64,000 bases of DNA, from assembly GCA_964036295.1 (NCBI GenBank), contig OZ038465.1:3357115-3421114 (forward strand), given 5' to 3'. The notes under the pieces are model-generated. The model did not search any database. It saw nothing but the letters and a program-made list of their open reading frames with translations, and was not told the origin of the DNA. Shown piece by piece: positions 1-64,000 of this stretch. Position numbers and translations under genes: made by a program. The number at the start of each line of letters is the position of its first letter. Position 1 is the stretch's first letter. This stretch comes from Plumapathes pennacea (taxonomy: Eukaryota; Cnidaria; Anthozoa; Antipatharia; Myriopathidae).

Positions 1-313
1 TGGGGAGGGGTGGGGGCGCTTATTAGAGACAGGGCTGGAAGCAGGGCGTTAATTAGAATCATTACGGTAGTTGGCAGGGATGTATGGGACTACAAATAAA
101 GGCTACGGAATTTAGGGGGCTGGACTGTCAAGGGAATGGAAAATCGTATATTTTGACCTGACGTGGGGTGGGGGATTCGGGAACATCTCGCGAAGGCGGG
201 GAGGGAGAAAGACTGGGGTTCTTCTCTAGAGCAACTTCCGCGCAGAAAATGACAAGCTGTATGCATATGCAAACTTGTTCAACTTTTTGCCAACTTTGTT
301 TGTTCTTTCTCAG

Positions 314-477
314 GTGGTATTGGTGAGGCAGTCTGCGGCGCTGTGAGTGAAGAAGCAGGCATTGTTGTGCGTCGGCTGGCTGTTCCACGCATACCTCGTA
401 GCGGACCCCCGGATGTTCTAGTGGACATGTTTGGCATTAGCGCAAGGCACATCATTAGTGCTGTGAAGAGCTTCTAA
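314..477 (+). CDS. tkt: Transketolase, last coding exon (C-terminal domain)
   Basis: This is the 3' terminal coding exon of a transketolase, the thiamine-diphosphate enzyme that moves two-carbon ketol units between sugar phosphates in the cytosolic pentose phosphate pathway. A pyrimidine-rich acceptor ending in CAG lies at 311-313. The exon opens in the middle of a codon (G supplied upstream), reads GGIGEAV, then LAVPRIPRSG and DMFGISARHIISAV, and stops with TAA at 475-477. The GGIGEAV, PRSG and MFGI blocks are hallmarks of the C-terminal domain of animal transketolases. The catalytic and cofactor-binding exons lie upstream of the window. An ATTAAA at 625-630 is the likely polyadenylation signal. 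Confidence 0.9.
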
Positions 478-624
478 AGCCTCGGGAGAAAGTCCCCTAA
501 TCTTTCATCCAAATGTAAACCGAACGATTATCTGCAGCCAGATATACACAATAGCTAGAGGGAGTATTATCTTCATAAGCTTCCTTCAATAGGAAAGGTC
601 TTTTGTATCGGGTCACTCAATGTG

Positions 625-630
625 ATTAAA
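625..630 (+). promoter_or_regulatory. Putative polyadenylation signal of transketolase (ATTAAA)
   Basis: ATTAAA about 150 bases after the transketolase stop codon, followed by a GT-rich stretch. It is the first such hexamer after the stop. This is positional inference. Confidence 0.5.
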
Positions 631-683
631 GTTTGTAGAAGTCATTTGTGCTGTGGACTTAGGTTTCCAATACATATATAACA

Positions 684-767
684 ATACGTCGGTTAGGTTG
701 AAATGTCAGCGGTCTCCCCGTTGAGGGCCAAGGAGACGACCGACATTTCAGGATAATACGTCGGTAG
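684..767. repeat. Short hairpin flanked by a direct repeat
   Basis: GAAATGTC..GGTCTCC at about 700-718 is mirrored by GGAGAC..GACATTTC at about 731-750, forming an imperfect hairpin. The direct repeat AATACGTCGGT lies on both sides (about 684 and 757). It looks like a small inverted-repeat insertion or a miniature element with duplicated flanks. No coding potential. Confidence 0.5.
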
Positions 768-828
768 GCACTGCTATTTTGTTTATAGGGGATTTTGACT
801 TGTAATATGTGGTTTTTGGTTATAGTTT

Positions 829-893
829 TCTTTCTTTCTTTCTTTCTTTCTTTTTTTTTTTATTCATTCATTCATTCATTCATTCTTCTTTCT
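829..893. repeat. (TTTC)n / (ATTC)n microsatellite
   Basis: A run of TTTC units, then a T tract, then ATTC units. Simple low-complexity DNA downstream of the transketolase exon. The rest of 478-1620 holds no recognisable gene. Confidence 0.9.
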
Positions 894-1660
894 TGCCGTC
901 GTTCTGCAACCTGTAAATAGAGCTATTGACCTGCACATGTCACGCCTTAAGCCTCACGCTAGGGGGTTGAAAACATACTTTCAAACATGACGAGCTTTAT
1001 GCGCTGCAGGAGCCTGTTCGAATTCCGGTGTTGGCATAGAAACGCGGTTTTAAAGTCAATCAACGCACACAGCTTTGGCTTTGAAGTGTTGACATGACTT
1101 GAAATCAGAGCTTATCGCCGACCCCCGTATACTGTTACGCGGTTTTGCGCCAAACATTTAAGTCAGTCCTTATCCGAATTTTGTGTTCTCATGTCGAGTG
1201 GTCGCACATTCGACTTGATGATCCGGCGTCCATACACCACACCATCTGCGGGGATCCAGGGGCAGATCGTGGGGCGGGAGACAAGGAAAAGAAGGAGGGA
1301 AGAAAGAGGAACCAAAGGAATAAGCCCCTTTCTATTTTCTATCCTCTCCTCTCCCGCTGATTTTGTGTCTTGCCCCGGCCACGATCTTGCACGCGCTTGC
1401 AGTTTTGAAAGCTTGGCAGCCTGTCCACGAGGGTTAACACTTCCATATTTTTGCATCAAGAGGGGAAACGCCCGTGACAGAAAACAGTGAAAGTAAAGAC
1501 ACAAGATACTATACCCTTTTCCACTACGTTCAAAACGATAGAGCACGATAGTACTCCAACTTGGAGAAGGGGTTACCAAGTGAGACTTTCATATAATTTC
1601 CCGTTGGTTTTGCTTTGCAGATCCCAAAAGGCCCTCATATGATGGCACACACGGACCATC

Positions 1661-2025
1661 ATGATTGGGGCCGGTTGGTCAGGCCTGATCGCTTGCAAGT
1701 GCATGCTAGAAGAAGGACTTTCTGCCGTGTGTCTGGAAAAGCGTGACACTATCGGTGGAATATGGGGTTACGCAGACGACCCCGATATCGTCACGGTCAT
1801 GCAAAATACCAAATGCACTTCATCATCCTTCGTGACAGAGATGTCTGATTCCCCGATGCCTGATGAGATGGGTATGTTCCCCAAACAGAGTGACGTGTTC
1901 GACTATTTGACATCTTACTGCGACGCCTTCAAGCTGTGGCCGCACATCTTCCTGGATCACGGAGTCAAGAATGTGGAGAAGAGAGAGGATACGAGGGAAC
2001 TGTACAATGTGAGAATGCCGGAGAG
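1661..2025 (+). pseudogene. Flavin-containing monooxygenase exon, probable relic
   Basis: The reading frame begins at a nucleotide-binding motif (IGAGWSGL at residues 2-9, the FAD GxGxxG loop) and continues with features typical of FMO enzymes: EKRDTIGGIWGY, a QNTKCTSSS block and FPKQSDVFDYL. These enzymes use FAD and NADPH to oxygenate soft nucleophiles. An acceptor-like CAG ends at 1620 and a good donor (GAGAG then GTTAGT) follows 2025. Two oddities stand out. The frame has TGA at 1640-1642, only seven codons before the methionine, while an ATGATGG just upstream is one frame off, as if a base had been lost near the start. No later FMO exon (NADPH-binding GxGxSG, C-terminal region) is seen before the next genes. 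It may be a broken or truncated copy; a long following intron cannot be excluded. Confidence 0.7.
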
Positions 2026-2057
2026 GTTAGTCAGGATACAGCCTTGGCCGAACAAGA

Positions 2058-2346
2058 CGCAAGTCGATGCAAGCTCATGCAAGTTTCGTTGGATTTCTGC
2101 GCGAAAAATAATAATAAAAAAATGCCGCGAAAATGTGAAGCATTTTATTGGTTATAACGCTTCCTAACAACAGAGAAACTTGCGTTGACTTGCATTGACT
2201 TGTGTTGGGTGGCCAAACAATGTAAAACTTCGTCTACTTGACATGAATGTTCAAATTCAATGCAAGTCACTGCAAGTCGATGCAAATCCGTGCAATTGGG
2301 TGGCTAAACGGTCCGCGAAAGTTTGAAAACTTGCATTGACTTGCGG
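2058..2346. mobile_element. Short inverted-repeat element with GCAAGTCRATGCAAG ends
   Basis: The left end carries GCAAGTCGATGCAAG (about 2059) and the right end its approximate reverse complement, CTTGCATTGACTTGC (about 2331-2345). The same 14-mer theme recurs inside in both orientations (2180-2290). No ORF. It is consistent with a miniature non-autonomous element inserted right after the FMO exon. Confidence 0.5.
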
Positions 2347-2720
2347 CGAGAGGGAAATACACAAACTAGTGAGAAAAAACCACAGTCAAAATAAAAGGTG
2401 TAGACAGAGTAGATCAGTTTGGCTTGACCTGTTCAACTTGCGGCCTAACCGTTTGACCTTGGTTGCCTTTTGAACAGGTCTTTACCAACAAACACTTGAT
2501 TGTTAGCACAGGAGCAGCACAAAGATCAGTGCGCGACGGATAGCCGGCCGATTCGCGTTATGGATTGGGTTTGGCAAGCGCCTAAAAGATGACTTTTTGA
2601 CAACAAGACGCGTGCGTAATAGACATATGAACCTGGGTCAATGCCGAACACAGAGGCAGACTTTTTTTTCGTGTTTTATGGTTTATGTTACTAGGCAAAT
2701 GGTTTGAACCCAGGAGTGTG

Positions 2721-2957
2721 AACAGTAGGTTGGTTGTGATCGTCCGGGTTAGAGTAGTCTCCAGAAAGACTGTTGTTGGTGACTGACGTTTCGACTACCT
2801 GAGCGGAAGTCATCTTCAGAGTCAAGTGAAAGTATTCGTCAGATGGCGGTATATATGTCTCTGATGACTTCCGCTCAGGTAGTCGAAACGTCAGTCACCA
2901 ACAACAGTCTTTCTGGAGGCTACTCTAACCCGAACGATCACAACCAACCTACTGTTA
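2721..2957. mobile_element. Foldback miniature element with ~95-bp inverted arms
   Basis: Sequence from about 2721 (AACAGTAGGTTGG) to about 2822 is mirrored almost perfectly from about 2857 to 2957 (ending CCAACCTACTGTT). The ~35-bp centre contains TATATA. The two arms differ at only a few bases, so the element is young or kept homogeneous. No coding capacity. The rest of 2347-4184 shows no gene. Confidence 0.85.
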
Positions 2958-4192
2958 TGTTACTAGTTTCTTCAGTGTCGATATTCTTTTGTTCTTTCTT
3001 TCGGGATTAAGACTAATATGGACTTGCCTTGGGTTGTTCAAAACTCGATTAGCTGAGCCAGAGTTAACTTCTTTTTCTTCTTTTTCTCGCCAGTGTCTTT
3101 GGCTTGTGAAATACTATAGTGTTTTCATCTGACACTGTAATCAAAGTCATAAAATCTAAACCGCTTATTCTACAAAGCCGTTCTTTTAATATGTTCTTCT
3201 TTATACCAACAAGACTGAACGTTGGCAGTGAGCTCATTCAAGATTATAGATCCCCTACACATTAATCAAAGCAGCGATGCTGCTGTAAGCTCGGCTTTCT
3301 TTTTAATTGGCAGACTTTGTCTTACATTTCAAAAACCTCCACACAAAATAAAATCAGTTTTCAATTCAATTTAGTACAAAAAAACCCAAAAACTCTTTGG
3401 GAAAAATTGGGAACGTAATCCCCAACCATGCAAATGCAGACACACACAGCCCTTGGAAGACAGGACATAACTGATTAGCTGATAAAGGTTTACTCTGAGA
3501 AGTTCGACAGCTGAGATGAATTTATGTTCTTTGTTACTGCACTTCATTTAGTTCCGCCGAATATAAATATACTTAGTACGTGTTAATGAACAACTGTATC
3601 TCATTGGCTGCCAAGCGATACGCTCACTGACAAATTTTGTTCCAAATTAATCCTTCCGTCCAGGATTCCACATTGAAGTTGCCCGCATGTGTTCAATTTT
3701 AGGTATACTTTTAATCGCTAAGCTGCAGAGAAATTTCATGGATAGAGCGACTTCTGAACGCTGTGGACGCACGTGCGATTCAATAAACATTATGCAAATT
3801 TGATGTCGAAAGAGGCGGGACCAGCGGCCTTTTAACGCGAACATAACAACCCCTCTCCCCCTTTTCAATGCCGTAAGTAGCGAAATGTTGACCGTTGTGG
3901 ACACTTGGCATTGGAGTCGAACACATTGAAAGAAGGGGACGGAGGGAGCATCCTACTCAATCCCATCTCTCCTCCCTGGACAATTGTAGTAGGACGCGCG
4001 CTTACTAACGTTAATTAGTTAGAACCGGTCAACCTCGTTCCCAGGCTCTTTCATCTCCCGGTCCCCGCCCCCGAAGAAAGACCCTGGTTCAGGCTGGTCA
4101 CGTGCCTTGCTCACCACGTCCTGAAAACGACCTAAAAAAGAAGCATTTGAAGTCGCACGCGAGAGCACGGCAACCCCGAGAACTTTAAGTTA

Positions 4193-7100
4193 CACTGTTT
4201 CTTTTGCGACATATATCATATGTTTGTAATCCAATCCATAACTGATGAATATTGGCAGAGAAATCTTTGTACGTGGTGGTAAAATGATTTGTCAACAACA
4301 GCCATTTAGGAGAAGAAAGTTATAAGATTTTTCATTTGTCGGAAATTGCCCATTTATGTTTTGGCCTAATGTCAGACTCGCATGAAACATTCAAGAAGGC
4401 TCTCTAATGCTATGAGAAAAATGTTTGTGTGCAATCTTCGACATTTTAGACAGCCGACCGTACTAGCAGATCATCGAGCAACAGTTAACGTGTTCTAAAT
4501 AGAAGAGCTTCAAGTCAATTGCGTTGTTTTCTTGCTATATCTCCATAAATCCTTACTTTCTAATGAAATCCATAACTCAATGCACATATCCATGCTTGTC
4601 AAGTCTTCTTAGTGAATTTCTGGCCAAACCAATGAATATTAGCAGAAAAATTCTTGCTGCGCTGTGGTAAAAAGAATTGTCAATATTGGCCATAAAAAGA
4701 AAAAAGAAAATAAAAAAGAGCTATGGCAGCCTGTGCATTTTTTTTGCGGAAAATATTCCTTTTGGGCACAAAAATAGACTCGCATGAAACGTTTATATAG
4801 CAGTAAACACAAGTTCAGCCCATCAGCCCAAAATCCCCGAAGCGCATGCGCTGACATCACAGCTTGCAAGCCGCTATTGACGCGGCATTAAATATAAACT
4901 CTGAGCGCAAAACTCGGATATTAAATGATTATGGGATGGAAAGGGAGCGAAAGCATGGTTAATATGAGCCGCCGTTGCAATTGTTCGTAATAGAAGAAGC
5001 GACGATACAAAGGTACATCCCATATGGATGAAGGGCCTGGTGTCTCGGAGGCTATATAGCTGATTGGATACATATTACTAACAAGTTAGGCTGACACCAC
5101 TATCGCAATCTTCTGGGCAAGGGATAATTCACCACGGCTTGGGGGCCGGATTATCTCTCCCCGATCGGTCTGGAAGTTTCGCGGGTGTTGGCGAGTTGCT
5201 CCTCGATCTGGCTTGGGGGCCGGGCAGCTCTCCCCCGACCCACCGGTGTGTTGTCATCGGGCCGGGTTAAATACTCAGTTTTTTGATTTTTTTTTTTTTT
5301 CTTTTTTCTTTTTAAAGTTTCACTGTTTCTTTTGCGACATATATCATAAGTTTGTAATCCAATCCACAACTGATGAATATTGGCAGAGAAATCTTTGTAC
5401 GTGGTGGTAAAATGATTTGTCAACAACAGCCATTTAGGAGAAGAAAGCTATAGGATTTTTCATTTGTTGGAAATTGCCCATTATGTTTTGGCCTAATGTC
5501 AGACTCGCATGAAACATTCAAGAAGGATCTCTAATGCTATGACAAAAATGTTTGTGTGCAATCTTCGACATTTTAGACAACCGACCGTACGAGCAGATCA
5601 TCGAGCAATAGTTAACGTGTTCTAAATAGAAGAGCTTCAAGTCAATTGCGTTGTTTTCTTGCTATATCTCCATAAATCCTTACTTTCTAATGAAATCCAT
5701 AGCTCAATGCACATATCCATGCTTGTCAAGTCTTCTTAGTGAATTTCTGGCCAAACCGATTAATATTAGCAGAGAAATTCTTGCTGCGCTGTGGTAAAAA
5801 GAATTGTCAATATTGGCCATAAAAATAGAAAATAGAAAATAGAAAAGAGCTATGGCAGCCTGTGCATTTTTTTGCGGAAAATACTCCTTTTGGGCACAAA
5901 ATAGACTCGCATGAAACGTTTATATAGCAGTAAACACAAGTTCAGCCCATCAGCTCAAAATCCCAGAAACGCATGCGGTGACATCACAGCTTGCAAGCCG
6001 CTATTGACGCGGCATTAAATATAAACTCTGAGCGCAAAACTCGGATATTAAATGATTATGGGATGTGAAGGGAGCTAAAGCATGGTTATTATGAGCCGCC
6101 GTTGCAATTGTTCGTAATAGAAGAAGCGACGATACAAAGGTATATCCCATATGGATGAAGGGCCTGGTATCTCGGAGGCTATATAGCTGATTGGATACAT
6201 ATTACTAACAAGTTAGGCTGACACCACTATCGCAATCTTCTGGGCAAGGGATAATTCACCACGGCTTGGGGACCGGATTATCTCTCCCCGATCGGTCTGG
6301 AAGTTTCGCGGGTGTTGGCGAGTTGCTCCTCGATCTGGCTTGGGGGCCGGGCAGCTCTCCCCCGACCCACCGGTGTGTTGTCATCGGGCCGGGTTAAATA
6401 CTCGGTTTTTTGACTTTTTATTTTCTTTCTTCTTTATAAAGTTTCACTGTTTCTTTTGCGACATATATCATATGTTTGTAATCCAATCCATAACTGATGA
6501 ATATTGACAGAGAAATCTTTGTACGTGGTGGTAAAATGATTTGTCAACAACAGCGGCATTTAGGAGAAGAAAGCTATAGGATTTTTCATTTGTCGGAAAT
6601 TGCCCATTATGTTTTGGCCTAATGTCAGACTCGCATGAAACATTCAAGAAGGCTCTCTAATGCTATGACAAAAATGTTTGTGTGCAATCTTCGACATTTT
6701 AGACAACCGACCGTACGAGCAGATCATCGAGCAACAGTTAACGTGTTTTAAATAGAAGAGCTTCAATTCAATTGCGTTGTTTTCTTGCTATATCTCCATA
6801 AATCCTTACTTTCTAATGAAATCCATAACTCAATGCACATATCCATGCTTGTCAAGTCTTCTTAGTGAATTTCTGGCCAAACCAATAAATATTAGCAAAG
6901 AAATTCTTGCTGCGCTGTGGTAAAAAGAATTGTCAATATTGGCCATAAAAAAAAAAAAGGAAAATAAAAAAGAGCTATGGCAACCTGTGCATTTTTTTTG
7001 CGGAAAATACTCCTTTTGGGCACAAAAATAGACTCGCATGAAACGTTTATATAGCAGTAAACACAAGTTCAGCCCATCAGCCCAAAATCCCAGAAGCGCA

Positions 7101-10100
7101 TGCGCTGACATCACAGCTTGCAAGCCGCTATTGACGCGGCATTAAATATAAACTCTGAGCGCAAAACTCGGATATTAAATGATTATGGGATGTGAAGCGG
7201 AGCTAAAGCATGGTTATTATGAGCCGCCGTTGCAATTGTTCGTAATAGAAGAAGCGACGATACAAAGGTACATCCCATATGGATGAAGGGCCTGGTGTCT
7301 CGGAGGCTATATAGCTGATTGGATACATATTACTAACAAGTTAGGCTGACACCACTATCGCATTCTTCTGGGCAAGGGATAATTCACCACGGCTTGGGGG
7401 CCGGATTATCTCTCCCCGATCGGTCTGGAAGTTTCGCGGGTGTTGGCGAGTTGCTCCTCGATCTGGCTTGGGGGCCGGGCAGCTCTCCCCCGACCCACCG
7501 GTGTGTTGTCATCGGGCCGGGTTAAATACTCAGTTTTTTGACTTTTTTTTTCTTTCTTCTTTATAAAGTTTCACTGTTTCTTTTGCGACATATATCATAT
7601 GTTTGTAATCCAATCCATAACTGATGAATATTGGCAGAGAAATCTTTGTACGTGGTGGTAAAATGATTTGTCAACAACAGCCATTTAGGAGAAGAAAGCT
7701 ATAGGATTTTTCATTTGTCGGAAATTGCCCATTATGTTTTGGCCTAATGTCAGACTCGCATGAAACATTCAAGAAGGCTCTCTAATGCTATGAGAAAAAT
7801 GTTTGTGTGCAATCTTCGACATTTTAGACAACCGACCGTACGAGCAGATCATCGAGCAATAGTTAACGTGTTCTAAATAGAAGAGCTTCAAGTCAATTGC
7901 GTTGCTTTCTTGCTATATCTCCATAAATCCTTACTTTCTAATGAAATTCATAACTCAATGCACATATCCATGCTTGTCAAGTCTTCTTAGTGAATTTCTG
8001 GCCAAACCAATGAATATTAGCAGAAAAATTCTTGCTGCGCTGTGGTATATGGGCCATAAAAAAAAAAAAGGAAAATAAAAAAGAGCTATGGCAGCCTGTG
8101 CATTTTTTGCGGAAAATACTCCTTTTGGGCACAAAATAGACTCGCATGAAACGTTTATATAGCAGTAAACACAAGTTCAGCCCATCAGCCCAAAATCCCA
8201 GAAGCGCATGCGCTGACATCACAGCTTGCAAGCCGCTATTGACGCGGCATTAAATATAAACTCTGAGCGCAAAACTCGGATATTAAATGATTATGGGATG
8301 TGAAGCGGAGCTAAAGCATGGCTATTATGAGCCGCCGTTGCAATTGTTCGTAATAGAAGAAGCGACGATACAAAGGTACATCCCATATGGATGAAGAGCC
8401 TGGTGTCTCGGAGGCTATATAGCTGATTGGATACATATTACTAACAAGTTAGGCTGACACCACTATCGCACTCTTCTGGGCAAGGGATAATTCACCACGG
8501 CTTGGGGGCCGGATTATCTCTCCCCGTTCGGTCTGGATGTTTCGCGGGTGTTGGCGAGTTGCTCCTCGATCTGGCTAGGGGGCCGGGCAGCTCTCCCCCG
8601 ACCCACCGGTGCGTTGTCATCGGGCCGGGTTAAATACTCGGTTTTTTTAATTTTTCTTTCTTTCTTCTTTATCAAGTTTCACTGTTTCTTTTGCGACATA
8701 TATCATAAGTTTATAATCCAATCCATAACTGATGAATATTGACAGAGAAATCTTTGTACGTGGTGGTAAAATGATTTGTCAACAACAGCAATTTAGGAGA
8801 AGAAAGCTATAGGATTTTTCATTTGTTGGAAATTGCCCATTATGTTTTGGCGTAATGTCAGACTCGCATGAAACATTCAAGATGGCTCTCTAATGCTATG
8901 AGAAAAATGTTTGTGTGCAATCTTCGACATTTTAGACAACCGACCGTACGAGCAGATCATCGAGCAACAGTTAACGTGTTCTAAATAGAAGAGCTTCAAG
9001 TCAATTGCGTTGTTATCTTGCTATATCTCCATAAATCCTTACTTTCTAACGAAATCCATAACTCAATGCACATATCCATGCTTGTCAAGTCTTCTTAGTG
9101 AATTTCTGGCCAAACCGATTAATATTAGCAGAGAAATTCTTGCTGCGCTGTGGTAAAAAGAATTGTTAATATGGGCCATAAAAAAAAAAAAAAAAAAAAA
9201 AAAAAGAAAATAAGAGAGAGCTTTGGCAGCCTGTGCATCTTTCTTTGCGGAAAATACTCCTTTTGGGCACAAAAATAGACTCGTATTAAACGTTTATATA
9301 GCAGTAAACACACGTTCAGCCAATCAGCCCAAAATCCGAGAAGCGCATGCGCTGACATCACAGCTTGCAAGCCGCTATTGACGCGGCATTAAATATGAAC
9401 TCTGAGAGCAAAACTCGGATATATTAGATGATTATGGGATGTGACGCGGAGCTAAAGCATGGTTATTACGAGCCGCCGTTGCAATTATTCGTAATAAGAG
9501 AAGCGACGATACAAAGGTATATCCCATATGGATGAAGGGCCTGGTGTCTCGGAGGCTATATAGCTGATTGGATACATATTACTAACAAGTTAGGCTGACA
9601 CCACTACCGCACTCTTCTGGGCAAGGGATAATTCACCACGGCTTGGGGGCCGGATTATCTCTCCCCGATCGGTCTGGATGTTTCGCGGGTGTTGGCGAGT
9701 TGCTCCTCGATCTGGCTTGGGGGCCGGGCAGCTCTCCCCCGACCCACCGGTGTGTTGTCATCGGGCCGGGTTAAATACTCGGTTTTTTAATTTTTTTTTT
9801 TCTTTCTTCTTTATAAAGTTTCACTGTTTCTTTTGCGACATATATCATAAGTTTGTAATCCAATCCACAACTGATGAATATTGGCAGAGAAATCTTTGTA
9901 CGTGGTGGTAAAATGATTTGTCAACAACAACAATTTAGGAGAAGAAAGCTATAGGATTTTTCATTTGTCGGAAATTGCCCATTATGTTTTGGCGTAATGT
10001 CAGACTCGCATGAAACATTCAAGATGGCTCTCTAATGCTATGAGAAAAATGTTTGTGTGCAATCTTCGACATTTTAGACAACCGACCGTACGAGCAGATC

Positions 10101-11927
10101 ATCGAGCAATAGTTAACGTGTTCTAAATAGAAGAGCTTCAATTCAATTGCGTTGTTTTCTTGCTATATCTCCATAAATCCCTACTTTCTAATGAAATCCA
10201 TAACTCAATGCACAGATCTATGCTTGTCAAGTCTTCTTAGTGAATTTCTGGCCAAACCGATTAATATTAGCAGAGAAATTCTTGCTGCGCTGTGGTAAAA
10301 AGAATTGTCAATATTGGCCATAAAAATAGAAAATAGAAAATAGAAAAGAGCTATGGCAGCCTGTGCATTTTTTTGCGGGCAATACTCCTTTTGGGCACAA
10401 AATAGACTCGCATGAAACGTTTATATAGCAGTAAACACAAGTTCAGCCCATCAGCTCAAAATCCGAGAAGCGCATGCGCTGACATCACAGCTTGCAAGCC
10501 GCTATTGACGCGGCATTAAATATAAACTCTGAGCGCAAAACTCGGATATTAAATGATTATGGGATGTGAAGCGGAGCTAAAGCATGGTTATTATGAGCCG
10601 CCGTTGCAATTGTTCGTAATAGAAGAAGCGACGATACAAAGGTACATCCCATATGGATGAAGGGCCTGGTGTCTCGGAGGCTATATAGCTGATTGGATAC
10701 ATATTACTAACAAGTTAGGCTGACACCACTATCGCAATCTTCTGGGCAAGGGATAATTCACCACGGCTTGGGGGCCGGATTATCTCTCCCCGTTCGGTCT
10801 GGATGTTTCGCGGGTGTTGGCGAGTTGCTCCTCGATCTGGCTTGGGGGCCGGGCAGCTCTCCCCCGACCCACTGGTGTGTTGTCATCGGGCCGGGTTAAA
10901 TACTCGGTTTTTAAATTTTTATTTTCTTTCTTCTTTATAAAGTTTCACTGTTTCTTTTGCGACATATATCATAAGTTTATAATCCAATCCACAACTGATG
11001 AATATTGGCAGAGAAATCTTTGTACGTGGTTGTAAAATGATTTGTCAACAACAGCAATTTAGGAGAAGAAAGCTATAGGATTTTTCATTTGTCGGAAATC
11101 GCCCATTATGTTTTGGCCTAATGTCAGACTCGCATGAAACATTCAAGAAGGCTCTCTAATGCTATGACAAAAATGTTTGTGTGCAATCTTCGACATTTTA
11201 GACAACCGACCGTACGAGCAGATCATCGAGCAACAGTTAACGTGTTCTAAATAGAAGAGTTTCAAGCCCAATTGCGTTGTTTTCTTGCTATATCTCCATA
11301 AATCCTTACTTTCTAACGAAATCCATAACTCAATGCACAGATCTATGCTTGTCATTTCTTGTTAGTGAATTTCTGGCCAATTTGATTAATATTAGCAGAG
11401 AAATTCTTGTTGCGCTTGGGTAAAAAGAATCGTCAACGTCGGCCATTAAAAAAAAAGAAAATAAAAAAGAGCTATGGCAGCCTGTTCATTTTTTTTTTTT
11501 TTTTTTTGCGGAAAATACTCCTTTTGGGCACAAAAATAGACTCGCATGAAGGAGTTTATATAGCAGTAAACACAAGTTCAACCCACCAGCCCATAATCCC
11601 AGCATCACAGCTTGTAAGCCGCTATTGACGCGGCATTAAATATAAACTCTGAGCGCAAAACTCGGATACTAAATAATTATGGGATGTGAAGCGGAGCTAA
11701 AGCATGGTTAATATGAGCCGCCGTTGCAATCGTTTGTAATAGAAGAAGCGACGATACAAAGGTACATCCCATATGGATGAAGGGCCTTGTGTCTCGGAGG
11801 TGATTGAATACATATTACTAACAAGTTATGCTGACACCACTATCGCACTCTTCGATAATTCGCAACGGCTTGGGGGCCGGATTATCTCTTCCCGTTTGGT
11901 CTGGAAGTTTCGCGGGTGTTGGCGAGT
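4193..11927. repeat. Tandem array of a ~1.13-kb unit, about 6.9 copies
   Basis: A head-to-tail array. Using CACTGTTTC as phase marker, units begin at 4193, 5321, 6445, 7572, 8680, 9822 and 10946, giving lengths 1128, 1124, 1127, 1108, 1142 and 1124 bases. The seventh unit is cut off near 11927. Copies differ by scattered substitutions, homopolymer length and small indels. Copy 4 lacks part of an AAAAGAATTGTCAATA stretch, which explains its shorter length. Each unit is itself an old dimer: the block with GATGAATATTGGCAGAGAAATC recurs about 395 bases later as a diverged version, as does GACTCGCATGAAAC. The unit end is GC-rich with two copies of GGCTTGGGGGCCGG..CTCTCCCC and finishes in a T run. 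Short ORFs repeat at the same phase but match nothing known. Confidence 0.95.
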
Positions 11928-14044
11928 TGCAAACTACAAACAGCTTGGTTATCAGTCCCTGGAAAGTTGCCCGAAAGTATTATGCGATTTTGACATTTGG
12001 CCAAAAATGAGCATTTTGCGAAATATAATGCAAAGGCTGCTTTATCTTTCTTCTCAAAAATGGCCCATTTTGACGAATCAGTTTGTCATCTGGTAACAAA
12101 GATTTATCTGCCAATATATATGTTTGGCCTAAAATTCATTGTGGAGAGTTGACATGCTGTTCTGTTAGGAAACTCCATGTTACATTGTAATACGGTTACA
12201 CAAAGTACTTATCAAGAGTCCTTTCCAGTTTCTCGCGGCATCCAACATGGCGAATGATCGAGGGTGTAGGCTTTTCTTTGCCTGGTGCTTCTGTATTCAG
12301 ATGAAGGGCTAATTCACAATGCAGAGTGGTCATGTAATGAGAGAAATAGGTCAAGACAAGCCTGTTGTAGGATATGCATTTTCTTTGTTTGAATTTGCTC
12401 ATTTGCTGAGGATTCGTCCACGAATTTGGCCGAAGTATTCCCCTGCATCGAAACTGCAAGGTACAGTAACACTGAACGTATTTATTCGTTTGCAAAGCCC
12501 ATGCGTTATAAAATGTCATTATTTTTATGGTATATACTCCTATGTCAGTCTTGAAGAATGCCTGGGGATTTCCGATGTTTTATGGTTTGCAATCAAATCC
12601 TTGGGACTCAGAATACAAAGAAACTTTGACCATGTTGGAGGATGCTGGCTTCAAGTACAATAGAGGCTAATGAGCCATCTTTTGTTAAACTTTCTCCAAC
12701 ATGACTGCCATGACGTCAGTTGCAAACGAAGAGTTATTGGGTTGCCTGACTCTAATATTGATCTCCTGCATTGGGCCAATCCGTTTTATGTCTTCACCCC
12801 CCTCCCCCCAATTGAGGGTTGTGGATATCCTTGGAGGGAGGGGTCCCAGCATAAAATCCACGGGGTTTTGTATTCAAGGGGGTGAATCCCTGATGAAATC
12901 CATGGGGGTCTGTGGGGGAGGTGGTTTGGTTTCAGTAAAATGCAATAAGATTACTAGGTAATATTAGGCAAAATTAGACCACCCCAGCCCAGTATTTCCA
13001 TGGGGGTTGCTTCTCCAAATATCCAGGGGTCCAACCAATAATGTATTATCCAAAGGGTCTCCTTAGAAAACCCTCAGTAGTGGGGGTGCAGATATAAAAT
13101 GGAATGGCCCATTTTGATGTAGGGTACAATGTAAATCACAGGATTGTACTCTGCAATGCTATTAGAACTTGAGGGGTACACAAATCCATTATTGTGTACA
13201 GAATCCTGTATCCTAAGAAACGTCTGGTGGATTTCATCCTCCTGCCTGCAGATATTGAGGAAATATGACCAACCAATACTGGATTTCATTTCCCTGTGGA
13301 TAATTAAGATGCTATTTGTTACTCCTTGGTCTGCATACTTGACAGTGAAGCATTCAAAGGTGAAACAAACACTGTTTAAAAGATTAAAACCTAATAAAGA
13401 TCCTATATCCAAGAGGATAAAATTCATGGTATGAAATCCACTGTGACACCAGTTGTTGCATAAGGGCATTTACTTCAACCATTGATAATGAATCATTAGA
13501 TTTTGATATGAAACTTGAAATGAATGTACAGTATACAGTGAAACCCCAAGAACAAAGTGGTGGTAGGGACTGGGGAAATGTGTTCGTTATATTAGGGGAT
13601 TATAATTTAAATGAAACCCTGATATACAATGAATACTATTTGTACAATCTTCCTTGCTTGGCTTATCAGTGGATGTTCAGCTCCTTCCAACTATCCAGAG
13701 TGCTGTTTGGAGTGAGACTGAAGACTCATCTTGCCTGCTTGTCTTGCTTTGTAGTAATGGTGAGTCAAGTCTAACCATTGCATTCACTCCAAAGCTTAAC
13801 TTCAGATTCTTCCAACCACATATGATGAATATGTACAAGTGCTTTAGGAAAAAATAGAGGATATTACATGGCCGCATGGAAATATGAGTTTTATCTACGA
13901 GTGTTTGAGATATATCAACACAAGAAGATAAAATTTGTATAAATTTCTAAGTGGCCATGTGATGTTCTGTTTAAACTATATCAATATTGAGATGAAATAT
14001 CCGAAAGAAAGACATCTCACAGCCTATATTTCTTGTTAAAACTT
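11928..14044. other. Gene-free stretch with degenerate repeats
   Basis: No convincing coding exon. The 12.8-13.1 kb part is rich in CCCTCC/GGGGG blocks. Around 13560-13625 there is a diverged relative of sequence near 62430-62500 (shared AGGGACTGGG.AAATGTGTTCGTTAT), indicating dispersed element fragments. Confidence 0.5.
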
Positions 14045-14298
14045 CAATCCTGGCCAAAAGTCGTGGGACACTTAGCCTTTTATCTAAAAATTATGACATT
14101 TTCCCTCTTCCCGCCCCCCTCCCCCCTTGCAATGTTGAATGAATGTGCTCAAAGTGCACTCCCTTTAAGCAACATTGTATGGGGGGGAGGTGGAGGACTA
14201 AGTTTCGCAAACAGGAGCCGCTTTCGTTGTTCAACAAGGAGTGGTGGTGAAAACATAGCATTTTTTCAGAGTGTCCCACATACTTTTGGCCAGGATTG
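14045..14298. mobile_element. Tc1/mariner-like miniature element, 254 bp
   Basis: Terminal inverted repeats: CAATCCTGGCCAAAAG.. at 14045-14071 and ..CTTTTGGCCAGGATTG at 14271-14298, about 27 bases each with a one-base indel. The GGCCAAAAGTATGTGGGACAC style of end is familiar from Tc1/mariner transposons; that family call is from memory. There is no transposase, so it would be non-autonomous. Confidence 0.7.
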
Positions 14299-14429
14299 TT
14301 GCTGTCTTGGAAAATCCCATGCACAGTGAATATAACATTTCTATCTTTCACATGTGACGATATTGCACGTGATGAAAATATCAGGTTTTAGAACAGGTGA
14401 AATCCTGGTATTTCATTGATATCTACTGC

Positions 14430-14687
<258 letters not shown>

Positions 14688-15045
14688 TACTATCAATGTG
14701 CCAAAAACTAGAATATCCTGCATGAAGCAAACATTTCTTCCTTTTGCCTGAAGGAGATCAGATATTGATCTGAAGAAGCTTAGCTGCTATACATATGCTG
14801 CAGCAGCAAACTGTGATGTATTTTGCTTGGATTGTGATTGACATGTACTGATATTGACTGTAGGTATAATAAAAATGCCAATACCAGTAATAGAGATGCT
14901 TGTACCTAGAACTAGCATGTAATACATTAGAAAAACAATAACTCAAGTTTACCATGTAACATTTGCCAGGTAGTCTTTTGCTCTGGAGCAGTTGTCCAAC
15001 AGGAACTCCAGTTGTGAAACAAATATCATGGTTCCAGGTCAGATT

Positions 15046-15049
15046 CTAC

Positions 15050-15087
<38 letters not shown>

Positions 15088-15099
15088 TATTATTATTAC

Positions 15100-15128
<29 letters not shown>
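15046..15128. repeat. (ATT)n microsatellite
   Basis: About 27 ATT units with a few ACT interruptions, opposite in strand sense to the AAT run 600 bases upstream. The surrounding 14.7-16.5 kb holds no recognisable exon. Confidence 0.95.
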
Positions 15129-15131
<3 letters not shown>

Positions 15132-16559
15132 ATGATATAATAATATAAAAATTATACATATACCATAATTTCTTGGAAGGGTGTTTATTGCAGTTTACGA
15201 GGGGGTGCTTGAATGAGGGGAGGAATTTGATTTAATTGAGGGGGAAGAAGGAGAGGGGGGTGGGGTGGGGTGAGGGGAGTGGTGGTCAATGGAGTAAAAA
15301 AAAAGTATTACTAGTCCAAGTAAAAACATGGAATGAGGATTTCGGACCTGATTACATGAGGTGCGATGGCCAGATTTTGCCAAATCCTAATGTGGCTGTG
15401 ATAAACATCAAAAGTCAACTGCCTAATTACACAGAACTGACCATGAGATACTGGTATCTCGATTAGACGGGCTTACATTTTTTCATGTGTAATCTGGACC
15501 AGCTGGCTTAGTGGGCTAGCAAAAAATATGATATTCATGCTCATGTGTCACATTTCTGTACTGATGATGCAAGGTCTATGTTGTGTGATTCTGTTGTGAT
15601 GCATAATAATTTCTGATTATCATTCTTACAACAACTTACCTGACCTGTTGAGATCAAACTCAAGAAGGTCAAGAAGTAACCTTCTTGGGATTCTTCCCCA
15701 TTTTGGTGTTAACCAGTCCTAGACGTTAAGTTTGTTTAACTGAGCCACGGGAGCTGCTTCCTTTTGGGAAACTAATTAAAAAAAAAAAAGAATGCGAAAC
15801 CTGCAGCTGTTAACGTTCAACGCGCAGAAGTTTGTACCCAGCAGAGCCGGAAACGTCCGTCAAACGATGCCAAATATTGCTTATTTAAAAAAAAAATGTA
15901 TTATTAAATTTTTAATTGTGAAAGTTCAAAAAAAGGTTGTGCGTTTATATGATGTTATAGATTTTATGGACTTTATAGATTTTATGGATTTCAAGAGCAG
16001 ACTTGCAGAAAAAGCTTCGTATGTCTTCGTGGTTACTGTACGACCTTTTTTTAAATTTCAAAATTAATAATGTAGGAAACAGTTTTATGAATAGATAAAT
16101 ACGCCCGATTGGAGTGAATAGATTGCAGGAGTAATTTGATTGGTTTTGTAAACGGAGATGAAATACGATAAAGCTGCATTTTCAAAACGCGCTGCTGCAC
16201 CAAGATGTAGAGGAAAGAAGTACGACATAACGGACATATTGAAGCATCTCTAAGGTAGGCTGTCTTGTTTTTGTATATATAGCTTATTTAATTGTTTTCT
16301 CAAAGTTTAAATGTGATGAAAAGTCAGATTTAAAGAGGTCAAAGGTACGAATTAATTCTGAACAAGCTCTTGACAAATGAAGTCGAATCATGTTTTTGCT
16401 GTATTTTTGTTTCTATTTTTATATTTTCTGATACCTATTAATACAACACAGTCATAGATATACTATAGAAGCAGGAGTGACTTGACAACTCGTGTCTAAT
16501 ACAACCATCTTTCACGTTGCCCTCCTTTCTATCAGGAACTGTTGGTTCTGTTTTTCAGC

Positions 16560-17489
16560 ATGGAATTGGTGACTTTGGGCGTCGGATTACTCCTGTTTGT
16601 GATTGCAGTCAGTGGAAACGGTCTTCTTATCTTTCTGATCGTTCGGCGACGAAGCCTCCGAACAACAAACAACAGCTTCGTGTTATCACTCGCCCTGGCC
16701 GACTTTTGTTGCGGCTTATTTTACGCATCTGCTCTTCTCAGTAAGCAATTTAATCCTGCAAGTTTCCTCCTACTCGGTCGAATCATGCGTTACTTGCTAT
16801 ATGTGTCAGTGACCAATCTTTGTGCATTAACACTGGATCGCTACCTGGCTATTGTTAATCCTCTGAGATACGTCGCGCTCATGACTACAAGGCGCATTTT
16901 CTTCCTGATAACGCTGGCATGGGGTATTCCAGTTGTAATATATCTGGCTCCCTCCTTTGCTTTAAAGTTTGGTACGTCAGGAGAATACAATATCCACTTC
17001 GTGACTTTCCTTTGTGTTATCCAAATTTGTGTTTGTGTGCTTCTACTCCTTGCCACAACGCGTATATTCCTCATCGTTCGGAGACATGCGAAACGAAACG
17101 TTGTCGTGGTGAAACAGCTGATGTTTAACCACACACTTCAATACGGCAGAGCGTTCAGACCTCAAGAAGCTGCATCAGCAAGGGTTGTTGGATCTGTTGT
17201 AGGCATCTTTATCATTTGCTATGCCGTGAACACTTATAACAATATCTGTCTCGTTGGATTATGCAAAGCACCGAAAGCATTCAAACTATATAATGTTACT
17301 TTGTTGCTTAAGGTGGTCAATTCTGTTGTGAACCCCTTTGCCTACGCCTTCTTCAAGAAAGACGTCAAGAAAGAGCTAAAGCGTTTTCTTTCATCGTCAC
17401 TTCATCGAGCACCAGTGATTCCCATGCATCTGATACGAAAGGAGTCAGAGAAGAGGGGATATCTTAGTGGGGAAAGCTTGGTCAGTTGA
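16560..17489 (+). CDS. Class A GPCR 1 of 6, melanocortin/adenosine-like, cysteine-poor variant
   Basis: A 309-aa seven-helix receptor on one exon. The first ATG in the conserved register (16560) places GNG (N1.50) at residue 20. LALADF (D2.50 = 48), DRY at 93-95, PLRY in loop 2, a TM4 tryptophan and NPFAY in TM7 identify the rhodopsin family. TM5 lacks the usual proline and TM6 reads GIFIICYAVN instead of a CWxP form. Unlike the other five, it has neither the ECL1 cysteine nor the TM3 cysteine (position 3.25 is Phe69). ECL3 keeps the C-x4-C pair. Its tail is the longest of the set, ending RGYLSGESLVS, with Ser/Lys-rich sequence. An acceptor-like AG at 16534-16535 suggests a non-coding first exon. 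Ligand unknown. AATAAA lies at 17583-17588. Confidence 0.88.
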   Translation: MELVTLGVGLLLFVIAVSGNGLLIFLIVRRRSLRTTNNSFVLSLALADFCCGLFYASALLSKQFNPASFLLLGRIMRYLLYVSVTNLCALTLDRYLAIVNPLRYVALMTTRRIFFLITLAWGIPVVIYLAPSFALKFGTSGEYNIHFVTFLCVIQICVCVLLLLATTRIFLIVRRHAKRNVVVVKQLMFNHTLQYGRAFRPQEAASARVVGSVVGIFIICYAVNTYNNICLVGLCKAPKAFKLYNVTLLLKVVNSVVNPFAYAFFKKDVKKELKRFLSSSLHRAPVIPMHLIRKESEKRGYLSGESLVS

Positions 17490-18195
17490 TGATAATAGAA
17501 GTTAATTAAGACGCGGAGGTGGCCTGTCAGCTGTCTTTTGCTTTTCAGTGATTAAGAAAGTGCGTTCACGAACTGCATATGAAATAAATACAAGATTCGT
17601 ACGACGATATACAGTCCTATGTTTAAACTGTATTTATATACTTCAGAACAAATATCGTGTTACCAAATAGTCAGACAGTTTTTTGACACTTAAAATCTGA
17701 TTAAATTTTAAATCAGTTCTTGCGTATTTTGTTGTTGTAATAAGAGCCGTGTACGTTAATAAGTTAATAATGTGGCCAGCGGTATTAAGAGTTCTAGATT
17801 CAATCAAGTGAAGTAGTAATTCGATCGGTTTCTTTACGCGAAGAATAAAGATCGTTTGTCCAAGGATATACAGATTTAAGATAACTGACTTATCCACACT
17901 GCAACTCCAGGTATATCCATTGTTCGTTTATCGTCCCTTTCTTCTTCGTCATTTATATCAAACTGCTCTTTAAAACTACTGATGTCATGGCTAAAAAAAC
18001 AGTTAATAATCCTTTAACATAACATCGTTGCGTGTTAGTAATGCATTCATGGCCAAGGCGATAACATGATACTAGAATTACATTTGTCAGTTCAATAAAT
18101 ACACCTGCCTTCTCTTCCTCCTACCTATTAGACACTTTTCCTTTTGTATGTTTCTTTTGTTTAGCAGTAAAAGGCCAGTTCTTATCTAAGTGAAG
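17490..18195. other. Intergenic stretch between GPCR 1 and 2
   Basis: Contains the likely polyadenylation signal AATAAA at 17583-17588 and, near its end, a T-rich acceptor (AG at 18163-18164) that probably starts the GPCR 2 exon. No other feature seen. Confidence 0.5.
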
Positions 18196-18255
18196 ATGAC
18201 ACTTCTTTGGTCCTTCGTCATTGGATTACTGTTTGCTGCAGTAGTTTGTATCTAA
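18196..18255 (+). other. In-frame upstream mini-ORF duplicating the start of GPCR 2
   Basis: ATG at 18196 opens 19 codons ending in TAA (18253-18255), in the same frame as the receptor that starts at 18262. It reads LLWSFVIGLLFA, clearly a diverged copy of the receptor start (LWSSVTGLLLA). The preceding TATCTAA..GAAGATG context is also duplicated, so this is an approximately 66-bp tandem duplication. A ribosome scanning from the 5' end would meet this ATG first, so it may act as an upstream ORF that lowers expression. Confidence 0.7.
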
Positions 18256-18261
18256 AGAAAG

Positions 18262-19149
18262 ATGTTTATACCTCTTTGGTCCTCTGTCACTGGATTATTG
18301 TTGGCTGTGATTGCTGTTATTGGGAACGGTCTTGTCATTTACCTGCTCGCCGTGCGAAGAAACCTTCGAACTTGTGGCAACTACTTCTTGTTGTCGCTCG
18401 CTGTGGCTGACTTTAGTTGTGGTATTGTTCATCCTTTTCATTATTCTATTTGTTACTTTGATCAGTCGGGTGCCAGTTGTATCATCATAATCGGTGTCCA
18501 GTACTACTTGTTTTATGCATCAATAACCAATCTCTGTGCATTAACACTGGATCGTTACATGGCTATAACAAAACCTTTAAGGTACATCACTTTTATGACT
18601 ATCAGACGCTTTCAGTTCCTGGGAACGACTGCATGGTTGCTGCCACTCCTCGTATTTGTTCCACTCTTCCTAGCGTCGAGATTCGAAGCATTTGGTCAAA
18701 GGACATTGGCCTTTAAGAAGTGGTTCCTAGCTTTACTATCCTTTATTCAAGTTAGTGTTTGTTTGGCTTTAATCCTTGCCACGACACGTATATTCCTCGT
18801 CGCTCGCAGACATGCGAGACGAAATGCCATCATGATGAAACAGCTGATGTTTAACCACACACTTCAACAAGGCAGAGCGTTCAGACCTCAAGAAGCTGCA
18901 TCAGCAAAGGTTGTTGCATCTGTTGTAGGCATCTTTATCGTTTGCTATGCCGTCAACATTTATTCCAATATCTGTCTCGTAGATTTGTGCAAAGCACCAG
19001 AAGCAATTTATTTTATAAGCACCCTGCTTAAGCTGGTCAACTCAACTGTGAATCCCATTGCGTATGCTTTTTTCAAGAAGGACATCAAAAAGGAACTTAA
19101 GCGATTATTTTATTCGATTCAGAGGGCTTCAGTGACTCCCCACCTGTAA
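18262..19149 (+). CDS. Class A GPCR 2 of 6, melanocortin/adenosine-like
   Basis: A 295-aa single-exon receptor. Landmarks: N22 (1.50), D50 (2.50), ECL1 Cys64, Cys73 (3.25), DRY 97-99, W125 (4.50), CYAV 228-231 where CWxP is expected, ECL3 Cys238 and Cys243, NPIAY 264-268, then a basic helix 8 (FFKKDIKKELKR). ECL2 is short and has no cysteine, and TM5 has no proline; both are traits of the melanocortin/lipid/cannabinoid/adenosine receptor group. Its 3' half and 3' flank (18501-19373) are nearly identical to GPCR 6 and probably the donor of that tract. Likely a plasma-membrane G-protein-coupled receptor; ligand and G protein not deducible. Confidence 0.9.
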   Translation: MFIPLWSSVTGLLLAVIAVIGNGLVIYLLAVRRNLRTCGNYFLLSLAVADFSCGIVHPFHYSICYFDQSGASCIIIIGVQYYLFYASITNLCALTLDRYMAITKPLRYITFMTIRRFQFLGTTAWLLPLLVFVPLFLASRFEAFGQRTLAFKKWFLALLSFIQVSVCLALILATTRIFLVARRHARRNAIMMKQLMFNHTLQQGRAFRPQEAASAKVVASVVGIFIVCYAVNIYSNICLVDLCKAPEAIYFISTLLKLVNSTVNPIAYAFFKKDIKKELKRLFYSIQRASVTPHL

Positions 19150-20528
19150 CAAAGTGAGAAAAACAAGAAACAACGCTTACTTAGTGATTTAAAGGCGGTG
19201 TAAAGTGCTACTGGCCGGTAATCAAAATGTTCATTTTTTGGTCAGCAGCAACCTCTTCTCTTTATGAGGAGTGTCAATTTTTAGTACTTCTATAGTCTGG
19301 CTAAATTTATGACCTTTACTTTGGTCAGAGTCCACCGTCTTATTATGAGATTCATGAGAAACAAATTTGCATTTTATCATTGTCTGCTATCGAACATTTT
19401 GGCATGTTCTAAATTGACCTAAAAAATTCTCTCGATGTTTTATGGTGTTTAATGATAACCTGAAAAGGGCAAGAAAAGCGAAGCATTTGAACTTTCATTG
19501 TTTGGAAATCCCTCGTAATCGCTCACAAGAAATAATAATTAAATTCTGGAACAGTGCCACCGGTTTGAGTCCCGTGCGTTGAAGTTTAGAAACGAAAATT
19601 ATAGGGCGCGGAGCCGCCTGTCAGCCATTTTGTAGAGCCTCTAAATGGCCATTTCCGAAGTGGTCTAATTTGAAAGCCAAATAACAGTTTCTAGTCACTG
19701 TTTAGCTGGTGCTGCTTCGTTTTATATTAATTTTTTTCTTTTCTCATTTTGGGCCCTGAATTCTGTTCAATTGGTCTCCTTATCTGTGGCTGATCAGTAA
19801 TGCCGCGAACGGCTGCACCAAAGGGCATCTATTTCTGCCAGCAAATGAGAATAATAGGTTCGCAAGGTGTACGTGCATGTGTCAATTGCGAGGTAGTATT
19901 ATCTGCGCGGTATTGAAAGTCAGATTGATTTTGTGGACGTCAATGCTTCTGGTGAGTTTTACGTACGACCAGTTTTGAGGTTGTTTCGAACTATTTTTCG
20001 CTGTTCGCGATGAAACTCGACCTCGAAATTCTTCTGTCAGAGCCGCCTGCCCCACACCAGGGATTAAAGGGTCTGAAACACAGGAAAGACCTCGGACAGT
20101 AGTCTCGTGAGGTTCTGTGAAGGAGTTTCGATGAGACAGAAACTTTCGATAGGAGTTGCGATATTTATATAATCACACACAGGCTCGTCAGCTCAGCCAA
20201 AGTCATCACAGAAAAAGAAAATTAAATTACGGTCCAGCCTTTCAGGATTTACCTGTCATATTTAATTTCATTTCCCGAAGTTGTTTTTGCTGTTCAACTT
20301 TCGATATAAGGATATAAGGGTTGTTTTTTCTTCTTCTTTGATGTGGTTGACAGGAGGATACTGGAACTCCCCGGATAACAACGATAATAGACGCGCGCAA
20401 TGCGCCCTGGTTGAGAGGGACCCTTTAATAACAATTCAGCATCCAAAGAAAATCGACGGCTTTTCTGAAGTTTGATAACAGTTCACCTACATATTCGTCG
20501 GCGGGAAAGCGTCGTTTGCACTAGAAAG
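19150..20528. other. Intergenic stretch between GPCR 2 and 3
   Basis: The first ~220 bases are the near-identical flank shared with GPCR 6. The remainder has no recognised gene or long repeat. Confidence 0.5.
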
Positions 20529-21416
20529 ATGTTTATGCCTCTTTGGTCCTCTGTCACTGGATTACTGCTGGCTGTGATCGCTGTTTTTGGGAACGGTTTT
20601 GTCATTTACTTGATCGCCATGCGACGAAACCTTCGAACTTGTGGCAACTACTTCTTATTGTCGCTCGCTTTGGCTGACTTCAGTTGTGGTCTTGTTCATC
20701 CTCTTCATGATGCTGTCTGCCACTTTGCTCAGTCGAGTGCCAGTTGTACCACCATCTCAAGTATCCGGTACTACTTGTTTTATGCATCAATAACCAATCT
20801 CTGTGTATTAACATTGGATCGTTACATGGCTATAACAAAACCTTTAAGGTACATCACCTCCATGACTACGAGGCGCTTTTGGTTCCTGGGAACGACTGCA
20901 TGGCTGCTGCCACTTCTCGTATTTGTTCCACTCTTCCTTTCACTTAAGTTTAAAGCATTTGGACAGATGCATTCGATATTTAAGATATGCTTTCTTTTCT
21001 TTCTGTGCTTTTTCCAAGCTATTGTTTGTTTGGCTTTACTTCTTGCCACAACACGTATATTCCTCGTCGCTCGCAGACATGCAAGACAAAACGCCATCAT
21101 GGTGAAACAGCTGATGTTTAACCACACATTTCAACACGGCAGAGCGTTCAGACCTCAAGAAGCTGCATCAGCGAAGGTTGTTGGATCTGTTGTAGGCGTC
21201 TTTGTCGTTTGCTATGGCGTCAACATTTATACCAATATCTGTGTCGTGGATTTGTGCAAAGCACCAGAAGCAGTGTATGTCATTTCCAATGTGCTTAAGC
21301 TTCTCAACTCCGCTGCGAATCCCATTCCGTATGCCTTTTTCAAGAAAGATATCAAGAAGGAACTTAAGCGATTATTTTGCTCGCTTCAGCGGGTTTCAGT
21401 GAGTCCCTATCTGTAA
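20529..21416 (+). CDS. Class A GPCR 3 of 6, melanocortin/adenosine-like
   Basis: A 295-aa single-exon receptor with the same residue numbering as GPCR 2. The frame is open further upstream but without ATG; 20529 matches the other family members. Its first third is close to GPCR 6 (MRRNLRT, HDAVCHFAQ, TISSIRYY), while TM5 (KICFLFFLCFFQ) has diverged strongly from both. The TM6 motif is CYGV. In TM7 the sequence is NPIPYAFF, an extra proline inside NPxxY not seen in the other copies. Cys64, Cys73 and the ECL3 pair are present. The TAA stop overlaps an AATAAA hexamer at 21415-21420, which may or may not be used. Confidence 0.9.
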   Translation: MFMPLWSSVTGLLLAVIAVFGNGFVIYLIAMRRNLRTCGNYFLLSLALADFSCGLVHPLHDAVCHFAQSSASCTTISSIRYYLFYASITNLCVLTLDRYMAITKPLRYITSMTTRRFWFLGTTAWLLPLLVFVPLFLSLKFKAFGQMHSIFKICFLFFLCFFQAIVCLALLLATTRIFLVARRHARQNAIMVKQLMFNHTFQHGRAFRPQEAASAKVVGSVVGVFVVCYGVNIYTNICVVDLCKAPEAVYVISNVLKLLNSAANPIPYAFFKKDIKKELKRLFCSLQRVSVSPYL

Positions 21417-23205
21417 TAAATTATTAATAAGGCGGTGGGTGTCCCTTTAACTGTTCTGCTGCAACCTTCTCTTCATGGGTAACAAGTTCTTGTGCCTCTA
21501 TAGTCTGGCTAAATCTATGACGTTCACTCTTATTAGAGAATGGGAACATATTTTCTGCCATTAAGCAAAGGGCAGGCATTCGAATTTTTGCCATTAGTTA
21601 TATATTAGCTGTTTGTAAAAACTTAAAGCAACACGAGCCTTTAAAAGTGACGTCACACAGAATAGATTGTAAGATTTTATAAGATAAGGTGGATGGTACG
21701 CGCAATCTAATTGCTCAAGCCAACGTGCATCACACGCGTACATCAACCTGATGATAGCCCGGCATTAGCTTGAATTGATTTCAGCCTCTCTTTAGTTTTT
21801 CCCCACGTTTCTGGTTGGTTGACCAACCAGATGAATTTTCACCTACAATATGAATTAACAATTAAAATTACCAAGAACTCTATAGGTGTTTCTCTGGTTT
21901 GATCAGGTGCAGAATAGGCAGAAGTGTTGGCCCCTTTCACTGCCGAAAGAAAGTTTGACTAAACCAAGTTCTAAAACATTAAACTCCTGCAATGTTAAAT
22001 GGAAAAAAAAAAAAAAAAAAAAAAGAAAAAGAAAAAAAGAAATCTAGTGAAATGTGATCAGTGAAACGAAAAGAACTCTTGATGAGAATATTCTAATATA
22101 AGAATATTAACGTGTTAACGTTGTTGTTGATTAGAATTTTTCCTTTTAGTAATTTTGAGATTAACTTGGACAAAGACAGCAGTAAAAAATAGTACTTTAT
22201 ACAAAGAGTTGCTAGTAGAGTAAACGAAACAGGATAAAAGGCGTGTGTGGCATAAAATCTGTTTTGCTATAGCTGCACCCACACTATATAGTATTCAATG
22301 CTGGAGCCTTTCTTATTCAAATGTAACCTTACATTTCTGAGCAATTATTTGAATTGCTTGCACTGCCATTGTTAGTCTTAAAATTAAAGTTTCGTTTTTA
22401 CACATATGTGCTAGTTTTGTTTTCTGCCAGATGTCATCGCGGTTCCTTTGAAGTGATGTAGAAACTGCGGTCAAGACCAAAAAATAAAGAGCGTTTTTGT
22501 TTTTATATTAGAGTGATTTCGTATAACCCTCTCACTGTGTGCTAATGAGTTCCACTAAATTCTAAAAGCTAGCACACACACATACATGGACATAGACAGA
22601 AGGAAGAGACTGAGAGACATGGGAATAACACTCTAAGCGCGGAAATTATATACCAGGTTTTGTTCCACGGTTATTCAGCGTATTTCGGAATTTAGCCACC
22701 TACTCGTAGACGCTCTTTCCTAAAGGCTATAATCGAGCTAATTTCTTACAAGAGAGCTGGTATTTTGTTTCTTAGTAAAGCTTGCGATATTGAAATAATA
22801 CTGATCGTGAAAGTTAGGTGTCAACCGTGCACTGTTTATTTATCCAAATCATGCTTTTGTGCATTGTTTCGTCTCATCACATTTAGAGGAGATCATTAGC
22901 ATATAAAAATCGGGTTGTACGAAGTCACTCTATTGGTTGTTTTCTGTGATCTCTGTTACATTGCGTATGCCAGTGTTTCGTTTCGTTTCCGTCCATGTGT
23001 TAATTATTTCGCCGGTTCCTGTTCATAAGGGTGTTCACTTACCGGAGATAGGGAAAGGAAACGACATAGTTCAGAGGTGGTATGTTGGTCACTTACGAGA
23101 GGTCACATGATAGATGGAGATTTGACTGAGCAACAGTCAGTATCTTGGACGTTCAGGGAGTTTACACTTAATTTTTTTTCTTTTGCAAATTACTTGAGAT
23201 GTGAG
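21417..23205. other. Intergenic stretch between GPCR 3 and 4
   Basis: Flank with similarity to the region downstream of GPCR 6 (GCAGGCATTCGAAT near 21570, TAAGATAAGGT near 21680), an A-rich run at about 22003-22040, and otherwise AT-rich sequence without a gene. Confidence 0.5.
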
Positions 23206-24084
23206 ATGCCGTCCGTTTCGTTTCTAGTCATCGGATTGTTTGTCTCTGTTTTAACAATTGGCGGCAATGGTCTTGTCATTTACCTGGTCGGTGTACGCCG
23301 GAATATCCGAGCCACAAACAACCACTTTGTGCTTTCCCTCGCTGTGGCTGACTTTGCCTGTGGCGCTGTTCAATTACTTTATCGCTTCTCGTGTTACTTT
23401 CGTCAATGGAGCACCAGTTGTTCTCTGATACCAATTGCCCAGTTCTACTTCATGTATGTGTCAGTGGCCAATCTCTGTACGTTAACACTGGATCGTTACC
23501 TGGCTATTATAAGGCCGTTGCGGTATATCACCTTCATGACTTCAAGGTGCATTCTGTGTCTTGTAGCTGTTGCGTGGGGCCTTCCACTTATCCTGTTTCT
23601 TGCTCCGTACATTGCATTGAGGCTTGCTTCACCACCTGGACAAGCGCCATCGGTATTTTGGAAGTGCTTTCTAGCTGTATTTTCTTTCCTCCAAGGCTGT
23701 GTTTGTTTGGCATTACTGTTTGCCACAACGAGTATTTTCATCGTTGCTCGGAGACATGCGAGACAAAACGCTGTTATAATTAAGCAGCTGAGCTTTAACC
23801 ACAGAGTTAGACGCACCGGAGCTTTCAAGTCTCAGGACGCTGCCTCATGCAAGGTTCTGGGGTCTGTCGTGGCGATCTTTATAATCTGCTATGTTCTGAG
23901 CATTTATGACAACGCCTGTTTCTTAGGATTATGTGAAGCACCAGGGGCATTTTACTCGTTATACATAACCACTACCCTTAAGGTTGTCAACTCGGCTGCC
24001 AACCCCATTGCGTACGCTTTTTTCAAGAAAGACATCAAGAAAGAGCTGAAGAGATTACTGTGTCATTTCAGAAGGCGTCAGTGA
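23206..24084 (+). CDS. Class A GPCR 4 of 6, melanocortin/adenosine-like
   Basis: A 292-aa receptor if started at ATG 23206, which puts the first helix (FLVIGLFVSVLTIGGNG) at the same distance as in its neighbours. Another in-frame ATG at 23107 would add 33 residues with no similarity to the family. Motifs: LAVADF, ECL1 Cys (FSCYF), Cys3.25 (STSC), DRYLAI, TM6 GIFIICYVLS.. with no tryptophan or proline at the switch, ECL3 CFLGLC, NPIAY and FFKKDIKKELKRL. The loop 3 sequence (KQLSFNH) is conserved but the following segment (RRTGAFKSQDAASCKV) differs from the GRAFRPQEAASAKV form of copies 1-3 and 6. Confidence 0.88.
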   Translation: MPSVSFLVIGLFVSVLTIGGNGLVIYLVGVRRNIRATNNHFVLSLAVADFACGAVQLLYRFSCYFRQWSTSCSLIPIAQFYFMYVSVANLCTLTLDRYLAIIRPLRYITFMTSRCILCLVAVAWGLPLILFLAPYIALRLASPPGQAPSVFWKCFLAVFSFLQGCVCLALLFATTSIFIVARRHARQNAVIIKQLSFNHRVRRTGAFKSQDAASCKVLGSVVAIFIICYVLSIYDNACFLGLCEAPGAFYSLYITTTLKVVNSAANPIAYAFFKKDIKKELKRLLCHFRRRQ

Positions 24085-25276
24085 CTCGCTTTTGGGATCA
24101 GAAATATGGAGCGAGAAAGAGGAATACTGTGGTGGTGGTGGTGGTGGTGGGAATTGTTCTGCTGTGTCTTGATTTAGATTTGGAGACAATCATTATTTAG
24201 CCGTGTAGGTGGCACAAACTTTGTATTTCTCATTTTAATCTTGGTTTATGTAAATGTTGCATGTATTCTGCTTCAATCTCTACTCTTCCCCCACCCCCCC
24301 TCCCCCCCCCCCCCAACTTCATCACAATGTCCGACTGTTGGTCAGTTCTAGTTTTGAGTTACTTGTCTTGAGGTTTTACGAGCGTTCAACGAACTACAAA
24401 ATCTGTATTTGAATACACAGTTTTGTGCAATGACCGCTGACTCAAAAGCAAGGTGACTGCACGGCGAAAAACCTATTTCCACGATGTCCATTAACGGCTT
24501 GTACTGATGGTTATGATCAGCAGCCGCTTTAAAAACTTTATATTGTACATTTACGTCACAGTCGTAGTAATTATCCTCATGTTCGTTTATTTTATGGTGC
24601 GGCTAAATGACATTTCTGCCAAACATACAACATTCGAAATTAAACCATTTCAAGTTTTACTTGCTATCATCATTACACTTCTAGCCTATATGATCCTGAA
24701 AACACCAATTTCTGGATAACCAATACTACATTGCAAGCACTGACAACTGGGGAAATCTTGTTGCATTGCCCGCACAACTAATAAGGTTTGAAGGATCATT
24801 ATATTGAAGTATGAATTAGCAAGTAAAATTTCATGATCTTTCAGCAAGAAACTTTCTTGTTTGATCAGTATATGGCTATCTGTTTTCAGATTTCAGATTT
24901 CAGATTTATGCTTATGAGGATGAATAGTAAAGCTGACTGAAAGAACCCGAAGATTGGCGTTTCTAGTTAAGCGAATATAGATTTTCTTTCTTAACTGTAT
25001 AATTTCTTTTTGGAAAACTATTTTTCAGATATCACAATTTTTAGCTCGAATTGGAATAATATTTAATCCCAGCATTTCATATGATTATGTTAGGCGTCAA
25101 GGTGTGATAGAGTAGGGTTTTGTGTTCATGAATCTGCTGTGAGACACTTCATTTGAAGGGTATAGGTTCGCACCGAACATCTGCTGATCTTGATAAGAAT
25201 AATGTATTTAAAGAACGTTAAAATTAAAATTTTGTTCGCTTGTGTATTTGTTTAGGAAGAACTTGATGGTTCTAAT
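24085..25276. other. Intergenic stretch between GPCR 4 and 5
   Basis: Contains a (GGT)n run at about 24129-24151 and a C-rich tract at about 24290-24315. A 70-codon open frame at 24507-24719 is hydrophobic but has no family features and is not called. An acceptor AG at 25254-25255 (after a T-rich run) precedes GPCR 5. Confidence 0.5.
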
Positions 25277-26149
25277 ATGAGATTGGAGGCACCTCGGTGG
25301 TTCGAGATAATCGGGTTTTTCCTCGCTTTAATAACAGTCACTGGCAACGGTCTTACCATTTACCTCATCGTCGGACGACGAAACCTGCGAACCTTGAGCA
25401 ACTACTTCGCGTTGTCACTCGCTTTTGCTGATTTTGCCTGTGGTGTAGCCCAAGTGGCCGCCGTGTTTAGTGGCTGCTCGTTCCATGGATCACCCGCTAG
25501 GTGTGTCCAAGTTTCTAGTACCTTGATATACTTTCTTTACGTGTCAATAACTAGCCTTTGTTTCCTAACATTGGATCGTTACATTGCTGTTTTGAAACCG
25601 CTGAGGTACATCTCCATCATAACATTAAGGCGTATTATATCTCTGGTAATTGTGGCATGGGGGCTTCCTCTTCTTGTATTCCTTGCCCCTCACCTTGCAC
25701 TTGGAACGCCAGGAGAAAAACCTTTGTTATCCAAAACGCTTCTCTTGGTTTTTATTTCTTTCTTTCAAATATGTGTTTGTTTTGGGTTATTGTTTGCCAC
25801 AACACGTATTCTTCTCACTTCTCGGAGGCATGCAAGACAAGTCACTACACTTCGTAGACAACTGTCCTTCAACCACAGCATTCAGCAGCCTAAAGCGTTC
25901 AGGCCAGAGGTAGCTTCGTCAGCCAAGATGGTGGGATCCGTTGTTGCGATGTTTATAATCTGTTATATTTTGGACATTTATGGCTTTACCTGTCTCGTGG
26001 GACTTTGCGAAGAACCAAAGACAGTTTCCTATTTAACACCCCTACTCAAGTTAACCAATTCAGCGGCAAATCCCATTGCTTACGCCTTTTTCAAGAAAGA
26101 CATCAAGAAGGAACTCAAACGATTACTTCGTCACAGAGGTTGTCGATAG
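25277..26149 (+). CDS. Class A GPCR 5 of 6, melanocortin/adenosine-like, most divergent
   Basis: A 290-aa single-exon receptor. The N-terminus (MRLEAPRWFEIIGF) differs from the others, but TM1 has TGNG, TM2 LAFADFACG, TM3 Cys3.25 and DRYIAV, and TM7 NPIAY with FFKKDIKKELKRL. ECL1 has a cysteine (SGCSFHG). TM6 is MFIICYILD, again without W6.48 or P6.50. ECL3 is CLVGLC. Loop 3 reads RRQLSFNH, and the block after it (QPKAFRPEVASSAKMV) is one residue shorter than in its neighbours. A likely 3' splice acceptor 22 bases before the ATG suggests a spliced 5' UTR. AATAAA lies at 26446-26451. Confidence 0.88.
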   Translation: MRLEAPRWFEIIGFFLALITVTGNGLTIYLIVGRRNLRTLSNYFALSLAFADFACGVAQVAAVFSGCSFHGSPARCVQVSSTLIYFLYVSITSLCFLTLDRYIAVLKPLRYISIITLRRIISLVIVAWGLPLLVFLAPHLALGTPGEKPLLSKTLLLVFISFFQICVCFGLLFATTRILLTSRRHARQVTTLRRQLSFNHSIQQPKAFRPEVASSAKMVGSVVAMFIICYILDIYGFTCLVGLCEEPKTVSYLTPLLKLTNSAANPIAYAFFKKDIKKELKRLLRHRGCR

Positions 26150-26658
26150 TCGCGGAGAGGCAATATTCAGATATTACTAAGGATAGGAGTACCTTCAAAT
26201 CCGTTTGTTGAAGGAGTTTATTGACGGTCACTGTAGACCTCGGCAACCTCCCCAGTACAACATGATTGAGTTTATTAGTGATGGCTCACTTTGGAGAAAG
26301 AAAAACTCGATATGATGTAAATAATGTTTTTATTTTATGCATTGTCAGTGATAATGTACTATAAATTCGTAAACGTAATGTCCATGGCCATGCATTTTTT
26401 ATTTGCAAAATAATAGCTTCGGTCGAGTAAATTTGCACACTTAAAAATAAATTCTTAAAATTTGCATGATCAAGCCAGTACTATAAAGTTATTGTACTTT
26501 ATCTATTTGTATTGTAAACATCATAACTTTCTGACATAGTACCGGCACAAATAGCAGTAGTTTCCCTAACAGCATCTAGCATTTGTCGTAGTTGCACCAA
26601 TCATGTGCATATATATATATATATGATGCGCAGATTATTGCCCAGGAGACTGATACTG

Positions 26659-26691
<33 letters not shown>

Positions 26692-28249
26692 TAATACTCT
26701 GGTTTGTCCATACGTAGAGCAGCGATCGCCCTGACTTTTTGTAAAACTCCTATTGAAAACGGAGAACCCTCCTAATCAAAGAAAGATTACAAAACCATGC
26801 AGCATTTTTGTCTCCCGTCTGCATGAAAAAAGAAAACGTTGGTGATAAAAGGTTTCCATTCGAAAACACTGCTAAAAACTAAGGAATCGTTTACGAGAAC
26901 GCTCCGGTTTTCGTTTCCATGATCGATGTTCGAATTTGACCTAAAAACGAACTGAACTGGGTACGAGAAACACGCTCTTGTTAACACACTCTGCTTATCG
27001 AATATTTCTTCTGCGCATGTGCGGCTTCTGGTCGAGATGTATAATATTATGTTCGGTTGATCTAAAATGCAGATATATTATATAGCACCCTGTTATCTCG
27101 AGAATAGTGATGTTAGTGTATAGGAAATATAACTTTCTTGTTTTTGGAATTCACACACGTATGTTAATGACATTTGTATATAGACGACGTGCGGCGCAAG
27201 CAAAGGAAACATTTTGATCCTTTGTGCTTTGCGTCCAGCTTGTTTTCACTGTGGTGCCAGGATTCTTGTGAGTGCGCTTGTGCTTGCGTCGCTGTGAAAC
27301 CGGGCTTTAGGTGAACTTCCGTGCGTAAAACTCGTAAATGTATAAACTCTCTATGAACGACAAGTTGTGCAGTTCTTGGAGTAATTGTGAAGTGTAAAAT
27401 ATTGTTAAAAAAAATTAAATCCAAAGTAAAAGCCGTGCCACATTTGCCGGACAAAATAATTTAAAATCCTGTCAAATTATATAATATATGTCATTGTTTG
27501 GCGTATGTCAAGAATAGGCATCGATCCATTTCTATTTTTTCAAAGCTGTTACCTATCAAGTTTCAAACCGGACTTATTCAGCGAGTACCTAGGTATGTTT
27601 TTGACTTTGGGTTCTCTGGTTGTTCAAACTGCTCGATTGAGCTATCACACGATTAACCAAATCCTTTCTCTTCGTTCTTTTTGCCAACAAACTGCAGAGT
27701 TTTGATCAAAGACTATAAACGGAAATGGAAAGGGAGTCGTTGTGAGCGAAAGGTTCTTATTTTTATGCTATAACATGAGTAAATAGTTCAGACGTGCTTA
27801 AGTTTTTTTAATTACGGATTTTTCCAATTAACCAAGAAGGAAATGTACACATGATGTAGTTAGAATATGAAGCCGAGTCAGCTTTCATTTGAGCAAGCCG
27901 CAGCTATGAAACTCCATCGTAAATTACATATTTAGAGAAACTGAAGGAAAAATTTGAAGTTGTTTACTCTCCTATTCACAAAAGACATATTTCAGACTTC
28001 CGAGAAACATCTGGTTGCATTTCAATATAGTTTTCATGAAGATTCAACCTAGTTCCCGTTTGACCAACATGTACAATAGAACCTACCATAAGCGGGCGGT
28101 ACATACGGGAGGTCGTCGCTTACGAACAAATTTGATAGGTCAGTTTAATAAAAGCATCTGCGTCTTTCTGCTCGTTGGAGACTTTTTTGTTTGTTTGTTT
28201 CTTTTTTAGTCAGCATAAACAGGCCGCGGTAGTCCGTATCTAAAGAAAG
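26150..28249. other. Intergenic stretch between GPCR 5 and 6
   Basis: Includes (AT)n runs at about 26609-26624 and 26676-26691 with an A tract between them, and a region near 27180-27320 with GCGCAAGCAAAGG / GTGCTTGCGTCGC motifs typical of a dispersed inverted repeat. A T-rich acceptor ends at 28209, 41 bases before the GPCR 6 start. No gene seen. Confidence 0.5.
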
Positions 28250-29137
28250 ATGTTTATACCTCTTTGGTCCTCTGGCACCGGATTACTGTTGGCTGTGATC
28301 GCTGTTATTGGGAACGGTCTTGTCATTTACTTGATCGCCATGCGAAGAAACCTTCGAACTTGTGGCAACTACTTCTTGTTGTCGCTCGCTTTGGCTGACT
28401 TCAGTTGTGGTCTTGTTTATCCTCTTCATGATGCTGTCTGCCACTTTGCTCAGTCGATTGTCAGTTGTACCACCATCTCAAGTATCCGGTACTACTTGTT
28501 TTATGCATCAATAACCAATCTCTGTGCATTAACACTGGATCGTTACATGGCTATAACAAAACCTTTAAGGTACATCACTTTTATGACTATCAGACGCTTT
28601 CAGTTCCTGGGAACGACTGCATGGTTGCTGCCACTCCTCGTATTTGTTCCACTCTTCCTAACGTCGAGATTCGAAGCATTTGGTCAAAGGACATTGGCCT
28701 TTAAGAAGTGGCTCCTAGCTTTACTATCCTTTATTCAAGTTAGTGTTTGTTTGGCTTTAATCCTTGCCACGACACGTATATTCCTCGTCGCTCGCAGACA
28801 TGCGAGACGAAATGCCATCATGATGAAACAGCTGATGTTTAACCACACACTTCAACAAGGCAGAGCGTTCAGACCTCAAGAAGCTGCATCAGCAAAGGTT
28901 GTTGCATCTGTTGTAGGCATCTTTATCGTTTGCTATGCCGTCAACATTTATTCCAATATCTGTCTCGTAGATTTGTGCAAAGCACCAGAAGCAATTTATT
29001 TTATAAGCACCCTGCTTAAGCTGGTCAACTCAACTGTGAATCCCATTGCGTATGCTTTTTTCAAGAAGGACATCAAAAAGGAACTTAAGCGATTATTTTA
29101 TTCGATTCAGAGGGCTTCAGTGACTCCCCACCTGTAA
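28250..29137 (+). CDS. Class A GPCR 6 of 6, mosaic of copies 2 and 3
   Basis: A 295-aa single-exon receptor with all the residues listed for GPCR 2. The first ~80 codons follow GPCR 3 (LIAMRRN, LALADFSCGL, HDAVCHFAQ, TISSIRYY). From codon ~81 to the stop the protein matches GPCR 2 except Ala/Thr and Phe/Leu changes (LTSRFEA, KKWLLAL). The DNA match continues past the stop to 29361 at a constant offset of 9988 bases, then the flank becomes GPCR 3-like again. This is the footprint of gene conversion. The ECL1 and TM3-entry region, where copies differ most, comes from the GPCR 3-like parent, so the mosaic joins one outer face to another core. Confidence 0.92.
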   Translation: MFIPLWSSGTGLLLAVIAVIGNGLVIYLIAMRRNLRTCGNYFLLSLALADFSCGLVYPLHDAVCHFAQSIVSCTTISSIRYYLFYASITNLCALTLDRYMAITKPLRYITFMTIRRFQFLGTTAWLLPLLVFVPLFLTSRFEAFGQRTLAFKKWLLALLSFIQVSVCLALILATTRIFLVARRHARRNAIMMKQLMFNHTLQQGRAFRPQEAASAKVVASVVGIFIVCYAVNIYSNICLVDLCKAPEAIYFISTLLKLVNSTVNPIAYAFFKKDIKKELKRLFYSIQRASVTPHL

Positions 29138-31791
29138 CAAAGTGAGAAAAACAAGAAACAACGCTTACTTAGTGATTTAAAGGCGGTGTAAAGTGCTACT
29201 GGCCGGTAATCAAAATGTTCATTTTTTGGTCAGCAGCAACCTCTTCTCTTTATGAGGAGTGTCAATTTTTAGTACTTCTATAGTCTGGCTAAATTTATGA
29301 CCTTTACTTTGGTCAGAGTCCACCGTCTTATTATGAGATTCATGAGAAACAAATTTGCATTCAATAAACACCGAGCAGGCATTCGAATCTCTGCAATTAG
29401 TTTTGCGTAGCTTATTAAGAAAAGAACAAAAAACAAAACAAAACAAAAAACAAGAGTTTAAAATATTTCTCACAAAATGTATTGCTCTTTATCCGGTTTA
29501 GAGACCTTGTTAGAGTGTAGCTTTAATAATTTTGCCAGCCGGCACCTTATTAGATTTTTGTAAGATAAGGTAGATGGTAATCTGATTGGCATTATGGGGA
29601 AGCACTTGACAATGTCATCAGAAATTTGTCATGTGTGTTTATTTCACACATCCATGCTGACCACCATCTGGTAAGTAAAAACTTAAAAAAATAATGTGTT
29701 AACCTGCGGATACAAGGCTTCATATCAGGGCACTTCTCGGAGGTCATTTCAGAGATGCCCACTTGCGGGTCGAAAACTATGCCAGGGGACCAATTTCTCA
29801 CACCTGGCTGAAACAATTTGGGCGCAAAATTTGTCCGAAAACGCTGTAATCGCGACCACAGATAGCTCGTAGGTAAATAAACACCAAAGCAAAGTTTCAC
29901 TTCTTTTATTTGAGTATTTCCTAAATTATTTTGCGCCATCTAGATCCCCACTCAAACTCTTATAAAATGAAAACTCGCTTCCAGGCCCCCTGAGCCTGGG
30001 TTGTCTGTGGTTTATTTTACTTTTCCACCGCGATTTTTTTTTTTTTTTTTTTTTTTTCAGGTTGTTTTGAACTGCATATGTGTGGTGCATACCTTTTCCC
30101 ACACCCAGTTCTGAAAGACTTGTTGTCATTTATTCTGAATTCTGAATATATTCTCCAATTCATATATTGACAGTTTTGGTCGATTAAAATATTGTTTTGT
30201 CATGTTGAGGTCGGCTTATCAGAAGTTAATTGCGAGAGCGCATTTTAGACTGACAGCCAGCAGCTGGCAGTTTTGCGGTGTGCTTTTCTATATAAACTTG
30301 TGATCATAAGAAGGCGGGCATCTGCCATTTTACGAGCGAACGGTATAAAAGTGTTTGTTCGTCCAGAGACGAGTAAACTGCCATTAATACCTATAGCTCA
30401 GAGGCAGAACTTTTCTTTAGTTGAACCTAACATCTTGAAATTTCGGTATCTGAGTTAATAATTAAAGTAATGCGATCATGCAATTTATACTCCACAAATT
30501 TTCCTTAAATTCGCTACAAAGACTCCTTTTGTGTACCAGATTTGTAGAGACCTATGTAGGTCACCGAGCTAGTTTTTGCGTTATTCCTGTGTGTTTCCAA
30601 AATTTGTCTTGTCGCACGGCGGCCATATTGAAATGACGTCATAGTTTGTAACACGAATAAAAGGCTCCTGTGAGCCAACTCGTGAATGAGAAACGCTATA
30701 GATCTATCCTCTGTATATAGCATTAGAAAATATAGCATTGAAGCCATACAAGTACTCTGATTATTTTAGCCAATGCTACGGTTCAAAGTTGCTAAAAAGC
30801 TTTCGATCGATCGAACTGTAAAATCCAGGTGAAATCCGCAGTTCGGTCTTAATTTCAAGAATATGTGCCTTGAGAATCAAAGGACTCCAAACGTGAAAGA
30901 TCAGTTCGTCACTTTTGGGACCATTCTCGGTCGCAAACTGGCCGCCATTTTGTTTGCAAGGCCTGCGCCAGTGTTATGCACTGGTCAGCGGAACCCGTTT
31001 CCGCCGGAAGTTTACACCCATGGAACACAATGGCCATTGTTAACAGACATGGAACGGGTGAATTCCTCCCAACCGTTATAACTTTTTAATTGCTTCGCAT
31101 TCACGAGTTAAAAACGTTGTGGGGCGGAGAGCATGCACGAAAGTGAACTCTGTTGTGTTTCTTTATGTAAAAATGTCATGAAAAACATACAAGAACGTGA
31201 CTTTCACAGTTGATAAAAATGACAACAAGTTAGTAGAACTACGATCGTGCGCAAGAATGAACCGAATGCAAATGAGCAAAAACCATTGTTTTAACTTGTT
31301 TGCATTAGGCTCGGCACATCTGAGGAGCGGCGTCTGAAATGGGCCTAAGCCTGGTTTAATATTTTGGCTTTAGAGCAATTCTGATTCAGACGCCGAACTT
31401 TTCATTAGTCCAACCTATTAATGCAGCAATCATTAACTGAATCAAAAGGCGGGATTTTAAGTTATGCTCATGTAAAGTTCGGCGTCCGAACTGGGACTTC
31501 CTAGCATTTTGGCAAGATTTAAGACAGGTAATTTTTTTCCGAACTAAAACAACGAAAAAAGTGTTTAGATATATCTCGATCGGCTGAAGCCGCCATTTTT
31601 AAATGTCATCATGTACGACGTCATAGATGGGGCCTGGGAAAGAGCCTTACAGACGGACAGATGGAACGCGTGTTATTATAAAGATATGCCTGTTTTTGTT
31701 TTTGCTTTTTTCTTGTACAACAGACTCAAATTTTTCAGATGTGGGAAATCAATGTGCTAATAAGTTTTCTTGTTTCATTTTCTGTAAACAG
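29138..31791. other. Region between the GPCR cluster and the RCC1 gene
   Basis: Starts with the converted flank (to 29361), then a GPCR 3-like flank to about 29590. A T tract lies at about 30033-30058. Around 31328-31490 GGCGTCTGAA and TTCAGACGCC copies form an imperfect inverted repeat. The 5' exon(s) and promoter of the following gene must lie somewhere here, but I could not identify a start codon; the ATG at 31627 is open through an apparent intron and is not trusted. Confidence 0.45.
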
Positions 31792-34700
31792 GATCCCGCA
31801 CGAGTCATCCGCGCGTTTGCCCTGGATCCGAGTGGTTCGTGGCTCGCGTGTGCGTGCATGGATACACACGTTTACATTGTGCCAGTGGGTGCTGTGGTCA
31901 AGGTTTGTTTAACATTTTCACTCTTGATCTAGTCATACCAATTCTCCCAACCTTGAAATAAGAAAGTGTGTGAGTGATTTAGTGAGAAGTGATAGTTTCA
32001 CCAGCTTTCATTAGCGCAAGCTGTCAGAAGTTCTCCATACTGTATGATGTATCTGTGGTGAGAAACAAGAAAAGAGAGAAGAGTTCATCAGCCCCAGGAA
32101 TAAAACAGGTGAAATAATTACAGCCTATGCCCAAAAAGTGGACTACACAAAGTGGCCAACAAACCTACCTTAGAAAGTAAAAATTGTTTTTCGCCTACTA
32201 AACTTTCCGAACTACTAGTGACGAAATTTATAACACCCTTGCGACTGTGCCTCTGTCTGACCAACTGATTGACTTCTCTTTGCCATCCTTCTAGCCGTAA
32301 CAAGGTTGGAGGTATTACGCTATTAGTGTTAATTTAGTCTGCTTTGTTTAGGGAAATGCCAGCGGTTCGAATTCTTCATCATGGTCCACTGATGACATCA
32401 CAAGGTTACAAACAAACGCCAGACGAGGTAGGGTACTCGTACTGCAACTGAAGTGTAACTAAGCACTATGTGGATTGGACGCATGTACCACTGCCACTGC
32501 CCTTTTTATTATTTAGACACGAGTGTTTTACTGGAAAATATACCGTGCGTAAAATCCATACGAAAGTACCTCCGGGACCCGAGTGGCGTATTTTCCATAT
32601 CCTCACCAGTGAGGATATCGTTGGCATCATTTCCCGCTTTTGCACGGTTGTTTGTGCAATTTGTCGTAAAACACTCGTGTCTAATATAATAAAAAGAAAA
32701 TTACACGGCGGCTTGAAGATATGAATTTTATTTTCTCGTGATAAAAACAATATTTTACTCACTCGCGAAGCGCTCGTTCGTTAAATATATTGTTTTTACC
32801 ACTCGAAAATAAAATTCATATCTTCGCGCCGCCGTGTAATATCCTCTATATATGCTTTTTCTTAGAAGAGTGATACTTACTTATTACTTATTATCAATTT
32901 ATTACGGTTTTTTCTTTGGGTCTAATTGATTTACTAGTTAAGAAGGCCCCGTTATCAGCACGAGCGAGAAGTAAATTATAACAAAACAGAGATAATAATA
33001 CGGGGAAAATGCAGTCTGTTACATCTGTTGGCAACAGCAAGAGCAGTTTGACTGTAATTTTGTTCCACTCTCTCTGCAGGTTTGCCTTCTAGCATCGTGT
33101 GGTGGCACACAGTAGATGACTTTCACATCTGCATTGTTGGCACTGAGGTAATTGGGAGTGCGAAGACGTTCTCAAAGTGGCATATTTAAAAAAATACTGT
33201 ATTTTTCAAAAAGTTTGTCTGTGCACTCTATAGTGTTGATACCGTGTTCTTTTTTATAGTTTGGCGAGGTAATTTTTCTAGATGTCAAAGCTGGTGGAGT
33301 TGTAGCATCAGCCGATGTGAAAGAGAGTATCACAACACTCGAGCTGTTACAGGACAAGCAGCACGAAACAACGGCTCTAATGGTACAGCATGTCTGCCTC
33401 TCATTTTGATTTCACTATTTACGAGCATTGTTATTAGTTCTATTTTATTAGCTTCATCACCGGTAGATAATTACAGACATAACACACTGAGTAACACTGA
33501 CACTGACAAACAGTGACAGGGCGATTGTAACAGCAGCGCCAATTACTGCGCGCCTCTCTGACGAGTTCCTTTCTAGCTTCAGACATTTTTCTTTTAGTTG
33601 TTAGTGTTGCTGTAGCCTTCACTTATGCGTCGGGTTTCTAGAATTCAACAAAGCATGCTAATGCGTAACTTTTTAAAATCTGTTATCTTCTGTTCTGACC
33701 TAACCACAACTCTAATCTTTCATAGATTACTTCTGTATCAGGAGAGACTTGGCAGATGTTGTTAGAATACAAGTCTGTACGAAAAGCAAGCTTTAACCAG
33801 ACCGTTAGTCCTTCGATAGCCTTCTCCATGGGATATGAGATGGTTGGGAAAGTGGCCATACCACTTGACAGTGTCTTCTCAAGCACTGGGAACTTGCAAG
33901 AGCGACTCAGGCCCATGCCAGTGCAGGTAAGTGTTATGCTACTCAGTGGATACGCCTGATACGCAAGACCTAATTGTTTACTAGAAATACGATAATCGCA
34001 GATACCCCCTCACTCTGCCATTGATGGGATATTACTTTGGAAACTCCCAACAAGAGTAGCCTTTGTTTTACCGAAATGTTGACTCAATCTTTTCTTCGAA
34101 CTCAAGTGCTACACGCAAAGGAAGGAGAAAAAGAATGGTGTGTGTTATACTTTTGCGTTGAAAAAAGAATCGATTGCGTGACGAAGTACGTATTTCCCAC
34201 GGTCGGCACGTCAAATTAATTCATACAGTCTTCCAAGCACGTTCTCAAAATTTAATACTCAAATTTTGAAGTTGGTCGGCCGTCGTAGTACGGGAAAAAA
34301 GGAACACTGATTTTCCAATTTTGAATTCATAGGCAGTACAATTAAATAGGCTTCCTGTGCGATTTGTTTTTACTCTGGATTGCATGCTCCAGACTCAGGC
34401 ATGCATATTTAATAGGCTCGAATTGTTTTGTATGTCAACCCACTCAAAACAGCAAGATTTCTCCCAGAATCAAAGCAAAACTTGAACAGTTTACTTCAAA
34501 TTATACACGGGCTTCAGACCCAGTAATACGTCTAAGTGTTTGTGAACGATTCTCGCTGCAATCACCGCGTGTCAGATTACAGAAAATAAGACATCTGACT
34601 AAATTATTCAAGACTCCAAGTTCCGATTGCTCTGAGCGAATACGGTAGCCGAAACTGGCGAAAATGATCAGCATACAGATTTTAGTACATTCTTGAAGTG

Positions 34701-37700
34701 ATCGAGTTACAAGCTATACGGGATAGAATTTATTTGTCACGGTGATTGTTCGATTTCCACTGACTAACCTTTGTTGCTTGTCCTTTCTAAATAAGTATCT
34801 GAGTTTAACACAAAACGGCGTCTGAAGCTCCCGATTTGCTTTCAAGCGCTGTTCCCTTTGCGGAGTTGTCTGTGTTACCCGCTTCTGTTCATGTCGCTTG
34901 GTCGGCATTCATGCGCTGTTGTCTTTGCGGAGTCTTCTCTTCGGTCCGCTTTTTCTCCTGAAGGTCTCGATTCGCTTTCAAGCGCTGTTCTCTTTGCGGA
35001 GTTGTCTGTGTTACCCGCTTCTCTTCATGTCGCTTTCGATCGGCATTCATGCGCTGTTTTCTTTTCGGTCATAAATCCGTCTTTTGTCGAGACGAACTTG
35101 GCGCTGTTTGATCGTTTCACGATTCCGCCTTGCTCGTGCCTGTTCCCTTCTCTTTTGAAGACGAGCTTCGCGAGACTGTTGTGTTTCAAGTTTTCTATTT
35201 TCGTGAACACAGCTACGATATACTGTAGTTGCTTCGTTCAATCTAATTTCTTATATTGCGAGTAAAACTACAGGGCCACACGTGATCGATCCGGCCTTTG
35301 TTATTGGTTCTGCAGCGACGCGATAGGAACTGGGGACGAGGTCGCACGCAAGACTGACAGACTGACAGACGAACATTAGATTTCGAGATGGCGGCAGGCT
35401 TGGAGTCTCCGATAAGGCGATAATACTACTGCATTAGCGTCTTGAGTATTTCCCTCACTTCGTTCGGGGATAAATATTACAATTTCCGTGATTGGTGCAC
35501 AAACCTCTATTAATACTTAATCGAACATTTTGTAATTGGACACTCGAGCATATCTGGTATCATTCTCAGAAACTGCAATATTTTTGTTTAATTTGGTCAG
35601 AGAAATTCGTGTCGTCTTATCATCCACGTGGTGCGAAATTGGACTCCACTAAGTCCTCTCACCAGTTTTCAACTGTCTGTCTAATCCTGTATGTTTTCCT
35701 TTAAATCTTTAGTCCATCTCAGGCGATTTGCAGTTTTCTGTTCAGTATGCAAGAAACCAAGTGTTCATAGGAGCGCATGATCACCGAACCGATGTGCTTG
35801 AGGTCAGTGTTATGTGTAAGACTTTGACAACTTGCCCTCTGTCAAACCAAGTTTTGTTACTTTGCTCTTGCAAAGTTCTAACGCTCGAAACGTTAGCTAA
35901 CACGGTCGTACTTCCTCAGCGTTTACTAGTAGACTTCCCACATCAACCTCAGGTCGATTCTCACCATGGCAGGAATTTGTTGGTGTCTCTCATGTCTCCA
36001 ACACGATTACTTCTTTGAGTTTGGGTTTTGCGTTTGCGTTTGTGTTTGTAGTGGGGGCGTATTACCCAATGTATGAGAGACTATACAGTGGGAATTTCAG
36101 TAGACAGAACTCGCGTCATATTCCAGTCTATATGTGGAGTATAGAAGGGCCACTGCTGTCTGTTGTGCACATGACGTTTTATTTAGCCGCATCGTAATAT
36201 TTTCTTGTGTCTTTAATATTTTTCCCTTATTTTAGTTTTATTTTATTTTTTGGTCAGGTGTACGACATGGACGTAGAGCATTTGCCGATGTTTGTTTATC
36301 AGTTGCCATCTTGCACGTCAGAAATTCTACTGACTGACCGGCTGATCTTCACCGTTTCCTATCAAGATCATGGCAAGGTTATATTCAGGCTAATCTACAC
36401 GTAAATGTCACGTTTGTTTGGGGGTGGGCCATAGCAGTGCTGATCGATGAAATACTTTATTGGTTTGGAGCTGACTTCAGCCGGTCGAGATATTTGCAAT
36501 GCAAGGGTGAAAGTATTCAAAACAATATGGAATACAACTTCTGCAGAACAATCAACTGTTCTATTTCAGCTATTCCTCTTCCAAAATAGACCCCAACAAA
36601 CGCAACCTCGTTTTTGTCGGAGCTCGCACAATCTATTGGAGGAATACGTTTTGAATTGATCAAACTGGCCAGCAGGAAATGGTCTTCCATGTATGTTTTT
36701 CCCCTTTTCCTTGCAGGCTTTGTTGTATGTACTCTCCAGCCAGCTGGCTGAGACTTCACTTGCAGCGCCTAAACCACACCGGGTAGGTGTTATAATATTA
36801 TGTTATGGTTTTAATGTTATTTATCTTGATTACACAGTTATCAGAAGACACCGCGGAAATACGTTTTTCGGCCGTGCGGTCACTTTGCTTTTGAGTCAGC
36901 GGTTATTGCACAAAATCGTGGATTCAGGTGCAGATTTTGTAGTTAAATATAACGTTCGTAAAACCTCAAAACTCGGCCAAGAAACTCAATACTAGGACTC
37001 GATACTCAACTGTAAGTTAGTTCAAGGCATTTTCTATAACATAGGTTGTGCACAAGAAAAACGAGGCTTGCACACGATGTGAAATTTCACCTCGAATTAT
37101 GAGAAGTTAGGTAGCCATGGTGACGAACGCTGACCAACGGAAGTGACGTCAAGAACGTATTTCCGCGGTGTCTTATCAGAATAAACAAGACAAGGCCGAA
37201 AAGAACACGTCGAATAGCAGACTGACTGACTGTTTTTATGACTGCGATTCTTAACTTTACTCCCATTGTCCACTGTTGTTTATGCATCTTTCTGTGTAAA
37301 TACGCTGTGTTTCAGAAAACCGATGTCAGTACCATTCAGTCGTTTGTACTGCCACTGGAGGAACGAGTAATCGCAATGTTCAAACGTAGGAAGTACCTTG
37401 GTAGGAGCGTTCATTGCGATTCAACGGAGTTTGGTACGCAGTCGACTTCTGCCGAGCACCACGTTATGGATGGTGCTATTGTCGTGACGACTTCAGGGGT
37501 TTACGAGTGTCGACTAAGGTTAGTTATGGGTCATGTTAGCAATAATGTGAGGTTGTTTAACAGACGTTTGGTTTGGTTTTAGGTGACGTATGGACGTATG
37601 AGCAACCAAACAGTCGCATATATGTCTGTCTTTGACTATTTAGGCGAGGTGATATCTGCGAATAATGTATTTGTCAATATTATCTTAATTATATGTTTTA

Positions 37701-40700
37701 TAATATGAGGAAAAGGAGGAGGGGGAGGAAGAGAGTGATGATGTCGATGATAGACATTTTACACTCTTAAATTATGAAATGTTACTGCTTATCAGGGTAT
37801 GTCCAGAAGAGCTGTTTCTTGACCTGGCGATCCACCAGGCTGATACCTCGACTGCAGACATTCTGGCGATAACTACAGGTTTAGATGTCAACTCTCTTTA
37901 CGAGGTAATATGTCACTTTACGTTGACTAAGTTATCGCCTAACTTCCTCTCACAGGGCGCTTGAAAATTGCAATACTACATAACTATAATGCAAAGTTGA
38001 GTTTTGTTTCATTTCCTACAGAAAGCGGCCGAAGAGTCATTGATCATGGGGAAGTACGAGCATGCATTAAAACTTTACCAATTGTCCAAGGTACTTTTCT
38101 GTCAAACTTTTAACCCTTCAGTCATACAGTCGTTTTCAGTCATACAGTATTGAGGACTTGCACATGATTGTGGAAGTGGCGGATTGGTTCAAGTTTTACT
38201 CGATGCATTGCTGGTTCTTTATTGGTAATTATGTCTCTTTTTTTTTTTCTTTTTTTTTTTTCAGTGCCCCTTCAGCCGAAGAGTGGCTCAGTTCGCGAAA
38301 CACGGCAGAGTTGCAGACATTCTTGGCTACTTAAGACAAGTATGAATCGTATGGGACTTATGATTTTTGAGTATGGTCGGACGTTATCTCGGCTCGCCGC
38401 TGCGAGAAATGAAACTTGTTTTTTGAAGAGAATGAAATTATTTCGGTGTATTCGTTCACCTGAGTTGTCCATCAGACCACGTAACTATTCACTCACAGAA
38501 CTTGGTGTCTATACCGTTTCTCTGGCCTGTCCTCTGTTTTTTCTTCATGTAACACTTGATATAATGCTACACCTCTCCCTTCACGCAGGTGCTGAGTAAA
38601 CACAGTGATGTTCACACGGCAGAGCGAAAACAACTTTCAAACTTGGCATTTTCCTGTTTTGTCCAGCAGGTAATAACTATATCTTGTGTGTATTGACTAG
38701 AGTGTAATCGCGATAGTTTCTAAACGTTACAGTGTGAAGTCCCACTGAGAGCTATCAAGGACTAGTTGTGCCTCAAAGGTTTTTCGGGAGGGTCATACTG
38801 TCGCTCTCTAGGGATGGTAAACTGACAAATTGACACAGTAAACTCTGGGTAAACTGAAAAGTATCATTTGTAGAACATTGCTAAGGGTTCATGAAGAGTT
38901 TGAACCTGTTACCTCCGTATTGTCTAAGCGCAGGTCATGCAATTTTATATACTAAACTGTAAGAGGGCCTAGATGGAGTTTACTGTTAAGTGTTATGGGC
39001 CTGAATTTTTTACTGTTAAGTGTTACATAGACCCCCCCCCCCCCCCCCCCCCCCCCCCTTCCTCCAATCTAGGCCCTGCTATAAATCACAACATAACGAT
39101 ACAGTAGTTAGTTTGGTTTGTTTATATCGGTGTATGTTGAGCAGCATTTTAAAACTTTTCGTTGTTGTTTCAGATTCTTGAGTCAGCAGGAGATGAAATG
39201 AGAGAAGATGGACTCCACCAAGCTTTCAGGTAAAATGCTTCTTTTACGGTTAGGACAAACTACAGTAGTCTCAAAACGATATACTTGCCTGCTTCTTGAA
39301 TGGGTTGTAGGGAAAACAGGTGGAAGTACCAAGACTTAAAATAGAAATAATCTGTCATGTAATGAGCACATCTGTGTACATAATAACGTGTATTCATAGT
39401 GCACCTTTGTATTTGCATTTGCAGCCAGTTTATTAACGACAACTTTGATTATGATGAGTACAGTGCCCTCGAACTTCTCTCTAACTATGGCCTGAAAGAT
39501 TTCATGTTTGGAGTAGCAAAGGTAAATAGAATCATATTCTCGTATACCAATTGTATGTTTCTCTACCGATAAAACAAAAGGTCACACTCAGCTTTGAATA
39601 ACTGTCAAGATTTCTACCTAAACACACACACACACATCTCGACGACAATTAACGACCTCAAAGTTCTGCACGGACAAACTTCACATCATAGCTGTAGACA
39701 GTGTGTCTAATTAGCCACTTTCACAATCATGTGCAGTTTTAAATCAGTGGCTGTAAACTGAATCTCTCCACTCAGTCTGGTTTTATTTCTGTATACTTTT
39801 TACATTATGATGATTGTAGCGGTTCTTTACTCTTCCTTCTAAAGTTATTCGTCAAGTTCCCGGCTAGAATATTTCACCCACAAGAACTGCGCATGGACAC
39901 ATCCACCCGTTAGTCTTTTCTGATTCAAATGCACAGGCACGATTTGACATGAATTGTGTATTCCTCCACACAACAGTTGTCCTTGCCTGTTTTCTCTGTG
40001 TACAGGCAAGAGGTTTAATGGCTGAAACGCTGGAATCGTTGGCGCAGAAGGGAATGTTCCACTTGTCAACGGATCTTCAAACGAAGCTGGCCACTCGCGG
40101 TTTCACGGATATTATCAGTCGAAGCTCAAAAGGTGAATGCATAATAAAATATCTTATGAACCTCGTTTGTTTGGTGTATTTTTACGTTTTGATTATTCGC
40201 CTTGTTGGCTTCGCACTTGATTAATAAGATATATTATGTGTGTCAGGTGCTTTTGTGAAATGCATGGACCCAGAAGATGCTGTTGGGTTTCTATTGGTGA
40301 AGGTATCTGTACACTTGATCGCTATTTATAGACTCTGTGAATGTTGTATTTGCGTAGCTCATGTGTCGGAAGATCGAACGTGCAGTTTGTTTTTCTTTGC
40401 ACTATTTCGTCATTGTACGTCACTTATGTTGGACAGTTGGCTTTTTTCACAATTCAGTTCAACAATTCAGAAACGAAGCTGATCACTAATATTCAGCTAT
40501 CTAGTTTTTATTGTAAAACTATTATTTACATCCTGCGTCCATGTCCAAAAACCTATGAGTTTTAACTGATTTTGGTTTTAATGATTAAGTGATTAGAGTG
40601 GTTAAATGATTAAAATGATTTGAATGGTTAAAATTGTGGCGTTTTCGATGCTAAGTCCATGGACTTCATTGAAGAAAAGCTCGGCATATTTGTAAATAGC

Positions 40701-43700
40701 GCCTTTGATCAGGAGTTGTTGTAACATCACTGCATGTAATATTTATTTTCCAGCCTGAAACCATCCTGAGCCATGTCCAGTTCTTACTTTCGCATCTGCT
40801 GTCACTTGATGAAGACTGTTTAGTTCACATAGCAAGAGTCCTTGATCCTTCCAGGCCTTCATTCAAGTCACTTGCGGCAAAACTCAAATCAGGCCGGCGA
40901 CAGAGGTGAATGATGTCTTATTCATTAGCTGCTTATCCAAGTAATACATTTGATATTTTTTTAGAATATATGTCTATTTCTGCTTCTGACGGTTGAAAAC
41001 GAGTCCTTTTGCCGTACATGCAAAATGTTTTGGATTATCCCTTGAATGTATGTCCTTGGATTCTCTTCTCTCCTTTCCTCAATTCTTCTCTCTTTCAGGA
41101 CTGAATCGGGCAGCTCCATCACTTCCACCATTTCCATAGAAAGCACCGTCAGCTTGGCTCAGGTTGTTTGTGTTTGTTTGTTGGGTCTGTTTTTGCTTGC
41201 TTGCCTGTTTGTTTGTTTGTTTTTTTGTTTGTTCAGAATACAATCAATTTCATTCACTGTAAAACCATAATGTAGACTGATTAATCCATCATTTGTACTA
41301 GCCTACCGTTCCCCCTCCCCGTCATTTTGCGCCGTTGCTGCGCAGGCTACATTGGCACTTGACCACAAGTAAACTGGAACAAAGTAATCATCAGATTACC
41401 GAACTTGTTTCTTTAGAGTCCATGCTTATATCGATACTTGTCCCACAGGAGGAGAGCAAGCATCCTTCCCTAACAGACCTCATCCAACTCTTCCTCTGCA
41501 CGCTGATAGTTCTCAATCACAGAAGGAAGGCACGACATCTTCTACCACCGAGGTAAAGGGGACATTTTCTGATTCTTTTCTTGAGTTTCCATTTGCAAAA
41601 TGATGACCTTTTAGTCACGTCGCTACAAACATCAGAACTAATTTGTTTGAAGCAATTTTTATACATGCAGTGAGTTTTGACTTGGTTTTACATGTTGATT
41701 TTCATTCACAAAATCCGTTGTGTCGTTGGTTACTTCCTTTAATTTCTAACATACAGAACGGGGAGTTTGGACTAAAACTGAAAGTTACGGGGAATTTGGA
41801 CTAAAACTGTGGATGTTTTTTATCAAACGTCTGAAAAGTGGAGGACAAAATATTAAATATATGCATAACCATTCATACTACGTTGCACGAATATTCTTGA
41901 CTGTGTAATATTCTGTTATATTAATCGCAGATACTTTCTAATTACTGCTCCATTCTCGATGCAGGACTATGCTTAAAATTGTTTCTGGAGGACAAGGGAA
42001 TTCCAAAGAGAATAACAACAGGAAGAGGGTATGCAGATTCAACGAGTGAAAAAACGTTATCACGATACTAATTCCTTTATTTTTTAGCCAGCTTTCTTAG
42101 TTGATAAAGGTTGAAGAAAGATTAGCACTATAGTCGGCAATATTGAAATTTTGGTAAGCTAGTATGAAATTCTGATATTTTGTAGAGTGGTACTGTGATA
42201 CCTTGTGTAAGCCTGTTATACTGTCTGTATATTGTTCTTTTGTAGGGTGGTACTGTGATACCTTGTGTAAGCCTGTTATACTGTCTGTATCTTGTTCTTT
42301 TGTAGGGTGGTACTGTGGATACCTTGTGTAAGCCTGTTGTACTGTCTTGTGGACAGCAACACACCGCTGTTGTCAGTACAGGGGGAGATGTGTACACGTG
42401 GGGCAAGTCACAGAAGGGACGGTGGGTTCATGTGCAACTTTCTACTTTTCCTACTTGTGGCAATTTGCTAGTAAATATGACTGCACAAGAGTCCTTTCTG
42501 TATCTTACAGTGAAAGCAGGTTCGGTGCATGCGCAAGCACGAGGGTCAAAGTATTCCTTTTCCTTGATCTTGCGCTTGTGTGCACGTCGCCCGTTTTCAC
42601 CTACGCATATTTATTTTGCTTGTGCCTTCTTGAAAACCAGACTTTAGATTTTTCTGCTCTATATGCCGTCAGACATCAGTCTTATTACTAAAGTGATAAA
42701 ATCCCAGAGTTTAGTAGTGCAACCTGTTTTTCTTTTTATTTAATGCGACATGGGATAGACTGCAACCATTTAGTATGCTTTAGAGCAAGATACCCCCCCC
42801 CCCCCCTACCACAGACTCCCACATTAAAATGACGGGGATGCTCGTCGGCAATTTTCGTTTTGACCCCTAAGAGGTACTAAAACGTACGTAGCTCGAGCTT
42901 ACTTTGACCCCTAAAAAACCTGATATTTTGACCCCTAATCGGTACGACGAACAATCCCCGTCCTTTTTTTATATGGGAGTCCCCTCGCCCGGGAAGATAT
43001 CGTGCTTTTTCCTCATTTTTAATCTTATTTTGCAGACTTGGCCATGGTGACCTCATTGAAGATGAAGGAAAGTCAGTTCCTTTTCGAGTCGAAATTTTAC
43101 ACATGCACAGGTAAACCTAGGAAAAACATAACGATTATGGTTCACTTAGGATCTACAACGACGCCAACCTTAGATGTCCAGTTTTATCCTTTCGTCACGT
43201 CCTTACTTCCCTAGGGTCAAGGTTCTTTCTGTGGCTTGCGGACTTGAACACACTCTGGCGCTCTGTAGTGACGGGGTAGGTATCACCAGTTTGCTTATTG
43301 CAGTGAACTGTTAGGCCACTGGTTTGTATCTAAGATGTGATGCTTTGTGGACAAAAGGTGATTTCCCAAAATGTTAGTTTATCAGTGTGGTAAGAAGCCG
43401 TGTCATAAATAAACGTCCACCTTTTTTTGTGTGTGTGTTGCAGGTGTATGCCTGGGGGTCATCTGAATATGGTCAGGTTTGTGCGGATTGTTCTTATCTG
43501 AAATATTGGTAACTCTATTTCAAACGTTTTTACTGCCAAAAGTGATTTGACTAAGAACGACTCCTGAACTGTCAGATATTAAACTAATCGAAAGGTGCGA
43601 CCACTTATGTAAAAGCATTGATGTTCTGGATCTCACAGCTCGGTCAAGGGGACACTCGGAAACACACCAGACCAGTGTATGTCACAGAACTGTCTGACAA

Positions 43701-43941
43701 GAAATGCACGGCAGTGGCTTGTGGACACCACCACTCCCTGGCACTGTCTGCTGACTTCAGGGTGTGGTCCTGGGGTTGGGGCGTGCACGGACAGCTGGGA
43801 CATGGAGGAATTGAGGACGTCCTGTTGCCAAGTCACGTGACCTCTCTTGAATCCAGTGAAGTGACACAGCTGGCCGCTGGGTATTCTCACAGTGCCGTGT
43901 TGACATCACAGGTGAGAGAAATGGACAATTTAGTCTAAAAT

Positions 43942-43979
<38 letters not shown>

Positions 43980-46660
43980 CATTTCTGCTGGATGTGTTTA
44001 AAGCGGATTCTGATCAAGTTAAGTAGACTCTCTCACCGTAGTTGCTTTGCGCGCCCAGTGACTGACGGCGGCCATTTTTGTATCATACGAAAATGGCGGA
44101 TTTTTTATTTTCTACGTTTTATCGCGAAATAAATCAGCACAAACTCAGAAAGTGTATTGAATACGGCAAGCAGCGACAGATCGATCGGTCATAACGTGGG
44201 CGCCTCAGGAAAGTCGAGCTCCGGATGTAAATATAAGCATGGGCGCGCAAAGCATCTACGGTGAGAGGGTCTCTTTAACAATATCCATGCAGCCAATTGT
44301 TTCCTCCCATCCAACAGGGTCTTGTCTCGACATTTGGTGGAGGTATGAAAACTGTTCTGTTACATTCCTTTTCTCTTTCTCTCTTTGTTTATTATATTTT
44401 GATCTCATTCATCTGTATCTGTGTCTGTCCTGCCTCCATCCCTTTCTATTCTTTTGCTTTCTATTTCTTACTTTCTCTGTCTTACGTTCTAGTATTTTGT
44501 TGTCTATAATTTCGTCACTCTGAAACACAGAGGTCAGCTTTCCATAATGTAAAACCACATATTAAGTAGTCAGATGAAGAATACCGCAGTACAACTTCAC
44601 TGTGGACCTGCTGCTCGCCCTCATTCTGTAACTAACTCATTTGTCATGTGACACAATCTCAGGTTTGTATGGTCAGCTTGGACTAGGGACGACCAGCAAA
44701 CAGACTGCACCACGAGTGGTGGAGTTACTTAAGAACAAGAAAGTCTACATCATTTGTTGCGGTTCGTTTGAAACGGTAAGAAAACGTTGTAGAGCTCTTG
44801 TGTTTTTTTTATGTTTGTTTGTTTGTTTTTGTTTGTTTTGTTGTTGTTGTTGTTTTTTTTTCATAAACGTAAATATAGTAATTTTTTTATCTTATTTGAG
44901 TGGCACTCTTCGGAGAAGTGTAATCAATAAACTTATATGTATTGCATCGCAAAGGTTTCCGGCTTTAGAACATAAAACTAGAGCCCAGTAGTGGCGGCCA
45001 TGCTAATGCCATAATTCATGTCTCGATACTTTGTCGGAACGCTACTCAGGTTGCTGTCACTGAGGATCAGCAGGTCTACAGCTGGGGACGAAGCCCTAAC
45101 TACTTAAGATCTCACATGGTATGTTGGACTAAGTGACTGTGCGTTGATTATATTGTCCTCAATGGCCGAGTTTCCACTTTTTACTCCCGTCCTCCCAACT
45201 TGAAGTCAAATTCTATCCAGGTAATAATAATATTTAGGCAGGTATACTCCGCTCACTAAAGTGATTTTCAGGGAGGTCCTGCGAAATGTCTGGATAATTT
45301 GAACTCTAAACCAACCGTAAGTATCCACATTACTTTTTTCAGAGACCAGAGTCTCGGGGAAGACGTCCTCCAGTGGTGGGTGGAAGTTCGCATCGTCTTG
45401 TTCCTGTAAAGATGGATTTCAGCTTCCCGTCTCAACTGGAACAGGTGTGGTCTCTTTTTTCGTTTCTGAGTTTTGCACAAGGATGCGCCCGCTTGCCTGT
45501 GCGTTTGCGCGTATTTGTTTGCGTGTGTTCGTGCGCGCGTGAGTGTGCGTGCATGTGTTTGTACGCGTGCAGGAGGGTTTTTGTGCGCGTGAATGCTTGC
45601 GTACATGCGCGTGTGCGCGTATCCATGCGTGTGTTCTTGCGCGGAATGTTTGCGTGCGTGTGCGTAGATCGTAAGTTTCCATAACGTCTGACTTTTGTAA
45701 AATCATAGCGAGTGAATAAAATTCTCGAATGTACGATCTTTCTTCTTGTAGATCTGCTGCGGTAATCTGCATTTTGCAGCATTGACGGCGTCTGGTAAGG
45801 TGTACACGTGGGGCTACAATGACAACGGTCAGTTGGGGAACGCGAAACGGGAATCCCAGGTAACCAACCCAGTCATGTCTAGTCAAAATGCTTAAATAAC
45901 CTTTAGGCTTGTTCAATCAGTAAAGTTACTGCTTATCGGTTGGCATAAACCAAAATTAATTCATGGTGTACGTCTCTGTCAAACGGATGGTATAGCACTT
46001 ACACCACGGCTGTGGTAATGTCACCAGCATCACTGGTGTCAACAGATTATGATTTTCTGTCCCTGATTTAGTTGTGTGCATTTTGTACAACAGGTACTTC
46101 CAAGCCTAGTGCAGAAGTTGTCTGAAATCGAGGTAGCTTCTATCAGTGTGGGAGCAGAATTTTCGGTGGCCATGGATACAGGAGGACGGGTCTGGGTCTG
46201 GGGCCGAGCCGATTCTGGACAAGTACGTTACGCTCACGATATCTGAACTCCAGTCCATCAGACAAAGACCTCTGACATGTAAAACCAGTGATAAAAAATA
46301 GTGATAGAGCCAATCACAGGAATTCAGCTTTCCTGCAGCTGGAAATCACAAATATGACACTGCATGCACGTAATTCATTGCGCGTGTAATCAATCAGGAA
46401 ACCTTGTTTTGTTGTTGTTGTTGTTGTTGTCTCTTTTTTTTTATTTGTTGTATACCTGATTGCTCGACGGAACGTACGGTGTCTTTCATCAAAACATCTG
46501 TTTTATTATTTCAGTTTTGATTGATCATTTAATGCTTGATTTTGCATTGGCTGGAATCGAGTGTTATATTTATGCCCATTCCTTTTGGATTGGGTTGGCA
46601 GGCGCCTCATCTAAACCAATTCTCTTAGAGTTTGTCACATTTTATGACGCATTTTGTTTC

Positions 46661-46695
<35 letters not shown>

Positions 46696-49600
46696 TGTAG
46701 CTCGGGCTCGATGCAAGTGCCATCAGTAGCGCTGGCAAGAAGGTTCCTCAGGTTCCCGTTCCAACTCTACTCACAAGTTTACCACTAATGAATCTGAAAT
46801 CCTCCGACACCTCAGAGGTTACTTATACCTTCATCCTAAAACCATTCTCTTCTTTTACATTCCTTTCTTTTTAACTCGTGCAGCGAAGGAGATAGATTAT
46901 TAGGTTTTTATCTTTTGTGTTGTAACGGTACGTTTCTTCCTGTCTATCTCTTAGTGATTTGTATATTGTCTCATTTTTAAGTGTTCGGTCTTTTCGTGAG
47001 TGACTGGTGTATTTTGTGCTATTCAAACTGCAAGTGTGAACGATTATAATCAGTTGTCATCAGTCCCCGTCTTCAGAATCATTAACATTGGGTATATGTC
47101 CATCTCTTAATTAGCAGTCTACAAGTGCAGTTGAGTCAAGTACGGAATTTGACTTGGATTTGCCAAACTTCTCGTCACTAGGTAGGCATAGTTTGAGAGT
47201 CCTATATTCTTATATTTTGAACAAATGTTTTGTCCGACACACACTATAGAACTGAATATCGAATCATCATAACATTTCATTTGTTATGAATGGATGTTCT
47301 GCAGGCAGCAAGATTGAGCCATACGGCAGAGAATCTCTCACCGCGGCTTTGTTGATGCTAAAGAAACATTATCCAGCCGAAGCTATGATCAGGTGCAGTT
47401 TATGTGCGATCAGTCTGTGCCATTATGTCCGCGTTTGGAACGTATAGTGTCGTTATTGTTGTCATCCTGGTTATCGTGTTCATTATGTCACTACACTGTT
47501 GTTTTCATCGCTGTTGTCATAGCTACTGTCCTTCCTGCTGTTGTGACATTCCCTCACGCAGCCTTCTGTTTCTTCTGTAGACACTGCATGGACATCAATG
47601 ACTATCTCAGCGCTTCTATAATTTATGAGAATTTGGATCAGTGGTCACAGGTGTGTTAACAGCAACAACAACACTAACAACAGCAACAACAACACTAACA
47701 ATAGCAACAACAACACTAACAACAGCAACAACAACACTAACAACAGCAAAAATTCCCTGTTATCTGTGACATTGTCCTCTTATAAAATACTATAATTATA
47801 TGTAACTCTGAGATGAAAGTAACATTGATCGTGATTTATGTCACGCCACATTTACGTGAACAGGTTGCTCGGTGTCAGTTGACATTTCTTGGTTGGTGTA
47901 AGAGAAGTGAGGTGCACAGCTCTAAGAGTTTGGACTTGCTTGAGTCTGCGATGGATGTGTTACAATATGTCACCGGGTTGGTAAAGTTTGATACTAATAG
48001 TTTATAGGTGATAACAGCACAACTTGTCGGCGCTCGTGACTTTTCACACTTTTTTTTTTTTACTGGCAAACTTATTCAAGGCTGACTCGTCTATCTCTAT
48101 CGTAAACTGTTTTCCGCTTCAGAAAGTACCTAAAAAGCGCAATTCACGAGGAAGGCACTGAACGGCACACTTCATGGCTAGTGAAAGAGGTAAGTTAAGA
48201 TTTACAGAAGGATGTCAGCGCTGCACTGCTAAATGGTCTTATGTATTAATAAAAGTGAATTATCCCCCCCCCCCCCCCCCCCCCGAACTGTGAACTGAGA
48301 TAATAATGTGGAACAGCTGGTTAGTAAAGCTGGTATCTGAAAGCTTACGTCTTAAGTGAACCACGCATTGTCTTCATGACTGGGTGCAGCAGATTTTCCT
48401 AGTATCCAAAGGCTAACACCGTAGTGCGTTTTGTATTAAAATCCCAAGAGCGATACAAGCGCAGGAGTCCTTGATTCACAGCGAACATAGGCTCAATACA
48501 CGTTCACGCAAGGATCATCCCTCTTACTTGTGTCGCTCGCCTTCACTATGGACTAGGGCATATTTTTGTGCTTACGCTTGTCCTTTGCTTGGGACACCAT
48601 GCTTAAATGAAAATGTTCAAATATAATGATATATACATTTTGCGTTGTCCGCAGTTCCTCTACTTCTGGCAGCTGCACCAGTTACCCGTCGCCTCTCTAG
48701 AGAGTTTCTTTTTGGATCACCTGCAGCCCCTCGCTTACTCTTTGAGTTTGATACTGATCAGGTAAAGTAAATCATGAGTGATGTTTTATGTTCATGATGA
48801 AAGTTCGAGCTTAAAGGCTGGTTTATGTGTATAGAGCAAGCGCAAACGCAAGCAATGTTCAAACGTCAAATGTGCGCAAACCTATAAATGAATTGAAACT
48901 TCGCCTTCTTCGATGGGCGGCACTTTGAGTGAGATAATATCATCCTCTTAGCGCTATCGGAAGATTTGAAACTTTGGCCTCTGAACAAACTGCGTTGTAT
49001 CTCCCAACACATAGCTAAGAAGAGTGTTTATATGATTCAGTTTGGAGGATTTTAGGTTGGGATCTCCAAGCGTAAATATAACATTTTCATTTGCAGAGAC
49101 CCCGTTCTTTGTGCATCCGGTGGACAAACGGGCGAAGCAGCGTCATCGCAATTTTCAAATACAGAACTCGATACAATAACTGAGGATTCTCAACCATTTT
49201 CAGAGTTGCATTTCAGCACAGAATTTCTAACTAAAGTTACTGATGTGGTCACCGAACAAGTGATGGAAGAAGGAAAAGGAGCCGAGTATGAATCTGATTT
49301 ACTGACATACTGTTCTTCGGATGAGCAAGTTGACCAAGTTGGCATGCCTAGTGAGTTCACTACCAGTACATCAAATGAAATTGCTGGTGTTCAAAAACGT
49401 CTGTGGCAAGAAATCCTAGACAACATCAAGAAAGACGTTGAAAAACAAGGGAACATTGCGCTCTCCATGACAACAGCTGCAACAATCGCTGCAGCAGCCG
49501 TCTCCCAGCAACGGGAATCGCGACAAAATGGCGAAGCTGTGAATCATTCAGATGCGGACGTCGTGGTGTTCACGTGTAACCATCACTTTCCCCGAGTGTA

Positions 49601-49835
49601 CTTTGTCGATGTGATTTTGCCAGAATTCCAACATCACATGTCCGAGCTTGTCATTCCTCTCGCCAACACGACCAAGCTCCTCCTTCGGTTTTATAACAAG
49701 CCGCTGAGTGGTTGCCTGCCCACCGCCTGCCCAATTTGCGTGTATAACTCTGTCAGGATGGAACAGTTGACACTCGCATCCAACCACGGCGTGGAGTGGA
49801 GTGAGAGTGTTAGATCGAAAGCCTGGGAAATATGA
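31792..49835 (+). CDS. Large RCC1-repeat / helical solenoid protein, Claret/GLO-4-like (5' end not found)
   Basis: I trace 41 exons, all with AG/GT borders and consistent phase, adding to 4626 bases (1541 codons with stop TGA at 49833-49835). Order in the protein: a propeller-like N-terminal region (ALDPSGSWLACACMD), an alpha-helical solenoid (KYEHALKLYQLSK), about seven RCC1 blades (CGxxHTLAL..VYxWG), more helices, and a C-terminal segment with CNHHF and CPIC. Drosophila Claret and C. elegans GLO-4 are RCC1-type putative exchange factors for Rab32-like GTPases in lysosome-related organelles. They are the best fit I recall for RCC1 blades in such a large protein, but I cannot align them here. 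Alternatives are another RCC1 family or an HPS5/VPS-like tether. The propeller start and initiator methionine are missing. No frameshift is seen. Exon blocks are listed in the four following entries. Confidence 0.8.
32502..32697. mobile_element. Inverted-repeat element in RCC1 gene intron (first of two abutting)
   Basis: TTTTTATTATTTAGACACGAG.. near 32502 and ..CTCGTGTCTAATATAATAAAAAG near 32675-32697 are inverted copies of each other and enclose about 140 bases. No coding function. It lies in the intron after exon 32352-32427. Confidence 0.7.
32699..32842. mobile_element. Hairpin element in RCC1 gene intron (second of two abutting)
   Basis: TTACACGGCGG..GAAGATATGAATTTTATTTTC (from about 32701) is mirrored by GAAAATAAAATTCATATCTTC..CCGCCGTGTAA (to about 32840). 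Arms are ~60 bases with a CTCGCGAAGCGCTCG centre. It directly follows the previous inverted repeat. Confidence 0.8.
34850..35262 (-). pseudogene. Arg/Lys/Glu-rich repetitive ORF remnant, probably transposon-derived
   Basis: Read on the minus strand, several frames encode basic repeats such as REARLQKRREQARARRNRE and KRVTQTTPQREQRLKANRE. The DNA shows an imperfect ~135-bp direct duplication. Such arginine/glutamate-rich repeats occur at the N-termini of PIF1-helicase or OTU-like proteins of cnidarian Helitron-type elements, from memory. Frameshifts break it into pieces of about 60 codons, and it sits in an intron of the RCC1 gene (33926-35713) in reverse orientation. A dead fragment. Confidence 0.4.
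36838..37180. mobile_element. Inverted-repeat element in RCC1 gene intron
   Basis: GAAGACACCGCGGAAATACGTT near 36844 is mirrored by AACGTATTTCCGCGGTGTCTT near 37154-37174. About 340 bases in total, no coding potential, in the intron between exons 36717-36782 and 37316-37518. Confidence 0.7.
37796..42028 (+). other. RCC1 gene block B: helical solenoid exons
   Basis: Exons 37796-37904, 38022-38090, 38265-38339, 38589-38669, 39174-39229, 39425-39521, 40006-40132, 40247-40302, 40754-40905, 41099-41162, 41449-41552 and 41965-42028. The translation is helix-rich (EESLIMGKYEHALKLYQLSK, VAQFAKHGRVADILGYLRQ, LLSHLLSLDEDCLVHIARVL), resembling the clathrin-type repeats of membrane-tethering subunits. 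It then becomes Ser/Lys/Asn-rich (GQGNSKENNNRKR) as a linker to the RCC1 part. Confidence 0.75.
39028..39058. repeat. Poly-C tract in intron
   Basis: About 30 consecutive C residues. Similar C or G homopolymers occur at about 42788-42807, 48263-48285, 52855-52872 and 60636-60660. Confidence 0.95.
42181..42347 (+). repeat. 60-bp triplication of a 3' splice site and exon start
   Basis: Three copies with exact 60-base spacing begin at 42181, 42241 and 42301, each with TGTAG(A/G)GTGGTACTGTG. Only the third belongs to the real exon (42306 onward). The first two lack one G in GTGGAT. Decoy acceptors therefore sit 120 and 60 bases upstream of the true one. Using the 42246 decoy adds 60 bases in frame, but those codons end at the TAG of the true acceptor (42303-42305). 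Confidence 0.9.
43945..43979. repeat. Poly-T tract in intron
   Basis: About 35 T residues just after exon 43639-43911 of the RCC1 gene. The following 44000-44300 is intronic without other features. Confidence 0.95.
45480..45666. repeat. Alternating purine-pyrimidine (GT/GC) intron segment
   Basis: About 190 bases dominated by GTGCGTGT/GCGCGT steps, directly after the exon ending at 45444. Sequence of this type can adopt Z-DNA. It produces spurious Thr/His/Arg-rich frames on the minus strand. Confidence 0.85.
46661..46694. repeat. (TTG)n run forming the polypyrimidine side of an acceptor
   Basis: About eleven GTT units end six bases before the AG (46699-46700) of RCC1 gene exon 46701-46817. 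A second GTT run lies at about 46405-46430. Length changes here could affect splicing of the downstream exon. Confidence 0.85.
47118..49835 (+). other. RCC1 gene block D: C-terminal helices and Cys/His cluster
   Basis: Exons 47118-47181, 47305-47392, 47581-47650, 47864-47976, 48123-48189, 48655-48761 and 49097-49835. Helical segments (ESLTAALLMLKKHYPAEAMI, DYLSASIIYENLDQWSQ) are followed by an acidic low-complexity stretch and, in the last exon, VVVFTCNHHFPRVYF..LPTACPICVYNSVR. The C-x2-H/H and C-P-x-C spacing could bind a zinc ion, as in the C-terminal RING-like ends of Vps tethers; this is inference. Confidence 0.75.
47660..47748. repeat. 24-bp minisatellite in intron
   Basis: AACAACAACACTAACAACAGC-type units repeat with a period of about 24 bases, about 3.5 copies, immediately after the donor at 47650. 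Confidence 0.9.
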
Positions 49836-51013
49836 AACGTTTTCGATATAAAAACGGTCTGATTACCCGTTTGAAAGTTCCATATCCATGCGCCGCGCCA
49901 GGATGTTAGTCCGTATGCTCGAGAACCAATTTTGGGCGCGGTATACACTAATGTTTTCATTCGAAAACGTCCACTTTGGAACCGTTCACGAAAACCTCCG
50001 TTTTCAAGACATCGTTCAAGGGCCTTTTAGTGTAGACAGAAGGGGACGCATCGAAAAAAGACGTTTTCAGGCAAAAGCGTTTAGTGTTGCCTTGGTCACT
50101 CTGTGCGACGGTGAAATGTAGACTATATCGACGTGAGGTTGTGTAGATTTGCTGAACGCCATGAAGAATGTTTTGGCTGACGTATTGCCCTTCGTCTTTT
50201 TACTCTGACAACGGACTATCGCTTACTCTGGTCTCAGGGTTTCTCGCTCGTTGTTGCTTCGCATTGACAGCTCCTCGTTCTCTGAAAGACAACCGGGTAG
50301 CTAACGCTCAAAACGTAAGCCAAAACATGAGTTACGGCGTTCAGCATCAACCTTATGCAGATAGATTCTGTGTTTCACCTCCACGCCGACCGTTCTTGAT
50401 ATATTCTATGTCTATGCTGACCGATTTTGTTTGTGGTGACAATTTGTTGTACTATGGATGCATGTGGTTATCTCCCGATCAGATGCCCTCCGACATGAAG
50501 CGGGAACACAATCGCATTTCAACCAATGCATTTGTTACACATTCTTTACGGCGTCCAAAATGAACTCTCGTTTCGACATACTTGCGCTGCCAGTGGAATA
50601 TGAATGCCAGACGACTGACAGGTTTCAGTGTCAAAACGGCATAATATAGACGTATATGGACAAAAGGATCATATTTGCATAACATTAGGTTTATTAGCTT
50701 CTGAAAATATACAGAAATGTAGGCTACAGGCTGAGGTTTATGTCTCAAACAACTCAGCACATTTTTATTACATTAGTTATTAATTTTCATCCAAAATGAT
50801 CAATATTACATGGCTCTTACATATACTCTGTCACCTTTGTTGGTCTCATATTTCTCTTCATCTGCCATTTCACAGTGCAAAGGCCAACACAAACTTCATG
50901 GAACCATCACAACACAATAATCAGAAGCATAATTATAGAATATTTTGAAATGTAAGCAAAAAATTTGAAGATTAATCATCCTTTTTTTGGGGTGAAAATA
51001 AATTCATTTAAGT
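49836..51013. other. 3' region between convergent RCC1 gene and CFAP276
   Basis: Includes the 3' UTR of the RCC1 gene (polyadenylation site not clear) and two stretches (about 49930-50090 and 50480-50650) with AAAACG / CGTTTTC motifs in both orientations, typical of dispersed short inverted-repeat elements. No coding exon recognised. Confidence 0.45.
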
Positions 51014-51019
51014 TTTATT
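51014..51019 (-). promoter_or_regulatory. Polyadenylation signal of CFAP276 (AATAAA on minus strand)
   Basis: TTTATT on the + strand, i.e. AATAAA on the minus strand, 36 bases after the CFAP276 stop codon. Confidence 0.65.
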
Positions 51020-51054
51020 GCAAAACACAGTATCACACACACATATATGCTACT

Positions 51055-53743
51055 TTAGGTTGTGTAAAATCCACCATCGTGTTTACGAGAATATCCTCCA
51101 TTGGTCGCGGCACTGTGGTGACTTTCTAAATTGATAAACAAAAGAATATTGAATTTTAGTATATAGTGAATAGTGCTTTTCGCGCGCTCTGATTGGCTCC
51201 TCAATCTCGGAATATCAAGTACTATTCACCTCCTGGCGGTTTCCGGTAAAACAAAATGGCGCGCGAACCCAATTTTTGCCCACTTTTGTCGGAAATAAAA
51301 TAGCTATTCAGTGTTGTATCCAGAGCGCGTCATTGTGTCCTGGGACGCACAAATCTCAATTTGGACGCAAAAAATTCCAGCAAGTGCGTCCGCTGGACGC
51401 ACTCGAATAATTAATTGACAAGCGACTCTTCGGAACGCGACCCACTAAGCGGAAAGCCGACGCTGATCCTTCACCACTGATAGCGCGTCGGTAAAGCCCG
51501 ATTGACGCGTTGCAACTTTCGCTTACGACACGAATAAAAAATCACTCCGTGATTTGGTTTTCTGTCGCATACGACACGAAAAAAGTATAACAATTTCGTA
51601 AAGGGTTAAATCCTGGAATGCGAGTGTGACTGAACAAATATTCGATAAATGTTACTGTAAACCACTGGCTGTTCGAGCGGCTCAGTTTATCGCGACGTGC
51701 ACACCTTTTATCGATCACGACGACACCGCTTTTAATATGTCAAACGGTCCGCATACAAATCTTAAAACATTGACCTGTAGTCTTGCACATCGACTGAAAA
51801 TCAAGCTGTCAATTTTCCGCATAGCGTGGTGAAATTTGATAATCAAAAGAATTGAGTTCAGATTTGCATAAATATGTTTTGTGCGTATGGCGGACGTCAA
51901 TAAAATACTTTTAGCCGAAAACCTCCTCGAAAGAGAACAAAATGTGGCAGGAACATAAAAAATGTCCTATCGGCTTGTTATTTGTTTGGTACAAAAATAA
52001 GCGATGTGAATAATGACGCGCCACGAATATTAATATTAAAAAATGAATATTAATTAGTTGGACCCCACAAAATTCTACTTGGACCCCTAAATTTTGGAAG
52101 AGGGGGTCCCGGACCCCCAGTTTTGAAATCCTAATCCTGGATACAACATTGGCTATTTGGGAGTTGGCTATTAAACGTGTGTGGTATATACTAAAACACC
52201 GAAACGGCTTGGTAAATATCCACCGCTATTCACCTCCACTTCGGCAAATAATTGTTAAACAGTCAGTACTTTTCTAGATAGTGAATTGGAAAAAAATGAA
52301 GTCTAGGGATGCTCAGCTAGTCTTATGCTTATTGAATGAGTGCATTTGTGTTGAGGGAGGGGTGGGTCTGTGTCAGTTGGACAGTATCTGTTCAGGCTCA
52401 TCCTTTCACTCCAGGGGAGATTTTTCCAAATTGTCTCTTTTCAGCCACTCACCAATATACATGTACAGTTTCACACAGTATGTATATCTTGCTAAGATAA
52501 GGGCTGATTGAAATATCAATTCTCAATCCTTACATAACTTATATTTTCTTGTTGATTGGTTGGAAGAGTTTCTTCTGAGCTTAGGGATTGTGAAGGATAA
52601 ATTTAGTTACTCACCTATGGCTCCATTGATGCTGTGGATGCTTTCTCGTTTTGTGCTTGTGCTCTTTACAAGTGGAAGTTTGTACAGGTCTACCTCAGGC
52701 TCAGCAGGAGGGGGTCGATTCTTCAGGATACGCCTATAGTTTCAAAATAATTTATTAAGATCTGTTAATTGTCATTAACTGAACAATTTGACAAAAAAAG
52801 TTGCTAGCGTACTGATAACAGTGTATCGGGGGTCTTGCTTCCATTTATCTTTTTGGGGGGGGAGGGGGGGGGGTGGGTTGGGGGTGGTACGGAACAGGGA
52901 GTCTGAAATATTTTACAGCACAATGCCCATCCAAATTTCTGAGGATAGCCCAGTCATGCAGAGGAGGTATGTTATGAAATGTACCATCAAAGTCAGGAAG
53001 CACCTAATTAAAGCCTAATGCAGTACCCCCACGTAGTGTGAACCATCTTACCCATGAGGAAGTCCAGCTGTTTCATGTTGAACAAGGGTCTCGGCTTTTG
53101 AGTGCAAGAACTCATTGTGATGGTCGTATGTGGACTTAATAACAAAGTCTAAACTGTCATTTGGAGCCTGTAAGAAAGACAGATCTGTGCATGACACTCA
53201 GATAATGACACATTTTAATATAAGTACAGTGAGAGTTTTCTTATTGCTTTTAAGAATAAAATGGTTCTTCAAACACCAACTTCAAACACAAAAGGTAACG
53301 TTACCTGTGGGTCGTAGTGGAATACTTCCCTCCTGGAGCTGCTCAGTGTTGATGTTCTGTAGAGCCGGTCCCACGGTTTTCCTTCGGGACTCGCGTTCAT
53401 CTGTGGGTTGTCTGTTGAAACCTAGTAAAGGTAAACAAGCAAAAAGTAGCACAGTCAAGCGACAATAGCATCTTCCATCTACTGTAGCCTTCCTTTCCTT
53501 TCTTCTGCTCTGATTGTGATCAAAAGACAACAATTGGAAAGCGGTACGTCTCGATTTTTCAACTGCGCGTCGCTTCCGGCCGATGCTGTATCAATATCGC
53601 GTTCGAATTGAAAATGACAAGTTTTACTGCTTGCGGCACTAAACAAATCCCGCAATTCAAAGAAACGGTACCTGTTCAGATTGGGGTCCCACGAAGTTGC
53701 TGTCATTTTCGAGCCTTGGGAAAGGATAAGGATCGCGCGGCAT
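51055..53743 (-). CDS. cfap276: Cilia- and flagella-associated protein 276
   Basis: Five exons on the minus strand: 53743-53672, 53421-53305, 53167-53052, 52733-52615 and 51125-51055, giving 164 aa. Start ATG is at 53743-53741 and stop TAA at 51057-51055. The protein starts [14 protein letters not shown], has [23 protein letters not shown], then [21 protein letters not shown] and [12 protein letters not shown], and ends [16 protein letters not shown]. This matches the human CFAP276 (C1orf194) layout: [49 protein letters not shown] (from memory; about 169 aa). The family protein sits inside the lumen of axonemal doublet microtubules and stabilises motile cilia. It diverges from the FAM120 gene next door. 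Confidence 0.93.
51166..52260. mobile_element. Interrupted repeat element in CFAP276 intron 4 (outer part)
   Basis: The left part (GTGAATAGTGCTTTTCGCGCG, about 51166-51311) and the right part (ATATCCACCGCTATTCACC, about 52149-52250) look like the two halves of a GAATA/TATTC-ended element split by the insertion described next. Borders are approximate. Confidence 0.4.
51312..52148. mobile_element. 837-bp element with 12-bp terminal inverted repeats
   Basis: TGTTGTATCCAG at 51312-51323 is perfectly inverted as CTGGATACAACA at 52137-52148. Inside lie GGACGC and GGACCCC motifs near the ends and no intact transposase. It is probably a non-autonomous DNA transposon inserted into an older repeat in the last intron of CFAP276. 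A clear target-site duplication could not be read. Confidence 0.65.
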
Positions 53744-54019
53744 TTTAGAAAGCTTCCTTTACGAACAGCGTGTTGGTTTTGATCAAATGGCGTCGCGTTG
53801 CTATGAAAACGTGTTTGTATCCCACAAGCCTTTGGGTGCCGAATACATCCCAGGGGTCTTCAGGGGCTAAAGATGTCCCAGAATGCCCGGCGGCGGAGAT
53901 GAGGTGTTATGGCGATCAGAAGAACACGTGTATATTGCTTGTAGTTGGCATTTAGGCTTTTCTTTCTAGATTCACTTACAAAGCTTTCGGGGTTTGCGGC
54001 CCCTCGCAGCAGCATCAGG
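53744..54019. promoter_or_regulatory. Probable bidirectional promoter, CFAP276 / FAM120
   Basis: 276 bases separate the divergent start codons. The segment has CG dinucleotides (GCGTTGG, GGCGTCGCG, CCCGGCGGCGG), no convincing TATA box close to either ATG, and no repeat. Head-to-head spacing this short implies shared control, or at least 5' UTRs that overlap in promoter DNA. Two ATGs within it (e.g. 53787) are not in the FAM120 frame. Confidence 0.65.
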
Positions 54020-57000
54020 ATGGGAGTGCATAATCTACAGAGTTTTGTAGAGACAAATTGCCCGACAGCCTCTGTGCCGTTTGACCTGAAGGATCTGACG
54101 GCTGGGAGGTCTTCTGGTCCGGCTTATATTTTAGTTGATGCGCTTAGCTGTCTGAAGTTTCTCTATGGTCCAGGAACTGACTGGGTCTGCGGAGGCCAGT
54201 GGAACGAAATGCTGCGAAGCGTGGAGAATTTTGTGAGGTCGTTTCGCCAGTTGAACATTGAACTTATCGCGTATTTTGACGGCGCAGCGGGGCCAACTAC
54301 TTCGAACCAATGGATCAAGAACGAGGAGCAAAAACGACAACAGATCCACCAAGTCCTCGTTCACCTCATGAGATATCGCTCGTACCCAGGAAAGAAACTT
54401 TATGTTCCGCCGTCCGTGGTCGGCATGTGTTTACGTCTGGCTTTCCAAAGTTGTGGCGTTACAGTTTGCACCTCTGTGGGCGATCTCCGTGAGGAAATGG
54501 TTTCGTACTACAGGAGCGAATTGCTCGCTGGCATCGTGGGGTATCATGCGGACTTTATCCTTTTACGTGTTCCGCGATATTTGTCTGCGGAACACCTAAA
54601 ATTCAGCAAGAAGAGTGTTACCACTGTTCGTTTTGATCCCGAAGTTGTGTTTAATGAACTCGAGTTGCACCATAATCGTGTTGGACTCTTTGCCAGTTTG
54701 CTTGGAAATGACTTGCTTCCTGAGGAATTTCTGGCCCCGTTTCATTGGTCACTGATTGAATCAGACCATCCCCTCTCACAGCAGGTAAGCGCTTTAATGT
54801 GTGTGTTTTCTGACACGTCAGTCCTTCGGGGGGTGCTGTTAACAATCTTGTGGGTTCTAAACACTTTGTTGTATGTGTATGTACTTGTATGAAGCCAGTC
54901 TGAAGTGACCAGACTTCTCTCTTAACTAGACATACTTTCTTGGACCATTGAGAACCAAAGTTGTGGGCATGATGCATGAAGAACTCCTAGGGCAACATTG
55001 AAAGTCTCCACTTCCACATCTCAGATCAGGAACAAAATCTGTGTCTTGTCACTGATCAGTTCTTATCACATGAGGTCAAGACTATCAACCATTACTCTCA
55101 GAGGTTCTTTCGTCGCTTGCGACTTTAGTGTTGATCAAAATAGGAATGTATGGTAGCCAGGGAGGCTTAAAAGCAACCTCACACAAAACTTGACTGAATT
55201 TTGTGTATGCTGCCATCTTGTGGTGTCAAATGGTTGCCCCTGATATTATGTTACAAAATAAATGGCACATGCTGTATTGTGGAATCCCTTATGCTTGACT
55301 ACTGCAGCCATTGACAGATTTCTGACTGATGTTCACAGAATCAACCAAGTCCAAAGTGTCTCTTCCCACCAAGTGATGCCACAATCAAGAATGTCCTCTC
55401 CTACACCAAGCAGTTTTCTGATGTTAACAACTTGTCCTGGATTGCCAGTCAAGTCTTTAGGTTGGAAAATCACAACAAAGAGGACTTGTTAGACAAGTTG
55501 AAACAGTCAGTCGAGTACTATAATCAAGCAAACTACCCACACCCTGTGGAAGTTCCAGAACAAGCAGGTAATAAAATCAGATACTTCTCTGAAGTAAGTT
55601 TGTTTGAGGTTATTGAGAAGCTCCCTGCCTTTGAAAAAATAATAAGGAAAAGTACACTGTATGCAAATCTTAGCTCTTTGAGCTGAATCAAGTTTCCATG
55701 TCAGTGCAGGCACATTGTGAAGCCAAAAGTTAACACAATATTCTTTTTGGAACAAAGTGTAAATATCTCTCACTATTTCCTTGTCTTTGCACCCTGAGAG
55801 TGCCTCTTTTCATTTCAATCAGTTGCATGTGGTTCAGTATAGAGTGGTAGAGTGAAGATGTCACAAAAATATGTTTCTAAAATAGTGGGTTTCTTCCAAC
55901 TGTTCAAAATGAACTATCTGAATAACTGTTCACATACACACAATCCACATCGATTGTTTTTGGTCAAAAAATCTTCATTTGTGAACTTTTCTTTCCTGGG
56001 TTTCACTTACACTCCACAGGGGACAAGCCAAGCTACCCAGTTTCTGAGTACAGCTCCTGTGATAACATGAAGCCACTGGGAAGAGGAAGGAATGAACACC
56101 AGTACCAGAAAATGTGGCAGCACTGGCAACAGCACCAACAGATCCCACGTCCACTCACCCCTACCCAGATCCTTGATAATGAGGTTAGATAAATAAAACA
56201 TTATTTTTATTTCCTAAGCCCTGTCTGTGTTACATTTTGTATTAGAAAGTGTATTTCAGAATGCTGTCAATTCTTTTCCAATTGAGATTTTCTTTTCACT
56301 CCTGGGCACATTATGTAGGTAATCATAGATTAAAGCTAATAGATTAGTACTCCTCCCAATTTGAGCATTCACAAACAGAGCAAGTATCGAGAACTGAAAA
56401 ACCAACCAACTTTGTGTTCCCACCATCTGCTGACAGGTGTATTATATGTGGTGTTTATTGATAGTAAAGAGTATTACTCTGTACTAGCAGGACCCCCATA
56501 AAATATGGGAAGTGCTTTTGCAATTTCTCCTGACTTTGTTCTGGTTTGTCTTATTTGGAAAACGTCTGAAACAACTGAAATGAGATTATATGGAAATACA
56601 AACCAAGAGAATTGTACATGTATGTCGTAGCATCTTTGATATTTATGTTTTGTCTGGTATTGTTTTTACCCAAGACTCCCACTTCTGGTCCAACTGTTGT
56701 CACCCCAGAGGACCAACAGGTAGAGCAAGCACTGAACAGAATGCAGATCACAGATACCCCAATAAACAATGATGTAATAGAAACCCCTCCTGCTCAAACA
56801 ATGTCACCTCCACAAGAGTCGTCTCCAGGTCTTCAGGGCCCACCGCAGGCGTGGGTCACACCCACTTCCTCAACAGCTGCCATGGCAACCTCACCAACTT
56901 CAATACTCCCGACTCCTCCCCCGTCAGTTGGGAGTTCTCCCATGACCAACACAGTGCAAACGGAACTGAACTGTAGCACTGGCCAGGAAGCAGGTACTGT

Positions 57001-60000
57001 ACTGTATTTCCCCTTTAAAATGCACATAGACATATATAAAGCAAAGTTCTGTGTTGAGTTATAGAAGCACTTAGGAATTTGAGATTGTGTTCTTTGAGAC
57101 TAATATCATGTCCTTTCAAATTCCAAACACTTCAGTTCTATAACTCAGCATGACACATTGACAAGGGATTACTTCTTGTGTTTACATCTAGAAATGTGCA
57201 GAATAATCTGATGCTGAATTTAGTTCCCAAAATGAAAGAAAGTAATCTTTAAACTTTTTGGTGACCCTGAGAATGGTAGATCAAGGATTTTGGTACACAA
57301 AGAACTGGGTGAAGGGAACCTTTAATTTGTTCTATTTTAATAATTATGCTTTTTTTGTTCAGGTAGTCAGGCAAAGCAAAATAAATTAATGGATTCTGTA
57401 AGGCAAGCACTCTTGGTGCTCCATTCCATTAAATATACATTTAATCATAAACATCTGTTGTTCTTTTTTATTACAGAAGAAGAAGTCCTGCAGGGTGTTG
57501 TGTCAACAATTTCCCAGAAAGTCCTGCAGGTGACTAAGGCACGCCACCAGTCAGGTGTTATGTCGCCATTTGTCTTCCAAGTTCTCACCAAGGGTGAAGT
57601 AACCATTGGTAGCAACCTAGAGGATGAACACTGCACAGACCGCCTGCCATCTGCACTCCTATTTCGCCCAATCAGGCAGTACGCCTATGGAATCCTGTAT
57701 GACAAGAGGGCATTCGAGACAAAGCAAGATGTTCGTCCTGTTGAACCACCACCTGCAGTGAAAGAATGGTGTGTTTATAAAGGGAAAGCTCTGAACAAAC
57801 CAGACTTAGTTGAGGCACTTAGTATGAGCTGGGATGTTCCAAAACTGGACAACTTGTGGCTCAGCATTGGGCAGAAAGATGATTCCAATCGACTGAAAGC
57901 CTTCTTGACTTGTATGAAGAGCGACATTCCACACATGACACAGACTTCATTTGTCCCTCAAAGACTCATCATTATTTGCTGCATTTTGAGGTGAGTAGCC
58001 AGTGAAATTGGCCATTTTCAAGATACTTGTTGCCTCTGTTTAAAAACGAGGTCCTCTGAGAATCCTTACTTATAAAACTAGTTTTCATGAAAAGAAAAAG
58101 AAAGAGCAAAAGTCTTTCAATATTACTTTTTAATAGTAACATTATTTGTCAACTTGTCGATCATTCTGACCTACTCTTATTTCTAAATGAAAATATTTCC
58201 ATTTAAAAACTAGTTCCATTTTAATGAAAATGAACACGTGAGTAAAGGTAATTTTCAAGTGAAAGACGTTGCACTAGATATTGTGTGAAAACAGAGGCAG
58301 AAGGCAAGTCAGAAGTGGCCCATTTAATACTGGAACATCATTTGGGGGTTGACTGTGTCATGTGACTGTTAAACAGCGCTCTTTAAACGCACGTGTCTTT
58401 TGTGCAGGTACCTGCTGCAGCAGAGCTGCGTGGGTCGTGCCTTCCTCCACCCGCGTGAATTAGACGCGTTCTTAGCCCAGGCTCTGTCGCCACACCTTAC
58501 CACGGACTGCAATGCGTCCAACCTGGGACAGATCAAGCTCAATCGCGTGGAGATGCGAGGTGTGCAGCTCGCGGCGATTTTCATGCGAGGCGTCGACACC
58601 GCCAGCTTCGCCAATGACGCGTGCGGTGCGCCGATTCCGAACGAGTTGGTGTGTCCATGGAACTACTTTGACGGCAAGCTCTTCCACAGCAAGTTCTTAA
58701 TGGCTGCCGATAATGCTTCCCTTTTGGAGCTTTGCGACGGCAAGGTGAGATGGAAAGCTTTAAAGTATCTTCCTCGACTTCTTCCTTTGCGCGTTAAACA
58801 TAAAATATCGTATCAAATCAAAGTTTAACCGACTTATCAAGTGTTACTACATTACAAATGGCTTCCGTTGACTTGTTCCTGGAAGATGATCACAAATTTA
58901 GTTGAGAACGAGAGTTACCGTATTCACTTTTCTTAGTAGACCACAACATGCAACCTCTCTTTTTTCTATTACTCGTTTTTACAAACGAGACACATTGAGA
59001 GGGGCACATGCGGCAGGAATTTCTCACTATTTTGTTGTATTGTGTCCGCAGAATGGGCGTGTGGAAAAACTGCAGCGCATGAGGTGGTGCATAACAGAGG
59101 GTCTCAACCTGGACCTCTCTTCACCCGGTCTCCGCTCCACACCCATGATGATGCCACCGCGTTTCCCGGGCGGCATGACTGGAGGCAGAACGGGAGATGG
59201 GCTCTTGCCTACGCCCTTCTTCGGCCCGGTCCCGCCAGCTTTTCAGAGTGTACCCCTGCCCGGCACCAACTTTCACCCTGCGGGATTCATGGGCCCGCAA
59301 CACTTCCAGCAGTCGGCAGCGGCGGCGGCGGCGCGGGGACGCGGCATGACGAGCAGGCGGCCGGTGTCAGGTCTCGGAGGGACGCTAGAAGTGGCAGGAG
59401 TGCCCATTGCGCAGTGGAGTGGCAACAAAGCTGGGCGCGGGTACAGTGAGAAGAACCGCATCATCGTGGGTGGTCAGAACAGCGTGGAACTCGGTCATCA
59501 TCAGCGTGGCCACAGGCGCGGCCGTGGGGGAGCACGTGCGCGGCACGCGGGCTCCGGGGCTCGCAGCGTCACGTGGGCGATGGACGTAGACCGGATGTAC
59601 GATCACAGCATCGGCTATCACGAGCCGCCGAAGCCCGTCGGGCAAATCCGAGAGGGTGGCGACGGCGGAAACGAAGTCCAAATGGTCACTCGCGAGCGAG
59701 GTGATGGAGCCAACGACGTAGAAAATCACCACGGAGAGCGTATTGGAGTCGTGGCTATGCAGCCCACAGTGCCCCAGCCCTCTCCCCTCGGGTACAAAGA
59801 GCAGAGCTACATTGGCCCGCTTCATGAGGTCACGCAACCCGCCGAAGTTGGTGGCGTCGACATTGCGCCTGTAATTTTGACCAAGACTGCTGACAGCATG
59901 CCTGGTTTGGGGCGCGGGCACGGCGTGCCTCTTGGTGGAGCGGAGCAATTACCCCTGGGTACCCCTGCTGATCAGCCTGTTGAAGGCGGTGGTAGAGGCC

Positions 60001-60035
60001 GCGGGTGGTGGTGGGAAAAGCAGGTCCAGCCATAG
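54020..60035 (+). CDS. fam120: FAM120 family protein (constitutive coactivator of PPAR-gamma-like)
   Basis: Seven exons: 54020-54784, 55339-55567, 56020-56183, 56675-56993, 57477-57990, 58408-58744 and 59052-60035, phases consistent, 1103 aa (human FAM120A is about 1118 from memory). Residues 1-255 are an XPG/FEN1-like nuclease fold: MGVHNLQSFVE start, ILVDALSCL, YFDGA, LFASLLGNDLLPEEF, FHWSL. A Pro/Gln-rich middle follows, then the conserved C-terminal module (FVFQVLTKGEV, LFRPIRQYAYGILYD, LVEALSMSWDVPKLDNLWL, RELDAFLAQALSP, FANDACGAPIP, YFDGKLFHSK). Last is a Gly/Arg-rich tail (HRRGRGGARARH, GGRGRGWWW) that probably binds RNA. FAM120A is an RNA-binding scaffold in oxidative-stress Src signalling. 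Vertebrate members have a degenerate active site; here YFDGA keeps the aspartate, while the later acidic pair reads HADF. Confidence 0.93.
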
Positions 60036-61261
60036 ACTTTTTACTCAATGACGTCACAAATGCCATGGCGTTCTCCAAAGTTTTGGAAAAGCAAAATCGC
60101 TAATATAAGTCTCGTGTCTCGTAAGCACTCTTTTCCCACGAAAATGTCATTTTCATGCTGGTTACAGTCAGCAATTCATCGTTTTTGGTTTAATGTTGAT
60201 ATATAATCCGCACTACATTCCATGTCGGGTATCGTTGACCCATATGTTATCTTTTTTGGCCAACTAGCTAGGTGGCCCTTGTAGACTTTAGCACCAACAT
60301 GGTGAAGGGAAAGTGCTACAGTGTACCGCTTTATTTTCACCGCTGGTTTGCATGAATTCGTCGCGGTTTTTAATCTAATCTGATAAACTAAACAGCGTTG
60401 CCTGGATGGAGTTGGTTGACTGTCCAAAGTTATTGTGTTGTTTTGTTTTTGTTTATTTGTTTGTTTTATTTTTTTGCGTTTGCTACGCATTTGTTTGGCC
60501 ATAATCAGACAACCAGAAGCAAACGCGAAACTAATGTTGTGGTGCTGAGCACGTGAGTGTATGTTATGTTCGTCCTCACTGCTGATTGGTCTGTTCAAAA
60601 CAAGGCTAAACCTCATCACGTTTTGTTGGGCAAGGGGGGGGGGGGGGGGGGGAGGGGGGGTCGGCGTTGGAGTTTGATCTTTGGCTGTGATCTCTTTATT
60701 TAGGTTTCACAGAAGCTTCTGCATTGCAATCGGAAGCACATTTACTTCTACCTCTTTTTGTCGAGGAAGTTTGTTTTTGTGGTAACTTTACTGGTAATAG
60801 TGTTACCAGTGGTACACAGGTCTCTTTAAAACTTCGATTTATGACCTTTTGATGATGAAATTGTCTCTTCTTTTTTCTAGCTCGTGTAGCAGGCGTTAAT
60901 GTTAAGAAAACAAGTGCTAGCTGTGCCTGTAATTTGGTAAGAGTTTTATACTAAATAAAAATGTGAGAAAACTGACTTACGATTGTTAACGATTTCAACA
61001 CCTCCACACAATCAAACAACGGATTGTACGTCGCTGAAGCAGCTCTCGAACCCAAACGAGAAAAGTGTTAACACAATGTGCCCCCATCCTGTTAACCGTC
61101 TGAGAGGCGGAACTCATAGTTGAATGAACGCTAGTTTAGCGTCGAGAAATTTTTCGGATTAGACTGGTCACGAACTCGGTCCAATTCACAGTTAAAAATC
61201 AAGATTATGAATCAACTGATCCAAGTGTGTGAGCCTTCACAATAAACCTTTTGGCCCATAA
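60036..61261. other. FAM120 3' region
   Basis: Presumed 3' UTR. AATAAA at 60954-60959 is a candidate polyadenylation signal. A poly-G tract lies at about 60636-60660. No further exon seen. Confidence 0.45.
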
Positions 61262-61545
61262 AGGTGAAGTAATACGGGCAACATTTTCTTGCAACTTGTC
61301 GCGCAACAAAGTTGCGTAGCAAGTTGCGACCTTTGTTGCACGTATTACCTTCGCACGCAACTTGTTCTGCAACAAAATTTCGTGCTGCGAGTTGCGGCAA
61401 CATGTTGCAAAAAGTAGAAGCCGAGTCTACGAAATTTTGTTAGGTACGTACGTAGTAATACGTGCAACACAGGCCGCAACTTGCTACACAACTTTGTTGC
61501 ACGACGAGTTGCAAGAAAATGTTGCCCGTATTACTTCATGGGCGC
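61262..61545. mobile_element. TTGCA-rich hairpin element at the edge of the foldback
   Basis: GTGAAGTAATACGGGCAACA (about 61264) and its inverted copy TGTTGCCCGTATTACTTCAT (about 61526-61545) bound a hairpin whose arms (about 85 bases) are dense in GTTGC/GCAAC words. The beginning of the same hairpin sequence reappears at 63948-64000, at the outer end of the right foldback arm. Confidence 0.75.
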
Positions 61546-61679
61546 ACTCGTCTATGACAAACTTTGGATCATAACTTTTTTGGCTTTTATGCGATTCCTA
61601 TAAAACTTTAAGAAACGTTGCATCTATTCAGCAATAATATGGCAGATAGCAATAAAGAAATAATCAACCGGCTTGCAAA

Positions 61680-61716
61680 AACAAAAACAAAAACAAAAAC
61701 AAAAACAAAAAAAACA
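61680..61716. repeat. (CAAAAA)n run in left foldback arm
   Basis: Six or so AAAAAC units, matched by GTTTTT units on the right arm (about 63755-63780). Unit number differs between arms. Confidence 0.85.
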
Positions 61717-62182
61717 AAAATCGCGCCGCGGGGAGAGCTGTCCGGATCCCAAGCCAGTTCGAGGGGCAACCCTTGCCTAACACCCGTCCACGCTCAACGA
61801 ACGGGGAGAGATAATTCGGCCCCCAAGCCATGGTGAATTATCCCTAAATCCGAAGAGCGCTTAAATGCTAAGCCGACTTATTAATTATATGCACCGAATC
61901 AGGTATATATAGTTTCAGGCAAGAGGCCTTTCATCCATATGGGATGTACATTTTTATCGTCGTTCCTTGCTTTATGAATAATAATTGCACCGTCCTATTG
62001 TTATAACCGGTTTAGCTACTTCTATATCCCCGAACCACTTATCCGACTTTGAACCTGAGGTTCAATGTCAGAAAGGCCTGTTATAGCAACCTTGGGGCTC
62101 GGCGCATGCGCAACAGTACATCTAATTTTCCTTGGTGAGACTGTGGCCAATCTCGCATCCAGACTCTTCCAGATTGGATATT

Positions 62183-62188
<6 letters not shown>

Positions 62189-62217
<29 letters not shown>
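62189..62217. repeat. Poly-T tract
   Basis: About 29 T residues in the left foldback arm; the right arm has only eight A residues at the matching place (about 63269-63277). Confidence 0.9.
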
Positions 62218-64000
62218 GAGACGTTTACTAACAACGTTTTAGCTTCGGCTTCATGAGTTTCACCGACAGTATTGAGTTTTTATCAACAGTTATCGAAATC
62301 TACCAAATTCTTTTAATCACGCCCATTCGTTTGAATCCACGAGGAAACAGTTTTTCTCCTTCCCTTCTCCCTGTATTTAAAATGTAAACCCCGGTACGTC
62401 TTCAAAGAAAACTCTGATCGTGGGACTAACAAAGTGCCTAGGGACTGGGAAAATGTGTTCGTTATGTCGGGGGTTTATATCGGAAACCTGGTTATAACGA
62501 ATTTGTGAGTAAATGACCAAAGCATTCGTTCTATCTGTGTGGTTAATTTATGCTTTAAAATTAACCAGTGTTACGTTGCACCATTTGGTCTTATTTTACA
62601 ATACTACAGTATCTGAATTGGGCCCATTGCTTTGCGTGATTAATGCGTTAAAGCATTTCTGTGTTCATCTGATTTCCGTTGCCAATCGCCGTCGCGTGAT
62701 GTTATATCGGGGTAAATTGTAAGTTTGACATTTATCCGTTACATCGGGGTAGATTGTAAGTTTGGGATTCTAGATTGCGTTCGTTATATCGACATTCTGT
62801 TCTATACATTTTATTTCCTGTAACTTTGGCCGGTTGAGCTGCAAAAAATAAAAATGAAAATAAATAAATAACCTCTTTCGTTATACCGGTATATTGTTAG
62901 CACATTCATTGAATGAAAAGTTGTAAATGTCAACATCATTTTCCATAAATTCACAGGTGCAAGGGGGGCTTTCTAGTGGCAGGTACAGCCATTACAACGT
63001 TATTCTCTTCTATATCTCAGGTTAATACATCTCACTACCTCGTTGCCCAAGTTGGGGACATACGGACGAAACACATCGCTGTCGTAGACACCATATACTG
63101 AGAACACACATACACACAAATATTGCAAAAAAAAAAAAAAAGAACTGAAGGCTAAACAGCCGACAGACTTGCAGAGCCATCAATATTTCCAAAGCACCAA
63201 TTGAATATACAACAAATGATAATGAAGTCAATGCTTTTGCCAAAGCCGAAGCCGAAGCTGAACGTCTCAAAAAAAATTGTCCAATGTCCAATCTGGAAGA
63301 GTCTGGATACGAGATTGGCCACAGTCTCACCAAGAAAAATCAGATGTACTGTTGCGCATGCGCCGAGCCCCAAGGTTGTTTTAACAGGCCTTTCTGACAT
63401 TGAAACTCAAGTTCAAAGTCGGATAAGTGGTTCGGGGATATAGAAGTAGCTAAACCGGTTATAACAATAGGACGATGCAACTATTATTCATAAAGCAAGG
63501 AACGACGATAAAAATGTACATCCCATATGGATGAAAGGCCTCTTGCCTGAAACTATATATACCTGATTCGGTGCATATAATTAATAAGTCGGCTTAGCAT
63601 TTAAGCGCTCTTCGGATTTAGGGATAATTCACCATGGCTTGGGGGCCGAATTATCTCTCCCCGTTCGTTGAGCGTGGACGGGTGTTAGGCAAGGGTTGCC
63701 CCTCGAACTGGCTTGGGATCCGGACAGCTCTCCCCGCGGCGCGATTTTTGTTGAGTTTTTTGTTTTTGTTTTTGTTTTTTTTTTGCAAGCCGGTTGATTA
63801 TTTCTTTATTGCTATCTGCCATATTATTGCTGAATAGATGCAACGTTTCTTAAAGTTTTATAGGAATCGCATAAAAGCCAAAAAAGTTATGATCCAAAGT
63901 TTGTCATAGACGAGTGCGCCCAATGAAACTCCGGAGGCACCTTAAAGGTGAAGTAATACGGGCAACATTTTCTTGCAACTCGTCGTGCAACAAAGTTGTG

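Follow-up and report, generated by a model that had tools for sequence, protein, structure and literature searches.

The disulfide bond between TM3 and ECL2 is among the features that vary least across class A receptors, and the cysteines involved, C3.25 and C45.50, are reported in more than 90% of them (PMC9287403). MrgD, as described in PMC9287403, is a class A receptor that lacks C3.25 and relies on an alternative disulfide, C4.64-C5.33, the loss of which markedly lowers surface expression. The TM3-ECL2 bond is likewise described as absent from CB1 and the melanocortin receptors, where C3.25 itself is missing (PMC9287403), and from LPA1 and S1P1 (PMC7652349). A2A keeps this bond, and also has an ECL1 bond, which goes to ECL2, and a local TM6-ECL3 bond (PMC2738427). 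Evidence of an ECL3 bond has been reported for MC4R (PMC2738427), and an ECL3 bridge is present in DRD4 (PMC6872212).

The six receptors considered here would resemble MrgD in having given up the TM3-ECL2 bond for another extracellular bond. However, unlike MrgD, CB1 and the melanocortin receptors, five of the six (all but copy 1) keep C3.25, for which a likely partner lies in ECL1, and none of the six has a cysteine at either position of the MAS-related C4.64-C5.33 bond. If this is true, the retention of C3.25 with a new partner would offer a natural experiment on the role of the TM3-ECL2 bond.

A tandem cluster of six class A receptors

The window (the whole stretch of DNA analysed, 64,000 nucleotides) contains six class A GPCR ORFs in tandem, all on the + strand and uninterrupted, each covering all seven TM segments:

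16560..17489, + strand: copy 1, encoding 309 aa, intact ORF, 7tm_1 E 2.1e-26
18262..19149, + strand: copy 2, encoding 295 aa, with C64, C73, C238 and C243
20529..21416, + strand: copy 3, encoding 295 aa, also with C5.38
23206..24084, + strand: copy 4, encoding 292 aa counted from the present ATG, also with C5.38
25277..26149, + strand: copy 5, encoding 290 aa, ECL1 with one extra residue, C-x8-C unchanged
28250..29137, + strand: copy 6, encoding 295 aa

Upstream exons may exist, and the frame of copy 4 stays open upstream of the chosen ATG. A tblastn search of the window with the six proteins (E up to 0.01) revealed no further fragments or pseudogenes outside the six ORFs; the only matches extending beyond them were three, which overrun the ends of copies 6, 2 and 4 past their stop codons. 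Searches with copy 6 against viral and prokaryotic contig collections, and with family alignments against the viral contigs, yielded no confirmed relative, a result that says little on animal relatives; one of these alignments was mixed, consisting of four of the six copies and three PDB receptors.

All six proteins match Pfam 7tm_1 at 90.9-108.9 bits (cut-off 30.5 bits) over profile positions 1-260 of 260, and possess N1.50, D2.50, DRY, W4.50 and NPxxY. P5.50 is replaced by V in all six, and at CWxP6.50 all have Y6.48 in place of W, with V or L at 6.50 and thus no P6.50. Both P5.50 and CWxP6.50 are common in class A, rather than universal, and P5.50 is also missing from several melanocortin, cannabinoid, S1P and LPA receptors. 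C3.25 is present in five copies and a candidate for C45.50 in none. Class A membership stands without this pair, because MrgD, CB1 and the melanocortin receptors lack both cysteines and the bond is missing from LPA1 and S1P1.

The best PDB matches to the family profile, among the 60 of 474 listed, are aminergic and adenosine receptors, including A2A, with alpha-2 adrenergic, dopamine D2 and 5-HT receptors best or near-best among those listed. Aminergic receptors carry an amine-binding Asp at 3.32, whereas residue 3.32 in copies 1-6 is M, Q, R, Q, L and R respectively, with D3.32 in none, and the six further differ from the alpha-2 adrenergic, D2 and 5-HT receptors in lacking C45.50, P5.50 and P6.50 and in having Y6.48. 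A2A has a short N-terminus, as do the six. It differs from them in its TM5 and TM6 Pro kinks, which are kept (PMC2738427), as well as in its ECL1 and TM3-ECL2 bonds. No melanocortin, cannabinoid, S1P or LPA receptor is named among these 60 of 474 profile matches, and no melanocortin receptor among the 60 of 586 listed from a second search; kinship with melanocortin receptors was rejected on the former result.

Extracellular cysteines and their possible pairing

Copies 2 to 6 share a C-x-F-x6-C motif, in which a cysteine in ECL1 stands exactly nine residues before C3.25. This cysteine lies at 23.48, two residues before the class A aromatic position 23.50, occupied by F in each of these copies:

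18451..18480, + strand: copy 2, C23.48-x-F23.50-x6-C3.25 motif (codon positions)
20718..20747, + strand: copy 3, ECL1 motif (codon positions)
23392..23421, + strand: copy 4, ECL1 motif (codon positions)
25475..25504, + strand: copy 5, ECL1 motif (codon positions)
28439..28468, + strand: copy 6, ECL1 motif (codon positions)

The presence of both cysteines in five of six receptors, as proposed in the initial annotation, is thus borne out at a fixed spacing. Within residues 55-80 (27 alignment columns), C64, F66 and C73 alone are invariant among the five, while block identity is 15-35% in pairs 2-4, 2-5, 3-4, 3-5, 4-5, 4-6 and 5-6. Together with ECL2, in which one residue of 23 columns is invariant among the five (G145), the block forms the most variable part of the receptor; its identity is below that of ECL2 in only 9 of 15 pairs. 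Judged from the alignment, conservation of the two cysteines and the phenylalanine exceeds chance. A local ECL1-TM3 bond is favoured, since these three residues are the only invariants of a highly variable block, and such a bond would be the most economical pairing for C23.48 and C3.25, a view that is partly supported. In M4, W23.50 reportedly lends stability to the conserved TM3 disulfide (PMC10229135), and in DRD4 structures 2.64, W23.50 and C3.25 line one crevice (PMC6872212), and 23.48 would therefore lie in the right neighbourhood for C3.25. An AlphaFold2 model built on the six-row alignment, with copy 6 first, reached a mean pLDDT of 45.5 and a pTM of 0.24, and gave no usable cysteine distance.

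A second pair, C6.57-x4-C6.62, occurs in ECL3 of all six copies, again as initially annotated:

17247..17264, + strand: copy 1, ECL3 C6.57-x4-C6.62 (codon positions)
18973..18990, + strand: copy 2, ECL3 C-x4-C (codon positions)
21240..21257, + strand: copy 3, ECL3 C-x4-C (codon positions)
23917..23934, + strand: copy 4, ECL3 C-x4-C (codon positions)
25991..26008, + strand: copy 5, ECL3 C-x4-C (codon positions)
28961..28978, + strand: copy 6, ECL3 C-x4-C (codon positions)

The pair recalls the ECL3 bond of MC4R, yet its earlier interpretation as a melanocortin likeness is unsupported, as ECL3 bridges are also found in A2A and DRD4 and the PDB matches listed name no melanocortin receptor. C6.57 (invariant column C238) aligns with a cysteine in three added solved receptors, A2A, alpha-2B and 5-HT6.

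With topology set by alignment, the extracellular cysteines number four in copies 2, 5 and 6 (two in ECL1/TM3, two in ECL3), two in copy 1 (ECL3), and four plus C5.38 in copies 3 and 4, such that the number is even in copies 1, 2, 5 and 6. C5.44, present in copies 1 and 3, was counted as inside the membrane. The odd fifth cysteine of copies 3 and 4 counts against the pairing scheme proposed here. The earlier claim that ECL2 has no cysteine therefore applies to copies 1, 2, 5 and 6, and no C45.50 exists in any of the six, but copies 3 and 4 do have C5.38.

That both of these copies have C5.38 raises the question of whether it stands in for C45.50 and bonds C3.25. However, C5.38 lies 12 residues before 5.50 (located by alignment, the usual Pro being missing), whereas C45.50 lies 19 before it in DRD4, as derived from the numbering in PMC6872212, placing C5.38 near the top of TM5 rather than at the normal C45.50. 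Moreover, copies 2, 5 and 6 share the ECL1 pair without C5.38, and C23.48 would be left partnerless; we consider this arrangement scarcely credible, and C5.38 as a relocated C45.50 was rejected on its position and its absence from copies 2, 5 and 6. Cysteine counts taken alone are also compatible with C23.48 and C3.25 bonding the ECL3 cysteines or another receptor molecule, the ECL3 pair of copy 1 closing on itself. This is unlikely, given that copy 1 keeps the ECL3 pair without the other two cysteines, and that C6.57 aligns with cysteines in receptors including A2A, where the TM6-ECL3 bond is local (PMC2738427).

On balance we lean towards a tandem class A cluster in which C3.25 has been re-partnered from ECL2 to C23.48, accompanied by block exchange and a copy 1 free of the staple. 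Under this explanation, C3.25 would bond C23.48 in a shortened ECL1, with C-x-F-x6-C acting as a small staple, locking the turn between TM2 and TM3 and keeping the aromatic 23.50 in place; ECL2 would be untethered, and a separate C6.57-C6.62 bond would close ECL3. ECL1 would change quickly, the staple being kept while the remainder varies, and this variation may alter ligand choice. The explanation takes in the gene conversion through which two neighbouring copies came to share their ECL1, and further supposes that the ECL1 of copy 1 was replaced, leaving it without the staple.

Gene conversion and the ECL1 of copy 1

Gene conversion between copies 3 and 6 involved a tract of approximately 100-150 bp in which both cysteines lie:

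28391..28488, + strand: copy 6 conversion tract, minimum extent (run of 24 variable sites, 0/100000 shuffles)
20670..20767, + strand: copy 3 side of the conversion tract, shared with the copy 6 tract

Between these copies there are 0 silent differences in 23.5 sites inside the tract versus 43 in 185.7 outside, and the two cysteine codons, 27 bp apart, lie inside the tract converted as a unit. The outer TM2-ECL1-TM3 turn is thus exchangeable as a block, a simple path to new receptors in tandem clusters. A more tentative proposal is that the 10-residue staple (C23.48, F23.50, C3.25) is a portable cassette, preserving the fold while ECL1 diversifies, passed between adjacent receptor genes in short conversion tracts and dispensed with in some copies, such as copy 1. 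Because copies 3 and 6 share their ECL1 block through gene conversion, the copies are not independent. The pair is carried by only about three independent lineages within the window (copies 2/3/6, 4 and 5), a point against the proposed re-partnering.

In copy 1, position 3.25 is F, position -7 is K and position -9 is L, and the copy so lacks both motif cysteines, as well as F23.50 and hence all three block invariants. From D2.50 to 3.25 it is two residues shorter than copies 2, 3, 4 and 6, and three shorter than copy 5:

16716..16766, + strand: remodelled TM2 top and ECL1 of copy 1, as far as F3.25 (identity to copies 2-6 is 8-19% over the block aligned with copy 6 residues 55-80)

The initial annotation was correct that both cysteines are absent from copy 1, but not that all other hallmarks remain, given the missing F23.50 and the shorter D2.50-3.25 stretch. 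For the same reasons, its argument that joint presence and joint loss indicate pairing is weak: it comes down to one 5:1 split (Fisher p 0.167), and the two codons sit close together in a block that has converted whole.

Copy 1 appears to have lost the pair, rather than never having had it. Loss is the simpler history because copy 1 clusters with copies 2, 3 and 6 (bootstrap/SH-aLRT 92/96 in the tree with outgroups; 95/93 for the unrooted split when residues 44-92 are left out). However, the AU test (p 0.103) does not reject a topology placing copy 1 outside copies 2 to 6, which would allow joint gain instead of loss.

A single segment event in the ECL1 block, whether remodelling with deletion or conversion by a donor lying beyond the window, probably accounts for the joint absence, which would then be uninformative on pairing: replacement of one segment explains the joint loss without coevolution, since copy 1 lost all three block invariants. 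Were its 18 solo changes random over 112 columns, the probability of losing all three would be 0.0036, a post hoc figure. The block is also two residues shorter than in copy 2, a conversion tract of similar size is known between copies 3 and 6, and silent divergence is elevated in codons 47-80 relative to outside, both from copy 3 (0.81 versus 0.42; Fisher p 0.0015, rounded counts) and from copy 2 (0.73 versus 0.45; p 0.022, rounded counts). Nevertheless, silent counts are inflated in multiply changed codons, a value of 0.84 inside is likewise seen for pairs 4-5 and 2-5, versus 0.60 and 0.63 outside, and a donor for the ECL1 of copy 1 was not found in the window. Alternatively, copy 1 could be a decaying gene whose missing cysteines represent damage, and its ECL1 is indeed unlike that of any other copy. 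We regard this as very improbable, and rejected copy 1 as a pseudogene, because its ORF is intact, all TM anchors are found and its pairwise dN/dS against the other five copies is 0.31-0.44. The segment event is compatible with the re-partnering of C3.25 favoured above, and affects only the earlier argument from joint presence and loss. Copy 1 beside its five relatives would provide a matched set for the effect of losing the bond.

Receptor cluster and its extracellular cysteines

Six uninterrupted ORFs are arranged in tandem on the plus strand (16560-29137), each spanning seven TM segments, and all six, searched as longest ORF frames, match Pfam 7tm_1 at 90.9-108.9 bits (cut-off 30.5). No further receptor copy or fragment was detected in the window by tblastn with all six as queries. 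Pairwise identity among the receptors ranges from 50 to 93%, and copies 2 and 6 belong to a duplication of 1139 bp (18235-19373 and 28223-29361; 96.8%). Every copy possesses the class A hallmarks N1.50, D2.50, DRY, W4.50 and NPxxY. P5.50, W6.48 and P6.50 are missing from all six (replaced by V, Y, and V or L, respectively), and consequently the whole cluster is altered at positions commonly linked to class A activation.

As the initial annotation proposed, C3.25 and an ECL1 cysteine (exactly nine residues upstream) occur together in five of the six copies, and a C-x4-C motif in ECL3 (C6.57-x4-C6.62) occurs in all. Its further claim that ECL2 lacks cysteines stands insofar as no copy has a candidate at the expected C45.50 position, the canonical partner of C3.25; copies 3 and 4, however, carry C5.38. 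Given that W98 (W23.50) of DRD4 lies seven residues ahead of C105 (C3.25) (PMC6872212), and that Y2R numbering is concordant (K117 = 23.51, C123 = 3.25; PMC10419011), the ECL1 cysteine is 23.48 and the invariant phenylalanine two residues on is 23.50. ECL1 of copy 5 is one residue longer, with C-x8-C spacing unchanged.

Both canonical-bond cysteines are missing from CB1, melanocortin receptors and MrgD, the last of which has a C4.64-C5.33 bond in place of the TM3-ECL2 bond (PMC9287403), and LPA1 and S1P1 likewise lack a TM3-ECL2 bond (PMC7652349). A2A possesses an ECL1-ECL2 bond and a TM6-ECL3 bond (PMC2738427), an ECL1-ECL2 bond is also described in PMC4489612, and PMC10419011 reports a pocket between ECL1 and TM3 together with engineered ECL1-ECL2 bonds. 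None of the matches listed from open-licence literature on disulfides and conserved cysteines describes, in the passages retrieved, the arrangement seen here, a retained C3.25 with its partner apparently shifted to ECL1. Large class A receptor expansions are known from corals (PMC10236652), as is gene conversion within tandem chemoreceptor clusters from mouse V1R genes (PMC2644715), and so a receptor cluster and conversion as such are ordinary.

Cysteine conservation and a putative ECL1-TM3 bond

The least conserved stretches of the six receptors are ECL2 and the block formed by TM2 top, ECL1 and TM3 top (residues 55-80), with identity lower in the block than in ECL2 for 9 of the 15 copy pairs. 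In the block, copy 1 shares 8-19% identity with each of the remaining copies; pairs 2-4, 2-5, 3-4, 3-5, 4-5, 4-6 and 5-6 reach 15-35%, and copies 2, 3 and 6 are 38-88% identical among themselves. Within this block just 3 of 27 columns are invariant in copies 2-6 (C64, F66 and C73, i.e. C23.48, F23.50 and C3.25), compared to 1 of 23 in ECL2 (G145) and 4 of 17 in ECL3 (C238, L242, C243, P246), such that the four cysteines account for half of the eight positions kept invariant across the three regions. Judged from sequence, the case for a functional role is one of selective conservation of cysteines, more than of co-occurrence: the joint presence and loss from which pairing was originally argued is seen as a 5:1 split, yet this is a single split (Fisher p 0.167).

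In M4, W23.50 is reported to stabilise a bridge “between ECL1 and TM3” (PMC10229135), wording that we read as the canonical TM3 disulfide, and in DRD4 one crevice is surrounded by 2.64, W23.50 and C3.25 (PMC6872212); both imply that a cysteine at 23.48 lies near C3.25. C23.48 would then pair with C3.25 (hereafter the staple), and C6.57 with C6.62, which we infer to be the simplest pairing because ECL2 offers no partner. AlphaFold2, run with the six-row alignment only, yielded no usable model (mean pLDDT 45.5, pTM 0.24). Since peptide receptors tolerate loss of the canonical bond to differing degrees (PMC10419011), proteins whose ECL2 is untethered, and likewise copy 1 with no staple, are credible as receptors.

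Gene conversion and the divergent copy 1

Copies 2, 3 and 6 differ at 130 variable sites, 97 of which are common to copies 2 and 6, 26 to copies 3 and 6, and 6 to copies 2 and 3, with one distinct in all three. A run of 24 sites in codons 48-80 includes none common to copies 2 and 6 (copy 3 matches copy 6 at 21, and copy 2 at 3), and was matched in 0 of 100000 shuffles. This run gives the minimum extent of the conversion tract (TM2 top, ECL1 and TM3 top):

20670-20767, plus strand: tract in copy 3
28391-28488, plus strand: tract in copy 6

The wider bounded block of 147 bases has 24 differences between copies 2 and 6, 3 between copies 3 and 6, and 21 between copies 2 and 3, compared with 9, 101 and 103, respectively, in the 741 bases outside it. 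Divergence between copies 2 and 3 is thus the same inside and outside, so copies 3 and 6 were the partners in the exchange and copy 2 did not receive the tract. At silent sites, copies 3 and 6 show 0 differences in 23.5 sites for codons 47-80, compared with 43 in 185.7 for the remaining codons (Fisher p 0.005, rounded counts). Together, these contrasts indicate that the block was transferred as a unit with both cysteines, and consequently copies 3 and 6 count once.

Copy 1 is the sole deviant at 18 of the 112 columns invariant in copies 2-6, including C64, F66 and C73; the probability that all three block invariants fall among these changes under random placement is 0.0036, a post hoc figure. 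Solo deviations number 15 in copy 4 (none in the block) and 16 in copy 5 (one in the block). The ECL1 loop of copy 1 is two residues shorter than that of copy 2, and it looks to have been replaced whole rather than deprived of just two cysteines. Copy 1 groups with copies 2, 3 and 6 (bootstrap/SH-aLRT 92/96 with three outgroups; 95/93 for the same split when the outgroups and residues 44-92 are removed), making loss of the cysteine pair the simpler history; a tree placing copy 1 outside the other five is not rejected (AU p 0.103).

Other features of the window

Exons and ORFs elsewhere in the window are as follows:

1643-2164: FMO-like exon
Minus strand at 4639, 6830, 7977 and 9125; plus strand at 5090, 6217 and 9594: ORFs of the repeat units at 4639-9911
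31627-31929: WD40 match, under its cut-off
42306-44988: RCC1-repeat exons

The WD40 match and the RCC1-repeat exons (31627-44988) perhaps belong to one neighbouring gene. The repeat units at 4639-9911 have recurring translations and form a dispersed or tandem array. A long three-base microsatellite (14401-14751) would read, depending on the frame, as a string of Asn, Ile, Leu or Tyr, and a 163-bp stretch (32689-32851) with a 79% match to its own reverse complement is possibly a MITE-like element. The ORF at 53945-54892, for which no Pfam match was found, includes MGVHNLQSFVETNC and looks like a FAM120-type N-terminal domain.
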